64,000 nt of DNA from Dehalococcoidia bacterium (lineage in GTDB: Bacteria > Chloroflexota > Dehalococcoidia > SZUA-161). The stretch lies in the NCBI GenBank assembly GCA_014874385.1, contig JACWAE010000058.1, positions 1-64,000 of the forward strand, read 5' to 3'. The translations under genes were made by a program, and so were the position numbers. This document shows positions 1 through 64,000 of the stretch, one piece after another. Under the pieces are notes generated by a model. It did no database searches, had not been told where the DNA came from, and saw only the letters and a program-made list of their open reading frames with translations. The stretch's first letter is position 1. Each line of letters opens with the position of its first letter.

Positions 1-307
1 CAATATCCTTCTGGAAGCGGTTCCCAAACATCTTGACGTGAGCCAGATCAATAATGCAATCCGGGAAATAAAAGGTGTGAGGGATGTTCACGATGTGCAT
101 CTATGGGCGATAACTTCCGACATCTATGCCATAAGTTGCCATCTGTTAATCCAGGACCAGATGGTCAGCAATTGTACTCAAATTGTGGATGATGTCAATC
201 AAATGCTGAGCCAGAAATTCGGTATCAGCCATTCCACTGTGCAGTTGGAGTGTGAAGAGTGTGAAAGCAGCCCGGTCTGCCATATAGGAGGGGAACATGA
301 GGTTTGA
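1..307 (+). CDS. Cation diffusion facilitator (CDF) family transporter, C-terminal part, truncated by window start
   Basis: Frame is open back to base 2 (NILLEAVPKHLDVSQINNAIREIKGVRDVHDVHLWAI...), typical of the CDF cytoplasmic domain. Confidence 0.85.
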   Translation, partial: NILLEAVPKHLDVSQINNAIREIKGVRDVHDVHLWAITSDIYAISCHLLIQDQMVSNCTQIVDDVNQMLSQKFGISHSTVQLECEECESSPVCHIGGEHEV

Positions 308-1439
308 AACGACGGCAATCCATTCCGGAGGCGGCCCTTGCCCTGCCACCGGCGCTATTGTAACACCTATCTATCAAACATCCACTTTTGTCTTCGAGGA
401 CGTAGGTAAAACCCGAGGCTATGACTATTCCCGCACCTCGAATCCTACCAGGAAGGCGCTGGAGGATACCATCGCCGCGCTTGAGGGAGGCAGGGCAGGC
501 TCCGCCTTTGCTACAGGGATGGCTGCTGAGACCACGGTCATGCATCTGCTCAAGCAAGGCGACCACGTGATTTCACAGGAAGACCTTTACGGCGGGACAT
601 ACAGATTGTTCGAGAATGTGATGAAGAACTTCGGTTTGGAATTCACCTTTGTGAGCATGGACAACAAGGCCGAGATTGAGGCTGCTATAAAGCCTAACAC
701 AAGAATGATATGGATGGAAACGATCTCTAATCCACTGCTGAATATAGTGGATGTCGAGATGGTCGCCGGAGTCGCCAAAAAACACGGACTGATAACAGTG
801 GCGGACAATACACTGCCCAGTCCCTACCTTCTGAGGCCAATCGAGTACGGGATAGACCTGGTGGTACATTCCACCACCAAGTATCTCAATGGACACTGCG
901 ATGTGGTGGGCGGCGCTGTGGTTGCCGTTGATGACAAGCTGGCGGAAAGGGTTAAATTTCTTTCGAATGCCATGGGGACAAGCGCCTCCCCCTTCGATTG
1001 CTGGCTGGTGTTAAGAGGAATCAAGACGCTTCCGGTAAGGATGACTCAACATTGCCAGAGTGCAACTGCGATAGCCAGCTTTCTGGAAAAGCACCCTGGG
1101 GTGAAAAGGGTGTTTTATCCTGGGCTTAAATCTCATCCGCATTATAAAATCGCCAAAAAGCAGATGAAGGGCTACAGCGGGATGGTCTCCTTTGAAATAG
1201 TCGGGGGCGCCAGGGCTGTCAAGTCGTTCTTGAGGAGGGTCAAGATTTTCTCCCTGGCGGAATCGCTTGGCGGTGTAGATTCTCTTGTTGAGCACCCTGC
1301 TACTATGAGTCATGCTTCGATGCCGGAGAGCTTCAGGAAAAAGGTAGGGATCACTGACAGTCTAATCAGATTGTCTATCGGGTTGGAAAACATTGATGAT
1401 TTAAAAGAGGATTTGAAACAGGCGCTTGAACATGCCTGA
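297..1439 (+). CDS. PLP-dependent trans-sulfuration enzyme (cystathionine gamma-synthase/lyase family)
   Basis: ETTAIHSGGGPCPATGAIVTPIYQTSTFVF; HSTTKYLNGHCDVVGG PLP-lysine motif; HPATMSHASMPE. Confidence 0.93.
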   Translation: MRFETTAIHSGGGPCPATGAIVTPIYQTSTFVFEDVGKTRGYDYSRTSNPTRKALEDTIAALEGGRAGSAFATGMAAETTVMHLLKQGDHVISQEDLYGGTYRLFENVMKNFGLEFTFVSMDNKAEIEAAIKPNTRMIWMETISNPLLNIVDVEMVAGVAKKHGLITVADNTLPSPYLLRPIEYGIDLVVHSTTKYLNGHCDVVGGAVVAVDDKLAERVKFLSNAMGTSASPFDCWLVLRGIKTLPVRMTQHCQSATAIASFLEKHPGVKRVFYPGLKSHPHYKIAKKQMKGYSGMVSFEIVGGARAVKSFLRRVKIFSLAESLGGVDSLVEHPATMSHASMPESFRKKVGITDSLIRLSIGLENIDDLKEDLKQALEHA

Positions 1440-1450
1440 AGGGGTGAAGC

Positions 1451-2680
1451 GTGTCTTATGTTAGAGGCTTAAGATGTCGGAAATGCGGGCGTGAGTATCA
1501 CTTAGAGCCGCTCAACCTTTGTGATTTTTGCTTCAGTCCGCTTGAGGTAGTTTACGATTATAAAGCTATGTCGAGAGGGGTAAGCAAGGAGAAAATTGCC
1601 GGTGGGCCGCTGAGTATGTGGCGCTATCGGGGGCTCCTGCCAGTTGATGGTGATGTAGTGGACATAGGCACTGGCTTAACTCCTCTGGTCAAGGCGGATA
1701 ACCTGGGCTCGGAGCTGGGGCTGGAGCAACTATACATAAAGAATGACTGCCTCAATCCGACGCATTCCTTTAAGGACAGGGTGGTCTCGGTAGCCATCAC
1801 CAAGGCTCGTGAGTTCGGTTTCACTACTGTAGCCTGTGCCTCGACCGGTAACCTGGCGGCAAGCGTGGCGGCGCATGCCGCTAAAGCACATCTGAAGTCT
1901 TACGTTTTCATCCCCTCTGACATAGAGCAGAGCAAAATGATAAGTACGGCTATCTATAACCCGACTCTGGTGGCTGTCAAAGGGAGCTATGACGACGTCA
2001 ACCGTCTCTGTAGCAGGCTGGTAGAGAAATACAATTGGGGATTCATAAACATAAACCTTCGACCTTACTATGCTGAAGGGAGCAAGACGCTGTCATATGA
2101 GATTGCTGAGCAGCTTGGCTGGCGTGCTCCCGACTGCGTAGTTGCTCCCGCTGCTTCTGGATTACTTTTCACACGCATATGGAAGGGTCTGGAGGAGCTG
2201 TCTATGGTGCGCCTGATAGGGCCTGTAAACACTCATATGCATCTCGCTCAAGCTGCCGGCTGCTCACCGATTGTAAATGCCTTCGAAGCAGGGACGCTTC
2301 ATGTGCACCCGGTGAAACCTAATACTATCGCTAAGTCCATAGCTATCGGTAACCCGGCCGATGGTTACTATGCCCTTAAGATAGCCAGGGAATCGGGGGG
2401 CGCCGCCTGCTCTGTCAGCGACGAGGAGATTATAGAGGGGATGAAGCTCCTGGCGCAGACCGAGGGCATCTTTGCTGAGACTGCCGGTGGCGTGGTTATA
2501 GGTGTGCTGAAGAAGCTGGCAGCTTCGGGAGCTATCAAGAAAGGCGACTTAACGGTGGCTGCTATCACTGCCTCCGGGCTCAAAACGCAGGAGGCAGTGG
2601 CAGACGTTGTTCATCCCTTTGTAATCCAGCCCACAGTCGAGTCTTTTGAAGAGGTGCTCGGAAAGAAGGCCCGAGCTTGA
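1451..2680 (+). CDS. thrC: Threonine synthase
   Basis: N-terminal zinc-ribbon-like CRKCGREY...CDFC, NPTHSFKDRVVSVAITKA PLP site, ASTGNLAASVAAHAAK. Confidence 0.9.
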   Translation: MSYVRGLRCRKCGREYHLEPLNLCDFCFSPLEVVYDYKAMSRGVSKEKIAGGPLSMWRYRGLLPVDGDVVDIGTGLTPLVKADNLGSELGLEQLYIKNDCLNPTHSFKDRVVSVAITKAREFGFTTVACASTGNLAASVAAHAAKAHLKSYVFIPSDIEQSKMISTAIYNPTLVAVKGSYDDVNRLCSRLVEKYNWGFININLRPYYAEGSKTLSYEIAEQLGWRAPDCVVAPAASGLLFTRIWKGLEELSMVRLIGPVNTHMHLAQAAGCSPIVNAFEAGTLHVHPVKPNTIAKSIAIGNPADGYYALKIARESGGAACSVSDEEIIEGMKLLAQTEGIFAETAGGVVIGVLKKLAASGAIKKGDLTVAAITASGLKTQEAVADVVHPFVIQPTVESFEEVLGKKARA

Positions 2681-2753
2681 AGCTTATTGAGTGATTAGCA
2701 GGTTTGAGTTAGACTATGACACATATCGAATCTAATTCTGTAAGGAGAAGGAG

Positions 2754-2996
2754 ATGGCCAAGCGACGCGTAATGTTCACTTTCCCGCCGGACCTGATTAA
2801 GGAGCCTATTATCTATAACCTGGGACACAAGTTCAAGGTGGTGACTAATATCCGGCGTGCTGATGTGTCCGAGAATAAGGGATGGGTGGTGCTGGAGTTG
2901 GACGGGGAGGAGCAGGAGATTGAAAAAGGAATCGCCTGGGTGGTGGGCAAGGGAGTGCGGGTAGACCCGGTTGTGGGCGATGTCTTGGAGGGCTGA
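2754..2996 (+). CDS. NIL domain-containing protein
   Basis: RVMFTFPPDLIKEPIIYNLGHKFKVVTNIRRADVSENKGWVVLELDG is NIL-domain-like. Confidence 0.8.
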   Translation: MAKRRVMFTFPPDLIKEPIIYNLGHKFKVVTNIRRADVSENKGWVVLELDGEEQEIEKGIAWVVGKGVRVDPVVGDVLEG

Positions 2997-2998
2997 GA

Positions 2999-4057
2999 AT
3001 GAGCGAACTGCCCGAGATTGGCAAAATCTCTCCCCAAATCTTCAATGAGCTGATATACCCGCGCCTGGGTGCCAAAAGCAAGAGCGTGATAGTGGGTCCT
3101 CAGCATGGGGTGGATGTGGGGATAGTGGAAATCGGAGACAAGGCGGTAGCGCTGACCACCGACCCGGTATTCATCGTCCCCGAGTACGGCTGGGAGAGGG
3201 CAGCCTGGTTTGCTATCCATATCCTGGCCTCTGATGCCGTGACGAGCGGCCTGAAGCCCAGGTATCTTTCCATAGACTTAAACCTGCCCATGGAGATGAC
3301 CAAAGGGCAGCTTGAGATAGTCTGGGACACGATGCATAGAGAATGCGTGAAGCTGGGAATTACCATTATCTGCGGCCATACCGCCAGATACGAAAACTGT
3401 CATTATCCTATGGTGGGCGGAGCCACAGTAATCTGTGTGGGTGAGAAAGATGAGTACGTCACGCCGAAGCTGGCAAAGTCGGGTGACAAGATAATAATTA
3501 CGAAGGGGCCGGCTATCGAGGCGACAGGTATCTTTGCTACTATGTTCCCCAGGCTCCTGGAGAAGGAGTTTGGCATTGACTTCAGCAGGCGGGCGCAGGA
3601 AGTATTTTACAAGATGTCGGTGGTGCAGGATGCGTTGACTGCCGTTGCCGTAGGGGTTCGAGATGAAGGTGTTACAGCCATGCACGATGCCACGGAGTGC
3701 GGGATATGGGGTGGACTTTATGAGACTGCTCAGGCAGCCAATCTCGGTGTGCGGATTGAGAAAGAGCGGATTGTGGTCGAAGACTGTGTAACCGAGATAT
3801 GCCGCTATTTCGGCATAGACCTTTATGCCTCTATCAGCGAGGGTACTTTGATTATCGCTTGCAGGGAACACAAAGCCGAGAAAGTGGTGAAGGTCCTGGC
3901 GCGGAAGGGAATCAGGTCATCTATTGTTGGTGAGCTGGTAAATCCTGAGCAGGGCATGATTCTGGTGGAGAAGGGGAGGGAGAAGAAGCTCGAGCACCCT
4001 GTTGTCGACCCCTTCTGGCAGGCATTTTACAATGCGCTAAAGACTACTCATAAGTAA
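2999..4057 (+). CDS. AIR synthase-related protein (HypE/ThiL/SelD superfamily fold)
   Basis: GKISPQIFNELIYPRLGAKSKSVIVGPQHGVDVGIVEIGDKAVALTTDPVFIVPEYG...MHDATECGIWGGLYETAQAANLGVRIEK; lacks the SelD N-terminal Cys/Sec loop and the HypE C-terminal PRIC tail. Confidence 0.75.
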   Translation: MSELPEIGKISPQIFNELIYPRLGAKSKSVIVGPQHGVDVGIVEIGDKAVALTTDPVFIVPEYGWERAAWFAIHILASDAVTSGLKPRYLSIDLNLPMEMTKGQLEIVWDTMHRECVKLGITIICGHTARYENCHYPMVGGATVICVGEKDEYVTPKLAKSGDKIIITKGPAIEATGIFATMFPRLLEKEFGIDFSRRAQEVFYKMSVVQDALTAVAVGVRDEGVTAMHDATECGIWGGLYETAQAANLGVRIEKERIVVEDCVTEICRYFGIDLYASISEGTLIIACREHKAEKVVKVLARKGIRSSIVGELVNPEQGMILVEKGREKKLEHPVVDPFWQAFYNALKTTHK

Positions 4058-4147
4058 TTTTGGTAGGTATATAAGATGGGCACGGAACATTTCAGTTGGC
4101 GAGAACATAGATGGCATGCTGCAAACGTGGATTTGCGCAAAGCAGAG

Positions 4148-5119
4148 ATGATTACCGCCGGGGTCGATGTCGGGTCATCGGCCTCCAAGGCCGTGATTAT
4201 GGCTGACGGCGAGCTTCTGGCTTACAGCATTCTCTGGAGCGGCGTAGATAACCAGGATAATGCTCAAATGGCTCTGGAGATGGCACTGGACGATGTGGGG
4301 ATGTCCAGGGAGGATATTCACTACATCGTAGGGACTGGATGCGGGGAAGCTGACGTTTCCGGGGCGAAAAGAACAGTGAGTGAGATTGCCTGCCACGCTA
4401 AAGGAGCAAATTATTGTTTGGGGCCATCGGCCAGGACTGTGCTGGCGTTGGGTGGTCGCGGTTGTATTGTCATTCATTGTAACCAGGAGGGGAAAGTAAC
4501 AGCATTTTTGACTAATGCATCTGAACCTGGTTATTGCCGGGAAAACCCCTGTAATGCTTGTGGTGCTGCCCAGGGTCGCGGTATGGAGGTGGTAGCTGAT
4601 TACCTGGGCCTGCCGCTCGAGGATATTGGTGCAATATCACTTAAGGTTAGTGACAAACAGCTCAAAGAACGGCTTGCCGTGCCTTTGGACAAACGTGCTC
4701 GAGTACAAGACTGGGTACTGGAGGAGATAAACAAGGAACCGGTGACAGGCGGACATTTACTGGATGGAGGTATGCCTCCGTTAGGCGGTGCCCTGGGTGT
4801 TGTCTGTGATGTTCTCGCTAAGTCTCAAGCTTCAGCGCTGCTGCGTAACGGATGGTCTAAAGAGGAGGTCCTGGCTATCCATAGCGCCGCTCTGGCTCAC
4901 CAGGCAGCCTTGCTGGTCAAGCGTCTGGGGATTGTGGGGGATTTTGTTGTTACAGGGGGCGTTGCTAAGAATATCGGCGTAGTGCGCAGGCTGGAAAAGG
5001 AACTGGGGGTAAAATCTATTGCTTTGAGGCCCGACCCGTTGCTCGCTGCTGCTCTGGGGGCAGCCGTTTTTGCGGGCGACTTTGCAAAAAAGGCGCGTAG
5101 GGCTATCGGTAAGGTCTAA
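4148..5119 (+). CDS. BadF/BadG/BcrA/BcrD-type ATPase (2-hydroxyacyl-CoA dehydratase/benzoyl-CoA reductase activator family)
   Basis: MITAGVDVGSSASKAVIMADGELL...CNACGAAQGRGMEVVADYLG...VVTGGVAKNIGVVRRLEKELG; the ORF track starts at 4076 but 4148 fits the family start better. Confidence 0.85.
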   Translation: MITAGVDVGSSASKAVIMADGELLAYSILWSGVDNQDNAQMALEMALDDVGMSREDIHYIVGTGCGEADVSGAKRTVSEIACHAKGANYCLGPSARTVLALGGRGCIVIHCNQEGKVTAFLTNASEPGYCRENPCNACGAAQGRGMEVVADYLGLPLEDIGAISLKVSDKQLKERLAVPLDKRARVQDWVLEEINKEPVTGGHLLDGGMPPLGGALGVVCDVLAKSQASALLRNGWSKEEVLAIHSAALAHQAALLVKRLGIVGDFVVTGGVAKNIGVVRRLEKELGVKSIALRPDPLLAAALGAAVFAGDFAKKARRAIGKV

Positions 5120-5210
5120 CCCGTTCGCCCTGAGCCTGTCGAAGGGCCGTTCATGGTTCGACAAGCCTGTCCTGAGCCTGACGAAGGGCTCACCACGAAC
5201 GGCATTTATA
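5119..5210. repeat. Dispersed palindromic repeat of the CCTGAGCCTGTCGAAGGG family (two units)
   Basis: CCGTTCGCCCTGAGCCTGTCGAAGGGCCGTTCATGGTTCGACAAGCCTGTCCTGAGCCTGACGAAGGGCTCACCACGAACGG; a diverged unit recurs near 43129 (CCTGAGCTCGTCGAAGGATGAGG). Confidence 0.75.
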
Positions 5211-5224
5211 AGGAAATATCCGAA

Positions 5225-5659
5225 ATGGCTAAAATAATCGCAGTTTGTAAAAGTAAAGACAAGGGCACAAGGAAAGAAGACGTTGGAGAAGGGCTCCTGA
5301 AGGAGGAGTTTGGACTTGTTGGAGATGCCCACGCCGATTGCTGCACTCATCGGCAGGTAAGCCTCCTGGCAATCGAAAGCATCGAAAGAATGCAGGGACT
5401 GGGCTTCGATATCGGCCCCGGTGATTTTGCGGAGAACCTGACCACGGAGGGGATTAACCTGGTTGCCTTGCCTGTGGGCACACGTTTGTCCGTAGGGCAG
5501 GGGGTTATGCTGGAAGTTACTCAGATCGGTAAACAGTGCCACTCCGGGTGCGCTATCTATCGTCTCATAGGCAAATGCGTGATGCCCAAAGAGGGGATAT
5601 TCGCCAGGGTGGTTCGAGGGGGTGTGGTGAAGGCGGGAGATGAACTGAAGATCTGTTGA
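5225..5659 (+). CDS. MOSC domain-containing protein
   Basis: GLVGDAHADCCTHRQVSLLAIESIERMQ...GDFAENLTTEGINL...VTQIGKQCHSGCAIYR; the first 24 residues of the ORF-track call come from a palindromic repeat, so the start is placed at ATG 5225. Confidence 0.85.
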   Translation: MAKIIAVCKSKDKGTRKEDVGEGLLKEEFGLVGDAHADCCTHRQVSLLAIESIERMQGLGFDIGPGDFAENLTTEGINLVALPVGTRLSVGQGVMLEVTQIGKQCHSGCAIYRLIGKCVMPKEGIFARVVRGGVVKAGDELKIC

Positions 5660-5661
5660 TA

Positions 5662-5726
5662 TGTGATAAATTTTTAACCTTTTTTGTCCTCATTTTATGA
5701 CTTCTCTATATCAATGTTGTTATCAT
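5662..5726 (+). promoter_or_regulatory. Copy A of 5-copy promoter/operator module
   Basis: TGTGATAAATTTTTAACCTTTTTTGTCCTCATTTTATGACTTCTC-N14-TATCAT upstream of the ferredoxin gene; near-identical copies at 9597, 47564, 54383, 60701. Confidence 0.7.
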
Positions 5727-5734
5727 GATTTAAG

Positions 5735-5980
5735 GTGAAGGCGATAAATAAGATTTTCAAGGAGTGTGTTTTGAAGGTAAAGGTAGACAGAGACGCGTGT
5801 ATCGGCGTGGGAAATTGCGTGGCTTTCGCACCTACGGTCTTCCAGCTTGACAAAGAGAACAAAGCGGTAGTTCTTGATGCCTCGTCGGTGGATTTGAACA
5901 CCCTGTTGGAGGCTGCTAAAAGCTGTCCCGAGAATGCTATCATTGTTGAGGATGATGAGGGAGTTCAATTGTTTCCCTAG
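5735..5980 (+). CDS. Small ferredoxin (single cluster)
   Basis: VKVDRDACIGVGNCVAFAPTVFQLDKENKAVVLD...AAKSCPENAIIVED; the true start may be the downstream TTG giving MKVKVDRD. Confidence 0.85.
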   Translation: MKAINKIFKECVLKVKVDRDACIGVGNCVAFAPTVFQLDKENKAVVLDASSVDLNTLLEAAKSCPENAIIVEDDEGVQLFP

Positions 5981-6041
5981 CCCTGTTTGTCAGGCTGCGG
6001 CTTATATGTTAGATTTAGACGATAAATGATGAGGTGGAGAT

Positions 6042-7229
6042 ATGAGAAAAGTATACCTCGATAATGCTGCCACTACCCCTCTTCTCCCCGAGGTACGTGA
6101 GGCAATGATGCCCTTCCTGGGCGAGGTTTTCGGCAACCCTTCCTCACTCCACGATTGGGGAGATACTGCCAGGCAGGCCGTCGATGTTGCTCGCTCCCAG
6201 GTCGCTGAACTCATCGGAGCTAATGCTGAGGAGTTAATCTTCACCGGCAGCGGCACTGAAAGCAACAGTTTCGCTATTAAAGGGCTGGCTCTGGCCCAGC
6301 AAAGCAAAGGCAAGCATGTGGTGGTCTCGGCCATCGAGCATTTCTCGGTGCTTCACTCGGCAAAGACGCTGGAGAAATGGGGATTCGAGCTGACCGAGGT
6401 GCCGGTAGACAAGTATGGGTTAGTCAATCCCGAGGATGTGAAGCGAAGCATCAGGAAGGACACCGTTCTGGTCTCTGTGATGCACGCTAACGGCGAGGTG
6501 GGCACTATCGAGCCGATAAAAGAGATCGCCAGGATAGCCAAAGAGAACAAAGTGGTCTTTCATACCGATGCCATAGCTACAGCCGGGACGATACCTGTGG
6601 ATGTAAAGGAGCTCGGCGTGGATGCTTTGAGCCTGGCGGGAAACCAGTTTTATGGTCCCAAGGGGGTGGGTGCACTATGGGTGAGGAGAGGGGTGCGCAT
6701 CATGCCTCTACTCGATGGCGGAGTGCAAGAAGGAGGTCGGCGCGCCGGGACGGAGAATGTCCCCGCCATTGTGGGGTTAGGAAAAGCTGCGGAGTTAGCT
6801 AAGGCAAACATGTCTGCCCGAATTAAGCAGCTCACCCCGCTCCGTGACCGCCTGCTTAAAGAGCTGCCAGCTAACATTGAACATGTAATGGTTACCGGGC
6901 ACCCTCAGAACCGCCTGCCCGGACATTCCAGCTTCTGTGTGGAGTTTATCGAGGGCGAATCGATGCTCATGTTCCTGAACATGGAAGGTATTGCTGTATC
7001 CAGCGGTTCGGCCTGTACCTCGAGGGCCCTCAAAGCCTCACATGTGCTTATAGCCATGGGTATATCTCATGAGTTGGCTCAGGGCTCTCTTCTTTGCACC
7101 TTCGGCCTGGATAGTACTAATGAGGATGTGGATTATATGGTGAAGGTGCTGCCACCCATAGCAGATAGACTGCGGCAGATGTCGCCACTTTATTCCAAAT
7201 TTATCAAAGCAAGCAAAGGAGGCAAATGA
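6042..7229 (+). CDS. nifS: Cysteine desulfurase, NifS/IscS family
   Basis: [19 protein letters not shown]...[44 protein letters not shown]...SSGSACTS. Confidence 0.95.
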
Positions 7230-7230
7230 T

Positions 7231-7626
7231 ATGCCTGTTTACAGCGAGAAGGTGATGGACCACTTCATGCACCCACGCAACGTGGGTGAGATTGAGAACC
7301 CCGATGGCATCGGCGAGGAAGGCAATCCTGTATGTGGAGATATGATGACCTTCTATATCAAGGTCAAGGACAACCGTCTGGAAGACGTTAAGTTCAAGAC
7401 CTTTGGCTGCGGGGCAGCCATCGCTGTGTCCAGCATGGTCAGCGAGATGGCCATGGGCAAGACGCTTGACGAAGCGTTGAAAATCACCCCGGCTTCGGTT
7501 GCCGAAGAACTTCAGGGACTGCCCAAGAACAAATATCACTGCTCCAACCTGGGTGCTCAGGCTTTACATAAAGCTATTGAGGACTATCTGAGCAAACAGA
7601 AGGCGCAAGGAGATAAGAAAGCATGA
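7231..7626 (+). CDS. nifU: NifU/IscU-type Fe-S cluster scaffold
   Basis: YSEKVMDHFMHPRNVGEIENPDGIGEEGNPVCGDMMTFYIKV...FKTFGCGAAIAVSSMVSEMAMGKTLDEAL. Confidence 0.95.
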   Translation: MPVYSEKVMDHFMHPRNVGEIENPDGIGEEGNPVCGDMMTFYIKVKDNRLEDVKFKTFGCGAAIAVSSMVSEMAMGKTLDEALKITPASVAEELQGLPKNKYHCSNLGAQALHKAIEDYLSKQKAQGDKKA

Positions 7627-7805
7627 AGAAGCAAAAAGAGAAGAAGCACGTTGTATGCCCTTACTGCGACGAGGAGATAAAGACAGCGAATTTCCCCTAC
7701 TGCACGACTTGTAAAGTGACCGTATTCTACTGTCCCAAGTGCGGCAAGCCCACTCCTAGCGACAAGAAGGTATGCACTCAGTGCGGGGCTGAGATTAAGT
7801 GCTGA
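7623..7805 (+). CDS. Zinc-ribbon protein
   Basis: Four CxxC pairs (CPYCDEE, CTTCK, CPKCG, CTQCG); start overlaps nifU stop. Confidence 0.8.
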   Translation: MKKQKEKKHVVCPYCDEEIKTANFPYCTTCKVTVFYCPKCGKPTPSDKKVCTQCGAEIKC

Positions 7806-7826
7806 TATCACCGTGAGGAGGGGTAT

Positions 7827-8312
7827 TTGATGGCCGAGCAAGATAAATTGTCCATTGTGCTCTTCAGCGGCGACCTTGACAAGGCCCTAGCTGCTTTCAT
7901 GCTGGCGACTACTGGCGCCAGTATGGGCATGGAGGTCAAAATTTTCTTCACCTTCTGGGGGCTGAATGTCATTAAAAAAAACGAGGGCAGTATTAAGAGC
8001 AAAGGGCTGATGAGGAAGATGCTGAACATTATGAATCGGGGCGGCTCCAAGCGATTGAAGCTCTCCAAATTCAACATGTTCGGCCTGGGCACCTGGATGA
8101 TTAAGCGGCTGATGAAAGAAATAAATATGCCGTCTGTAGAGGAGTTCATTGTAATGGCCCATGAGATGGGGGTGAAGCTTATACCCTGCAGCACTACGTG
8201 CGGGTTGATGGGCGTGGAACAGGAAGCTTTTCGTCCCGAGGCAGAACCTTTAGCTGGTGCCGCCTACTTCCTGGCCGAGGCCAGCCAATCTAAGGTGGCC
8301 CTCTTTATCTAA
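7827..8312 (+). CDS. DsrE/DsrF/DrsH-like family protein
   Basis: KLSIVLFSGDLDKALAAFMLATTGASMGMEVKIFFTFWGLNVIKK...KLIPCSTTCGLMGVEQEAF. Confidence 0.88.
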   Translation: MMAEQDKLSIVLFSGDLDKALAAFMLATTGASMGMEVKIFFTFWGLNVIKKNEGSIKSKGLMRKMLNIMNRGGSKRLKLSKFNMFGLGTWMIKRLMKEINMPSVEEFIVMAHEMGVKLIPCSTTCGLMGVEQEAFRPEAEPLAGAAYFLAEASQSKVALFI

Positions 8313-8346
8313 ACGGGCTTTTGCTCATGGGAACCAAGGAGGGGAC

Positions 8347-8580
8347 ATGAAGGCAGACCAGACCCTGGACTGTGTGGGGTTCTATTGCCCTATGCCTATC
8401 GTCAAGACTGCGGAGAAAATTAAAAAGCTGAAGACGGGCGAGGTACTGGAAGTGGTGGCTGATGATAAGGGGATAAAGCAGGACATGCCTGCCTGGGCAA
8501 AGGCTACAGGTCATGAGTTCTTAGGCATGGAGGAGAAGGGTGGGGAGATCAAGGTCTATGTGAAGAAAACACATGACTAA
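8347..8580 (+). CDS. TusA/SirA-family sulfurtransferase
   Basis: MKADQTLDCVGFYCPMPIVKTAEKIKKLKTGEVLEVVADDKGIKQDMPAWAKATGHEFLG; CPxP motif; ATG 8347 follows GGAGG. Confidence 0.92.
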   Translation: MKADQTLDCVGFYCPMPIVKTAEKIKKLKTGEVLEVVADDKGIKQDMPAWAKATGHEFLGMEEKGGEIKVYVKKTHD

Positions 8581-8631
8581 TGAGATGTCTTCTGGGCATT
8601 GAGGATTGACGGCTCAGGTCAATAAAGGAGG

Positions 8632-8656
8632 GAGACGCGGTTACCGCGTCTCTTTC
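8632..8656 (+). terminator. Rho-independent terminator
   Basis: GAGACGCGG-TTA-CCGCGTCTC-TTT perfect 9-bp stem after tusA. Confidence 0.85.
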
Positions 8657-8888
8657 ATTTATGGTTGGTTCTTCTGGGTTTAGCGCTTCCTATGTAATAG
8701 CTATGTCTGGATTTCCACCATACTTCGATAAAGGCGACGATAAAACTGGCCGCTATAATACCTAAGAAAAGCAGTCCATAAGCTTGCCACGTCATCTTGA
8801 TATCCTCGTCAGGCCGTAGCTCCATCGCCTCATAAACAACGGGACCACTGCCACCTCGACTTCTCAGGGAATATCGTATAAGAATCAT
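8655..8888 (-). CDS. Small membrane protein (hypothetical)
   Basis: One predicted TM helix, MTWQAYGLLFLGIIAASFIVAFIEVWW. Confidence 0.45.
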   Translation of the reverse strand: MILIRYSLRSRGGSGPVVYEAMELRPDEDIKMTWQAYGLLFLGIIAASFIVAFIEVWWKSRHSYYIGSAKPRRTNHK

Positions 8889-9049
8889 ACCGATTTGTCA
8901 AGAACATTCTACTTGACTCATCTTCACTTTTGCCACAAAAATTCCGGAGAAATGGGGGCGGATGGTGGAGTTTTAACTTTCTGTGCTCGCTTCTGCCTTG
9001 ACAACGAGTAAGGGGGATAGTAGCCTTGTGGTCGAGGTGCGAAGGTTAG

Positions 9050-9520
9050 ATGAAAACACTGGTACTGGGGATTGGAAACACCATTCTCACCGATGATGGC
9101 GTGGGTTGCAAAGTGGCGCAGCGGCTTGAAGAGAGGCTCAAGGGCCACCCAGATATAACTGTGAAGGAGACTTCGCTATCAGGGCTGAGCTTGCTTGATG
9201 AAGTGGCTGGCTATGAGCGGCTGATCATTATCGATGCTATCCAGACCAAAAGCGGCAAGCCGGGCGATATTTATAAGCTGTCGCCTGAGGATTTTAAGAT
9301 AGGGCACATGGCTGTCGTCCATGATCTGGGTCTGTTCAGTGCTCTGGAGATGGGGCGGAAGCTGGGGATGGAAATGCCCCGCGAGGTCGTTATCTTCGCC
9401 ATCGAGGCTAAAGATATGGTCACTTTCTCCGAAAAGTTGAGCCTGGAGGTGGAGAAGGCGATACCCAGGGCGGTTGGGCGGGTGATGAGGGAGGTGCGCA
9501 GGGATGTCGGCTTTTCATAA
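9050..9520 (+). CDS. [NiFe] hydrogenase maturation protease (HyaD/HycI family)
   Basis: MKTLVLGIGNTILTDDGVGCKVAQRLEE...LSGLSLLDEVAGYERLIIIDAIQT. Confidence 0.93.
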   Translation: MKTLVLGIGNTILTDDGVGCKVAQRLEERLKGHPDITVKETSLSGLSLLDEVAGYERLIIIDAIQTKSGKPGDIYKLSPEDFKIGHMAVVHDLGLFSALEMGRKLGMEMPREVVIFAIEAKDMVTFSEKLSLEVEKAIPRAVGRVMREVRRDVGFS

Positions 9521-9596
9521 TAATCAGCCTGGAGAAGCATACGCTTAGAAAGGCGAACCACCATCTGAAATTCCTCGAAAATCCTCGTGCACAAAA

Positions 9597-9663
9597 TGTG
9601 ATAACTTTTTAACCTTTTCCGCCGCCATTTTATGACTTCTTTATTCGCATACTGGTTTAATAT
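9597..9663 (+). promoter_or_regulatory. Copy B of 5-copy promoter/operator module
   Basis: TGTGATAACTTTTTAACCTTTTCCGCCGCCATTTTATGACTTCTTTATTCGCATACTGGTTTAATAT upstream of ABC transporter genes. Confidence 0.7.
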
Positions 9664-9756
9664 AGCATGTCTGTGGCAGTTTGGGGCTAGGGGTGTGTGC
9701 CGCCCTTTGTTAGCACGCTTGAGAATGCCATCGGCAATATTTGAGTGGGGGTGAAC

Positions 9757-10818
9757 ATGTCTGGAGGAACGGAACCGGCGAAATCAGCACGTATCCAAGG
9801 TGAAGCAGCCATCAGTGCAGAGGGGCTGCATAAGGCATTTGGCAAAATCAAAGCGCTTGATGGTATCGACTTGACGGTGCCGCCCGGCACGGTTATGGCG
9901 CTCCTCGGTCCCAATGGGGCAGGCAAGACCACCTTCGTTCGTATCCTCACGACTTTGCTGGCCCCTGACGTCGGACGGGCCCAGGTAATGGGCTATGATG
10001 TTGTCGGGAATTCTGCGGCGGTGCGTACCATTATAGGACTCGCAGGCCAGTATCCTGCTGTAGATGAGAATCTAACAGGCCGTGAGAACCTGGAGATGGT
10101 AGGCAGGTTATACCATTTAGGTAGTTCAGAGGCGCGCAGACGTGCCTCTGAACTACTGGAGAGTTTTGGTCTAACCGATGCTGCCCAGAGGAGGGTAAAG
10201 ACATACTCAGGAGGGATGCGTCGTCGTCTTGACCTGGGCGCCAGCCTGGTGGCCAGGCCGCCAGTCCTGTTCCTCGATGAGCCGACCTCTGGCCTGGATC
10301 CCAGGAGCCGGCTGGGGCTTTGGGAAATCATCGAGAATCTAGTCAAACAGGGTACCACTGTATTTCTGACTACCCAGTATCTCGAAGAGGCGGACCGTCT
10401 CGCCGATAATATTGCCGTCTTGGACAATGGTCGCATCATCGAACAAGGCACAGCGCAATATCTCAAAGAATGCTGCGGCGGCGATGTCCTTATACAGCTT
10501 CGGGTGGCTGACCGTACCCAGACTGCACTCGCCGCGGAGTTGCTGGGTACCCTGGGTGGTGATGGCAAGGTTCGGAGTACTCCAGAAACAGGTGAGGTCA
10601 GCATTCCGGTTGTTGGGGGACCCTCGATGCTGGCAGAGGTGGTGCGTCGACTCGACGCAGGCGGGGTAGCGCTCTCTGACCTTGCTTTGAGACAGCCTAC
10701 TCTGGACGATGTGTTTTTATCGTTGACAGGACGTACTACAGAAACATCTACTGGGGCGACGGCACAAGATTTAGAGAGGCATCGTGGCAAGCGTAAAGGG
10801 AAGGAGGCGGTGACATGA
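9757..10818 (+). CDS. ABC transporter ATP-binding protein (DrrA-like daunorubicin/antibiotic exporter family)
   Basis: LLGPNGAGKTTFVRILTTLLAPD, YSGGMRRRLDLGASLVARPPVLFLDEPTSGLDPRSR. Confidence 0.93.
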   Translation: MSGGTEPAKSARIQGEAAISAEGLHKAFGKIKALDGIDLTVPPGTVMALLGPNGAGKTTFVRILTTLLAPDVGRAQVMGYDVVGNSAAVRTIIGLAGQYPAVDENLTGRENLEMVGRLYHLGSSEARRRASELLESFGLTDAAQRRVKTYSGGMRRRLDLGASLVARPPVLFLDEPTSGLDPRSRLGLWEIIENLVKQGTTVFLTTQYLEEADRLADNIAVLDNGRIIEQGTAQYLKECCGGDVLIQLRVADRTQTALAAELLGTLGGDGKVRSTPETGEVSIPVVGGPSMLAEVVRRLDAGGVALSDLALRQPTLDDVFLSLTGRTTETSTGATAQDLERHRGKRKGKEAVT

Positions 10819-11609
10819 TTGCTAACGAATCAATAGCTCAGACTTACAAATTTGTCTGGACCCTTACAGATACGCTAGTGATAGCATGGCGCAATATTCT
10901 CCGTTTTGTAAGACTTCCTCAGCTACTGATCTTCTCTACTATACAGCCAGTTATGTTGCTATTGCTATTCAACTATGTCTTTGGAGGAGCCCTAAGCGCA
11001 GGTGGAATGAAGTACATTCAATATCTACTGCCCGGATTCCTGGTGCAAATAGTTGTCTTCGGGTCTTCTCAGACCAGCGTTGGTTTGGCTGAAGACCTGT
11101 CACGCGGTATGATAGACCGCTTTCGCTCTCTGCCTATGGCACGTCCCGCGGTGCTTGCCGGTCGCACTCTGGCCGATACGTTACGCTATACATTCCTGGT
11201 GCTGCTTATGATTGGCGTCGGCAGCATCATAGGGTTCAGATTTCATAATGGAGCCCCTTTCGCGGTTGCTGCTGCTATGCTATCTGTGCTTTTTGGGTTC
11301 GCTTTCACATGGATTTCTGCGTTCATCGGCATGTCGGTCAAGGACGTGGAGACGGCTCAAGTGGCGGGCTTTGTCTGGATCTTCCCCATAGTGTTCGCCA
11401 GCTCAATGTTTGTGCCGATAGAGACAATGCCCGGCTGGTTGCAGGCCTTCGCCAAAATAAATCCGGTCAGCGCAGCAGCTGACACGGTGCGGGCTCTGTC
11501 CCTGGGTGGCGAATTGATAACGCCATTATGGAAATGCTTCGCCTGGATTGGCGGGATTCTGCTAATCTTCCTGCCTCTTGCAGTCAGACGCTATCGGAGT
11601 ATCCCGTAA
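10815..11609 (+). CDS. ABC-2 type transporter permease (DrrB-like)
   Basis: Overlaps upstream ATPase; multiple TM segments; ARPAVLAGRTLADTLRYTFLVLLMIGVGSIIGFRFHNG. Confidence 0.9.
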   Translation: MIANESIAQTYKFVWTLTDTLVIAWRNILRFVRLPQLLIFSTIQPVMLLLLFNYVFGGALSAGGMKYIQYLLPGFLVQIVVFGSSQTSVGLAEDLSRGMIDRFRSLPMARPAVLAGRTLADTLRYTFLVLLMIGVGSIIGFRFHNGAPFAVAAAMLSVLFGFAFTWISAFIGMSVKDVETAQVAGFVWIFPIVFASSMFVPIETMPGWLQAFAKINPVSAAADTVRALSLGGELITPLWKCFAWIGGILLIFLPLAVRRYRSIP

Positions 11610-11615
11610 TAAAAA

Positions 11616-11647
11616 AGGGGGCAGCCACGAAGTGGCTCTGCCCCCTT
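11616..11647. terminator. Bidirectional intrinsic terminator between convergent genes
   Basis: AAAAAAGGGGGCAGCCACGAAGTGGCTCTGCCCCCTTC hairpin. Confidence 0.85.
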
Positions 11648-11675
11648 CAACGTTTAACCTCTTATGGTACCTAAT

Positions 11676-13112
11676 CTAGTCTGTGTGTACCTCGTCTAGC
11701 ACTTCTCCGGTGTGGCTGACCAACTCTATGGATAATGGCATCTGGCCTATAGTGTGGGTGGCACAGGAGAGGCATGGGTCGTAGCAGCGGATGGCTACCT
11801 CTACGCGGTTGAGCATGCCCTCGGTGAGCTTGTCGGCTTTGACATAGTCCTTGGCAACCAGGTAGACTGCCCGGTTCAGCGCCAGGTTGTTGTTCTGAGT
11901 GGCAACGATGATGTTGGCCTTCTTGATGGTGCCGGCGGAATCTACCCAGAAGTGATGGAACAGAGTGCCGCGAGGCGCTTCGAGGACCCCGACACCTTCC
12001 TCGTTATATTTGGATGAGGAGGCTCTCAGCTCGGTGCCGCAGATTTCCTCTTTCTGAAGCAGCTCTTTTACCCTCTCTGTCGCATATAGGCCTTCGATCA
12101 GGCGTGCGTAATGGAAGAACAGCGAGCCTTCCACCATGCCGCCGTTGCCCAGCTTCTTGAACTCCTTGAACTCTTTGTTCGCCAGCGGTGTGGTAATGTT
12201 ATCAGCTACATTGAGCCTGGCCAGCGGGCCGACGCGGTACATGCCGCCGGGATAGCCCATCTTCTTGTAGCAGGGGAACTTCATGTATGACCAGTCTTCC
12301 ACTCGTTCTTCGACGATGGAGAGGTAGTCCTTACCCTCTACCTGGTCCTCCAGGACAAAGCCCTTAGCATCCAGCAGCCTGAGCTTGCCATCATAGAGCT
12401 GCAGGTTGCCCTTGCCGTCGACCAGGCCCAGGTAAGCTGAGGGGAAGCTGGCGAAGTTTGCCATAAGGTCTTTGTTCTTGCCCGCAATATCCTTGATGAT
12501 ACTTAGGCCCAACTGATAGATAGCAATGGCCTCACCGTTTTTACTCAGGAACTCATCCCTGGCCTTGGGCGAGAGCGCAGTATTGACGCCACCGGGTATG
12601 GCGAAGTTGGGGTGGATTCTCTTGGAGCCCAGGGTCTCGATGAGAGACTGTCCATAGGCTCTGAGCCATACCGCTTTCTTGGCCAACTCCGGGTTCGCCC
12701 CGATGAGGCCAACAACGTTCCTGATGGCCGGGTCGGCATCCATACCGAAGATGAAGTCAGGGCTGGCCAGATGGAAGAAATGCAGGGCATGTGACTGCAC
12801 ATACTGTGCCATGTGAATGAGCTCTCGCAGCAGCTTAGCGGTGGGCGGCAGCTCTACCCCCAGTATGGCATCGCCAGCCTTGGCCGAAGCCAGGTGGTGG
12901 CTTACCGGGCAGATGCCGCAAGCTCTTTGAGTGATCTGGGGCATCTCCCAGATGACGCGGCCCTCGCAGAATTTCTCAAACCCGCGCATTTGCAGGATAT
13001 TGAGGCGAGCCTTGGCCACGTTTCCTTTTCCATCTATCTCTATAGTTACCTTGCCATGGCCTTCCAAACGGGTTAGCGGTTTTATCTCTATGACCTTGCT
13101 TTCTCCAGCCAT
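11676..13112 (-). CDS. hoxH: NAD(P)-linked [NiFe] hydrogenase large subunit, HoxH-like (group 3)
   Basis: L1 [19 protein letters not shown] and L2 [16 protein letters not shown]; in frame with Cys at all four ligand positions. Confidence 0.92.
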
Positions 13113-13128
13113 TTCAGTACCTCCTCAA

Positions 13129-13680
13129 CTAGTCGAAGCGCATCATGTCGCTGGGCAATACAGGAATCCGTCCTTGAAGGAGTTCAGTCAGGGCGTATTT
13201 GATATCCCTGGCTCGAGGCGGGCATCCTGGAACGAAGCAGTCCACCTTGACCACGGCGTTCACAGGCAGTGCCTTTTCCAGAAGAACAGGTATCTCCGGC
13301 GAGGACGGTATTTTCCCGTCTTTTACGCTCTCGCACTCTATATAGGCACGCCGCAGCACTGCTTCCTTGGGGAAAGCATTCCGCATGGCGCATATGCCGC
13401 CGAAGCAGGCGCAGTCGCCCAGCACAATGAGTATCTTACACTTCGCCCTGAGCTCTTTAGCCTCCTCCTCTTGCTCGTTCATGCCTATAGCCCCGGTGAT
13501 GAGCCCGACATCTACTTCGGGGAACTCCTTAATATCCGTTATCGGGCTTCTGGTGAACTCCACCGCCTGGGCTAAGTCGATGATAAATTCGTCAACGTCC
13601 AGCAAGGACATTTCGCAGCCAGCGCAGGCGTCAAGCCAGGAAGTAGCCAATTTCACCTTTGCCATAGCAGCAACCTCCAT
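13129..13680 (-). CDS. hoxY: [NiFe] hydrogenase small subunit, HoxY-like
   Basis: VKLATSWLDACAGCEMSLLDVDEFI...GDCACFGGICAMRN...VPGCPPRARDIKYALTELLQG. Confidence 0.92.
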   Translation of the reverse strand: MEVAAMAKVKLATSWLDACAGCEMSLLDVDEFIIDLAQAVEFTRSPITDIKEFPEVDVGLITGAIGMNEQEEEAKELRAKCKILIVLGDCACFGGICAMRNAFPKEAVLRRAYIECESVKDGKIPSSPEIPVLLEKALPVNAVVKVDCFVPGCPPRARDIKYALTELLQGRIPVLPSDMMRFD

Positions 13681-13699
13681 CTATGCAAGGTATCTTTGC

Positions 13700-15649
13700 T
13701 TATATTCCCTTAGCTAGTTTGGCGATAATCTCAACGTCATCCTTGATGCCCGAAGGTGGCTCCAGCAACTTTTGGGAATGGCCGACCTTGCCATCAAGAG
13801 AGACGTACTTGCCTTTGCGTTCTGCCCAGATGGGCGAAGGCAGCACCACATCGGCGCAGTCTGTCAACTGGGAGCGGTAGCTTGCCTGCACCACCAGGAA
13901 CTCAGCCTGATCTACTTGAGCCACCCAATCGCCCATTTCGAACTTATCATCGCACATCAGGACATAGACCATTTTGGGCTTGGTTTTGGCCATTCCGTTA
14001 TGGTTAGCGAGACCGAGTTCCCAGGCCCCGCGGCTGTTACCTCTTGGCTTAAGTGAGATAACCTTCAAGCCGTCATGGTTCGCCAGCTTAGCCAGGTCAA
14101 GCACGCGGGCGATGAGCTTGGGATTCTTCGCAGAGAATACACCCTCGCCGTAGACCACTACCGGGTTCTTAGCAGAGCTAAGCATAGCCGCGGCCTTTTG
14201 GATTGTATCCTTGTCCAGGCCCGTCGCTCCCACAGCCTTGGCTACCGAGACGAATCTCATCGATTTCTCTGTGCGCCCGGCTTTCTTAGCTACCAGTCCT
14301 TCCAGGGCACCCAGAAGAGCTTCTTCGCTGCCAGCATTAGGGCGCAGCCAGATATCGGCGCGGAAACCGAAGGTGTTCGGGCGAGAGTCTATGACTATGA
14401 TGCTCGCCTTTTTCTGAGTTTTGGCGCGCAGTATGTAGCACCCAGCTACTGGATTGGTCTCCAAAGGATTAGAGCCGACCACCAGCACGCAGTCGGCATC
14501 CAGGATGGCCTCCAGGGGGCTTTCTATCTCAAGACCCTTACCATTCCTGGAGAAAGCGCTGATGCCCTGGGCTATAGTCCTATAGCTGGAGCCGTCAAGC
14601 GTGTCAATATAGCTGGTGCCCACAGTATTGCGCATGAACCTGGCAAAAGCTTCCAGGGTTTCATTGGGGCACAGGCTGGAGGCGAGACCAGCTATGCTGT
14701 TAGCTCCGTAGCGAGCCTTGTAGTCCTTGATTTTGTCATTGATAAGTTTAGAAGCATCTTCCCAGGATGCTGGTTCGAGGTTTCCTTTTTTGTTTCGAAT
14801 AAGCGGTGTGGTCACCCTCGGGGTCTCGTTATAGACCTGCTGGAAACGCCCCATAAGACAGAGCTGCCCTTTTAGTCCGGTGAGGTTGGCCCCGTCGATA
14901 CGCACCATGTTATTGTCCTTGACCAGTACGTCAATCTCGCAGCCGACGCCGCAAAGGCTGCACATGCTGCGGATAACCTTTCCCTCACTGGTCCTGCCTC
15001 TGTAAGCGCTGACTTTGCTGAAGATAGCACCTGTGGGGCAGGCCTGCAGACAGGCTCCACATGAAATGCAGGAGGACTCGCCCAGAGGCTGGTTCAGGTC
15101 AGCTACTATCAGGGTGCGCCAGCCGCGCCTGCTGAAGTCCAGTGTATGGTTTCCCACCACCTCGCCGCAGACACGCACGCAGCGGCCACAGAGTATGCAG
15201 CGGTTGTGGTCTATGACCAGGAAATCATTCAGGGTATCGGTAGGCAGCGATGGGAAGGTGTAAGGATAGCGCGCATGGTCCATCTGATAGCGGTAGGCCT
15301 GTGACTGCAGCTCGCAGTCTCCGCTTGCGGCGCAGAAGAAGCAGAAATGATTGCGTTCAGTGAACATCAGCTCCAGGATAAGGCGGCGATATTTTTCCAG
15401 GTTCGGGGTATGTGTCCTAACCACCAAGCCATCCCGGGCGGGATAGGTGCAGGACGGGTTGATGCGCCGTTCCCCGTCTATCTCCACCACACACAGACGG
15501 CAGGCACCGACATTGGATAAGCCCTCTAAGAAACACAGCGTGGGGACATAGATGTTATTGGCGCGGCAGACCTCCAGAACAGTGTCTCCCTCTTTACCTT
15601 TTACCTGGTTGCCATTGACGGTCAGAGTAATTTCTTTTCTATCGCTCAT
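13700..15649 (-). CDS. NuoG/HoxU-like Fe-S subunit with C-terminal molybdopterin-oxidoreductase-type domain
   Basis: 2Fe-2S N-terminus (CFLEGLSNVGACRLCVVEIDG), HxxxCxxC ligands (HFCFFCAASGDCELQ), 2x4Fe-4S (CILCGRCVRVC, CISCGACLQACPTG), CSLCGVGCEIDV. Confidence 0.9.
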   Translation of the reverse strand: MSDRKEITLTVNGNQVKGKEGDTVLEVCRANNIYVPTLCFLEGLSNVGACRLCVVEIDGERRINPSCTYPARDGLVVRTHTPNLEKYRRLILELMFTERNHFCFFCAASGDCELQSQAYRYQMDHARYPYTFPSLPTDTLNDFLVIDHNRCILCGRCVRVCGEVVGNHTLDFSRRGWRTLIVADLNQPLGESSCISCGACLQACPTGAIFSKVSAYRGRTSEGKVIRSMCSLCGVGCEIDVLVKDNNMVRIDGANLTGLKGQLCLMGRFQQVYNETPRVTTPLIRNKKGNLEPASWEDASKLINDKIKDYKARYGANSIAGLASSLCPNETLEAFARFMRNTVGTSYIDTLDGSSYRTIAQGISAFSRNGKGLEIESPLEAILDADCVLVVGSNPLETNPVAGCYILRAKTQKKASIIVIDSRPNTFGFRADIWLRPNAGSEEALLGALEGLVAKKAGRTEKSMRFVSVAKAVGATGLDKDTIQKAAAMLSSAKNPVVVYGEGVFSAKNPKLIARVLDLAKLANHDGLKVISLKPRGNSRGAWELGLANHNGMAKTKPKMVYVLMCDDKFEMGDWVAQVDQAEFLVVQASYRSQLTDCADVVLPSPIWAERKGKYVSLDGKVGHSQKLLEPPSGIKDDVEIIAKLAKGI

Positions 15650-15653
15650 CGGT

Positions 15654-18600
15654 CTACTCCTCCCCTCCTACTTCGAGGTCGCATCGCAGGCAGCGGGAGG
15701 CCTCCTCTCTGGCCTCGTTTGGTCTGAAAGCCAGCATAATCTCTTTGTAAGAAGACCTTCGCTCTCTGGTCTCTATCTCGGCAGGCTGCATTCTTGCTCT
15801 CTCCTTGACCTCCTCTTCAGTAGGAGCTATTTGAGGGACTTCTATAGGCTCGTAGCCGTCTCTCTCTACGAATGGAGAAAGCGGTTTACCCTGCAAATAT
15901 CGCTTAATGGACGTAGCAGCCCTTTGTCCGGCAGCTACCGCCCAGATCACAGTCTTGGGTCCGGTCATAGCATCGCCGCCGGCGAAAACGCCGGGCTTAT
16001 CGGTGGCCAGGGTGCGCGGGTCTGCTACAATGGTGCCTCCCTTACCCACTTTGACCCCGCCGTCTTTTATGAAGGCTGTGTCGGGCCGCTGTCCGATAGC
16101 CTCAATTACAGTGTCCACTGCCAAAGGATAGGTGTATTCCGGACCGGCCAGGGGACTCGGGGTGCGGCGGCCGCTGGAATCGAACCCCTTCAACTCCATG
16201 CGTACACATTCCAGTCCAGTCAACTTTCCGTTCTGGCTCAGCACCTTGGTGGGGGCGACCAGACAGTCGATATGGACGCCTTCTTTTTCGGCTGCTTCTA
16301 TCTCCTCTTCAATGGCTGGCATATCCCTGCGCTCTCTGCGGTAGAGGATATGCACTTCTTCAGCACCTTGCCTTACGGCTGACCGGGCAGCGTCTATAGC
16401 CGAGTTACCGCCGCCAACTACGGCCACCTTTTTACCGACCTTCGGTTTCTTACCCAAGCTCAACTCTCTGAGGAAGTCTATGGCATCGTAGACTCCTTCG
16501 ACATCCTCGCCGGGGATACCCATCTTGTCTCCCTTGTGAGCGCCGCAGGAAAGAAAGACCGCCTTGTAGCCTTCTTTGAACAGGCTGTCTACATCATTAA
16601 CCTTGGTATTCAGTTTAAGTTCCACTCCCAGCTTCAGGATGTTATCTATCTCGGCCTGCAGGACTTTCTTAGGCAGGCGGTACTCAGGGATAGCCACCGC
16701 CATCATGCCGCCGGCTACAGGTAATGCCTCGAAAACGGTTACATTGTAGCCCTCCCGGACTAACTCATAGGCTGCGGTTAGCCCCGCTGGCCCGGCGCCT
16801 ATGATGGCTACTCGCTCCGGCTTTCTGGGCTTCATGGGAGGCACGAACTTGACGCCGTTCTCGTAAGCATAGTCCGCAGCCATGCGCTTCAGGTCTCTAA
16901 TGGATATCGACTTATCAACCTGGGCGCGGCGGCACTTGACCTCGCAGGGGTGGTCGCAGACTCGGCCCACCGACATGGGGAAGGGCAGCCGCTGTCTGAT
17001 CAACTTGTAGGCATCGGCATATTTGCCTGCTTTAATCAAGGCTATATAGCCCGGACAGTCGAGCTCCACAGGGCAGGTATGCTGACAAGGAGCCCTGAAT
17101 AAGGGCTGGCATACTGCTGCGGGGCAGTGCTTGTCGATAATGTGTGCCTCGTACTCACTGCGGAAATGTCGCAGTGTGCTGAGCACCGGGTTGGGAGCGG
17201 TCTGGCCCAGGCCGCAAAGCGAGGCAGAGCCCACCATCTCAGCCAGCTCGCTGAGTACGTCCAGGTCCTCCATCGTGCCTTTGCCCATGGTTATCTTGTT
17301 TAATATCTCCAGCATCTTGGGGATGCCGGCGCGGCATGGTGTGCACTTGCCGCAGGACTCGTCTCTGGTGAACTGCAGGAAGAACTTGGCTACATCCACC
17401 ATACAGTTGTTCTCGTCCATTACAATGAGGCCGCCCGAGCCCATGATGGCTCCCAGGGCGGTAACGGCCTCGTAATCTATAGGAGTATTCAGATGTTCTA
17501 TAGGGATACAGCCGCCCGAAGGCCCACCTATCTGAACAGCCTTGAATTTCTTGCCCTCGGGTATGCCGCCGCCGATGTCGAAAACGATCTGTCCCAGCGG
17601 CGTGCTCAACGGTACTTCGATAAGCCCCGAATTATTTATCTTGCCTACCAGGCAGAATGTTTTGGTGCCCTTGCACCTATCGGAGCCTACACTGGCGAAC
17701 CAGTCAGCACCTTTGTGGATGATTTGAGGCACGTTCGACCAGGTTTCCACGTTATTTAACGTGGTAGGCTTATCCAGCAGCCCTTTATTGGCAGGGAATG
17801 GGGGTCGCTGGCGGGGATTGCCTCGTTTGCCTTCGATGGATGCCAGCAGGGCTGTCTCCTCACCGCAAACGAAAGCACCCGCGCCGGGGAAGACAGACAG
17901 GTCGAACTCAAAGTCGGTGCCCAGTATGTTTTTGCCCAGAAGCCCTAATTTGCGGGCTTCATCCAGGGCATGGTTGAATGTTTGAATGGCTAAGGGATAT
18001 TCGGCGCGGACATATGCATAGCCGCGGCGTACGTTGCCGATGGCATAGGCGCCGATTGCCATGCCCTCTATGATGGAGTGAGGATTGCCCTCCAAAACAG
18101 CTCTGTTCATATAAGCGCCGGGGTCGCCTTCGTCACCGTTACAGACGACAAACTTCTCATCGCCCACGGCCCTGCGCACAAAGCTCCACTTCGTCCCGGT
18201 GGGAAATCCGGCGCCGCCGCGCCCTCTCAGGCCAGCCTTGGTTATCTCATCGATGACTTCCTGGGGCTGCATCTTGCTTATGGCTTTAGCCAGGGCCTGG
18301 TAGCCATCTCTGGCGATATACTCCTCAATGCTCCTGGGGTCCATATCCTGGTTGTGCATAATCCGGATATTCTGGAGTTTGAAGGTGGGCGACTCCAGGT
18401 CGAGCAGCCACTCTTTAACGACCTCGCCCTTGATGAGGTGCTGTTCTACTATAGTGGGCACTTGCTCGGGCGTAAGGTTAGCGTAGATCACCCTACCCAT
18501 CTGGGGATGGACAACGGTAACTACCGGCTCACGCTCGCATGGCCCGATGCAGGCAGCCTCGGTGATAACCACGTTGGTCAGCTTGCGAGAGTTTACCTCT

Positions 18601-18758
18601 TTGACAAAGGCGTCTTGAACAAACTTGGCACCACCAGCTATACCGCAGGTGCCCAGGTGAACCTTGACCTCGATTTTTTTGGCACGCTCGGCCAGTTTAC
18701 TCTGGGCTGCCTCTTTTAGTGTATTGAGATCATCGACTGATGATAGACGCTTCGCCAT
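15654..18758 (-). CDS. HoxF/NuoF-like NADH-binding flavoprotein fused to a GltD/NfnB-like FAD-NAD(P)H oxidoreductase (1034 aa)
   Basis: Thioredoxin-like 2Fe-2S N-terminus (HLGTCGIAGGAKFV...EAACIGPCEREP), NuoF core (GLRGRGGAGFPTGTKWSF...CGEETALLASIEGKRGNPRQRPPFPA...ESCGKCTPCRAGIPKMLEIL), then GltD module (VERVAIIGAGPAGLTAAYELVREGYNVTVFEALPVAGGMMAVAIPEYRLPKKVL). Confidence 0.92.
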   Translation of the reverse strand: MAKRLSSVDDLNTLKEAAQSKLAERAKKIEVKVHLGTCGIAGGAKFVQDAFVKEVNSRKLTNVVITEAACIGPCEREPVVTVVHPQMGRVIYANLTPEQVPTIVEQHLIKGEVVKEWLLDLESPTFKLQNIRIMHNQDMDPRSIEEYIARDGYQALAKAISKMQPQEVIDEITKAGLRGRGGAGFPTGTKWSFVRRAVGDEKFVVCNGDEGDPGAYMNRAVLEGNPHSIIEGMAIGAYAIGNVRRGYAYVRAEYPLAIQTFNHALDEARKLGLLGKNILGTDFEFDLSVFPGAGAFVCGEETALLASIEGKRGNPRQRPPFPANKGLLDKPTTLNNVETWSNVPQIIHKGADWFASVGSDRCKGTKTFCLVGKINNSGLIEVPLSTPLGQIVFDIGGGIPEGKKFKAVQIGGPSGGCIPIEHLNTPIDYEAVTALGAIMGSGGLIVMDENNCMVDVAKFFLQFTRDESCGKCTPCRAGIPKMLEILNKITMGKGTMEDLDVLSELAEMVGSASLCGLGQTAPNPVLSTLRHFRSEYEAHIIDKHCPAAVCQPLFRAPCQHTCPVELDCPGYIALIKAGKYADAYKLIRQRLPFPMSVGRVCDHPCEVKCRRAQVDKSISIRDLKRMAADYAYENGVKFVPPMKPRKPERVAIIGAGPAGLTAAYELVREGYNVTVFEALPVAGGMMAVAIPEYRLPKKVLQAEIDNILKLGVELKLNTKVNDVDSLFKEGYKAVFLSCGAHKGDKMGIPGEDVEGVYDAIDFLRELSLGKKPKVGKKVAVVGGGNSAIDAARSAVRQGAEEVHILYRRERRDMPAIEEEIEAAEKEGVHIDCLVAPTKVLSQNGKLTGLECVRMELKGFDSSGRRTPSPLAGPEYTYPLAVDTVIEAIGQRPDTAFIKDGGVKVGKGGTIVADPRTLATDKPGVFAGGDAMTGPKTVIWAVAAGQRAATSIKRYLQGKPLSPFVERDGYEPIEVPQIAPTEEEVKERARMQPAEIETRERRSSYKEIMLAFRPNEAREEASRCLRCDLEVGGEE

Positions 18759-18766
18759 ATCTCCTC

Positions 18767-19279
18767 CTAAGCGTAAGAGCTCAAGACCTCTTTCATCTTT
18801 GTGGGACTCATCCGGCGGTAGACTTTCTCCTCAACTGATACCACGGGAGCCAGGCCACAGCATCCCAGGCATCTGACCATCTCCAGTGAGAATTGACCGT
18901 TTTTGGTTGTCTCGCCCGGCGCTATGCCCAATTCCTTTTGTAGAGTATTCAGAATCCTTTCGCCGCCGCGCACATAGCAGGATGTGCCCATGCACGTGGA
19001 GATAATATGCCTGCCTCTGGGAACCATGGTGAAGAACGAGTAGAAGGTGGTGACGCCATATATTGTGCTGAGTGGAATATTCAGGTCTCTAGAGATGGTT
19101 TGCAAGACGGGCAATGGTAGATAGCCTATTAATGCCTGTGCTCTTTGTAATACCGGGATCAATGCCCCGGCCTGCCCTCTGTTTTCATCGATTGCAGCCT
19201 GGACCTGGCGAAATATCTCGCCTGCGGTGCCTCGTCCTTCTGCTGTGGGGACTTTCTCTTTTACTGTCGGTTTAGCCAT
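18767..19279 (-). CDS. NuoE/HoxE-like 2Fe-2S subunit
   Basis: IDENRGQAGALIPVLQRAQALIGYLP...YGVTTFYSFFTMVPRGRHIISTCMGTSCYVRGGERIL...CLGCCGLAPVV. Confidence 0.93.
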   Translation of the reverse strand: MAKPTVKEKVPTAEGRGTAGEIFRQVQAAIDENRGQAGALIPVLQRAQALIGYLPLPVLQTISRDLNIPLSTIYGVTTFYSFFTMVPRGRHIISTCMGTSCYVRGGERILNTLQKELGIAPGETTKNGQFSLEMVRCLGCCGLAPVVSVEEKVYRRMSPTKMKEVLSSYA

Positions 19280-19290
19280 ATGAACCTCCC

Positions 19291-19755
19291 CTAGTGGTTT
19301 CCATTTAGCTCTTTAATGATGTGCTTAATGCATTTAGGAATCGCCCGTTGTACCCCGGGCGTAAATTCCTCACCGAAGTTGCTGACATCGTTCACCTCTA
19401 TGGCGTAGATAATGATTTGTTTGGGCATAGCTATGCCCAGTTTGTTACCAAGCTCAAGCGCAGTAGCGAAGTTTACATCGTGGGGCGAAGAAACATGCCG
19501 CGTGTTATTGAAAGCATCAGGGTTTAGACGATAAATCTGGCCCGTTTTCCCTTCTGCTGTCTGAATGGCATCAACAATAATAGCCTTATCGTAGCCAGCC
19601 AGCAGGTCTATCAAACTAAGACCTGACAAGCTGGTCTCCATAACCGTTACATCTTGTCGCTGGGCCAGTTTGGCTTCCAATTCTTGAGCGACGCGATTAC
19701 CAACGCCGTCATCTCTGAGTATCGGGTTGCCCAGCCCCAGAATCAATGTCTTCAT
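19291..19755 (-). CDS. [NiFe] hydrogenase maturation protease
   Basis: MKTLILGLGNPILRDDGVGNRVAQELEAKL...LSGLSLIDLLAGYDKAIIVDAIQT; the ORF track extends to 19803 but 19755 matches the family start. Confidence 0.93.
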   Translation of the reverse strand: MKTLILGLGNPILRDDGVGNRVAQELEAKLAQRQDVTVMETSLSGLSLIDLLAGYDKAIIVDAIQTAEGKTGQIYRLNPDAFNNTRHVSSPHDVNFATALELGNKLGIAMPKQIIIYAIEVNDVSNFGEEFTPGVQRAIPKCIKHIIKELNGNH

Positions 19756-19809
19756 TTTTCCTTTCTTTGGATAAGACAGACAGCGGCTGCTCTTATCTCC
19801 CAAGCAGCC

Positions 19810-21279
19810 CTATCCTAGGTTCTGGCTCAGTTTTTCTTTCACTTCTCCCTTGCTGTCGTAGATCACTATCTCCAGCGGCATCTGGCCTGGCAGCGTATGG
19901 GTGGCACAGGCCATGCACGGGTCATAAGCCCGGAATGCCATCTCAACCATATTTAGCAGCCCTTCACTGGCAGCCGTACCTTTCTTAATCAAGCCCTGGG
20001 CTGCTTTCTTGATTGACATCTGCATCGCAGGATAGTTATGAGCTGTTGCAACAATTAGGTTGACCTTGGTGACGATGCCGTTCTTGTCGGTCTGATAGTG
20101 ATGAATAAGGGTGCCGCGAGGCGCCTCCACAATACCTACTCCCTCATCAGGCGTAGCGGTGGGTATGGTGCGCACCCTGGGGTCGGTGACCTCTTTGTCC
20201 TGACATAGCTCCAGCAATCTCTCTGAGGCGTATAGAAGCTCTACCAGCCTAGCCCAGTGGAATGCCAGTGTGGCGTGGACGGGCTTGCCGCCCAGTGTCT
20301 TATACAGCTTGTCATATTCGGCCTGGGCTAAGGGTGTTGCCATGCCGTCGGCTGCATTGAGCCTTGCCAGCGGGCTGACTCTATAGACTCCGCTATCTTT
20401 ACCCTCGGTGAAACCCTTCCAGCCTACCTTCTTAAGGAAGGGGAACTTGAGGTATGACCAGGGCTCTGTATGTTCTGCTACATACTCCAGATACTGTGAA
20501 GGTTTAAACCTGGCGACCTCTTTCGCATCGGGGTCAACTACACGGACGTCTCCGTCGTAAAAATTTACTTTGTTATTGCTATCCACCAGTCCCATGTAGT
20601 AGCTCTTCATGGTATATACATTGCCGGTGATTATATTCAGGTAATCTTTATTAGCCAGAACTACATCGTTGAACAGCTTCAGGCTGAATTTGCTGAACTC
20701 GACACAGGATTTAGCTTTCTCCTCGAAGTCTTTTCGCTGCTCCTCGGTGATGGACTTGCTCATGCCTCCCGGAACGCCGCCTACGGGGTGGGTTGCCTTA
20801 CCGGCGATGGCTGCCTGGATGCTTTGTGCATAAGCACGATGCTTTATCACCTCACCGCCTACCTGAAGTCCAACCTTGGATATCACTCCCAGGATATTTC
20901 TTTGAGCAGGGTCACTGGTAGGCCCCATGACGAAGTCAGGAGCGGCCAGCGCATAGAAGTGGGCGATGTGAGAATGAATCATATGTGAGCAGTAGAAAAG
21001 CTCCCTCAGTTTCTTCCCTGCCGGCGGTAGTTCAACGTGGTACACAGCGTCTGTGGCCTTACACGAGGCCATGTGATGTGCCCCCGGTCAGACACCGCAT
21101 ATTCTGGGTACTATCCGCGGCAACTCCTCGACCGGCCTGCCTTCGCAGAACTTCTCGAATCCGCGGAGTTCAGGAATCTGGAGGTAGGCATTGGCAACAT
21201 CGCCAGCATCGTCGAGGAAAATATCTATCTTGCCGTGCCCTTCCAGCCTGGTTATGGGGTTAATGGTGATCTTTTTCAT
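19810..21279 (-). CDS. mvhA: F420-non-reducing (MvhA-type) [NiFe] hydrogenase large subunit, read as a selenoprotein with UGA at 21088-21090 (Sec64)
   Basis: Joining ORFs 21088..21279 and 19810..21072 in the same frame across one TGA gives a 489-aa MvhA: ...PRIVPRICGV-U-PGAHHMASCKATDAVYHVELPP...YDPCMACATHTLPGQMPL; bSECIS-like hairpin follows. Confidence 0.85.
21054..21071 (-). promoter_or_regulatory. bSECIS-like hairpin of mvhA
   Basis: RNA strand UGGCCU-CGUGUA-AGGCCA: perfect 6-bp stem, 6-nt loop starting 22 nt after UGA, G at loop position 2. Confidence 0.75.
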
Positions 21280-21295
21280 CCTATCCTCCCCCTAT

Positions 21296-22258
21296 CTAGC
21301 GCTTCTGGGGAATTTTCCTCTTCAGCATTGAAACCGACATGCCGAACCTGTAGAAGGTGCCGGCAGGGTCGACCAGCTCGTTTACCATCTTTTCGATATC
21401 TTGCTTGCCATTGGTTTCGTAAATCGACGCTATAGCGCTAATCAGCTTTGCCCCCTGGTCAGCGACCCCAGGCGGTGGCCCGAAGCAGCCGCGGCAGGGG
21501 ATGTTGACCTTGACGCATAGTGCGCCGCAACCACCTCTGGTGGCGGGGCCCATACATAGCAATCCTTGCTCCAGCAGACAGCGCTCCGGGTCAGGGATAA
21601 TCTCCTGAGTTCGGTATATCTTGGTTATCTTCTTGTTCTCTTTCTTGCGGTCGCATTCGTCGCATAGCGTCTTATCTGAGGCGATAACTGCGCCGACGGG
21701 CGGTAAACTGTTGGTAGCCAGGGCGTTCACAACTTTTAAGATCAGGTCTACTGTCGGCGGGCAGCCGGGCACGAAGTACTCTACGGGCACTACCTGAGCC
21801 AGGGTCAGCACGTTATCGTAAAGCTCGGGCAGCGTTAGCTCGCCTTCGGGTACGCTTACCTTTGTTTGTGGAAGCGTCTTATTGGGATTCTCGTTCGAAG
21901 GAGCCTCTATGTAAACTCTCTCCATGATCTCAGCGCGGGTAGCGAAATTAGCTAACGCTGGTATGCCGCCGAAACAGGCGCAAGAGCCGAATGATACCAA
22001 CACCTTGGACTTGGCGCGAAGCATTTTAGCTATATGCTCTTGCTCGGAGCTTCTGATAGCGCCATTGAACAGGCAGACATCAATGGACTTGTCCGGCATG
22101 GCTTCAACATGGTGGTATTTGAAGTCCAGCGCTATCGGCCAGAACACTATGTCCGCCAGATTGGCGACATCGAGAATCTTCTCATTGATATCAAGTACAG
22201 CGACATCACAGCCGCCACAGGCAGCAGCCCAGTAAAGAGCTAATTTCAGTTTAGCCAT
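21296..22258 (-). CDS. mvhG: F420-non-reducing hydrogenase small subunit (MvhG-type)
   Basis: KLALYWAAACGGCDVAVLDINEKIL...GSCACFGGIPALANF...VPGCPPTVDLILKVV...GCGALCVKVNIPCRGCFGPPPGV. Confidence 0.92.
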   Translation of the reverse strand: MAKLKLALYWAAACGGCDVAVLDINEKILDVANLADIVFWPIALDFKYHHVEAMPDKSIDVCLFNGAIRSSEQEHIAKMLRAKSKVLVSFGSCACFGGIPALANFATRAEIMERVYIEAPSNENPNKTLPQTKVSVPEGELTLPELYDNVLTLAQVVPVEYFVPGCPPTVDLILKVVNALATNSLPPVGAVIASDKTLCDECDRKKENKKITKIYRTQEIIPDPERCLLEQGLLCMGPATRGGCGALCVKVNIPCRGCFGPPPGVADQGAKLISAIASIYETNGKQDIEKMVNELVDPAGTFYRFGMSVSMLKRKIPQKR

Positions 22259-22673
22259 GCTTCCCTCCTTGATTCCAGTCCAAGGGGCCCAGCGCTCTTA
22301 CTTGCTCTGTCATATCGTTAACTATGGAAGCAAAGCGGTCTCCCTCTGAGGCGGAAACCCACTCCAACCTCAATCTCTTCTCATCGATTCCGAATTGGCC
22401 CAGCATTTTATTGAGCAAGGGTATGCGTCTTGCGGCTTTCTCATTACCTTCCAGGTAATGGCATTCTCCGAGGTGTCAGCCACAGACAAGCACACCGTCA
22501 GCCCCGCACTGGAATGCCTTGACTACGAAGGTCGGGTCTACCCTGCCGCTGCACATTACCCTTACTACCCGCACATTGGGGGCATACTTCTTTCGTGAAG
22601 TGCCTGCCAGGTCTGCCCCGGCGTAGGAGCACCAGTTACACAGGAACCCCACAATCTTTGGCTCAAAGCTCAT
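22251..22673 (-). CDS. mvhD: MvhD-type hydrogenase iron-sulfur (delta) subunit, read as a selenoprotein with UGA at 22476-22478 (Sec66)
   Basis: Translation across the [135 protein letters not shown]; overlaps mvhG start by 8 nt. Confidence 0.88.
22442..22460 (-). promoter_or_regulatory. bSECIS-like hairpin of mvhD
   Basis: RNA strand CAUUACC-UGGAA-GGUAAUG: perfect 7-bp stem, loop starts 22 nt after UGA, G at loop position 2. Confidence 0.8.
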
Positions 22674-24649
22674 ATCAGCACCCCCTCTACTTGTGCTAGA
22701 ATCTGCTCAGTGGTGAAGTGTTTGCTCACTATAGCTCCGGCGGGACAAGCGGCAGCACAGGTGCCGCAGCCTTTGCACAGAACCTCATTGATAACAGCGA
22801 TCTTTTTAGCTTCCTCGAAAGTGATGGCTTTGTATGGACAAAGGTCGATGCATGTCTTGCAGCCGGAGCAGAGTTTATCGTCAATGACCGATGTGGTGGC
22901 TTCGAGTTCGACCTTGCCCTTGCTGATCAGGGATAGAACACGCGCTGCTGCCGCTGCTGCCTGAGCTACTGTGTCAGGGATGTCCTTGGGGCCCTGGCAG
23001 CAACCAGCAATGTAGACACCATCGGTGCTGGTAGCTACGGGGTCTAGCTTGGGATGCTTCTCCAGGAAGAAACCATCGGCGGTCCTGCTCAGCGAGAACA
23101 GCTTTGCAACCGCACCAACATCGGCGCGTGGCTCGATGGCCGTGCTCAGAATGACCATGTCGACTGGGATACGGCGCTGTTTGCCGACGAGAGTGTCCTC
23201 ACATAGCACGATGAGTTTGCCCTCCTCACCAGGTTTCTCGGCTATATTGGAGACCTCACCGGCGCGGCCTCTGATAAAGCGGACTCTTTCTTCCTGAAGC
23301 CTGTTATAGAACTCCTCGTAGCCTTTGCCGAAGCAGCGCATGTCTATATACATCTGGTAGATGTATGCATCGGGTATCTTCTCTCTGATTATGTGGGAGA
23401 ACTTTAACGAATACATGCAGCAGACTCGCGAGCAGTACTCGTGGTAATTCTTATCGCGGCTACCCATACAGTGCAGGATAGCTACGTTCTTCGGTGTTGA
23501 GCCATCCTTGAGCACAATTTTACCGTTGGTAGGACCGGAGGCGTTACTCATTCTCTCGAACTCAATGCCTGTGTAGACATTGGGGTAGCGTCCATAGCCG
23601 TACGCAGTCATGGGTGTCGGGTCGAAGGAATCGAAGCCGGTAGTAACTATGATGGAGCCGACTTCCACCTCGACTATCTTCTCTTTTTGTTCGAAATCAA
23701 TGGCCTTGGCCTCGCAGAATTTCTCGCAGGCGCGGCACTTGCCCTTCAGGAAGAAAGTGCAGTGCTCTTTGTCTATTACAGGTATATTAGGCACTGCCTG
23801 AGGGAAGGGGGTGTATATGGCTTTCCTGATGCCAAGCCCAGCATCGAATTCACTGCTTACCTTTATGGGACATTTGTCTCTACAGACGCCGCAGCCGGTG
23901 CATTTGTCCTCGTTAACATAGCGTGGATTCTTCCTGACCTTGACCTTGAAGTTGCCTACGTAACCTGATACATTCAGCACCTCGCTGTATGTCATCATCT
24001 CAATGTTTTCGTGTGACCTCACCGAGGCCATCTTCGGAGTGAGTATTCAGGCCGAACAGTCGAGGGTAGGAAAGGTCTTGTCGAGCTGAGCCATGTGGCC
24101 GCCGATGGATGGCTCCCTTTCCACCAGGTAGACTTTATGACCTGAGTTAGCGATCTCGAGAGCTGCCTGAATGCCAGCGATGCCGGCACCTACAACCAGG
24201 GTGTTGGGGTTCATGGAGACCTCTCTGATCTCCAGCGGCTGGTGATAGGAGACCTTCCTCACTGCTGCGCTCACCAGAGCCTTGGCTTTTTGGGTTGCTA
24301 GCTCTTTATCCTCGGTCACCCAGGCCACTTGCTCGCGGATGTTGGCCGTCTCCATTAGATACGGGTTTAAACCAACACTAGCCAAGGTGCGCCTGAAGGT
24401 GACCTCATGGAGGCGTGGCGAGCAGGACGATATCACTACACGGTTCAGCTTCTGCTCTTTGATGTCCTTCTTGACCATGTCCTGCCCGGGGTCTGAGCAA
24501 ACAAACTTATATTCCCTGGCTATTACCACTCCAGGCAGGCCTTTGGCGAATTCAACTACCTGAGGGACATCTACCGTGCTAGCTATATTTGCTCCGCAGT
24601 CGCAGGCATATACACCGATTCTTTGTTCCATTTTATCCCCCCTCGGCAC
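22670..24649 (-). CDS. hdrA: HdrA-type heterodisulfide reductase flavoprotein, read as a selenoprotein with UGA at 24047-24049 (Sec201)
   Basis: Joining ORFs 24047..24649 and 22670..24031 in frame: [73 protein letters not shown]...; 659 aa; hairpin follows the UGA. Confidence 0.9.
24014..24030 (-). promoter_or_regulatory. bSECIS-like hairpin of hdrA
   Basis: RNA strand UGGCCU-CGGUG-AGGUCA: 6-bp stem (one G-U), loop starts 22 nt after UGA, G at loop position 2. Confidence 0.75.
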
Positions 24650-25523
24650 CTTTCAGCGATTTGGCGAGCACTTTATCGGCTGAGACTATGCATTTTTCAA
24701 TGCCCAGGGTCTTATTATCTATTCCGAAGGCTATACCCATGAGCTGAGTGAAGAATAAGACGGGGATTTTGTAATTGGTTTTAAATTTCTTATTAACCTT
24801 CCCTTGATAGAGATCAAGATTTGTTTGACATAACGGGCAAACAGTGACGATTAATTCTGCTCCGTTGCTGACTGCGTTCTCGAGCAGTCTATGTATGGAT
24901 TGTAGGGCGAGGTCCTCTTCCGACAATATTAGAGAGCCGCCACAGCAGCGTGTCTTTAGCGGGAATGGTGTGGCTTTCGCTCCCAGGCTTTCAACCAGTT
25001 TGTCCAGCGATTGGGGATCTTCCGGATGGTCAAAGCTAGGCAGGGGACGCACTACCTGACAGCCATAGTAGGGAGCTACCTTAAGTTCCCCCAGATTTAC
25101 CTTGACCTTGGATTTGATTTCGTCATAGCCTATGTCATTAGCGATAACATCGAGTATATGACGTATCCTCATGGTTCCATGGTACTCTAGGCCGGCGGCT
25201 GCCAATGCCGCATCCAGGATGGCCTTCATCTTGGTATTTTCCTGGAAGCGACGGTTGGTTTTACACAACATGAGATAACAGTCGCTGCACTCCGTTACAA
25301 TGTCAAGTCCCTTCTTTTCAGCTAGAGCCAGGTTGCGAGCCGAATGGCATAACGAAGCTACTTCACTGACTGAGGCTTGGGGTGTTGACCCGCAGCAGTT
25401 CCAATCCTCAAGTTCGATGAGGTCTAAGTCCATAGGTTTGGCTACGGCTAGTAAGGACAAGCCGTACGCCACACCATTTCCATCCAGACAGCAACCCGGG
25501 AAAAAAGTATAGTGTCTTCTCAT
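24633..25523 (-). CDS. hdrB: CoB-CoM heterodisulfide reductase subunit B-like (HdrB)
   Basis: FFPGCCLDGNGVAYGLSLLAVAKPMDLDLIELEDWNCCGSTPQAS and TRCCGGSL CCG motifs. Confidence 0.92.
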   Translation of the reverse strand: MRRHYTFFPGCCLDGNGVAYGLSLLAVAKPMDLDLIELEDWNCCGSTPQASVSEVASLCHSARNLALAEKKGLDIVTECSDCYLMLCKTNRRFQENTKMKAILDAALAAAGLEYHGTMRIRHILDVIANDIGYDEIKSKVKVNLGELKVAPYYGCQVVRPLPSFDHPEDPQSLDKLVESLGAKATPFPLKTRCCGGSLILSEEDLALQSIHRLLENAVSNGAELIVTVCPLCQTNLDLYQGKVNKKFKTNYKIPVLFFTQLMGIAFGIDNKTLGIEKCIVSADKVLAKSLKGAEGG

Positions 25524-26096
25524 TTATATCCTCCCTGCCAGTTCCTCAGCCTTATCCACGATCGTTTTGAGCTGACGCTCCGCCTCTGGCTTCAATCTTC
25601 TGGTTTTAAGAAACAGGCGCTTGTGTCTGAGCAGGCTGAGCGCTACAGGTAACATCTTTAGAGCACGCAGCGGGTTGCTGCGTAAATAGTACAAGGCCAT
25701 GAAACCTACATCGGGGACGTTGCCCAGGCTATAGGCGAAGTCGCTAAAGCTTGCATACATAGCGGGGGTTGTGATGGAAGCATTTTTAGAAGGATATTTA
25801 ATAGCCATAGATTCCAGGGCATGCATCAGTTCTGTGGGCCTGATATCCCTCGGACAGCGCACTGTGCAAAGGTAGCATGAGGCGCAGCACCACATGGAGT
25901 TGCTCGACAGCACTTCATTTTTCATCCCGGCGCGTGCCATAGCGATGATCTGACGAGGCGTATAGTCCATCTTATTAACATTGGGGCAGGACGCGGAGCA
26001 GGTGCCGCATTGAATGCACAGGCGAATCTTCTCGCCGCCGGGGATGCTGCAGATTTCGTCTATAAATGCCTTTGTTTCTTTTTCTTTAGTCTCCAT
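25524..26096 (-). CDS. hdrC: Heterodisulfide reductase subunit C-like (HdrC)
   Basis: RLCIQCGTCSASCPNVNKMDYTPRQIIAMARAGMKNEVLSSNSMWCCASCYLCTVRCPRDI. Confidence 0.92.
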   Translation of the reverse strand: METKEKETKAFIDEICSIPGGEKIRLCIQCGTCSASCPNVNKMDYTPRQIIAMARAGMKNEVLSSNSMWCCASCYLCTVRCPRDIRPTELMHALESMAIKYPSKNASITTPAMYASFSDFAYSLGNVPDVGFMALYYLRSNPLRALKMLPVALSLLRHKRLFLKTRRLKPEAERQLKTIVDKAEELAGRI

Positions 26097-26349
26097 CGCG
26101 CACCCCCTAAATATATAATTACATGAGCTCAGCCAGTCTTAAAAAACGAATAAAAATAGGGGGCTCTACTTGCCCCCCCACCGTACAGTCCCTTGGGAGA
26201 ACTCTTTTAATCAATCATATCACCGCCATTCTACAAAGAGTTGCCCTCTCCCATATAGACCCCACCAACCACCTTTTCAGTCAGCTATTGTTTTATCCCT
26301 TTCCAGCAAGAGCCTTTTGCTCGGAAACTGTAACGCCATGTGTCTTGCC

Positions 26350-26520
26350 CTAAACAGCCTTATGCACTTCTTTGGAAGCTGCTGCTATCCTTTTCTGCCG
26401 TTTCCTTGAGTCACGTAAAACTTTATAGAGACCACTGACGTTCAGGTACCATACCAGAGTAAGTACAAGAAGGACGAGAGCTATTCCCAGAACTATGCCT
26501 AATATGAAATACCATTCCAT
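26350..26520 (-). CDS. Small single-TM membrane protein, 56 aa (below ORF-track cutoff)
   Basis: MEWYFILGIVLGIALVLLVLTLVWYLNVSGLYKVLRDSRKRQKRIAAASKEVHKAV*. Confidence 0.55.
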   Translation of the reverse strand: MEWYFILGIVLGIALVLLVLTLVWYLNVSGLYKVLRDSRKRQKRIAAASKEVHKAV

Positions 26521-26601
26521 CTCTCATCCCCTTTATTTATCATTTTGTTTATAGGCAATGCATGTGAAGCGCACTGCGTTATGTTTCCATTCGTTCGTTT
26601 T

Positions 26602-26961
26602 TTAGCTCCTCTTGCCTTGCCGGGGTTTCATAGCGCTGTCAATGCCTTTTCCCGGGAGCTTCAGTTCGATAGTCCTGCCACCGCTGTATTTCTTATATAC
26701 CCGGCATATTGCACAAATGCTGGTGTCTGTCCCCGTAACGATGGCTCCATTCTTCTGCAATTTACAGAATGTGCCTTCGATTTCCCAGCAGGGGAGGAAG
26801 GTGTAGGTTGAGCCCGGGCATTCGTTCTTGATAGATGGTGGACAGTGGCACATCTCCCAGCAGGCCGTTTTGCCGGCCCAGAAGTCGGCTCCGGCTTCGC
26901 GGGCAAGTTCTTCTTCTTTGCCCGGAGCTTGTTCCAGCAATCGTCTTACTCTAGTTTTCAT
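26602..26961 (-). CDS. Cys-rich two-CW-domain-like protein
   Basis: FWAGKTACWEMCHCPPSIKNECPGSTYTFLPCWEIEGTFCKLQKNGAIVTGTDTSICAICRVYKKY. Confidence 0.75.
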   Translation of the reverse strand: MKTRVRRLLEQAPGKEEELAREAGADFWAGKTACWEMCHCPPSIKNECPGSTYTFLPCWEIEGTFCKLQKNGAIVTGTDTSICAICRVYKKYSGGRTIELKLPGKGIDSAMKPRQGKRS

Positions 26962-27294
26962 CTCTTGAACCTCTTTATCACCTTCATATTTATACTATCA
27001 CTGCGAAGGAGTAACTAACTTCCGCAGTAGTGCCTGTTCCTACTGAATCGAAGCAGGTATTTCTACCTGTCTGACATCGGGAAGGGTAAGCACTCATGCT
27101 TATTCCTAGCTCATCTATAATTTCAACCTCGTTTGTCCTGGCTATTACATTCTGATTCAACTGGAGCCTCTTCCAACTTGTGCCTTATATTTGCCCCCTA
27201 TTTTTCCCATTTCAGTTAACTATCAAATTACGACCTTGGTTGCCAGGCTGGCTTCAACTATATAAACGGTAATATAATGGCCTTGACATAGCTT

Positions 27295-27993
27295 TTACAC
27301 TTCTGGTGTAGCTTGTGGCACGTCCTCTAGGGTAATACAGCCCTTTTGCAACCCGCGGACCACGGCTTCGGTTCGCGAGCTAACCCCCATTTTATTGAAA
27401 ATCTGCGCCACGTGTCCCTGAACCGTGCGTATACTCAGTCCCAGCTCGCTGGCAATCTCCTTGTTGGTGAGACCACGGGTCATCAGCTTGAGGAGACCTA
27501 TCTCACGCTCGGTCAACTCCCCGGGTATAGCCATATTCGAGAGTTTTCCCGATGTCATCGCAATCCGGCTTAATACTTTGCGGGCAATCGTGGGATGAAG
27601 CACGGACTCTCCCTGATAAACGGCTCTAACGCCGGAAACAAGTTCTTGAGTGTGAACGGTCTTCAGAAGGTAGCCGGCGGCTCCTGCTTGAAGCAGCTTG
27701 AACACGAATTGGTCATCGTCGTGCGCGGACAGTATTAGCACATTTACGTCCGGACATACGTGTTTGATCTGCTTTGTGGCTTCAATACCGTCCAATTTGG
27801 GCATAGCGATATCCATTAAAACGATATTAGGTTTGAGTTCCGTGGCCAGACGTACCGCCTCTTCTCCATCCCATGCCTCTGCGACCACCTCCATATCCGG
27901 CTCCTCCTCCAGGACTTTCCGGGTGCCTTCACGCAAGACGGTATGGTCGTCAGCAACTATGATCTTTATTTTCTCGGTCGAAATGTTGCCCAT
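27295..27993 (-). CDS. NarL/FixJ-family response regulator
   Basis: Receiver (IIVADDHTVLREGTRKVLEEEPDMEVVAEAWDGEEAVRLA) plus LuxR HTH (LTEREIGLLKLMTRGLTNKEIASELGLSIRTVQGHVAQIFNKMGVSSRTEAV). Confidence 0.95.
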   Translation of the reverse strand: MGNISTEKIKIIVADDHTVLREGTRKVLEEEPDMEVVAEAWDGEEAVRLATELKPNIVLMDIAMPKLDGIEATKQIKHVCPDVNVLILSAHDDDQFVFKLLQAGAAGYLLKTVHTQELVSGVRAVYQGESVLHPTIARKVLSRIAMTSGKLSNMAIPGELTEREIGLLKLMTRGLTNKEIASELGLSIRTVQGHVAQIFNKMGVSSRTEAVVRGLQKGCITLEDVPQATPEV

Positions 27994-28122
27994 ATAACAC
28001 CCCTACCACATAACTATTTGCCTCTATTATTTATCTCCTTTTGGGAAATGGCATCGTATTTATGCGCAATTCCATACAGGCAGTAACACTGTATTTGCGT
28101 TTTCAATTTAAATCGGCTTAGT

Positions 28123-28268
28123 AGGCAATAATGCCTGAACAACTAGGCCATTATGCCTAGGCTAGCGCATGAAAGTGAAAACTCTCCATGACAATAATGC
28201 CTGGCCTAAGAGACCATGATGCCTGGGGAAATGTCTGAAAGTGTAGACGTCGCCCATAATAAATGCCT
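28123..28268. promoter_or_regulatory. Operator-like array: five TGCCT half-sites, two within full AGGC(A/C)-N4-TGCCT palindromes, on a 22-bp grid
   Basis: TGCCT at 28132, 28154, 28198, 28220, 28264 (spacings 22, 44, 22, 44); AGGCAATAATGCCT at 28123. Confidence 0.6.
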
Positions 28269-28355
28269 GAGAATTTAACCGTAGGTTGGACGGTGTGTAA
28301 CGCAGGATATCGAGAGATAATACAAACATCAAAGGACTTCTGGAAGGAGGATGCC

Positions 28356-28550
28356 ATGAAAGCACAGGGTGGATATTTCGAAAACACAACCAGCTTAAAG
28401 AGGGGTAGCGAAGCTGATGGTGGTGATGTGTTGGCAATGAAGAGGTGCGCGGAGAAAATCTGGAATGCCATATCGAAGTACGTAGTCTTTGACAATGACG
28501 CCATTTTCAAAGACCCGAATTGGCCCTATCTGTGGACTAACAAAAAATAA
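28356..28550 (+). CDS. Small protein of a duplicated family (64 aa)
   Basis: ATG 28356 after GGAGG; MKAQGGYFENTT...AEKIWNAISKYVVFDNDAIFKDPNWPYLWTNKK*; paralogue at 28699. Confidence 0.7.
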   Translation: MKAQGGYFENTTSLKRGSEADGGDVLAMKRCAEKIWNAISKYVVFDNDAIFKDPNWPYLWTNKK

Positions 28551-28698
28551 AGATACATCAAGGGGCCAGGCATTTGTCTATGCACAGCAGGGCGGCAAAC
28601 CGTCGGACAAGGTGAATTATAGCCGTTCACGTAGATTAAATCTCCAAAGCATATAAAATCTAGAGCCGGATGAGATAGAGCAACCAAAGGAGGATGTA

Positions 28699-28884
28699 AT
28701 GCAAGCATATTTGGAACTGACTGTGAAAGAGGCTTACTGGGAAGAAGTAGAGACTGAAAAAAAGGGAATGCTGGATTTCTTAAGAAAAACCTGGAACACT
28801 CTCCGGAACACCATAACTAAGTATGTGACATATGACAAAGACGCAATATTTAAGGATCGCAATTGGCCTTATCTCTGGTCATAG
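28699..28884 (+). CDS. Small protein of a duplicated family (61 aa)
   Basis: MQAYLELTVKEAYWEEVETEKKGMLDFLRKTWNTLRNTITKYVTYDKDAIFKDRNWPYLWS*; preceded by GGAGG. Confidence 0.7.
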   Translation: MQAYLELTVKEAYWEEVETEKKGMLDFLRKTWNTLRNTITKYVTYDKDAIFKDRNWPYLWS

Positions 28885-28976
28885 AAGATAAGATATATTA
28901 AGGGATATAAAGATAAATATTAGAGGACAGGGTTAGGACCGAACAAGAAGCATTCATTGACTGTGTGTCCTGAGGT

Positions 28977-29020
28977 GGGGGAGAACGTGGACTTCTAGTC
29001 TGCGACTCCCCCCTTTTTTT
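28977..29020 (+). terminator. Intrinsic terminator
   Basis: GGGGGAG...CTCCCCCC followed by TTTTTTT. Confidence 0.75.
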
Positions 29021-29132
29021 AAATGTACGACCGGCTTGCTTCAGTTGATGTGACCACAATTCATACCGCGAATAAACAGGCATTTATACGGTTGCACACC
29101 TGCGCAATTAGCGCCGCTTGAAAGAAGCGACA

Positions 29133-29146
29133 AGGCACTAATGCCT
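29133..29146. promoter_or_regulatory. AGGCA-N4-TGCCT palindrome
   Basis: AGGCACTAATGCCT upstream of the 29168/29234 gene; same motif as the 28123 array. Confidence 0.5.
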
Positions 29147-29233
29147 ATGCTTAATTGGGCATAATGTGTGATGACAGCGCATGGGCAAAAGATAAATAAT
29201 GCAAATGAACTGATAGAAGAGGAGGAGGACAAA

Positions 29234-30058
29234 ATGGCAATTATCACCCTAACCAGGGGAACATATAGCGGCGCTAGGGACCTGGGTCAATACTTAGCGC
29301 AGAAGCTCGGGTATAAGCTATTGTCCAGGGAAACAATTATCGAAAAACTGGTGGAATACGGATGGGTAGATGAAAAGCTGGGTAGGGTTCGCCAAAAACA
29401 ACTGGGTGTGCTACAGCGCATGAATCTGGAATGGATTCACTATGTTGCCTGTCTTCGGGCTGTACTGAGCAAAGAAGCGCAAAATGAAGCCTTGGTCTAT
29501 CATGGGAACAACGGACAGGCAGCACTCCGTGGCTTTCCGCATATCCTGAGCATAAAAGTTACTGCAGACATGAAATACCGTATAAAAGCTGTCATGGAGC
29601 GCAATGAGTACGCAATCGACCAGAAAGAGGCAATAGAGATAATCCACAGGATTGATGAGCGAAGGGAAAGATGGTCAAAATTCCTTTATCAAACAGATGG
29701 CAACGATGCCTCGGCCTTTGATATGATAATAGATTTGAGCCATAAAAGCATACCCGATGCTTATGAGATGATACATGCCACTGTTTCACTCCCGCAGTTT
29801 CAACCAACCCCCAACTCGAAGAAGGTCATCGAGAATTTGACACGCGCTGCCCAACTGAGAGCCAGGATAGCAATGGAGGCCGACATTGTAGATGATGAGA
29901 TCGAAGTTGAAGTCAATGATGGCGTGCTCAACGTCAAAGGAGTAGTACACTCACAGGATGATGCTGATAAACTCAGGGAGTTCCTCTCTCGTCAGCCAGA
30001 GGTTCATGAGGTCGTGAGTCACCTGGCGAAAGCACCGCAAGAAATCGACACCGGGTAA
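29234..30058 (+). CDS. Cytidylate kinase-like protein with C-terminal BON domain
   Basis: MAIITLTRGTYSGARDLGQYLAQKLGYKLLSRETI...C-terminal DDEIEVEVNDGVLNVKGVVHSQDDADKLREFLSRQPEVHEV (BON); ATG 29234 has a GGAGGAGG upstream. Confidence 0.8.
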   Translation: MAIITLTRGTYSGARDLGQYLAQKLGYKLLSRETIIEKLVEYGWVDEKLGRVRQKQLGVLQRMNLEWIHYVACLRAVLSKEAQNEALVYHGNNGQAALRGFPHILSIKVTADMKYRIKAVMERNEYAIDQKEAIEIIHRIDERRERWSKFLYQTDGNDASAFDMIIDLSHKSIPDAYEMIHATVSLPQFQPTPNSKKVIENLTRAAQLRARIAMEADIVDDEIEVEVNDGVLNVKGVVHSQDDADKLREFLSRQPEVHEVVSHLAKAPQEIDTG

Positions 30059-30214
30059 ATACAAGCAGGCATTCATTACCATAACACTATATAAGCCTCG
30101 GACTTTTTTGTGAGGTGAAACTATAGATTGACAGGTGAAGTAGGCCTTAATCCTGCATAGTGGCGAAGACGTCGAAAATCGCGTCTATGTTTTGCAGAAA
30201 GGAATAAGAGCAGA

Positions 30215-31504
30215 ATGCGGTTTTTTAATGAATGTGGCAGGTATTTAATGGCCAGCGCTACTGCCCATGCCAGGTGGGAGATCAATATATCCAATACCAT
30301 ATTTCGAGACCGGAAGCGACTTCTCTTGCTGGCGCTGCTCATGGCTTCTGTAATCATTGGCATGTTTACATGCTATGCCTTTGCACAGGGTGACAGCGCG
30401 CTTCCAAATACGCTGGGAGGAAGCTCCGCTTACACCCCGGCTACATATACAGTAGGCATATTTCTGGCGGCAATTCTTGTAGGGCTTATCGCCGGACTGA
30501 TAACCGGCTGCATTGGCGCCGGCGGAGGTTTTATTATTACTCCGGCTCTGATGAGCTTCGGGATCAAAGGTATCCTGGCTGTAGGAACGGACCTCTTTCA
30601 CATCTTTGCCAAGGCCATCATGGGGGCGGTAATTCATAGAAAACTGGGTAATGTGGCAGTAAAAATAGCCATAGCCTTCGGGGTTGGTTCTCTAATAGGG
30701 GCAACAATAGGCGGTATTATTAACAGGGCGCTTTATGAAAGAAACCCTGTTCTGAGCGACGCGTTCATTACCTCAATCTACTCAGTCATGCTGGGATTCC
30801 TGGGGGTTTATGCCCTCAGGCAGTTCCTCAAGAGCCGGAAAACCGGTGGGGGCGTTTCTCCTGAAGGCGGCGGTGAAGTTGAAGAGCTAGGCAAATTACC
30901 CCAGAAGATGCAGTCAGTTAATATCCCGCCCATGATAGGGTTCGATCGCCATATCGTCCCGGGTGGACGCAGGATATCGTGGGTTTTCGTCGCCGTCATT
31001 GGCCTTCTGGTCGGTTTTGTTGCCAGTATCATGGGGGTCGGTGGTGGTTTCCTGACCTTCCCCATGTTCGTTTTCACACTGGGCATATCATCCACGACCA
31101 CAGTAGGGACTGACATTTTTCAGATAATATTTACAGGTGGTTACTCAGCGATCGTGCAGTATGCAATATACGGCTTCATATTCTATACGCTGGCTGTGGG
31201 TATGCTGCTGGGTTCGCTGATAGGCATACAGATAGGGGCACTGGTCACCAGAGTTGTGCCAGGCACACACATACGCGGCTTCTACGCGATGGCTGTGCTT
31301 GCGGGTTTCGCCAATCGCATATTTGCACTACCGGGCAAGCTGGGTTCGTTGGGTGTAGTTCCAATATCGACGAGCACAGGTAATTTACTTGCAAATATAG
31401 GAATATGGGTGTTCTTCATCGTCCTCGGCATTTTCACGATCTGGGTGATTGGAACGTTCGTACGAAGCATAAAAAAGCTTAAAGGAATAGAGGTGAAAAC
31501 ATGA
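30215..31504 (+). CDS. Sulfite exporter TauE/SafE family membrane protein
   Basis: Repeated GAGGGFIITPALMSFGIKGILAVGTDLFHIFAKAI / GVGGGFLTFPMFVFTLGISSTTTVGTDIFQIIFT motifs. Confidence 0.9.
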   Translation: MRFFNECGRYLMASATAHARWEINISNTIFRDRKRLLLLALLMASVIIGMFTCYAFAQGDSALPNTLGGSSAYTPATYTVGIFLAAILVGLIAGLITGCIGAGGGFIITPALMSFGIKGILAVGTDLFHIFAKAIMGAVIHRKLGNVAVKIAIAFGVGSLIGATIGGIINRALYERNPVLSDAFITSIYSVMLGFLGVYALRQFLKSRKTGGGVSPEGGGEVEELGKLPQKMQSVNIPPMIGFDRHIVPGGRRISWVFVAVIGLLVGFVASIMGVGGGFLTFPMFVFTLGISSTTTVGTDIFQIIFTGGYSAIVQYAIYGFIFYTLAVGMLLGSLIGIQIGALVTRVVPGTHIRGFYAMAVLAGFANRIFALPGKLGSLGVVPISTSTGNLLANIGIWVFFIVLGIFTIWVIGTFVRSIKKLKGIEVKT

Positions 31505-32229
31505 TCCCCGATAAGATCAAGTTCTATACCGGTGTGGGGATGCTGGTGCTTTTTGCGGGCGTACTGGCGACAATGTTCTCACCGGTCTTTGACGGTAAGA
31601 ATGGGATGCAATACGTAGATGAGCTATATAATTCCATATCAAAGGGTTCAGCTTACTATATACCGAACGTTGAGGAAGACAGCGCCAAATATGTGGGCAC
31701 TCCACTGGCTGTTACTATCAAGATGAAGACTGAGGAACAGGCAAATCAAACCGCTCTACTTTATCAGGCGAGCGGCGCGGAGGTAACTACTTCGGGAGCC
31801 AAGCTGACGATCGATGGGGATTTGGGCAAAATCCTTGAAGCCAGCCTCAGCGATGCAGATGCCATGTATCATGACCAGGGAGAGCAGATAGCGGCTAAGT
31901 ACGGCTACGATGGAAAGCAGGTACTTTACAATTGGTGGCAATCGTTTAAAGCATTAGACAGTTACCTTAAGGACGAAGGCATATTTGACCAGGCTAAGAT
32001 TCTAGAAGAAGCGCAGCAGCGAGCGATCGAGCCCGCGTATAATTACTATGGGATACAAGCCGAACACATAAAAGACAAAGCTGGTATTGTAATATTTTCA
32101 TTGGTTTTCTACGTAGCTTATACAGTGTGGTACGGTTTTGCTATAATGAACGTGCTCGAAGGCTTAGGTCTGAAAATAAAGCAGATGCTTCCCTTCAGTT
32201 TTATGGCCATAATGAAGGACAACAAGTAA
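31501..32229 (+). CDS. Hypothetical membrane protein co-transcribed with TauE/SafE
   Basis: ATGA overlap with upstream gene; N- and C-terminal TM helices. Confidence 0.65.
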   Translation: MIPDKIKFYTGVGMLVLFAGVLATMFSPVFDGKNGMQYVDELYNSISKGSAYYIPNVEEDSAKYVGTPLAVTIKMKTEEQANQTALLYQASGAEVTTSGAKLTIDGDLGKILEASLSDADAMYHDQGEQIAAKYGYDGKQVLYNWWQSFKALDSYLKDEGIFDQAKILEEAQQRAIEPAYNYYGIQAEHIKDKAGIVIFSLVFYVAYTVWYGFAIMNVLEGLGLKIKQMLPFSFMAIMKDNK

Positions 32230-32498
32230 AGCGCAGAATAACAGAGTCCTAACGCCCGCCGCTCCGCTAATCCACAGCAGAAATGCCTCGATCCTCCCTG
32301 AAGCCCGATGGGGCAACGTAGGTTTACATCCCAGACCGCGATGCTGTTGTGAAAATTCGGGCGTCCTGTTGGCTTAAAGGGAGGCCCTTTTTACCTTTAT
32401 TCTTCACTCCATTGTGGTATACCCAGCGGGTTTCTACAGTGAACAAGCACTACCGAATGAGTTATGCTATAATACCCTGGAATGGAATAGGAGTCGTC

Positions 32499-33164
32499 AT
32501 GGACCGAATCAAGTTGCTGATTGCGGATGACCATGCGTTGGTGCGTGAAGGCACTCGGCGAATCCTGGAGGCAGAAAAGGACCTGAAGGTAATCGCTGAG
32601 GCTGGCGATGGTGAGGAAGCGGTGAGATTGGCCACCAGCCTGGCTCCGGATGTGGCTATTATCGACATCGCTATGCCCAAGCTCGACGGCATTGAAGTCA
32701 CAAGACGAATCAAAGCATCCTGCCCCAAAACAGCAGTGCTGATACTCAGTGCCTATGACGATGATCAGTTCGTCTTCGACCTTTTGGAAGCTGGAGCTGC
32801 CGGATATCTGTTGAAGAGCGTGCGGGGCCAGGAACTGGTCAACGCCGTTAGAGCCATATACGCCGGTGAATCTGTGCTTCATCCATTAGTTGCCCGCAAA
32901 GTGTTGAACCATTTTGTGTCCTCTCCTGGTAAAACTAAAAAGCAGAAGCCGTTAGAGATACTTACGCAGCGAGAAATGGATATTCTTAAGCTGGTTACAA
33001 GAGGTCTTAGCAATAAAGAGATTGCCGACGAGCTTTTTTTAAGCCTGCGTACAGTTCAAGGTCACGTGGGAAGCATCTTTAGCAAAATTGGGGTAGGGTC
33101 ACGGACAGAGGCTGTAGTTCGCGCGTTGAAGGAAGGCTGGGTAACTCTCGAGGATATTCCGTGA
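32499..33164 (+). CDS. NarL/FixJ-family response regulator
   Basis: MDRIKLLIADDHALVREGTRRILEAEKDLKVIAEAGDG...LTQREMDILKLVTRGLSNKEIADELFLSLRTVQGHVGSIFSKIGVGSRTEAV. Confidence 0.95.
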   Translation: MDRIKLLIADDHALVREGTRRILEAEKDLKVIAEAGDGEEAVRLATSLAPDVAIIDIAMPKLDGIEVTRRIKASCPKTAVLILSAYDDDQFVFDLLEAGAAGYLLKSVRGQELVNAVRAIYAGESVLHPLVARKVLNHFVSSPGKTKKQKPLEILTQREMDILKLVTRGLSNKEIADELFLSLRTVQGHVGSIFSKIGVGSRTEAVVRALKEGWVTLEDIP

Positions 33165-33198
33165 TGGTTGCCACACTGGCGTCATTTAAGGTTCAGAT

Positions 33199-35142
33199 AT
33201 GGTACGTAGACTCCTGGCAAGCTCAATAAGCTCGCTGGTAAGCAATGCACGTAAGCCTGGTTTCTGGCTCATTGTTGTCCTGTTCATCGCTATCTCGATT
33301 CCGTACTACTATGAGACGCTTCATCCGCCTTTCGTACAACGTGTTTTCAACTACCTGGGGCTAGATAGACTTTCCTTTGAGCGGACACTATATATCGTAC
33401 CAATAATTCTTTCCGGCTTCCTGTTCGGGTCCAAAGGGGCCTATATAGCTTCGACAGTTGCTCTATGTTGCATGGTACCTCGTGCTGTCATCATCTCGCC
33501 ACACACTGCTGACGCCCTGTTCGAATCGGGCACCGTTTTTCTCGTGGGCATTCTGGTGGGCTTCACATTCACATCGCTGCAGAAGGAGCGAAGACGGCGT
33601 ATGCAAGTCGATGCGCTCAACCAAACCGCTCTTGTAGTTTCCCAGTCTCTGGAATTGGACCCTGTCCTGAAAAGCAGCATCGACAGTGTTGTCGAAGTGA
33701 TGAAGGTCGATGTTGCGCAAGTATTTCTCGTCGACGAGGGAGCCGGCGATCTTACACTTGCTGCTTACAGGGGTGTTTCTCGAGAATTCGCGCAGGGCGT
33801 TGATCGGTTAAAAATAGGAGAAGGATTAAATGGACTGGTAGCCCAGACTGGCGCGCCAACCTATGTTGAAAACGCCTCTGCCGATCCCCGGTTAACCAGG
33901 ACGGTATTGAAAGAGGACCGTATTGGTTCAATGCTCATTGTTCCCCTGAAGTCCAAAGATAAAGTCATGGGCACACTCTGTGTGAGCATGCGAGGGTATC
34001 GTAAATTCAACCAAGATGAGGTTGAATTGCTTACAAACATCGGTAATCAGGTTGGAGTTGCTATAGAGAACGTGCGATTGTATCAGCAGCAGCGGGGATT
34101 CACCGAGCAGTTGCGCGCTTCTGAAGAACGATACCGCGAGCTGTTCGAGAACGCTAACGATGGCATCTGGGTTCATGATTTGGAAGGCAATATCATAGCT
34201 GCCAATAAGGCCAGCGAGAAGCTCACAGGCTATACTCTGGATGAAATGGCTAAAACTGATAAATTGAATGTGAGCGTATTTCTTAACGGCGAAGGACTCA
34301 ATCTGGCCAAGGAGATAAGGCGCAGGTTGCTGGCCAATGTACCTCTGACGCAGCCGTATGAGCAGCGCATAGTCAGGGGGGATGGCACAGAGGCAATACT
34401 GATGATGACCACCAACTTGGTGACAGAGGACGGTAAGCCTGTAGCCTTCCAGCATATTGCCCGAGATGTGACTGAAGAGAAGCGAATGAAGGAAAACCTG
34501 CACTTCTACCTGCAGCAGATTACCAGGACTCAGGAAGAGGAGAGGAAACGCATCGCCCGTGAGCTTCACGATGATACCATGCAGTATCTAGTTGTCCTCG
34601 CACGTCAGTTGGATGAACTTGCCTACAGCAGCAAGTTGATGTCCCAGGAGGAGAAAGCGAAGCTGGAGGAGCTGAGGCAGCAGACTACTGGCATAATGGA
34701 AGGCGTGCGGCGCTTGAGCCACGACCTCCGGCCTGCTACCTTGGACAGGCTGGGCCTGCTTCCGGCGCTGGAATGGCTGGCCTCTCAGGTCCCTTCGGGG
34801 ATAAGTATAGAAGTCAAGGCATACGGAACCGAACGGAGACTTCCTGCTGAAGTGGAACTGGTATTGTTCCGCATCGCCCAGGAGGCACTGAGCAATGTCC
34901 GACGGCATTCTCAGGCAACCGAGGCTGAGGTTAAAGTAGAGTTCGAGGATAAGAAAACCAGGATAACGGTCAAGGATAATGGTAAAGGTTTTATTCTCCC
35001 TGAGATAATGAGCGATCTGGTTAAAGCAGGCAGGCTGGGCCTGGCCGGGATGCAGGAAAGGATCCAGTTGCTGAACGGGAGCCTGAAGATTGAGTCGGAG
35101 CCTGGAAGGGGCACTACAGTAACGGTTGAGGCACCGCTATAA
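33199..35142 (+). CDS. Sensor histidine kinase (TM, GAF, PAS, HisKA_3, HATPase)
   Basis: GAF (ALVVSQSLELDPVLKSSIDSVVEVMKVDVAQVFLVDEG), PAS (ELFENANDGIWVHDLEGNIIAANKASEKLTGYT), HisKA_3 (EEERKRIARELHDDTMQYLVVLARQLDEL), HATPase (ALSNVRRHSQATEAEVKVE). Confidence 0.95.
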   Translation: MVRRLLASSISSLVSNARKPGFWLIVVLFIAISIPYYYETLHPPFVQRVFNYLGLDRLSFERTLYIVPIILSGFLFGSKGAYIASTVALCCMVPRAVIISPHTADALFESGTVFLVGILVGFTFTSLQKERRRRMQVDALNQTALVVSQSLELDPVLKSSIDSVVEVMKVDVAQVFLVDEGAGDLTLAAYRGVSREFAQGVDRLKIGEGLNGLVAQTGAPTYVENASADPRLTRTVLKEDRIGSMLIVPLKSKDKVMGTLCVSMRGYRKFNQDEVELLTNIGNQVGVAIENVRLYQQQRGFTEQLRASEERYRELFENANDGIWVHDLEGNIIAANKASEKLTGYTLDEMAKTDKLNVSVFLNGEGLNLAKEIRRRLLANVPLTQPYEQRIVRGDGTEAILMMTTNLVTEDGKPVAFQHIARDVTEEKRMKENLHFYLQQITRTQEEERKRIARELHDDTMQYLVVLARQLDELAYSSKLMSQEEKAKLEELRQQTTGIMEGVRRLSHDLRPATLDRLGLLPALEWLASQVPSGISIEVKAYGTERRLPAEVELVLFRIAQEALSNVRRHSQATEAEVKVEFEDKKTRITVKDNGKGFILPEIMSDLVKAGRLGLAGMQERIQLLNGSLKIESEPGRGTTVTVEAPL

Positions 35143-35163
35143 TACCAAGGGCGATAGATATAA

Positions 35164-36003
35164 ATGAAAGCTACAAAGGAGTGCTACCCTTGCCTCGCTA
35201 ATCTGGTGCGCCAGGCTGCCGAGCTGGCCACCGATGATTATAGGTTGAGAGTGGAAGCAATAGACCAGGGACTGAAGCTCCTCGGCCGTAAGTTCTCTAC
35301 TGACAAGACCTCCATCGCTGTTGCTACGATGCTGCATCGTGTGGTGAGAGAGGTGACCGGGAATGCTGACCCTTACAGCCGCATGAAAGAAGCGGAAGTG
35401 GGTCTGGCCAAGAGCTTGCGTCGAGGGTGGCAGAACAATCATGAGGGGAATCTAAGGAACCGTATTATATTGGCAGTTAGGGGAAACAATATAGATTTCT
35501 TTAAAGATATGAAGCAGATCAAGGAAGGCCTGCGGCTGCCCGTTGAGTTTGCTATCGACGACACACCGCAGTTAGAGAAAAAACTGGAAAAGGCAGAAAG
35601 TATCCTCTACCTGGCGGACAATGCCGGCGAAGTATTCTTCGATCTGCCTCTTGTGGAGAGCCTGGAGGATTTTGCCCCTGTTACTTATGTGGTGAAATAT
35701 TCGCCTGTCCAGAACGATATTACCCTTGATGATTTAGAGAAGTTCGGTCTGACAGAGGAGCTATCCAGGGTAATCACCACCGGCACTGACACTCCAGGGG
35801 TAGATATGGCTATGGCCTCCCAGGAGTTTAAGGCAGAATTTGAGACTGCTGACCTTGTGCTGGCAAAGGGTATGGGCTACTGGGAAACCCTCTCGGAACT
35901 GCCTCCCCAGGGCAAGGTGTTTTATCTTCTCAAGGCTAAGTGTAAGCCGGTGGCCGATTCACTGGGCGTAACTCTGAATAGCTATGTAGCCCTTTTACGG
36001 TGA
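35164..36003 (+). CDS. DUF89/ARMT1-like damage-control phosphatase family protein
   Basis: MKATKECYPCLANLVRQAAELAT...ESILYLADNAGEVFFDLPLVESL...ADLVLAKGMGYWETLSEL. Confidence 0.88.
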   Translation: MKATKECYPCLANLVRQAAELATDDYRLRVEAIDQGLKLLGRKFSTDKTSIAVATMLHRVVREVTGNADPYSRMKEAEVGLAKSLRRGWQNNHEGNLRNRIILAVRGNNIDFFKDMKQIKEGLRLPVEFAIDDTPQLEKKLEKAESILYLADNAGEVFFDLPLVESLEDFAPVTYVVKYSPVQNDITLDDLEKFGLTEELSRVITTGTDTPGVDMAMASQEFKAEFETADLVLAKGMGYWETLSELPPQGKVFYLLKAKCKPVADSLGVTLNSYVALLR

Positions 36004-37238
36004 AAAATATGACAGGTGGGATGAGGCCAAAACTGAGGCATGTACAGGTCAGCCGTGGCCACGAGCACGGTCAGCAGGTGCTTATCCTCTCTGACCCATG
36101 TGGACTTGGCGATTGCGCTATAGTTCTCCCAGCAAGTTTAGCGCCGGTACTGGAGCTGTGTGATGGAACTCGCGATATTGCTGCTTTGAGAACTGTTCTG
36201 GAGCTGAGGACTGGATTGCGAGTAGGGCCAGATTATTTGGAAAGGATGTTCGCTGCCCTTGATAGAGCGCTCATGATAGATAATGAACACTTTGCCCGGG
36301 TATATCAGGAGGCTGTGAAGAAGTTCAGGACTGCGCCCTCGCGTCTGCCTACCATGGCGGACAGGGTGTATCCGGCTAACTCAGGTTCATTGGAGCAAGT
36401 GTTGTGCGGATACTTTGATGCCCTGCTCCCAAATGCGGATAATAAGCTCAAAGCTGACGAGGTACGTGGGCTGGTGAGCCCCCATATCGATTATCAGCGT
36501 GGAGGAACTGTTTACGCCGGGGTATGGCGCCGAGCGGCCAAAGCAGCGCAGGCTGCGGAGGTTGCCATTATTTTGGGCACCAACCACTTCAATGGCCAGA
36601 AGCTGGTTACTCTAACGAGGCAGAGTTATGCTACACCCTGGGGTGTGCTGGCAACGGCCGGTGATGTGGTGGATGCTGTGGCTTCTGCCCTCGGCGAAGA
36701 AGAGGTTTTCGCTGAGGAGTTCAATCATCGCAACGAGCACTCTGTGGAGGCGGCTGCTGTCTGGCTGCACTACCTGGTGAAGGATAAGGGCTGTGAGCTT
36801 GTGCCTGTTCTCTGCGGCTCCTTCCAGAGGTTTATAGAAGGGGATAGAAAGCCGAGTGACGATGATGAGGTCGCTCGCTTCATCGAGGCATTGAGTAATG
36901 CAACTGCTAATAGACGCACTCTTATAATAGCTGCCGGTGACCTGGCTCACGTGGGGCCGGCTTTTGGGGATCGCTACCCGATAGATGTTCTCGAGAAATC
37001 CAGAATTTTGTCAGCCGACAATGAGCTGATGTCTGCCATTGCCAGGGGGGATGCCGAAGAGGTGTTCCAGCAAGTAAAAAAAGAGGGGGACCGGAGACGA
37101 ATCTGCGGCCTGTCCGCAATATATCTGGCACTACGGCTTTTAGGGAAAGCCAGCGGTGATATTACTGGCTATGCTCAGTGTCCCGCCGACGAGCAGGGAA
37201 CCTCATTAGTATCTATTTGTGGCGTTGTCCTGGCTTAG
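36000..37238 (+). CDS. amrB: AmmeMemoRadiSam system protein B (MEMO1 family)
   Basis: VRGLVSPHIDYQRGGTVYAGVWRRAAKAAQAAEVAIILGTNHFNGQKLVTLTRQSYATPWG; RTLIIAAGDLAHVGPAFGD. Confidence 0.88.
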   Translation: MKNMTGGMRPKLRHVQVSRGHEHGQQVLILSDPCGLGDCAIVLPASLAPVLELCDGTRDIAALRTVLELRTGLRVGPDYLERMFAALDRALMIDNEHFARVYQEAVKKFRTAPSRLPTMADRVYPANSGSLEQVLCGYFDALLPNADNKLKADEVRGLVSPHIDYQRGGTVYAGVWRRAAKAAQAAEVAIILGTNHFNGQKLVTLTRQSYATPWGVLATAGDVVDAVASALGEEEVFAEEFNHRNEHSVEAAAVWLHYLVKDKGCELVPVLCGSFQRFIEGDRKPSDDDEVARFIEALSNATANRRTLIIAAGDLAHVGPAFGDRYPIDVLEKSRILSADNELMSAIARGDAEEVFQQVKKEGDRRRICGLSAIYLALRLLGKASGDITGYAQCPADEQGTSLVSICGVVLA

Positions 37239-37281
37239 TTGGGTTATCCGTCACCCTGCCTAAAACAGGGAAATTGATTCC

Positions 37282-37638
37282 ATGAAAAATATCTCAGATA
37301 GGAAAGCGACGATTGAGATTCACTTGCAGCCCGGGGCCAAAAGAAGTGAGATAGTTGGCTTCAGGGAGGGTGTTCTCTACGCCAAAGTAATGTCGCTGCC
37401 CCTTAAAGGTCAGGCCAATCGAGCGCTGACGGAGTTGATGGCTCAGACATTGGGGATATCTAAAAGTGCTATTGACATTATTCGAGGTCAGTCCAGCAGA
37501 AATAAGGTTATAGCTATACAGGGTTTAACGAGTGAGGAGGTAAAAGACATTTTAGGCCGGGACCCGTCCTGTAAAGATTTGATACATTCGTTAAGAAATG
37601 AGGACATCAGGAAGGAAAGCCAATCTTCCACTATGTGA
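37282..37638 (+). CDS. DUF167 (YggU-like) family protein
   Basis: IEIHLQPGAKRSEIVGFREGVLYAKVMSLPLKGQANRALTELMAQTLGISKSAIDIIRGQSSRNKVIAIQGL. Confidence 0.88.
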   Translation: MKNISDRKATIEIHLQPGAKRSEIVGFREGVLYAKVMSLPLKGQANRALTELMAQTLGISKSAIDIIRGQSSRNKVIAIQGLTSEEVKDILGRDPSCKDLIHSLRNEDIRKESQSSTM

Positions 37639-37763
37639 GTGTGGAAGGATCGCTATTGTAAAGATGACCTCTTAACCTCCCTTGTCTGCGGCGAACCCTT
37701 AACGTAAAATGAGTCTAGTAAAATGGGAATTCCGAGGGCCTAATCTTTCGGAAGCGAAGGTTA

Positions 37764-38102
37764 TTGGTCGTGAAGCAAATTTATGTGCATGTAGCTGAGG
37801 ATGAGGATATCGGTTTCGAGGGAAGGTCTTATAGAATAGCCGAGGAGCTATTGGATTATCAGGGGCGAAAGGTTCTGTATTTAAAATCGGAGGCTTCGGC
37901 GGTTTCATTTTGTGACCGTAGCTATGCTTATCATCTGGGGAGCATCAATGTGAAAGGCTATGTGGTTAGGTGGAAGTACGGTACGAACGAAAAGGGTGAG
38001 ACTCTATCTGAGATAGAGTCTGTAACAGATGAAGCTGAGCAGGGGGAGATAAGCAGGCTGTTAAGGTCAGGTTATAATATGTCCACCGTTGGATTTACGT
38101 AG
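37764..38102 (+). CDS. Hypothetical protein
   Basis: 112-aa ORF with plausible composition; no family recognised. Confidence 0.55.
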   Translation: MVVKQIYVHVAEDEDIGFEGRSYRIAEELLDYQGRKVLYLKSEASAVSFCDRSYAYHLGSINVKGYVVRWKYGTNEKGETLSEIESVTDEAEQGEISRLLRSGYNMSTVGFT

Positions 38103-38299
38103 GTGACAGGCTGAGGAAGAGTGAAAGTAAAAGTATTGGATAGCAGTTTTTGGAATTTTAAGGACCAATAATGGGTAATCTGGCGCAGCTATTAAGTGAA
38201 CGATTAAGGCAGGCCAACCGGGATGTAGTCAGGTTAGCCACAGCGTTGAGCGTGGCATTGAGCTAAGGAGACAAACGACAGTATGCGAAAGGTGGCATC

Positions 38300-39604
38300 A
38301 TGATTTACTGGGCACCTCTGTTGCATTTCTATCAGCCGACTAACCAGACCCATTGGGTGTTGAGAAAGATATGCGAGGAATCCTACAGGCCTCTGGTGAA
38401 GCTGTTCCATGAGCTGCCACATGCCAAAGTCACGGTAAATATCAATGGCGCTCTCACTGATCTGCTGGACGATCATGGGATGTCGGATGTCATCGCAGGT
38501 TTGCGCGATTTGTGCGAGAAGGGGCGGCTGGAGTTCACCGGTTCGGCGAAGTATCACGCTATTCTGCCTCTCATAGGGCAGGATGAGGTGCTGAGGCAGA
38601 TAGTGCTCAATAATCAGACCAACAGGCAGTTCTTCGGCGATTGCTATTCTCCGCGGGGTTTTTTCCCACCCGAGATGGCCTATAGCCGGGATATAGTGAA
38701 GCCAGTCCTTGAGGCAGGCTACAAGTGGATTATCATGAGTGGGGTTGCCTGTCCTGTGGCATGGCCTAATAATATCGTACATGGCATATCGGCGGGCAGG
38801 CAGAAGCTGGTGGCGTTCTTTCGTGATGACATATTAAGTAATAAGGTATCGTTTCATGATCTCGATGCCAGTGGTTTTCTTGAACAATTGAGACAGCTTC
38901 AAGGGGACCATAAGGATATCTATGTGATAACAGCTATGGATGCTGAGACCTTCGGACACCATATTAAGAACTGGGAGAAGCTGTTTTTGGGTGAGGTCTA
39001 CGAGGCACTGGAGCCGATGGAGCCTATCGGCAAAAGCGGCAAGCATTTGCAGCGTATAGTAGATACACAGAAGGAGATATTCGGGGCGGCCGTTAAAAAT
39101 GATAAGACGGATATTGAGGTAGTTACCATCAGCGAACTCATGGAGATATTCCCGCCCGGCCAATCTATCGAACCGCGGGCATCGTCGTGGAGCACTACGC
39201 TGGGCGATATAAAGGACGGCAATCCTTATCCTTTATGGAATGGGAAAGGCAATGTGCTGCATCAATTGCAGTGGCAGCATCTCAAGATTGCTATGGATAT
39301 GACCTATATGGCACTCAAGGTGTCCGGGGGCGAGCCTGTCAACTCTCATGCTGATTTAGCAAGAGGCCTGCTGGATAAAGCGTTGCAGAGCGACCAGTTC
39401 TGGTGGGCCAGCCGCAGGCCGATGTGGGACATCAATCTGGTACATCAGGGGCTGCTGATACAGCGAGAGGTGATACTCAACGCTTATAAGGCAATACAGA
39501 TGAGCGATTTGAGTGAAGACGAGAAGATGGAATATTACTATCGAGTTCTTGCCGGGCGTGACATAAGGAGCAAGATCACAGACCAGCTTCTTCTGAATGG
39601 TTAG
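38300..39604 (+). CDS. Glycoside hydrolase family 57-like protein
   Basis: APLLHFYQPTNQTHWVLRKICEESYRPLVKLFHE...GRLEFTGSAKYHAILPLI...RGFFPPEMAYSRDIVKPVLEAGYKWIIMSG. Confidence 0.85.
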   Translation: MIYWAPLLHFYQPTNQTHWVLRKICEESYRPLVKLFHELPHAKVTVNINGALTDLLDDHGMSDVIAGLRDLCEKGRLEFTGSAKYHAILPLIGQDEVLRQIVLNNQTNRQFFGDCYSPRGFFPPEMAYSRDIVKPVLEAGYKWIIMSGVACPVAWPNNIVHGISAGRQKLVAFFRDDILSNKVSFHDLDASGFLEQLRQLQGDHKDIYVITAMDAETFGHHIKNWEKLFLGEVYEALEPMEPIGKSGKHLQRIVDTQKEIFGAAVKNDKTDIEVVTISELMEIFPPGQSIEPRASSWSTTLGDIKDGNPYPLWNGKGNVLHQLQWQHLKIAMDMTYMALKVSGGEPVNSHADLARGLLDKALQSDQFWWASRRPMWDINLVHQGLLIQREVILNAYKAIQMSDLSEDEKMEYYYRVLAGRDIRSKITDQLLLNG

Positions 39605-39627
39605 GTTTGGCTTTGGATTCTGCGTTT

Positions 39628-39667
39628 TAGGGGGGCATCCTTCTGAGAAGGATGCCCCCCTAAATTT
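39628..39667. terminator. Bidirectional intrinsic terminator
   Basis: TTTTAGGGGGGCATCCTTCTGAGAAGGATGCCCCCCTAAATTTTA. Confidence 0.9.
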
Positions 39668-39669
39668 TA

Positions 39670-40188
39670 TTAATCTGCGCGCAGCTCGAACCTGTGTAGT
39701 GTGAAGTACTTTCGCGACTGGGTGAGCCACTGCAGCTCCTCCTCCAGCAGCGACAAATGTCCTTCCTCTTCCTTGGCCAGTGCCTGGAACATGTTTTTCC
39801 CCTTGAGGTCGGGCGTGCTGTCCTCGGCATCTTTATAGAAGGAGATGGCGTCCTGCTCGGATTTGACTCCCTGTCGCAGGGCATCCATCTCGCCGGCGTC
39901 TACAGTGATTGTGCCGGTAGCCTCTGAGATGGAGGGGAACTCTGTTTTATTTATAGCAGTGGCCACCCTCTTCCACTCCAGCCATTTGTTGTTGTCCAGC
40001 ACGGACTTCAACTGCTGTCTTAGCTTGGCCAGGTGTCTCAGTTCCTCCTTAGCCAGCCAGTCAAACATATTCTTGCCGTTCTGGTCTCTGGTGGCCTTGG
40101 CCGCGTTCCGGTAGAATTTGTTAGCCCCTCTTTCCCTCTCGATACCCAGCTTAAGGGCATCGACTGCTTTCATACGCCTCTTTTCCAT
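39670..40188 (-). CDS. Ferritin-like/rubrerythrin-family protein
   Basis: ALKLGIERERGANKFYRNAAKATRDQNGKNMFDWLAKEELRHLAKL and EQDAISFYKDAEDSTPDLKGKNMFQALAKEEEGHLSLLE ExxH repeats. Confidence 0.9.
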   Translation of the reverse strand: MEKRRMKAVDALKLGIERERGANKFYRNAAKATRDQNGKNMFDWLAKEELRHLAKLRQQLKSVLDNNKWLEWKRVATAINKTEFPSISEATGTITVDAGEMDALRQGVKSEQDAISFYKDAEDSTPDLKGKNMFQALAKEEEGHLSLLEEELQWLTQSRKYFTLHRFELRAD

Positions 40189-40203
40189 GCTTTCCCTCCT
40201 AGA

Positions 40204-40255
40204 CTGTAGTTGTCTGATTTATAGGCAAGCCGCCCAATAAATTGGGCAACTACAC
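40204..40255. repeat. TGTAGTTG...GGGCAACTACA inverted-repeat element, copy 1
   Basis: CTGTAGTTGTCTGATTTATAGGCAAGCCGCCCAATAAATTGGGCAACTACAC; half copy follows at 40270-40291. Confidence 0.7.
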
Positions 40256-40288
40256 TCCCATCAAGTAAGACTGTAGTTGCCTGATTTA

Positions 40289-42928
40289 TCAGGCACGTTC
40301 GCCCTTCAACATCTTTTGAACCTTGTATCTCCTCATACTCAGTGAGTTGGTTACCACGCTCACCGAGCTGAAAGCCATAGCTGCACCAGCGATTATGGGG
40401 TTGAGCAAGAAGCCGTAGAACGGGTAAAGTATGCCGGCAGCTATAGGTATACTGATAACATTGTAGAAAAAAGCCCAGAACAGGTTTTGCCTTATCTTAC
40501 GCATGGTGTAGCAGCTAAGGTCTAATGTTCGGGCTACATCTCGGAGGTCGTCCTTAACCAGCACTATGCCGCCGGACTCGATAGCTATGTCAGTCCCCGA
40601 GCCGATAGCGATGCCGACATCAGCCTGAACCAGGGCCGGAGCGTCATTGATGCCGTCGCCCACCATAGCCACTTTTTCGCCCTGCTCTTGGAGCCTTTTT
40701 ATCTCGTTGGCTTTGTCTTCGGGCAGCACCTCAGCCAGGACGCGGTCGATTCCGAGGCTGCGGGCTACGCTCTCTGCCGCTCGCCGGTTATCGCCGGTTA
40801 TCATCACCACCTGCTTCCCCTGTCGCTTGAGCCAGGAGACTGTCTCCATAGCGGAAGGCTTGGCAGTATCCGCAATCGCTATCATGCCGATAATCTTGCC
40901 CTCTATCCCTACCAGCACCACAGTTTTGCCCTCACCTTCAAGCTGGACGATGCGTTCCTCAACAGTTTTTGTGTCTACGCTTTTATCGGAGAACAGCTTT
41001 CTGTTACCTACGAGGATAGCGGTGCTGTTGTATTTGGCCTCCACGCCCTTGCCTGCGATGGCTGAGAAGCTATCTATCTCAGGGATAACTATCTTCTTCT
41101 CCTCAGCCTTGCTGACAATAGCCTCACTGAGGTGGTGCTCCGAGCGTTTCTCGGCCGCCGCAGCCAGTTTGAGTATTTCCTCGGCAGAATGAGGGTTGGA
41201 GAGTGGAATAATGTCGGTGACCTCGGGCTTGCCTCGAGTCAGGGTTCCTGTCTTATCGAAGACTACGGTATCCACCTGGCAGGCCTTCTCCAGGGTGGCG
41301 GCGTCCCTGATGAGGATGCCGCTTTCTGCGCCTTTGCCTGTGCCTACTATCACCGCAGTAGGCGTAGCCAAGCCCAGTGCGCAGGGGCAGGCGATAATGA
41401 TTACAGCGATAAATGCGGTGAGACTGAATGATAAAGCTGACCCGGATAGATACCAGGCAAGGAAGGTGACCAAACCGATGCCAAGGACGGTTGGTACGAA
41501 ATAGGCTGATACCGTGTCCGCTAGCCTCTGCACCGGCGCCTTGCTGCCTTGAGCCTCTTCCACCAGCCTTACGATCTGGGCCAGGGCGGTGTCCTTGCCT
41601 ACCTTGGTGGCCTTGAACTTGAGCCAGCCGCTTTTGTTCATGGTGCCGCCTATGACCTCATCGTTGATGTTCTTCTCTACAGGAATACTCTCGCCGGTCA
41701 GGAGAGATTGGTCGACTGAGGAGCTTCCCTCCAGAACCACGCCGTCCACAGGGACTCTGCCTCCCGGCTTAACTATGACTGCATCCCCAACTATTACTTC
41801 CTCTACTGGAACCTCTTGCTCCTTGCCATCTCTGACCACCAGCGCTGTTTTGGGCTGCAATTCCAGCAGCTTGCGGATGGATTCCGAGGTCCTCCCCTTA
41901 GCCAGGGCCTCCAGCATTCTTCCCAGCAGGATGAACACGATAAGCAGTCCCGCCACTTCATAGTAGAGGTCGTGGCTGGTGTAATTGGGGTTGCCCGTCC
42001 AGATTAGGGTGGATATCGCCAGGCTATAGAGATAAGCAGTGCCGGTGCCCAGCGCGACGAGGGTATCCATACTGGCGCGGCGGCTCTTGACCACAGCCCT
42101 GATCCCTACGGTGTAAAACTGGTAGCCTGCCCCGATTATGGGTGTGGTGAGCAACAACAAAAGCAGGGCCATGCTCCACCCGGGGATTGATGGTTCCGGC
42201 AGACCTACGTGAGGGCCCATAGAAAAGTAGAGCAGAGGGGCGGCGAAAACCACGGACACAATGAACTTAATCCTCAGCGTCCTGATCTCGCGCTGGCGTG
42301 CCTCTTTCTCGCGGTCAACTGTGGTCTCCTCCACAGGGGTATATCCGGCTTCCTTAATCGTCTTTTTGATGATTTCCCTGGTAGTCACTGCCGGGTCGAA
42401 GACTATTTTCGCCCTTTCGTTAAGGAAAAGCTGGCTGGAGATTATGCCCTTGACGCCTTTAAGAGCCGCCTCGACAGTGCCCAGGCAGTGGGCGTTGTCC
42501 ATGCCGATGACCTTGAGGTTAAGTGACTGCGCCTCTTCCTTGAGCACCCCGTACCCCGCCTCTTTTATCGCTTTCTCCAGCGCTTGAGGGCTTGCTTTAC
42601 TCGGGTCGTAGTCTACATACGCCTTCTCAGTGGCGAAGTTCACCGCTACTTTAGAGACTCCCTCCACCTTATTCAGGGAGTCTTCTATGGCGGCAGCGCA
42701 GGAGGCGCAGTGCATGCCGGTAATCTGTAAGGCAGCTTTCTCCGGCTTCTGCTCACTGCCTTCTTGGGGAAATTTTGCTTCAGCAGATGGAGGCGAAATC
42801 AATCCCTTTTGGGCTAGGAATTTATCACGGCATCCCGGGCTGCAAAAATAATACTTCTTGCCCTCGTACTCTACGCTGAGAGCCGTCTTCTCGTCCACTT
42901 CCATGCCGCATATGGGGTCTATGGCCAT
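40289..42928 (-). CDS. copA: Heavy-metal (copper) translocating P-type ATPase with N-terminal YHS domain
   Basis: MAIDPICGMEVDEKTALSVEYEGKKYYFCSPGCRDKFL (YHS), MHCASC HMA, CPCALGLATPTAV, DKTGTLTRGKPEV, MVGDGINDAPAL; the start in the ORF track (43006) is likely too far upstream. Confidence 0.95.
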   Translation of the reverse strand: MAIDPICGMEVDEKTALSVEYEGKKYYFCSPGCRDKFLAQKGLISPPSAEAKFPQEGSEQKPEKAALQITGMHCASCAAAIEDSLNKVEGVSKVAVNFATEKAYVDYDPSKASPQALEKAIKEAGYGVLKEEAQSLNLKVIGMDNAHCLGTVEAALKGVKGIISSQLFLNERAKIVFDPAVTTREIIKKTIKEAGYTPVEETTVDREKEARQREIRTLRIKFIVSVVFAAPLLYFSMGPHVGLPEPSIPGWSMALLLLLLTTPIIGAGYQFYTVGIRAVVKSRRASMDTLVALGTGTAYLYSLAISTLIWTGNPNYTSHDLYYEVAGLLIVFILLGRMLEALAKGRTSESIRKLLELQPKTALVVRDGKEQEVPVEEVIVGDAVIVKPGGRVPVDGVVLEGSSSVDQSLLTGESIPVEKNINDEVIGGTMNKSGWLKFKATKVGKDTALAQIVRLVEEAQGSKAPVQRLADTVSAYFVPTVLGIGLVTFLAWYLSGSALSFSLTAFIAVIIIACPCALGLATPTAVIVGTGKGAESGILIRDAATLEKACQVDTVVFDKTGTLTRGKPEVTDIIPLSNPHSAEEILKLAAAAEKRSEHHLSEAIVSKAEEKKIVIPEIDSFSAIAGKGVEAKYNSTAILVGNRKLFSDKSVDTKTVEERIVQLEGEGKTVVLVGIEGKIIGMIAIADTAKPSAMETVSWLKRQGKQVVMITGDNRRAAESVARSLGIDRVLAEVLPEDKANEIKRLQEQGEKVAMVGDGINDAPALVQADVGIAIGSGTDIAIESGGIVLVKDDLRDVARTLDLSCYTMRKIRQNLFWAFFYNVISIPIAAGILYPFYGFLLNPIIAGAAMAFSSVSVVTNSLSMRRYKVQKMLKGERA

Positions 42929-43004
42929 TAGTTTATTTCCTTTTATTTTTCGTGGGGTAGCCTGGAGCATCTGCTCCAATCTACCCATATAACCATTATA
43001 TGTC

Positions 43005-43330
43005 ATTCTCAGCGCAAGCGGGAATCCAGGAGAACCACCTGGACTCCTGCTTTCGCAGGAGTGGCATAAAAGGGTACTTGCGTCTATTCCAAATTACTCT
43101 CCCTTGACGGGAGAGGCTAGAGCCTATCCTGAGCTCGTCGAAGGATGAGGGTGAAATGTCTATCCCCCTCACTCTGCCTCTCTCCCTCCAGGGGAGAGAG
43201 AATCTGTATGTCATTGCGAGCGTAGCGAAGCAATCTCAGCGCGCCCCTTCATATCGACGACCACGTAGAGATTGCTTCGTCGTCCTTCAGGGAAGGACTC
43301 CTCGCAACGACATGAGAACTAGCCACTCTT
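43005..43330. repeat. Patchwork of dispersed intergenic repeats
   Basis: Contains TCATTCTCAGCGCAAGCGGGAATCCAGG-, CTCTCCCTTGACGGGAGAGG-, CCTGAGCTCGTCGAAGGATGAGG- and TCATTGCGAGCGTAGCGAAGCAATCTC-type units with an inverted GAGATTGCTTCGTCG. Confidence 0.65.
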
Positions 43331-43374
43331 TCCTTTTTGTACAGGCTGCGACTTGACCGTGAGCCCTACCATAA

Positions 43375-43429
43375 ACTGTAGTTGCCTGATTTATCAGGCA
43401 CGTCAGCCCAATGAATTGGGCAACTACAC
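43375..43429. repeat. TGTAGTTGCC...GGGCAACTACA inverted-repeat element, copy 2
   Basis: CTGTAGTTGCCTGATTTATCAGGCACGTCAGCCCAATGAATTGGGCAACTACACC. Confidence 0.8.
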
Positions 43430-43852
43430 CTTTTTTACAGGCTGTGACTTAACCGTGAGCAGCTTCTTGACGTCGTTCAGGTCCTGCTCGGATTCTACTT
43501 TGATGAAGAGCCAGCGTCCCTCTGGATAGGGATGGGCATCTTCGATAATTTTTATCGCCTTTTTGCTGAGACCTAGACTCAAAGCCTCGTCCGCTTGTTC
43601 CTGGCCTATAATAATCTGAGCGGTGAAGCTCTCTTGATTGGGATACAGTGATAATAGAGCTTTGCCTCCTTTGCGGAACCGCAAGGCCCACCCGTAATTC
43701 TTGCCATAAAATGCGAAATCGCTTTTGAGTTTATAGCTGTCCGCAATGAGACTAGTTAGATTTTCCCACAATAGGCGTTTGGAGCCAATCGCAGTAACTA
43801 TCTCTGTCATTGTGGGCTGACGCCCTCTGTCGATAAATGTGCCTATTGCCAT
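43424..43852 (-). CDS. DUF3788-like family protein
   Basis: Compact domain ...LWENLTSLIADSYKLKSDFAFYGKNYGWALRFRKGGKALLSLYPNQESFTAQIIIG. Confidence 0.7.
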   Translation of the reverse strand: MAIGTFIDRGRQPTMTEIVTAIGSKRLLWENLTSLIADSYKLKSDFAFYGKNYGWALRFRKGGKALLSLYPNQESFTAQIIIGQEQADEALSLGLSKKAIKIIEDAHPYPEGRWLFIKVESEQDLNDVKKLLTVKSQPVKKV

Positions 43853-43872
43853 CGTGGATAAGCGCCTCTTAA

Positions 43873-45057
43873 TCAGGCGAACTTATTCTCCTTGTGTTTC
43901 TGAGCGATAGACTCAGCAAGATTGTCCAGGGCTATGAAATCGGCTTCCTTGGGGTAGCCCTTGCACAGCACCGGCGTCAGTACCTCTACCTTCAGATTGG
44001 CCATCATAGCGTCGAGCTGCTCAACCGTTCTGCCTCCCCAGCCATAGGAACCGATTATAGAGGCGAACTTCAGTTTAGGCCTCAAGGCGTTTGCCAGAAA
44101 GACGGCGTGGGCTACATTGGGGTGCGGGCCAGCCAGGATAGTGGGAACTCCCACTACAATCGTCGCCGCATCCACCAGCGACATCGCCAGCTTCCCGAGG
44201 TCGGTTGCTGTGAGATCGAATTGTTTTACAGCAACGCCTCTTTCCGTTAAGGCCTCGACAAGATGCCTCACCATCTTCTGAGTGCTGCCATGCATTGAGA
44301 TATACGGTATTACCACAATGTTCTTGGGGTCATCGAAGACCCAGCTATGATAAGCCTTCAAGATGAACTCAGGCTTGTTATGTACGGGGCCGTGGCTGGG
44401 CGCTATGGTATTGATGGTATAGCTCTTCAGTCTCTCCAGGTGCCTCTGGATATGCGACGAGAATGGCATCATGATTTCCGCAAAATACCTCTTGGCTGCC
44501 TCATAGACCTGTCCTTCGTCGGTTACAAATAGCTCGTTTGTGGTCAGATGAGAGCCGAAGAGGTCACAGGGGAATAGTATCTTGTCTTCTCTCAGGTAGG
44601 TGAGCATTGTCTCGGGCCAGTGAACCCAGGGAGCATGGATGAATTCCAGCGTTCTGTTTCCCAGGGAAATGGTGTCTTTGTCGTTGACTGTTATGAATTT
44701 CCCTTCAGGAATCAGGAGCAGTTCCATGAGAAATTCTTTGCACCTGGGCGTGCAAACGAGCTTGGCCTCGGGGTATTTTTCGAGGACATGGGGCAGAGAG
44801 CCGGAATGGTCCTGCTCGGCGTGGTTGGCGATAACGTAGTCTATCTTCTTAATCTCGAGCCGGTTCAGATGGCCCATCAGAACCCCTGTCATTGTAGGGT
44901 CTACCGTATCGATGAGAGCCGTCTTTTCGTTGCCCTTAATAAGATATGAGTTGTAGCTTGTGCCATCGGGGAGCGGTATCAGCGAGTCGAACAGCCGCCT
45001 GTCCCAGTCGATGGCTCCTATGAAGAAAACTCCTTCAGCCAGCATTCTATTGTTCAT
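43873..45057 (-). CDS. FprA-family A-type flavoprotein (flavodiiron protein)
   Basis: NHAEQDHSGSLPHVLEKYPEAKLVCT, APSHGPVH, C-terminal flavodoxin IPYISMHGSTQKMVRHL. Confidence 0.93.
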   Translation of the reverse strand: MNNRMLAEGVFFIGAIDWDRRLFDSLIPLPDGTSYNSYLIKGNEKTALIDTVDPTMTGVLMGHLNRLEIKKIDYVIANHAEQDHSGSLPHVLEKYPEAKLVCTPRCKEFLMELLLIPEGKFITVNDKDTISLGNRTLEFIHAPWVHWPETMLTYLREDKILFPCDLFGSHLTTNELFVTDEGQVYEAAKRYFAEIMMPFSSHIQRHLERLKSYTINTIAPSHGPVHNKPEFILKAYHSWVFDDPKNIVVIPYISMHGSTQKMVRHLVEALTERGVAVKQFDLTATDLGKLAMSLVDAATIVVGVPTILAGPHPNVAHAVFLANALRPKLKFASIIGSYGWGGRTVEQLDAMMANLKVEVLTPVLCKGYPKEADFIALDNLAESIAQKHKENKFA

Positions 45058-45107
45058 TGAAGTTGCCTCCTTAAATCTAAAATGCTTGTTCCCTGGATGG
45101 CTTTAAC

Positions 45108-46229
45108 CTACATCCCCAACTCAGAGCGTGTCCGTATGAACGAGAGCAGGTTGTCGCGCGCTACCATGCCGACGATGGCGTTGTTCTCTATTACCGGCAA
45201 TTGGTTGACATCTTCTGTGGTCAATAGTTGCAGAACATCGGCGAGGTCATCGGACGGCCGAACAGATTTAAGTTTATCTAAGGGCGTCATGGTCTCCTGC
45301 ACAGTCTTGGTAAGCCGATGTTCACGAGATACCCCTTTTACGTCATTTAGTGTTACCAACCCTACTAAGTTGCTGCCTTCAACTACCGGGAAGCATCGGC
45401 GGCCGGTGTTGAGAAGGTAGTCATGAATCAGTTGCTCAATTGTGAGCCTGGGAGAAACCGTGGGACAGTCGCGGGTCATGACCTCACTGACTTTGTGGCC
45501 GCGAAGCATATCTTGAAGGGCCACCTGCTGGTAGCTTCCTGCCGCTGCATTCTCCAGGAACCAGCCTATGAGGGCTATCCACAGGCCATCGAACCAGTTG
45601 CCCCAGAAGATCCAGAAAATACCGCCGAATATGAACAGGTAGCCCGTGGCTCTGCCGATAGTTGAAGCAATGCGGGTGGCACTGCGCAGATTCTTGCTGC
45701 GCCACCAGAGTATAGACCGCAGCACACGCCCGCCGTCCAGAGGGAATCCGGGGATCAGGTTGAAGCCGGCGAGGACAGCGTTAATCCAGGCAAGCCAATA
45801 TGCTAGGGCCGCTGCGGGCTGGCTCACATTTATTGTAGCGATATGTATGCCCCAGAATATGCCTGCAATGACCAGGCTGCTGAAGGGGCCAGCCAGAGCC
45901 ATACGGAACTCGACATCAGCACGTTGGGGTTCCTTGCTGATTTGTGATACTCCGCCGAAGACGAATAAGGTGATGGACTTCACCGGGATACCCGCGGCTT
46001 GAGCCACCACGCTATGAGAGAGCTCGTGTAACAGCACCGAGGCAAAGAAAAGCAGGCTGGTGGCCAGGCCGATGCCCCAGTAGGTTGCTTGATTCCAGTC
46101 CGGGTAGACGGTCGGGAAATAACTGGCTGCCAGCGCCCAGGTTACCAACACAAAGATGATAAACCAGGAATAATGCAGCCTTATCGAGACACCGAGGACT
46201 CTACCCAGAGGTATCCCTCCCTTTAGCAT
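45108..46229 (-). CDS. Site-2 protease family (M50) metalloprotease with CBS domains
   Basis: LLHELSHSVVAQ (HExxH), FNLIPGFPLDGGRVLRSI, C-terminal CBS pair. Confidence 0.93.
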   Translation of the reverse strand: MLKGGIPLGRVLGVSIRLHYSWFIIFVLVTWALAASYFPTVYPDWNQATYWGIGLATSLLFFASVLLHELSHSVVAQAAGIPVKSITLFVFGGVSQISKEPQRADVEFRMALAGPFSSLVIAGIFWGIHIATINVSQPAAALAYWLAWINAVLAGFNLIPGFPLDGGRVLRSILWWRSKNLRSATRIASTIGRATGYLFIFGGIFWIFWGNWFDGLWIALIGWFLENAAAGSYQQVALQDMLRGHKVSEVMTRDCPTVSPRLTIEQLIHDYLLNTGRRCFPVVEGSNLVGLVTLNDVKGVSREHRLTKTVQETMTPLDKLKSVRPSDDLADVLQLLTTEDVNQLPVIENNAIVGMVARDNLLSFIRTRSELGM

Positions 46230-46315
46230 CTGGTTACTCCTTCCACTAAATTAGCAAGGCTCATACCACATGCACTCCACAGTGACCTCTAGAGTTGTTG
46301 CTATAATTTAGCTTC

Positions 46316-47149
46316 TCAGCACAGTTCTGCATCGCGATCGGAGTATATAGCATCGTCCCTGAGGATTCTTATCAAACGCACTGTCCTCATGGTTTCCCTG
46401 TTTAGGGCATCAACAAAAGCGGAAGACAGCCCTGCCCCGGCGAGCACAGCAAGAAAGGTGTTGTTTATGGCCGGGCGCAACCGCCTCGGCGCACCGGCGG
46501 ACACGTTGTTTACCCACGATGTGGTCCTTATCGGCGGGTCGAATATCTCGGAGAAGGCGGGAATCAGCTCAAGCAAATTCTTTACGTGGCGCTGGCCCAC
46601 ATCACTGGTAACATGCAGTACGCCCGGGTCTATGAAGATGTATTCGTTCGAGATGCCGGACTCATTGGCAGCCCCTACCAAAACTGCGGTAGACTTCAAT
46701 ATATCTTCTGTGCTGTTAAGTTCTGTGGGGCTGGAGACATTAAGAATCACCTCTGCCTTGTATCGTGCAACCAGGGGTAGGATCTCCTTGAGCTTTTCCT
46801 CATCAAGTGACACGTAATTCACGATTGGGGGGCGCTTGCAGGCCCGGAGACCAGCTTCCAGGGTATCAGCCCTGTTTGAACTCAGACATAGCTGACAGTC
46901 CGCTGCTCCTTGAATCGTTTCAACTGCGAACTTCATCATCTCAGGACCATCGTGTCGCTGCTGAAGGTTGACATCCAATATGTCAGCACCCGCTTTTACA
47001 CAGTCCCCTGCCAGCTCCTGCAGAAAATCGATACGTTCCTTTATGAGCCTATCTGCTACTTTCCGGCTGATTGATTCGGCAGGGCGCAGTTTGAGTGCTT
47101 CGGATACCCTTCTGTTCCTGGTGGTTATGTTGTTAGCAATAGCCAGCAT
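46316..47149 (-). CDS. Pterin-binding (dihydropteroate synthase-like) methyltransferase, AcsE/MtgA-like
   Basis: AGDCVKAGADILDVNLQQRHDGPEMMKFAVETIQG...YIFIDPGVLHVTSDVGQRHVKNLLELI. Confidence 0.8.
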   Translation of the reverse strand: MLAIANNITTRNRRVSEALKLRPAESISRKVADRLIKERIDFLQELAGDCVKAGADILDVNLQQRHDGPEMMKFAVETIQGAADCQLCLSSNRADTLEAGLRACKRPPIVNYVSLDEEKLKEILPLVARYKAEVILNVSSPTELNSTEDILKSTAVLVGAANESGISNEYIFIDPGVLHVTSDVGQRHVKNLLELIPAFSEIFDPPIRTTSWVNNVSAGAPRRLRPAINNTFLAVLAGAGLSSAFVDALNRETMRTVRLIRILRDDAIYSDRDAELC

Positions 47150-47294
47150 TAATATCCCTCCTTATACCCCTATGTAACCATACTCAGTAGCAGAACCCCA
47201 TGCTTTTTTGAGCGCACGCAGGCCATAATAGCTTACGCTGACAAGTCAATTATGTCGTAGCCTTAGATAACTCATCTGATTACGGTGGAATTAT

Positions 47295-47504
47295 CTACTT
47301 TGCTTCTTTCCCCAGCGTCACCGACCACAGGTCTTGCTTCCGCCTCAGGGCGCTGCACTCGGCGCACAATATCTCCGCAGCTCTATATTGAGGCATTCGC
47401 GCATGTAGAGCCTCTGCCATGGGGGAATGCACCTCTATACAACCCTTGCGCCCACATGCGGCACAAACTAAGTCCACCTTCTTCGGTTCCTCTTTTTTCG
47501 CCAT
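47295..47504 (-). CDS. Small Cys-containing zinc-binding-like protein
   Basis: VDLVCAACGRKGCIEVHSPMAEALHARMPQYRAAEILCAECSALRRK. Confidence 0.6.
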   Translation of the reverse strand: MAKKEEPKKVDLVCAACGRKGCIEVHSPMAEALHARMPQYRAAEILCAECSALRRKQDLWSVTLGKEAK

Positions 47505-47563
47505 GACTTAACCCCTTTCTGTTGATTCTATCACCGCCTCCGCTATCCACTCCCACATTATCA

Positions 47564-47627
47564 ATAATAGGGGTAAGGTATCAAGAAGTCATAAAATGGC
47601 GATAAAAAAGGTTAAAAAATTATCACA
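47564..47627 (-). promoter_or_regulatory. Copy C of 5-copy promoter/operator module
   Basis: Minus strand TGTGATAATTTTTTAACCTTTTTTATCGCCATTTTATGACTTCTTGATACCTTACCCCTATTAT, upstream of 47504 gene. Confidence 0.75.
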
Positions 47628-47828
47628 TATAAGCAGGGGTGGACTTCAAACCCGCCCCTGCTTGGGATGGTTTTGCCGATTTTAAGCGGGAGCTCAAAAC
47701 ACCACTCTTACCCAGAACAGTGCCTATACGGCTCTTTGTCATTGGGGAAAGACTTACGTAAAGGCTGGAATGGTTAAAAGACGTAGATACCCAGGGGCTT
47801 GCCCGTGGAACTCTGTCCTTCGTCGGGC

Positions 47829-47984
47829 TTATCGGAATATCGCAAATACCAGCCAGAGAATTACAAGAATAACTGCAATAACAAGTAATATATGGAGCCC
47901 CCCGCCCAGAGTACGGCGAGTGATTAGACCCAGCGCCCACAAAGCTAACAGAATAATACCAATGACTAATAATAAGGTGAGCAT
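47829..47984 (-). CDS. lmo0937-like small membrane protein, 51 aa (missed by ORF track)
   Basis: MLTLLLVIGIILLALWALGLITRRTLGGGLHILLVIAVILVILWLVFAIFR*. Confidence 0.8.
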   Translation of the reverse strand: MLTLLLVIGIILLALWALGLITRRTLGGGLHILLVIAVILVILWLVFAIFR

Positions 47985-48072
47985 ATTGGCCTCCTTTCAT
48001 TGCTTATACGGAAATGGCAGGGACTCTCGAGTACAACATCCGGTGGCCAACTTAATACCACCAGAGTCATCT

Positions 48073-48231
48073 TTACCTGAAATACCCTATGATAGCCATT
48101 ATACCGATGATGATAAGATAGATACCAACCAAATAGTTGAGTATCTTGGGGAAAATCATAACAATAACACCGAATATAAGGCTTGCTATTCCCATATATA
48201 GACCTAAAGCTGGCCAATCAACAACTGGCAT
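48073..48231 (-). CDS. DUF3096-like small membrane protein, 52 aa (missed by ORF track)
   Basis: MPVVDWPALGLYMGIASLIFGVIVMIFPKILNYLVGIYLIIIGIMAIIGYFR*. Confidence 0.8.
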   Translation of the reverse strand: MPVVDWPALGLYMGIASLIFGVIVMIFPKILNYLVGIYLIIIGIMAIIGYFR

Positions 48232-48401
48232 TGTAATCTCACCTCCTTTCCACTATAGTTCAATGCCCCAAAATTATAAAATGAGACTATATTAGTGTCA
48301 AGTCTTGCTTGCGTGATAGCAATCACAATCCAACGGCTCTATGCCACTCAACACCCTCAAAGAGTATAGATTAGCATGGAAGCTACCAAAAAGATTGCCT
48401 A

Positions 48402-48611
48402 CTAACCTTTGACTAGATGGCTCTTGCCGATGCGGAAGATCTTGGTGCCACAAGCCGGGCAAATAGCCTGAGTTGCCGGCCTGCCATTCTTCATGATAAT
48501 GACCTTGGGATTTTTCATTTCTCTCTTGGTCCTGCACTTAACACAATAGGCTTGTATTGGTCCACCTCCTTTTGATTGCAAGCGATAAAGCATTCCCACC
48601 CACGATGTCAA
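48402..48611 (-). CDS. DUF5679-like zinc-ribbon protein
   Basis: AYCVKCRTKREMKNPKVIIMKNGRPATQAICPACGTKIFRIGK. Confidence 0.85.
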   Translation of the reverse strand: MTSWVGMLYRLQSKGGGPIQAYCVKCRTKREMKNPKVIIMKNGRPATQAICPACGTKIFRIGKSHLVKG

Positions 48612-48767
48612 CTGTTTATCACAGATTACAAGTAAAACTCGTTCTCGTATCCAATATAAAGGTCACGTGGCTATAACTCGCGCCAGCAACCATCACTATG
48701 GGGCTTCCCAGTCACACTCGTTTCTCCGTTAGATAGAAGACAAGGAGATTTCCCCTTCCTGCACTAT

Positions 48768-49232
48768 CTAAGCAGCTTTTAGTTCCGAAGTACAGTTAGG
48801 ACAGCGAGTGGCCTTAATCGATATCTTGGATATACAGTAAGGACAATCCTTGGTTGTCGGGGCTGCTGCTTCCTTGGGGGCTTCTGCCCGGCGGCGCATG
48901 TTCATGATTGCTCGTATCATCAGGAAAATCACGAAGGCTATTATCAGGAAGCTGAATACGGTGATAATAAAGAAACCATAATTCTCTGTTACAGCGCCGG
49001 CAGCTTGGGCTTCAGCAAGACTATAATACGGGGGCGCAGCCTGGGGGCCTTCTTTCAGGAGTACAAAGAGGTTGCTGAAATCAACTCTGCCCAGAGCCAG
49101 GCTTATGGGAGGCATGATTATATCTCTCACCAGTGATGTGACCACGGTGCCGAAGGCTACGCCGATTATGATGCCGACTGCCATGTCGATCACGTTGCCC
49201 CGCATGATGAACTCTTTAAAGTCCTTGAACAT
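48768..49232 (-). CDS. mscL: Large-conductance mechanosensitive channel MscL with C-terminal zinc ribbon
   Basis: MFKDFKEFIMRGNVIDMAVGIIIGVAFGTVVTSLVRDIIMPPISLALG...DCPYCISKISIKATRCPNCTSEL. Confidence 0.93.
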   Translation of the reverse strand: MFKDFKEFIMRGNVIDMAVGIIIGVAFGTVVTSLVRDIIMPPISLALGRVDFSNLFVLLKEGPQAAPPYYSLAEAQAAGAVTENYGFFIITVFSFLIIAFVIFLMIRAIMNMRRRAEAPKEAAAPTTKDCPYCISKISIKATRCPNCTSELKAA

Positions 49233-49456
49233 TTCCCCTCTCCTTTCCACCTGATTTATTTGACAATCCGTGATGTGGGGTAAGTACGTGGTAGACAGAG
49301 TTGGAGTCATTGGAATATGCTTCGTACGTGATTATATCATGTAAGTCAATGAACTAGTGAGCGTTCAGGTGCCGAAGGGGAGGCATAACGGTATGTTTTG
49401 GGAATCGGCTTATGTATATCGAAAAAGTATGGGGCAGGTCTTTGCAGGCCTCGCTG

Positions 49457-50308
49457 CTATGCAAACTCTTTGAGCAGCTTTTCTACCTGGGTGGGGTCGG
49501 TTTCTTGCCTGACTAATGGCTCTTTACTTAAGGCTGGCATTCGTTCCTCGAAGGTCGCTCTCGGCTTTCTATAGATAATACCGATCGGTATTTTGTCTTC
49601 CCACTCCTGAGCCTTCTCAAAAGCGGCCATCTTATTGGTCGGGTCGTAAGTCGACTCGTCCAGCTTGTAAACCCTTTCTCTATACCAGGCGTACGTATTC
49701 TTGTGGTTGAAGGTAACGCAGGGCTGCAAGATGTCAATAAGAGCAAAGCCCTTGTGTTGAATCCCGGCCTTGATCAGCCCTGCCAGGTGCTCCGAATCGC
49801 CGGCAAAACCCCTGGCTACGAAACTGCCTTCGTCGGCTATGGCCAGGGCTAAGGGATAAACTGGCGCTGACGCTCCCTGCGGAGTGGTCTTGGTGACGAA
49901 GCCTTGGTCGCTGGTAGGAGACGTCTGCCCTTTGGTAAGGCCATAGACCTGGTTATTATGTACCAGGTAGGTAACATCGTGATTGCGGCGCAGGGCATGG
50001 AGGAAATGGTTCCCGCCTTCCCCGTAGCCATCCCCATCGCCACCTATGGCGATAACCACAAGCTCCGGGTTGACTATCTTGGCGGCAGTTGCCGGTGGCA
50101 GAGTTCTGCCGTGAAGGACGTTTAGAACATTGCCTCTGGTGTAGTGAGGCAGCTTGCCTGCCTGGCCGATGCCTGAGACCATCAGGACTTTATATGGTTC
50201 TATGTCCAGCTCTACCAGGGCGCGCTTCACAGCTATCAGGATACCAAAGTTACCGCATCCCGGGCACCAGGCGCTGGGACCACCTGCATAGTCAGCTAAT
50301 TTCACCAT
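49457..50308 (-). CDS. 2-oxoacid:ferredoxin oxidoreductase subunit beta
   Basis: AWCPGCGNFGILIAVKRALVELDIEPYKVLMVSGIGQAGKLPHY...GGDGDGYGEGGNHFLHALRRN TPP motif. Confidence 0.93.
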   Translation of the reverse strand: MVKLADYAGGPSAWCPGCGNFGILIAVKRALVELDIEPYKVLMVSGIGQAGKLPHYTRGNVLNVLHGRTLPPATAAKIVNPELVVIAIGGDGDGYGEGGNHFLHALRRNHDVTYLVHNNQVYGLTKGQTSPTSDQGFVTKTTPQGASAPVYPLALAIADEGSFVARGFAGDSEHLAGLIKAGIQHKGFALIDILQPCVTFNHKNTYAWYRERVYKLDESTYDPTNKMAAFEKAQEWEDKIPIGIIYRKPRATFEERMPALSKEPLVRQETDPTQVEKLLKEFA

Positions 50309-50310
50309 CT

Positions 50311-52026
50311 CTAACGCACCTCCTGCTTGAGCTGCTTCAATATATGTGCCGGCGAAATAGGACGGCCGTCGAATTTGAGTATCTTGCCTGTCACCTGGTA
50401 CCCCGTCTCGGCGCGAAGCAGGTGGGCCAACTGAGCGGTGGCGTTGTTCTCAACTGCGATGATTTTTTTAGCTTCCTGCAGGTCTCGGGCTGTTGCCTCT
50501 ACAGGAAAAGGCCAAATTTCGCTGAGATGGACGAGGTTGATTGCCAGGCCGTCCTTCATCGCCAGGTCAACCGCTTCCCTCATAGCGCCGTAGGTGCTGC
50601 CCCAGCCTAACAGAGTTATCTCTGGTTGGGCTGCGCCGTAGACCCTCGGTTCGGCGATATCCTTCCTCAAGCCCTCCATCTTGCGCAGCCGCTTCAGCAT
50701 CTGGGCGGTCCTGGTCTCGGCGTCTTCAATCAAGTGCCCTTCTTCGTTATGCTCGTCGGAATCGGTCACTACCAGGGCTCCTCCTTCGAGAGGGATAGCC
50801 CTGGGCGATATGCCAGATTCGGTAATCTGGTGTCTCTTATATTCTCCCAGCTTGGCCAATTCTTCCCTGGAAAGCAGAAGACCTCTGTCTATGGTCACCT
50901 GGGAAAGGTCGAATTTGTCAGCCGTGGCGTAGGAGCTTGCCAGATACTGGTCAGTTATCAGAATTACGGGCGTTTGATACTTTTCTGCAAGGTTGAAGGC
51001 TTTGACAGTCAACCAGAAAGCATCCTCGACAGTGGCCGGTGCCAGCACAGCCCGGGGGAATTCTCCGTGCGAAGCGTGGATGGCAAACTCTAAGTCACCC
51101 TGCTCTGTCCTGGTGGGCAAACCGATAGCCGGCCCGGCGCGCTGTGCCAGCACTACTACAATGGGTGTCTCTGTCATCCCCGCCAGTCCCAAGCCCTCGA
51201 CCATGAGACAGAACCCGCCCCCCGAAGTAGCTGTCATGGAACGCACACCCGCGAACGAAGCACCTATAATCATATTTATCGCTGCTATCTCGTCTTCAGG
51301 TTGCACCACGACTATATCGAAGTCTTTACCCTTGCTTGCCAGATATTCCATAATGGAGGTAGCCGGGGTCATGGGATATGCCGCCATGAACTTGCAGCCG
51401 GCAGCCAGGGCCCCGAGTGCTATGGCTTCGTTGCCCGAGAGCAGCATTCTCCTGCCATCTCCAAGGGGAGTGAGGTTGTGGCTGAAGTCGTTCTTGAAAT
51501 TGGCCTTGGCATAATCATAACCTGCCGTAACCGCAGCAACATTTTCTTTCCCCACGTCTCCGGCACCAAAATATTCTAAGATGACATTGCTCAAAATTTG
51601 TTTGTCATAGCTTGCTAAAGCGAGAGCTGCCCCCAGCGCCACGGTGTTTATCATGAGCTTGTTTTTACCGCTTTCCAGCGCTATCCGCTCTAAAGGCACC
51701 GAGAAGAGGCTGCTACTTCTCCCTGTATTCTTGACCTTATCTCCGTCGAAGATTATGATCCCCCGGTCTGTCATTTCCTTCTGATGCAAATCTATGCTTT
51801 CCTTGTCCAGCGCTATCAGTACATCCACCAGCTCGGAAATAACTCTGGCCTCAGCATCATTGGCCCTGACACGAAAAAAGCTATGGCCGCCTCTAACACG
51901 TGATTCATAGTCCTGGTCGGCGAAGACGTGATAACCGCCCCGGGCCAGAACCTTACCCAGAACATGGCCTGCAGACTGAACTCCCTGCCCTGCCTCACCG
52001 CCGATCATGAAATTAATGTTCACCAT
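50311..52026 (-). CDS. 2-oxoacid:acceptor oxidoreductase subunit alpha (gamma-alpha fused)
   Basis: FMIGGEAGQGVQSAGHVLGKVLARGGYHVF; LSGNEAIALGALAAGCKFMAAYPMTPATSIMEYLA; QPEDEIAAINMIIGASFAGVRSMTATSGGGFCLM. Confidence 0.93.
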   Translation of the reverse strand: MVNINFMIGGEAGQGVQSAGHVLGKVLARGGYHVFADQDYESRVRGGHSFFRVRANDAEARVISELVDVLIALDKESIDLHQKEMTDRGIIIFDGDKVKNTGRSSSLFSVPLERIALESGKNKLMINTVALGAALALASYDKQILSNVILEYFGAGDVGKENVAAVTAGYDYAKANFKNDFSHNLTPLGDGRRMLLSGNEAIALGALAAGCKFMAAYPMTPATSIMEYLASKGKDFDIVVVQPEDEIAAINMIIGASFAGVRSMTATSGGGFCLMVEGLGLAGMTETPIVVVLAQRAGPAIGLPTRTEQGDLEFAIHASHGEFPRAVLAPATVEDAFWLTVKAFNLAEKYQTPVILITDQYLASSYATADKFDLSQVTIDRGLLLSREELAKLGEYKRHQITESGISPRAIPLEGGALVVTDSDEHNEEGHLIEDAETRTAQMLKRLRKMEGLRKDIAEPRVYGAAQPEITLLGWGSTYGAMREAVDLAMKDGLAINLVHLSEIWPFPVEATARDLQEAKKIIAVENNATAQLAHLLRAETGYQVTGKILKFDGRPISPAHILKQLKQEVR

Positions 52027-52030
52027 AATT

Positions 52031-53533
52031 TCACCTTTCTGTAATTCTTAGCAACCGACTATAGAGAGCAGGTGGCCTGCATCTCCATCCTCTTTCCCAA
52101 CTGGGGCTTGTATGGCTGAGACACTCTATTGTGCCGATTTTACCTGCTTCTATCTCTAACGGCCTCTGCTCGATAGGCTCTTTGGATTCAGGACGTGGGG
52201 GTGGGCGGTGTCCGACCAATACCCTCTGGATACGTGCCTGGCTCTCCAGCTTGCTGATGAGGTTCTCCGCAGCCGCTTCCCAGGTGAAATAGGCAGCAGT
52301 GCGCCGGGCCTCGTTTCTTATCCTGATTCCTTCCTCAGGGTATTCCTGAAGGTGCGCGAGATAGCCTTCTATCTCCCCGGGGTCGGAGGTCTCCAGGACG
52401 AAGGCATTGTGGTACGGGATGGCATAGTCCTCGCCGGTGCTGCCGGTGAAGGCAATGCCTCCGGCTGCCATAGTCTCCAGCCCGACTATGCCGAAGGGCT
52501 CATGACCGCTGTTTGCCAGGACTGCATCCGAGGCCCGGTAGATGATGCGCAGGAAGTCCTGGGGCAGGTGGAACTTGATATCGATTACATCCGCCTGGCA
52601 ATTGTCGTGCAAGGTATGGAAGTATGACTCATTGTTGTTATCAGTTGTCCTTGCCTCAGACACAGAGAGACCCAGTGACTTAGCCCTGCCCAGCACCTCC
52701 ATACCGTGGGGTTCGAGGCCTCCCCTGGCCAGGAGCACTGCCCTCATGCCTCGCTGCTTTAACCTGGCTACAGACTCCACAGCCATGTGCCAGCGTTTGT
52801 CAGGGTCCCATCTGGCTACCTTGGCCAGGACCGTGCCGTCTTCGATGGATAAACATTGCCTTAGCTGCTGGACTTTGTCCTCCTCCACAGGCTGGAGCAA
52901 TCTCTTGGGGATACCGTTGGGGATGACCAGTGGGTTCAAGCCCATGCCCCACATGATGTGCTTCATATAGCGGCTGACTGTGGTGATGGTCGCAGCATAG
53001 TTCAGCCGCCCCCAGTCGATGCGGTTGAATGACATAGTATTATTAGCGTTCCAGAATAATATCGCTTTATCCCTCAGGCCGCGTTGATGGAGGAGGTCAC
53101 TGATGCGGCACATCGCCTCGGTGGTCTGCCACTCCTCGCCCACGATAGCTACCAGCTTGCCCTGGGATATTGCCGGTGCTGCGACATGTTCCACTATATA
53201 TGCAGGAAGAGACCGGTTGAAGTCGTTGAGCTTGCCCTCCTCCCCGTCGTAGACGCCGTTAGGGTGATACTGGCTTATCCACTGGCACCAGCGGTGCAGC
53301 ACCAATCTGTCGCCCTGGCATACTTCCTCCCCGGGGAGCTTGGGATCGCCGATGAAGAAGACATGGACAGGGAAGCCCATGTCTGCCAGTGTCTCAGATA
53401 GATTTGTCACCCTGACACCCAGCCCGCCAGCCAGGGAGTAGGGGTCCCTGCCTTCAAAGGATATGACTATAAATACAGTGTTTCCCGGCGTGATATTTCC
53501 CGCTTTCATCTCTATTCTCCCTACCCAGTACAA
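52031..53533 (-). CDS. Glycosyltransferase (GT4-like)
   Basis: FEGRDPYSLAGGLGVRVTNLSETLADMGFPVHVFFIG...NSGHEPFGIVGLETMAAGGIAFTGSTGEDYA. Confidence 0.88.
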   Translation of the reverse strand: MYWVGRIEMKAGNITPGNTVFIVISFEGRDPYSLAGGLGVRVTNLSETLADMGFPVHVFFIGDPKLPGEEVCQGDRLVLHRWCQWISQYHPNGVYDGEEGKLNDFNRSLPAYIVEHVAAPAISQGKLVAIVGEEWQTTEAMCRISDLLHQRGLRDKAILFWNANNTMSFNRIDWGRLNYAATITTVSRYMKHIMWGMGLNPLVIPNGIPKRLLQPVEEDKVQQLRQCLSIEDGTVLAKVARWDPDKRWHMAVESVARLKQRGMRAVLLARGGLEPHGMEVLGRAKSLGLSVSEARTTDNNNESYFHTLHDNCQADVIDIKFHLPQDFLRIIYRASDAVLANSGHEPFGIVGLETMAAGGIAFTGSTGEDYAIPYHNAFVLETSDPGEIEGYLAHLQEYPEEGIRIRNEARRTAAYFTWEAAAENLISKLESQARIQRVLVGHRPPPRPESKEPIEQRPLEIEAGKIGTIECLSHTSPSWERGWRCRPPALYSRLLRITER

Positions 53534-53653
53534 AACTCAATAGAAAACTTCCTACGTTGTCGAGTGACATTAAGAAGTTCACAAACGCTTTTCAGTACCG
53601 ATGCCCCAAGTATTCAGGCGAAATTTCGGAGCTGGGGTGTCCCTGATCCCAGG

Positions 53654-53686
53654 CCTGTGGGGGCGTTACCGTAATGCCCCCACAGG
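53654..53686. terminator. Strong hairpin, terminator-like
   Basis: CCTGTGGGGGCGTTACCGTAATGCCCCCACAGG. Confidence 0.6.
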
Positions 53687-53721
53687 CACTCCGCCCCCCC
53701 ACCACCGAAGCCTAATCGCTT

Positions 53722-54243
53722 TTAATTTCTTAGAGCATCAATTATTGCTTTATTGAACCTAGGCAGGTCGGACGGCTTACGCGAGGTAATTAAATTCCCA
53801 TCCTGTACTACCGGTTCGTCAACCCAGTTTGCGCCGGCGTTCTTCAAGTCTATCGCCACTGAAGGCCAGGAGGTAACACGGCGTCCTCTGACGATGCCGG
53901 CTGAGATAAGCATCTGAGGCCCGTGGCAAACAGCCGCTACCAGCTTGCCCTGATCGAATGCCGCTTTCACCAAATCTATCATGGGCTGGTGCAGGCGCAT
54001 TTTGTCAGGAGCATAACCACCGGGGATGATGATGGCATCGAAATCCTTTACGTTGACTTTGTCGGCAGTAGTATCCGCCTTGATTTTTGCCTTACCCCTT
54101 TTCCCCCTGTAGGTCTCATGTGACCCGCTCCCTACAATGGTAACTCTGGCACCGACATCCTTCATTGCCCTCAGAGGTTCAACAAGCTCGGAATCCTCGA
54201 AGTCTTCTTCAGCCAGAATAGCTATGCGTTTTCCTTGAAGCAT
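53722..54243 (-). CDS. DJ-1/PfpI family protein (type 1 glutamine amidotransferase-like)
   Basis: KRIAILAEEDFEDSELVEPLRAMKDVGARVTIVG...LVAAVCHGPQMLISAGIVRGRRVTSWPS. Confidence 0.95.
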   Translation of the reverse strand: MLQGKRIAILAEEDFEDSELVEPLRAMKDVGARVTIVGSGSHETYRGKRGKAKIKADTTADKVNVKDFDAIIIPGGYAPDKMRLHQPMIDLVKAAFDQGKLVAAVCHGPQMLISAGIVRGRRVTSWPSVAIDLKNAGANWVDEPVVQDGNLITSRKPSDLPRFNKAIIDALRN

Positions 54244-54382
54244 TTCTCGGTCTCCTAGTAAATAAGATTAAGTGCATATAGTCTGTGTGGGTGAGATTAA
54301 CAATCTTGCTCACCGCAGACTCACCTTCTCTAAGGTGGATACATCTCGCCTTGGTTATAATTGGTGAATTTTTATATTAGTT

Positions 54383-54447
54383 ATGATAGCGAGTTGGTGA
54401 TGAAGAAGTCATAAAATGGGGACAAAAAAGATTAAATAATTATCACA
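54383..54447 (-). promoter_or_regulatory. Copy D of 5-copy promoter/operator module
   Basis: Minus strand TGTGATAATTATTTAATCTTTTTTGTCCCCATTTTATGACTTCTTCATCACCAACTCGCTATCAT, upstream of the PfpI gene. Confidence 0.75.
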
Positions 54448-54521
54448 TTTTGGGACGTTGTCCCTAGCTTGCACTTGGAACGTGATTTGAGGCTGGTGTT
54501 AAAGGGGTCGATTGATTCTGT

Positions 54522-55283
54522 TCAAGAGGGATTCCTGTTCATGATATAGCCCGCTTTGGGGACTGTGGAAATCAGTTGAGGATTGTCGGGATTTTTTTCC
54601 AACTTTGATCTCAGCCGACTGATCCATGTTCTGAGGAGTTGAACATCGTCACGGTACTCTGGCCCCCATACCAGGGAGAGGAGTTCCTCATAAGGCATCA
54701 GCCGGCCCATATTCTGGGCGAGCTCACTCAGCAAGAGCCACTCTATACGGGTCAGGTATTTTTCTTCCTTGCCGAGCTTAACTCTACGCGCTTTGAAGTC
54801 GATGGTTAGATTACCTAGAGATAGCAACTCTGTGGTTTTATGTCTTTCGCCAGGTTTAATCCGACGCTTCACCGCCTCTATTCTGGCTACCAGCTCATCA
54901 GGGTTAAAAGGCTTCGGCAAATAATCGTCGGCACCCAGGCCAAGGCCTCTTATTTTGTCAATATCAGCCCCTTTGGCGCTAAGGATGATAACCGGCGTTG
55001 ACGAAAAGCTGTGCAGCCTTTTGAGTGTCTCAAAGCCGTCCATCTTGGGCATGAGGATGTCAAGCAATATCAGGTCGGGGTCTTGGGCCTGGGCCTGCTC
55101 CAGGGCCTCGGCACCATCGTTAGCTGTCAACACTTCATACCCGGAAGCTTTAAGTTTGGAATTAAGAAAATTAAGGATGCGCTTTTCATCGTCGACTACC
55201 AGTATGCGAAATTGCCTCATAGCAGTTTCTCCAGATGCGCTATTATAGTCTCCAATGATACCGCTATCTTCGACGATTGTCAA
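54522..55283 (-). CDS. OmpR-family response regulator
   Basis: RILVVDDEKRILNFLNSKLKASGYEVLTANDGAEALEQA...winged-helix C-terminus LTRIEWLLLSELAQNMGRLMPYEELLSLVWGPEYRDDVQLLRTWISRLRSKLE. Confidence 0.93.
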   Translation of the reverse strand: MTIVEDSGIIGDYNSASGETAMRQFRILVVDDEKRILNFLNSKLKASGYEVLTANDGAEALEQAQAQDPDLILLDILMPKMDGFETLKRLHSFSSTPVIILSAKGADIDKIRGLGLGADDYLPKPFNPDELVARIEAVKRRIKPGERHKTTELLSLGNLTIDFKARRVKLGKEEKYLTRIEWLLLSELAQNMGRLMPYEELLSLVWGPEYRDDVQLLRTWISRLRSKLEKNPDNPQLISTVPKAGYIMNRNPS

Positions 55284-55361
55284 AGGTCTTGTTCTAGAGG
55301 TTGTCGGTGGTCTTGACGGTTGAATGCTGTGAGCTTATCATCCTGCTAGGAGCGATTAGGT

Positions 55362-57626
55362 ATGAGCGTCATCTCGCGGTTGACCATGCAAATGAATAAA
55401 CGCCCATACGTGACTATCCTGCTGGGTACGCTGGCCTTACTCGGGCTATACCTGACTAGCCGTTATAGCTATCTGCTTTTCCACAGCCTTGCTGAGATAT
55501 TTGCCGTCGTTGTAGCATTCGGCATCTTTGTGCTTACCTGGAACACGCGCCGATTTATCGATAACAGCTATATTCTGTTCCTGGGCATTGCCTACCTATT
55601 CATCGGCGCCATAGACCTGGTTCACACACTGGCATACCAGGGGATGGGAGTATTTCCGGGATATGGCAGCAATCCGTCTACTCAACTCTGGATTGCCGCC
55701 CGTTATGTCCAAAGCGTCTCTTTCCTGGTTGCGCCCTTGCTTATCGGCCGAAAGCTGAGACCTCCCTATGTATTTCTTGGCTTCATTGTGGTCACTACCC
55801 TTTTGTTCATGTCCATTTTCTATTGGGACAATTTCCCCGTTTGCTACGTGAATGGGGTGGGGTTGACCCCGTTCAAGAAAATAAGCGAGTATGTCATTTC
55901 CTTCATCTTCCTGGCGTCGATCTTTCTGCTGTATCGAAGACGTAGAGATTTCGACACGAGCGTATTTCGATTTCTGGCCGCCTCTATAGGCGTGGCCATA
56001 TTTTCTGAGCTGGCGTTCACGCTTTACACAGAACCGTACACCACACCCAATATGATCGGGCATCTCCTCAAGATTGTCTCAGTTTATCTCATGTACAGGG
56101 CCATCATATGGACGGGACTGGCAAAGCCTTACAATCTCGTATTTAGAAACTTGAAACAAAGCGAGGAAGCATTGCGGGAGTCGGAGCAGCATTACTCTGC
56201 ACTGGTACGCAATCTTGCTGATGCGGTTTTTGAGATTAAGGAGGGGGTGATAACCTGGTGCAATGACAGAGTCGAGCGAATATACGGCTATACGAAGGAT
56301 GAATTGATAGGCAAGGATGCAAGTTTTTTCTATCACACCGGCATCAGCCCCTCGGAATTTACGAAACTGGTTACCCAGGCATTAAAGGAGAGAGGACTCT
56401 TTCAGGGTTCAGCCAAGGTCAAAAGGAAAGATGACAGCGTAATAGATGTCGAATACTCTATCACTCAGATACCCGATAAACATCCCTTCGAGGTGGTTGT
56501 GGTCGCCCGGGATATAACCGAGCGCAAGCGGATTGAGGAGGCATTGCGGCAATCGGAAGCAAACTATCGTATGCTGGTGGAATCCTCCCCTGACGGGGTT
56601 ATTTCCGTAGATAATAAAGTGCGTATCATTGATTGCAATGAAGAGATATGTCGGTTGCTCGGTTATCCCAGAGAAGAGCTTAAGGGGAAGGACTTCCGAG
56701 AGCTGCTGGCAAGCGCGCTGCCAGACAAGCTTTCGTTCTACTATGATCAGCTCACCCAAAAGGGACTCGTTGAGACCGAATTTGAGTTTCTGGCTCATGG
56801 TGGCCGGACAATACCGGTATGGGCCAAGATTGTGGGGACCTATGATATAAATGGGCGTTTAAGCCAGGCTCTGGTTTATATTCGGGATATTGCCGAGCGC
56901 CAGAAACTCGATCAGTTGAAGGATGAGTTTATCGGCTTGGTCTCTCATGAGCTGCGCAGCCCCCTAACAGTGATCATGGGAGCTGTAAACACAGCTTTGA
57001 CCGAAGAAGGGCGTCTCTCTCGAGATGAGGTGCGCCAATTGCTGCAGGATGCATCCTGGGAAGCAGAATCGCTATCTTATCTATTGGGGAACCTTCTCGA
57101 GCTCTCCAGGGCGCAGGCCGACCGTCTCTTTCTCAGTAGAGAGCCGGTCAATGTCAAGAATGTAGTTAAAGACGCGGTCGAAAAGATAAAGCGGCAATAT
57201 TCGAATCACAGCTTCGAGACTGACCTACCCAGGGCCCTTCCTCCAGTTCATGCCGACGAGTTGAGGCTGGAACGTATCTTGCACAATCTCTTAGAGAACG
57301 CAGTCAAGTATTCGCCCGATGGTGGTAAGATAAGAGTCTCCGCTCGCTTGGAAGACAAACACGTGCTTATCGGGGTCAGCGATGAGGGTATAGGCATTTC
57401 TCTTCACGACCAGGCCAAACTGTTTAGTCCTTTCGAGCGCCTGGCCGCCCAGAGGCTTGACGGAGTTAAGGGTATTGGGTTGGGGCTCGTGGTGTGTCGC
57501 AGGCTTGTGGAAGCTCATGGCGGCCGCATCTGGGTAGAGTCGGAACCCGGCCGAGGTTCTACTTTTTACTTCACCCTGCCTCTGAAGGGCGGGGAGCACC
57601 CTGTCGAAGCAGATCCAAAATCTTGA
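55362..57626 (+). CDS. MASE3-PAS-PAS sensor histidine kinase
   Basis: Multi-TM MASE3-like N-terminus, two PAS domains, FIGLVSHELRSPLTVIMGAVN H-box, HATPase GVKGIGLGLVVCRRLVEAHGGRIWVESEPGRGSTFYFTLP. Confidence 0.95.
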   Translation: MSVISRLTMQMNKRPYVTILLGTLALLGLYLTSRYSYLLFHSLAEIFAVVVAFGIFVLTWNTRRFIDNSYILFLGIAYLFIGAIDLVHTLAYQGMGVFPGYGSNPSTQLWIAARYVQSVSFLVAPLLIGRKLRPPYVFLGFIVVTTLLFMSIFYWDNFPVCYVNGVGLTPFKKISEYVISFIFLASIFLLYRRRRDFDTSVFRFLAASIGVAIFSELAFTLYTEPYTTPNMIGHLLKIVSVYLMYRAIIWTGLAKPYNLVFRNLKQSEEALRESEQHYSALVRNLADAVFEIKEGVITWCNDRVERIYGYTKDELIGKDASFFYHTGISPSEFTKLVTQALKERGLFQGSAKVKRKDDSVIDVEYSITQIPDKHPFEVVVVARDITERKRIEEALRQSEANYRMLVESSPDGVISVDNKVRIIDCNEEICRLLGYPREELKGKDFRELLASALPDKLSFYYDQLTQKGLVETEFEFLAHGGRTIPVWAKIVGTYDINGRLSQALVYIRDIAERQKLDQLKDEFIGLVSHELRSPLTVIMGAVNTALTEEGRLSRDEVRQLLQDASWEAESLSYLLGNLLELSRAQADRLFLSREPVNVKNVVKDAVEKIKRQYSNHSFETDLPRALPPVHADELRLERILHNLLENAVKYSPDGGKIRVSARLEDKHVLIGVSDEGIGISLHDQAKLFSPFERLAAQRLDGVKGIGLGLVVCRRLVEAHGGRIWVESEPGRGSTFYFTLPLKGGEHPVEADPKS

Positions 57627-57665
57627 ACAGATTCAAATTAACCGGTTGCGAAAAGGTATATTGAT

Positions 57666-58346
57666 TTGCGAAACACCGGCAAGGCTGAGGTTATAAAACA
57701 ATCGTTTATTTTTTTCGGATTGGGTAACGATGAGCTTGCCGAGCTGGCTAATCTTGCCATAGAGCGCAGCTTCACGGCGGGCGAGTTCATCTTCTGGGAA
57801 GGGGATGCCCCTGACTGGTTCTACATTGTCGCTGAAGGGCAGGTAAAGGCTCTGAAGCATTCCTCGTCGGGTAAAGAGTTCATCATAGCCTTCTTCGGCC
57901 CCGGCGAGATTTTCGGCGAGGTCGCTGTTTTCGAGAACAAACCCTATCCGGCTTCGGCCCAAGCTCTAAATGAGACCAGAGTTTTAGGAATCAAGGGGAA
58001 GGACTTCCTGTCTTTTCTCGCTGGCCATCCTCAGGTAGCCCTGAGGATTATCAATATACTGGGAGGACGGCTCAGGGAGGCTCAGAGCCGCCTCAGGGAC
58101 TTTGCAGGCGAGAGAGTAGAGCAGCGCCTGGCCCGGACGCTGCTCATGCTTTCCTCGAAGCTCGGCCCCACGCTCCCCTTCACCCGCCAGGAGATCGCTG
58201 ATATGGCGGGAACCACCACGGAGACAGCCATTAGGTTTATGAGCCGCCTCAAGGACGGTGGAATCATCCGTTCCGTCCGAGGCAAGACTATAATCCTTGA
58301 TGAGACCAAGCTCAGATTATTGAGCGAAGGGCCACCGCAGGTATAG
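57666..58346 (+). CDS. Crp/Fnr-family transcriptional regulator
   Basis: cNMP-binding-like domain (GEFIFWEGDAPDWFYIVAEGQVKALKHSSSGKEFIIAFFGPGEIFGEVAVFENKPYPASAQAL) plus HTH FTRQEIADMAGTTTETAIRFMSRLKDGGII. Confidence 0.95.
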   Translation: MRNTGKAEVIKQSFIFFGLGNDELAELANLAIERSFTAGEFIFWEGDAPDWFYIVAEGQVKALKHSSSGKEFIIAFFGPGEIFGEVAVFENKPYPASAQALNETRVLGIKGKDFLSFLAGHPQVALRIINILGGRLREAQSRLRDFAGERVEQRLARTLLMLSSKLGPTLPFTRQEIADMAGTTTETAIRFMSRLKDGGIIRSVRGKTIILDETKLRLLSEGPPQV

Positions 58347-58369
58347 GTCGTCAAAATCCCCTCCTTTAT

Positions 58370-58411
58370 ATGATTTAAATCATAGTATATCCTCTTCCCT
58401 GGCTTTATCAT
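58370..58411 (+). promoter_or_regulatory. Fnr/Dnr-type palindrome plus -10 box (class II spacing)
   Basis: ATGATTTAAATCAT (58370-58383), centre 29.5 bp upstream of TATCAT (58406-58411). Confidence 0.75.
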
Positions 58412-58462
58412 GGTCTTGCAAGGTGAAACATACCGGCAGGTGCCGATTGAGGAGGTGTTGAG

Positions 58463-58705
58463 ATGACGGTCAGATGTCCCGGACAAGACTTCAGATGGCT
58501 TAAGGTGGAACTGTACAAATGCCCTAACTGCGGCGCTGAGGAGGAGATTTTCTCCAATGAGACCAGGGTGAAGTGCCATGAGTGCGGCGAGTGGATTTAC
58601 AAAGAGAAATTGCCCTCCTGTATAGACTGGTGTGCCTCAGCGCGTCAGTGCCTGGGTGAGGAGAGATGGAAGCAGATGAAGGGCTGCGAGCAATCCGAAA
58701 AGTGA
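58463..58705 (+). CDS. Small Cys-rich zinc-ribbon protein
   Basis: LYKCPNCGAEEEIFSNETRVKCHECGEWIYKEKLPSCIDWCASARQCLGEERW. Confidence 0.8.
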   Translation: MTVRCPGQDFRWLKVELYKCPNCGAEEEIFSNETRVKCHECGEWIYKEKLPSCIDWCASARQCLGEERWKQMKGCEQSEK

Positions 58706-58718
58706 GGAGGTAACGACT

Positions 58719-58925
58719 ATGGCCGGCTCTATGAGCGGTTCTCAGGGCGACATTGGCAGGTCGCTGGAAGAGGAAATGCGGGCCTCGTTGGTTAACGGCA
58801 AGCTTCCCTGCGCTGTAGCGTTCCGGATAGCCAAAAAGCTTAAAGTCAGCCCCAGGCAGGTGGGCGATGCGGCGAACATGCTGAAGATAAAGATATCGAG
58901 CTGCCAGCTTGGGTGCTTCCCTTGA
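58719..58925 (+). CDS. Hypothetical small HTH-like protein
   Basis: LEEEMRASLVNGKLPCAVAFRIAKKLKVSPRQVGDAANMLKIKISSCQLGCF. Confidence 0.7.
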   Translation: MAGSMSGSQGDIGRSLEEEMRASLVNGKLPCAVAFRIAKKLKVSPRQVGDAANMLKIKISSCQLGCFP

Positions 58926-58964
58926 CATCGGCTGTGGCAACTTGATCGGAGAGTGGAATAGAAA

Positions 58965-59339
58965 ATGCCTGACTTATTCGAAAGGTTAGATGACAAGAAA
59001 AGGAAAGATATAAAGGTCTTGAGTCAATTCATAGCTATCTATTGCCGGGAACATCACCGAACGGAAGTCAGGGATGCATTTCCCATCAAGGATGGGAGGT
59101 TGCGCAGCAGTTTGGGACACAAAGACCTGATTTTATGTAAGGACTGCAGCAAGCTGTTGCACCATGGTATAGCGAAGCTGCTTCTCTGTACCTATGACCC
59201 CAAGCCGACATGTAAAAAGTGTAAGACACACTGTTATGCGCCGGGGTATAGAGAGAAGATTCGGGAGGTCATGAGGTTCTCCGGATTGTATCTGGTCAAA
59301 CGGGGCCGGCTGGACTTAATGGTTCATTATTTGTTATGA
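58965..59339 (+). CDS. YgbA_NO (nitrous oxide-stimulated promoter) family protein
   Basis: KDIKVLSQFIAIYCREHHRTEVRD...CKDCSKLLHHGIAKLLLCTYDPKPTCKKCKTHCYAPGYREKIREVMRFSG. Confidence 0.88.
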   Translation: MPDLFERLDDKKRKDIKVLSQFIAIYCREHHRTEVRDAFPIKDGRLRSSLGHKDLILCKDCSKLLHHGIAKLLLCTYDPKPTCKKCKTHCYAPGYREKIREVMRFSGLYLVKRGRLDLMVHYLL

Positions 59340-59875
59340 AGGCGAGGGCGAAAGTGAACACCACCAAAGCAGCACTGATAAAAGCGATGGAGGCCTATTT
59401 CGACGGCGACTCTAGAAGGATCAACCATGCCATCAGGGTTACGCAATACGCTGAGGAGCTGTTGAAATCCGAGGCAGGGGATTATCCGGTGGTTATCGGA
59501 GCAGCCGTGCTTCACGATATAGGGATACACCAGGCTGAGAAGAAGTACGGCAGCACTTCCGGCAAATATCAGGAGATAGAGGGGCCGCCTATTGCGCGGC
59601 GAATCCTGATAGAGTTGGGGTTCGAGCAAAAGCAGATTGAAGAAATCTGTGAGATTATTGCGCATCATCATAGCCCGGGAAAGGTGAGCAGCAAAAATTT
59701 CGCCATAGTCTGCGATGCTGATTGGCTGGTGAATTTGAAGGATGAGTATGATATTCGGGACAAGAGCAAACTGAGCAGAATCATTGAGAAGGTATTTCTC
59801 ACCCCCAGCGGAAAAGCCAGGGCCAGGGAGGTCTACTTGCAGGGGATAAGTGGGGCAGGCGACTATATGATTTAA
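59336..59875 (+). CDS. HD-domain phosphohydrolase
   Basis: RINHAIRVTQYAEELLKSE...VIGAAVLHDIGIHQAE...EICEIIAHHHSPGK. Confidence 0.88.
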   Translation: MKARAKVNTTKAALIKAMEAYFDGDSRRINHAIRVTQYAEELLKSEAGDYPVVIGAAVLHDIGIHQAEKKYGSTSGKYQEIEGPPIARRILIELGFEQKQIEEICEIIAHHHSPGKVSSKNFAIVCDADWLVNLKDEYDIRDKSKLSRIIEKVFLTPSGKARAREVYLQGISGAGDYMI

Positions 59876-59908
59876 ATCATGGTAAGGCTTGCGGCTGAGC
59901 TTTATTAT
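59867..59908 (+). promoter_or_regulatory. Fnr/Dnr-type palindrome plus -10 box (class II spacing)
   Basis: ATGATTTAAATCAT (59867-59880), centre 29.5 bp upstream of TATTAT (59903-59908); flanks share GCTTTATNATNGTCTTG with the 58370 site. Confidence 0.75.
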
Positions 59909-59959
59909 CGTCTTGAGAGATAGTAAGAATCTTTGGTTAACTAAACAAGGAGGTGCAAG

Positions 59960-60685
59960 ATGCAAACCAGAGTATTGAGGAAGATTGTGAAAATCGATGA
60001 GGAGAAGTGCAACGGTTGCGGCGCTTGCGTTCCGGCCTGCGCCGAGGGAGCACTTCAGATTATCGACGGCAAAGCAAGGCTGATTAAAGATATCTACTGC
60101 GATGGACTCGGCGCTTGTCTCGGCGAATGCCCTCAGGGAGCTATCACCATCGAGGAAAGGGAGGCGGAGGGGTTCAGCGAGGAGGATGCGAAGCACCATC
60201 TGCACGAAAAAGAGCATACGAAAGAGGAGCTACCCTGCGGATGCCCCGGAACTATGGTTACCCAGTTCGCCCGGCAAGAGACAGCCGGGGCTGCCCTTGA
60301 GGAAGCGGTATGCCATCGCTCGCTGCTGGGGCACTGGCCAGTGCAGCTTACACTCGTTCCGCCGGGTGCGCCTTTCCTTCAAGGAGCTGATGTGGTGCTG
60401 GCTGCGGACTGTGTCCCCTTCGCCTACGCAGGTTTCCACCATGATTTCCTCAAGGAACATGCTCTACTGGTGGCCTGCCCCAAGCTGGACGATTTCCAGG
60501 CCCATTTGAACAAGCTGACCGAAATCCTGCGCCGTTCCGAAGTGAAGAGCCTGACAGTAGTGCATATGGAAGTGCCCTGCTGCTCTGGCTTGATGTACAT
60601 GGCGAAGCAGGCGATTCGCTCAAGCGGCAAGGAGCTTCCACTCAAGGAAGTGACCATCGGGGTCAAGGGCGACAGAAAGGCTTGA
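59960..60685 (+). CDS. 4Fe-4S ferredoxin with C-terminal domain (FrdX-like)
   Basis: EEKCNGCGACVPACAEGALQIIDGKARLIKDIYCDGLGACLGECPQGAITIEEREAEGF...CGCPGTMVTQF. Confidence 0.88.
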   Translation: MQTRVLRKIVKIDEEKCNGCGACVPACAEGALQIIDGKARLIKDIYCDGLGACLGECPQGAITIEEREAEGFSEEDAKHHLHEKEHTKEELPCGCPGTMVTQFARQETAGAALEEAVCHRSLLGHWPVQLTLVPPGAPFLQGADVVLAADCVPFAYAGFHHDFLKEHALLVACPKLDDFQAHLNKLTEILRRSEVKSLTVVHMEVPCCSGLMYMAKQAIRSSGKELPLKEVTIGVKGDRKA

Positions 60686-60700
60686 AGCCAGACCGCAAAA

Positions 60701-60765
60701 TGTCACAACTTTTTAAGCTTTTCCCTCCCTACTTTATGGTTTCTTAACCTCCGTTTTGTTATTAT
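60701..60765 (+). promoter_or_regulatory. Copy E (most diverged) of 5-copy promoter/operator module
   Basis: TGTCACAACTTTTTAAGCTTTTCCCTCCCTACTTTATGGTTTCTTAACCTCCGTTTTGTTATTAT upstream of DUF488 gene. Confidence 0.6.
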
Positions 60766-60786
60766 AGCTCAGAGAGGCAGCCTGAG

Positions 60787-61149
60787 ATGCTGAGAGTGAA
60801 AAGGGTATACGAGAGCAAAGAGGTCGGAGATGGAGTGAGGATACTTGTCGACAGGCTGTGGCCCCGCGGTTTGCGTTCAGCGGAGGCGGGCATCGATGAG
60901 TGGATGAAGGATGTGGCTCCCAGCGATGAGCTGCGCAAGTGGTTTGCCCACGACCCGGAGAAATGGCCGGAATTTAAGCGGAGATACACTCAAGAGTTAG
61001 CTGACCCTCAAAAAGCTGCGCTCCTGAAGCGAATCGCTAAATCGGCTGCGAGTGGCAATGTTACCCTTATTTATGCAGCTAAAGATACCGAGCACAACAA
61101 TGCCAGGGTGCTGGAAGAGCTCATCTCCAGGGCTGCGAAAGACGCGTAA
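60787..61149 (+). CDS. DUF488 family protein
   Basis: VKRVYESKEVGDGVRILVDRLWPRGLRSAEAGIDEWMKDVAPSDELRKWFAHDPEKWPEFKRRY. Confidence 0.95.
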   Translation: MLRVKRVYESKEVGDGVRILVDRLWPRGLRSAEAGIDEWMKDVAPSDELRKWFAHDPEKWPEFKRRYTQELADPQKAALLKRIAKSAASGNVTLIYAAKDTEHNNARVLEELISRAAKDA

Positions 61150-61164
61150 TGGAGGTAAAAGTCA

Positions 61165-61638
61165 ATGTACCAGAAGATAATGGTTCCTCTGGATGGTTCG
61201 GATCTGGCCGAGTGTGTTCTCCCGCATGTTGAGACTATTGCCAGAGGTTGCAGTGCGGTGGAGATCGTTCTGCTTCGTGTTTGCGATGCCCCGAGCATTC
61301 TTGCTGACTATCCCGAAGGCAAGGGTAAAAGCTGGGAAAGACATGTGGAACGCATGACGACCAATGCAGAACAACAGTGCAATATCTATCTGGGAGACGT
61401 GGAGAAGCAACTGCGGGACCAGGGATTTAACGTGAGGATAGAGTCCCGCCTCGGTAAGCCTGCCGAAGAGATTGTAGATTTCGCTAACAAGAACGAGGTT
61501 GACCTCATCATCATGGCCAGCCATGGCCGTTCAGGGGTCAGCAGATGGGCCTATGGAAGTGTGGCTGATAAGGTCCTGCGCTCTACCTGTGTGCCGGTAT
61601 TGCTGGTTAAAGTGCCAGGGTGCGTGGTAGGTTTCTGA
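61165..61638 (+). CDS. Universal stress protein (UspA family)
   Basis: MYQKIMVPLDGSDLAECVLPHVETIARG...DLIIMASHGRSGVSRWAYGSVADKVLRSTCVPVLLVK. Confidence 0.95.
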   Translation: MYQKIMVPLDGSDLAECVLPHVETIARGCSAVEIVLLRVCDAPSILADYPEGKGKSWERHVERMTTNAEQQCNIYLGDVEKQLRDQGFNVRIESRLGKPAEEIVDFANKNEVDLIIMASHGRSGVSRWAYGSVADKVLRSTCVPVLLVKVPGCVVGF

Positions 61639-61662
61639 TAAAGCCTGTATATTCAACTTGTA

Positions 61663-61688
61663 GGGGCACGGTGCACCGTGCCCTTTTT
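61663..61688 (+). terminator. Intrinsic terminator
   Basis: GGGCACGGTGCACCGTGCCC perfect palindrome followed by TTTTT. Confidence 0.85.
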
Positions 61689-61762
61689 ATATCCAGGCCA
61701 TGCTCTGCGCTCAGGCATCTAACCATATACAGTGCCATATCATTTCGAGGACATTTCAATAT

Positions 61763-61815
61763 TGTAGTTGCCTGATTTATCAGGCAAGAACCGCCCAATG
61801 AATTGGGCAACTACA
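61763..61815. repeat. TGTAGTTGCC...GGGCAACTACA inverted-repeat element, copy 3
   Basis: TTGTAGTTGCCTGATTTATCAGGCAAGAACCGCCCAATGAATTGGGCAACTACAG. Confidence 0.8.
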
Positions 61816-61904
61816 GGTGTATTGATGAGATTGCTTCGTCCACCAGAGGCGGACAATGACATATATGACGGGGTAATGGCGGGTTTCAAACCCGCCCTGA
61901 TTAT

Positions 61905-64000
61905 TTAGATATACGGCTCTGCGACCTTTTCTTTCTGTCCCCTTTTTTCCTTGGCCAGCCTCTGCTCTTTGAGCACCTTCTTGGTGTGCTCTATCTCCTC
62001 GGGCGTGACCTTCTGCCGCATCTCCTCCAATTGGCGCATAATCTGGGCGAACCTCGGCCCCTCGGCAGCGCTGATCCACTCCAGTTGCAGCCTCTCGGGG
62101 CGGATTCCCAGCTTCTCCATACGTTTCCACAGCCTCTCGACGCGGCGTTTGGTCCAGTGATTGGCGCTGATGTAATGGCAGTCGTTGATATGGCAGCCTG
62201 AGACCAATACCAGGGGAGCGCCCTTCTCGAAGGCATGGAGGATGAACTTCTCGGCCACCCGTCCGCTGCACATGGTGCGGATGAAGCGGTTATTCGGCGG
62301 ATATTGCAGCCGGGATACCCCCGCCAGGTCGCCTCCGGCATAGCTGCACCAGTTGCACAGGAAGCTGATTATCTTCTTCTCAGGCTCCTCTTCCAGGGCG
62401 GCATCTATCTGCGCCATAATCTGGGCGTCGCTGAAGTGCTGCATGGTGATGGCATCGAAGCGGCACTCTGCGGCGCAGGCACCGCAGCCGGCGCAAGCCG
62501 CAGCAGTTATCTGTGCACCTGTTTTAGCTTTGATGTCCACCTTTATGGCCCCATAGGGGCAGACCCTGGCGCAGACGCCGCAGGAGTTGCATTTTGTCAG
62601 GTCTACTATCGCCTTGATGGCCTCGCTGGTGAGTTTGCCCGCATTCAGTATGATGGAGCTCCTGGCTGCTGCTGCCCCGGCCTGAGTTACGCTGTCCTTA
62701 ATGTCCTTGGGCGCTTCCACGCAGCCGGCGAAGAAGATGCCTGGCGTGGGCGCGTCCACAGGCCTCAGCTTGGGATGTGCCTCCATGACAAAGCCGTCGC
62801 TGGTCTGGGAGAGGTTCAGGATATTGGTGAGCCGCTTCAGGTGGCCCCTGGGCTCCAGGCCAACCGATAAAATCACCATATCCAGGTCGTACTGCTCTAT
62901 ACGTGCCGACGTGGTATTTTCTACCTTCAGGCGCAGGTTACCTGTGGCCGGGTCTTCGGTTACCTCTCCGGGCAAGCCGCGGATATAGTGAACTCCTATC
63001 TCCTTGGAGCGCCGGAACAGGTCCTCGAAGCCCTTGCCGAAAGCGCGTATATCCATGTAGAAGACATATATCTCGGCATCCGGGTAATGCTCTTTGATGA
63101 GCAGGCTGTCTTTTATCGTGTTCATGCAGCATACGTTGGAACAGTAGGGGTTGCCCCGGTTCTTTGTCCGCGAGCCCACACACTGTATGAAGCCGATGCG
63201 CTTCGGAGCCTGATGGTCGAAGGGACGTATCAGGTGGCCGTCGGTAGGCCCGCCGCCGCATATCAGCCTTTCAAACTCCATGCTGGTGATGACATTCTCG
63301 AATCTGGTATAGCCATACTCATCCAGAGGGGTGGGGTCATATATACCCATCCCTGTGGCTACTGTGATAGTACCGATGTTGAGGTCGACAATCTTGTCCT
63401 GCATGTGCAGGTCTATGCAGTACTTATCGCAGGCGTCCAGACACTTGGCGCAGGCCACCGGGTTATTCCCCAGACAGTGCTCCATGTCGATGAGGTAGGA
63501 CGAGGGCACAGCCTGCGGGAAGGGGATATATGCGGCCTTGCGCGAGGAGAATCCTTGCTGTAGCTCGTCGGGCATCACCACCGGACAGACTTCAGCGCAC
63601 TTGCCGCATACTGAGCACAGAGTTTCGTCCACGAAGCGAGCCCTCTTGCGCACACGTACCTTGAAGTTCCCCACGTAGCCCGATACCTCTTCGATGGTGC
63701 TGTTGGCCATGAGTTCGATGCGGGGATGGCGTCCCACGTCCATCATCTTAGGCCCCAGAACGCATATAGAGCAGTCCATAGTGGGGAATGTCTTGTCCAG
63801 TTGCGCCATGATGCCGCCTATCGAGGGCTGCTCTTCCACCAGGTAGACTTGGTGTCCGGCATCGGCTAAATCGAGGGCTGTCTGGATGCCGGCAACACCG
63901 CCTCCGATGACCAGAGCGGCGTCGGTGACAGGTATCTCCAGTTCGTGCTGCGGCGAGAGCAAGCGTGCCCTGGCCGCTGCTATTTTGACGATATCCTTTG
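61905..64000 (-). CDS. HdrA-MvhD fusion protein (Cys form), truncated by window end
   Basis: Hdr[59 protein letters not shown]-terminal Mvh[37 protein letters not shown]...LVSGCHINDCHY; frame is open to 64000 (KDIVKIAAARARLLSPQ). Confidence 0.93.
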   Translation of the reverse strand, partial: KDIVKIAAARARLLSPQHELEIPVTDAALVIGGGVAGIQTALDLADAGHQVYLVEEQPSIGGIMAQLDKTFPTMDCSICVLGPKMMDVGRHPRIELMANSTIEEVSGYVGNFKVRVRKRARFVDETLCSVCGKCAEVCPVVMPDELQQGFSSRKAAYIPFPQAVPSSYLIDMEHCLGNNPVACAKCLDACDKYCIDLHMQDKIVDLNIGTITVATGMGIYDPTPLDEYGYTRFENVITSMEFERLICGGGPTDGHLIRPFDHQAPKRIGFIQCVGSRTKNRGNPYCSNVCCMNTIKDSLLIKEHYPDAEIYVFYMDIRAFGKGFEDLFRRSKEIGVHYIRGLPGEVTEDPATGNLRLKVENTTSARIEQYDLDMVILSVGLEPRGHLKRLTNILNLSQTSDGFVMEAHPKLRPVDAPTPGIFFAGCVEAPKDIKDSVTQAGAAAARSSIILNAGKLTSEAIKAIVDLTKCNSCGVCARVCPYGAIKVDIKAKTGAQITAAACAGCGACAAECRFDAITMQHFSDAQIMAQIDAALEEEPEKKIISFLCNWCSYAGGDLAGVSRLQYPPNNRFIRTMCSGRVAEKFILHAFEKGAPLVLVSGCHINDCHYISANHWTKRRVERLWKRMEKLGIRPERLQLEWISAAEGPRFAQIMRQLEEMRQKVTPEEIEHTKKVLKEQRLAKEKRGQKEKVAEPYI

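Follow-up and report, generated by a model that had tools for sequence, protein, structure and literature searches.

The window, that is, the whole 64,000-nucleotide stretch of DNA analysed here, carries a phased array of short repeated sites between the divergent genes of a NarL-type response regulator (RR1) and a small protein (sp1). The genes and sites around the array are as follows:

25524-26096, minus strand: HdrC-like subunit, the first hdr gene
26602-26961, minus strand: p26602, a small Cys-rich protein whose homologs adjoin response regulator (RR) genes in many genomes
27087-27102, unstranded: dyad TAAGCACTCATGCTTA (10/12), upstream of p26602 and the hdr genes
27295-27993, minus strand: RR1, NarL/GerE-type response regulator (Pfam Response_reg 4.2e-29, GerE 4e-18)
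28122-28137, plus strand: array site 1, dyad TAGGCAATAATGCCTG (11/12), with the 14-bp core found at the dsrM and atp promoters
28144-28159, plus strand: array site 2, dyad TAGGCCATTATGCCTA (11/12), identical in the same-genus genome G001
28188-28203, plus strand: array site 3, right half kept (ATGACAATAATGCCTG)
28210-28225, plus strand: array site 4, right half kept (GAGACCATGATGCCTG)
28254-28269, plus strand: array site 5, nothing but the right half (CCATAATAAATGCCTG)
28126-28248, plus strand: 57-nt unit present twice at 66 bp spacing, 72% identical (copies 28126-28182 and 28192-28248)
28356-28550, plus strand: sp1, small protein (64 aa)
28699-28884, plus strand: sp2 (61 aa), paralog of sp1 in its C-terminal half, in 3 of 245 genomes of the class
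29132-29147, plus strand: dyad AAGGCACTAATGCCTA, upstream of the kinase-BON/TauE genes and followed by a conserved TAATTRRGCA
29234-30058, plus strand: cytidylate-kinase-like and BON protein (Pfam PF13189 3.4e-28, BON 3.3e-6)
30215-31504, plus strand: TauE/SafE-family transporter (Pfam 4.4e-39)
31501-32229, plus strand: 242-aa protein, no family found, overlapping the end of the TauE gene
32499-33164, plus strand: RR2, second NarL-type regulator, without a dyad of its own
33199-35142, plus strand: GAF/PAS histidine kinase (HisKA_3)

RR1 combines a receiver with a GerE output domain, as expected of a NarL/FixJ response regulator, and aligns over its full length with VraR (7ve6, 1.3e-42), NarL (1a04, 4.1e-32) and DevR (3c3w, 1.2e-31); against these three, its recognition helix is RTVQGHVAQIF. 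RR1 is adjoined by a cluster at 11676-26096 that comprises two [NiFe] hydrogenase sets, NuoEFG-like subunits and HdrABC-like proteins, which is a probable electron-bifurcating complex. p26602 is rich in Cys and Trp (GKTPCWEM..CPA..CWEIEGTFCKL..DTSICAICRVYKKY) and has no match in the family libraries. The tandem paralogs sp1 and sp2 end in YVxxDxDAIFKDxNWPYLW and have no Pfam or NCBIfam family match; among the 245 class genomes, they occur only in the genome under study (G000), in one of the same genus (G001; JAJYLC010000010, Chloroflexi bacterium DBS2-1.bin62), where there is a weak third copy (C59), and in one of another genus (G008; CP070819.1, Dehalococcoidia bacterium bin1158). The cytidylate-kinase-like/BON and TauE-type neighbors (29234-31504) have paralogs at L171:4239-6624, on a contig that also bears sat-apr and Qmo/Hdr-like genes, which suggests a sulfur-related role for the pair.

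In the array, TGCCT occurs at 28132, 28154, 28198, 28220 and 28264 on a strict 22-bp grid, exactly as the initial annotation had claimed, and this grid divides 28122-28275 into the blocks A B C A' B' C' A''. The sites occupy the A and B blocks and TGAAAGTG occupies the C blocks, and the 66-bp tandem repeat described earlier, with TGAAAGTG at an equal offset in both copies, was recovered. The sequences AGGCAATAATGCCT at 28123, AGGCCATTATGCCT at 28145 and AGGCACTAATGCCT at 29133 were also read as previously reported. The full site had been given as AGGCA-N4-TGCCT; this pattern is present at 28123 and 28145, but the site is more accurately given as the 16-bp dyad TAGGCA-N4-TGCCTA, with the consensus TAGGCAWTWWTGCCTA. 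Only the dyads at 28122 and 28144 are good ones, and those at 28188, 28210 and 28254 retain mainly the right half. Markov simulation of the 64-kb window (300 runs) yielded at most two TGCCT in a 22-bp phase, and 60 runs that admitted every period of 10-40 bp yielded at most three, versus the five observed; the five-member series is far above chance. The 14-mer AGGCN4ATGCCT, with one mismatch allowed, has 12 matches in the window alone against 7.1 expected, which is not significant; statistical support lies in the exact dyad and the places where it stands, not in this count. The duplication of the ABC blocks indicates that the array grew through a 66-bp duplication in the genus of G000 and G001. 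Directly past the array, at 28280-28297, lies an inverted repeat, ACCGT-N7-ACGGT, that is kept in G001 and not in G008.

The genome motif scan that had been proposed as a check placed TAGGCAWTWWTGCCTA, within one mismatch, at five positions in the 2.8-Mb genome, all of them promoters: C43:6316, C118:25125, C42:17488 and the array dyads 28122 and 28144. In these pattern searches, with the reversed motif as the control, TAGGCAWTWWTGCCTA with up to two mismatches gave 12 forward and 12 reverse matches, versus 2 and 1 in the control, and AGGCATTATTGCCT with up to one mismatch gave eight versus none; the remaining one-mismatch 14-mer matches lie inside genes or at gene starts. At C43:6316, the promoter belongs to a gene upstream of dsrM, dsrK, dsrJ, dsrO, dsrP and a DsrA-like start (DsrK, DsrM and DsrP score above the NCBIfam cut-offs, as does DsrA of the G001 ortholog). 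C42:17488 lies between sat-aprB-aprA (Sat and AprB above the cut-off) and a divergent NarL-type regulator gene that is followed by a histidine kinase gene, and the palindrome conserved at sat is TAAGCAATAATGCCTA. C118:25125 is upstream of the ATP-synthase operon, whose promoter matches that of dsrM at 89% over approximately 185 bp. The atp copy also holds a frame-broken start of the gene preceding dsrM (L034:7020-7300 on C118; L117:945-1185; two genomes).

As copies of a single element, the promoters of dsrM, atp and sat share 130-185 bp with 82-89% identity; they therefore do not count as independent cases, and the weight is carried by other genomes. Across these three promoters in two genomes, the dyad is invariant in 15 of 16 columns. 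From its resemblance to the dsrM promoter, the ATP synthase appears to have been put behind a dsr-type control region by promoter duplication. The 22-bp phase is absent at the dsr-type promoters, where half-sites are approximately 29 and 34 bp apart. A AAGCCGATT box seen both at these promoters and on the array flank facing RR1 was considered and set aside: the spacing is not the same in the two settings (a difference of 7 bp), and the box begins with altered bases in G001.

Elsewhere in the window, the palindrome noted earlier at 29133 recurs as the 16-bp dyad 29132-29147 at the kinase promoter, and it is kept in G000, G001 and G008. Another dyad, TAAGCACTCATGCTTA at 27087, ahead of p26602/hdr, was absent from the initial annotation; the dyad at the corresponding position of G001 scores 11/12, and in G008 an 11/12 dyad stands upstream of a p26602 homolog. 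Both copies are weaker than the array, dsrM, sat and atp dyads. The half-sites listed at 28568, 30067 and 32284 do not stand, since TGCCT and AGGCA together number 246 in the 64 kb, so that these occur at background density, and they are altered in the same-genus genome.

The genomes compared are MAG contigs, and much of the detailed alignment rests on two closely related genomes. The dyad arrangements at dsrM, sat, atp and the array are all four present in G001. In the G001 array, two TGCCT have become TGCTT and there is a 1-bp deletion ahead of the last site; identity with G000 is 75/80 at dyad positions versus 57/74 in the linkers (Fisher p=0.005). In G008, the gene order RR1-sp1-sp2-kinase-TauE-RR2-kinase is kept, and only a single weak dyad is found at the array location. 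The 22-bp phasing, whose conservation in orthologous regions had been named as the decisive check, is therefore kept within the genus and absent in the other genus; the phasing is a genus-level elaboration, and the dyad is older.

A search of 393 class genomes for the exact 16-mer found it in 10, versus none for the reversed control. In G012, of another family, an exact dyad lies at dsrM, and an 11/12 dyad upstream of dsrA adjoins an RR-kinase pair. Exact dyads precede hdrC in G005; in G254 and G391, they lie upstream of a membrane pyrophosphatase recognized by its sequence. G158 and G198 (family f46) have them ahead of a NarL-type regulator gene, which in G158 is adjoined by a p26602 homolog, and also ahead of formate dehydrogenase. 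The exact dyads of G371 and G091 are genic and are probably due to chance. A homolog of the dsrM neighbor is present in 4 of the 10 dyad genomes versus 6 of the 383 others (Fisher p=4e-5, kinship ignored). The promoters of dsrM in G003, G179 and G096 and in members of family f15 were read and hold no clear dyad. The sites, their placement at promoters and their recurrence across genera are matters of direct observation.

The dyad is also statistically linked to RR genes. Among 41 RR genes gathered by protein similarity alone, a dyad of at least 11/12 lies within 300 bp upstream of five, versus 0.017 expected, and one of at least 10/12 upstream of six, versus 0.55 expected, with some of the dyad-bearing genes being same-genus ortholog pairs. 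The dyad-bearing regulators are scattered over several branches of the regulator tree, and the specificity therefore seems common to the family rather than unique to RR1; the genome holds several RR paralogs, among them RR1 and the sat-linked regulator on C42. Homologs of p26602 adjoin NarL-type regulators in approximately half of their loci. A relaxed 7-2-7 dyad, chosen after the sites had been inspected, is found upstream of 11 of 31 such homologs, mostly at 100-200 bp, versus 0.28 expected, and of 7 of 26 once the genomes already discussed are left out. RR2, which had also been put forward as part of the system, has no dyad within 300 bp upstream in the window, G001 or G008.

NarL recognizes inverted heptamers 2 bp apart, as in the engineered test site TACCCCTAAAGGGGTA (PMC4549865). 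The same 7-2-7 arrangement, TAGGCAT-TA-TTGCCTA, is found at dsrM and atp in two genomes, and the layout of the E. coli NarL/NarP sites (TACCCCT-AA-AGGGGTA) is common with TAGGCATTATTGCCTA. As with NarL/NarP, a REC-GerE regulator is accompanied by a HisKA_3 kinase and the targets are respiratory genes. On the other hand, the heptamer here is TAGGCAW with the core GGCA, whereas that of NarL/NarP has the core CCCC/CCAT, so that it is not a NarL box; moreover, the targets belong to sulfate respiration and ATP synthase instead of nitrate respiration, and the 22-bp-phased multi-site array has no NarL/NarP counterpart. The earlier reading of the site as an operator of the NarL family is thus supported by the 7-2-7 geometry, by dyads ahead of the family's own regulator genes and by the enrichment tests, except for the part given to RR2. 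RR1 is the most likely candidate for the binder.

It is unlikely, though worth weighing, that the dyad is a true operator of sulfate respiration bound by another factor of the CRP/FNR, ArsR or Rex type, with the NarL-type genes being mere targets. The 5-4-5 spacing suits CRP/FNR dimers as well, and genes of the CRP and ArsR types are found close to dsr in G001, but the flanking T and A widen the site to 7-2-7, and the recurrent neighbor of the dyad across families is a NarL-type gene, not a CRP or ArsR gene. In Desulfovibrio, sat and apr are controlled by HcpR (CRP/FNR family) and Rex, and these functional targets are common with the dyad system; however, the HcpR motifs (wTGTGAnnnnnnTCACAw and TTGACnnnnGTCAA) are unlike AGGCA-N4-TGCCT, and neither TGTGA-N6-TCACA nor TTGAC-N4-GTCAA was found at sat/apr. 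HcpR and Rex are one-component regulators with other DNA motifs, whereas a two-component NarL-type system appears to act here. The conserved dyad does not appear to resemble the Rex site. No report of an AGGCA-N4-TGCCT-type motif was found in the openly accessible literature, subscription papers lying largely outside the search, and the parts of a D. vulgaris response-regulator mapping reached by a key-term search make no mention of sulfite reductase or dsr.

A reading of the repeats as dispersed non-coding DNA with no part in regulation, either MITE-like or a recombination scar, is very improbable. The 82-89% identity over 130-185 bp at dsrM, atp and sat and the broken gene start in the atp copy would suit such an element, yet the copies lie at identical promoters in G001, the dyad recurs in unrelated flanks (G012, G005, G158, G198 and G254) and is better conserved than the linkers, and the array shows only a local 66-bp duplication; all locations are promoters common to both genomes. 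Least probable of all are RNA hairpins acting in transcribed leaders by attenuation. The array strand does fold better than shuffled sequences (z -3.9), but palindromes by themselves would give this result. In array sites 3-5, the left half has decayed and the right half persists; in addition, terminator-like sites were not found, an Rfam search gave no family match, and the sites lie upstream of candidate -10 boxes.

Based on the results presented above, the dyad very probably acts as the DNA switch for a so far undescribed regulon of energy metabolism, because the array site also precedes the sulfate-respiration and ATP-synthase operons. We consider it likely, from the comparative sequence data, that in these Chloroflexota a family of NarL-type two-component response regulators uses TAGGCAWTWWTGCCTA as its operator and controls, along with its own genes, a regulon for sulfate respiration and energy conservation. 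A phosphorylated RR dimer would bind the dyad in a 7-2-7 manner; we infer that this regulator is RR1, the sat-linked regulator on C42 or several paralogs with one specificity. Its targets would be the dsrMKJOP-dsrA, sat-aprBA, ATP-synthase, p26602/hdr and kinase-TauE operons, together with the NarL-type regulator genes themselves, which would amount to autoregulation, and it would coordinate the activation and reduction of sulfate with electron transfer and ATP synthesis. The initial annotation had confined the regulon to 28-33 kb; the idea of a regulon is supported but not this extent, as the best copies at dsrMKJOP, sat-aprBA and atp lie elsewhere and a weaker one stands ahead of p26602/hdr on the other side of RR1. 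The array would be the multi-site version at the divergent RR1/sp1 promoter and would probably give cooperative or graded control of RR1 and sp1-sp2.

The regulator may mainly activate. Candidate -10 boxes are GATAAT at 28316 (sp1) and AATAAT near 29195 (kinase), and in both cases the site center lies approximately 55 bp upstream of the box, as would fit an activator. The dsrM dyad has a TATAAT-like box 3 bp past it, as would fit a repressor better, unless a downstream TATACT-like box is used. The signal may be a sulfur or redox cue read by a GAF/PAS kinase.

The chances are about even that this is a class-wide two-component regulon of uncultured Dehalococcoidia, run by NarL-type regulators with a new heptamer specificity, which ATP synthase joined in this genus when the dsr promoter was copied in front of it. 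Such a regulon would switch sulfate respiration jointly with one of several partners: ATP synthase, heterodisulfide reductase, formate dehydrogenase or pyrophosphatase. Most of what is known about the control of dissimilatory sulfate reduction comes from Desulfovibrio (HcpR and Rex), and the specific candidate operator, regulators and kinases described here would link the whole sulfate pathway with ATP synthase in an uncultured phylum. The dyad may serve as a sequence tag to find energy-metabolism regulons in uncultivable genomes, and the dsr/atp case would be an example of regulon growth via promoter duplication.
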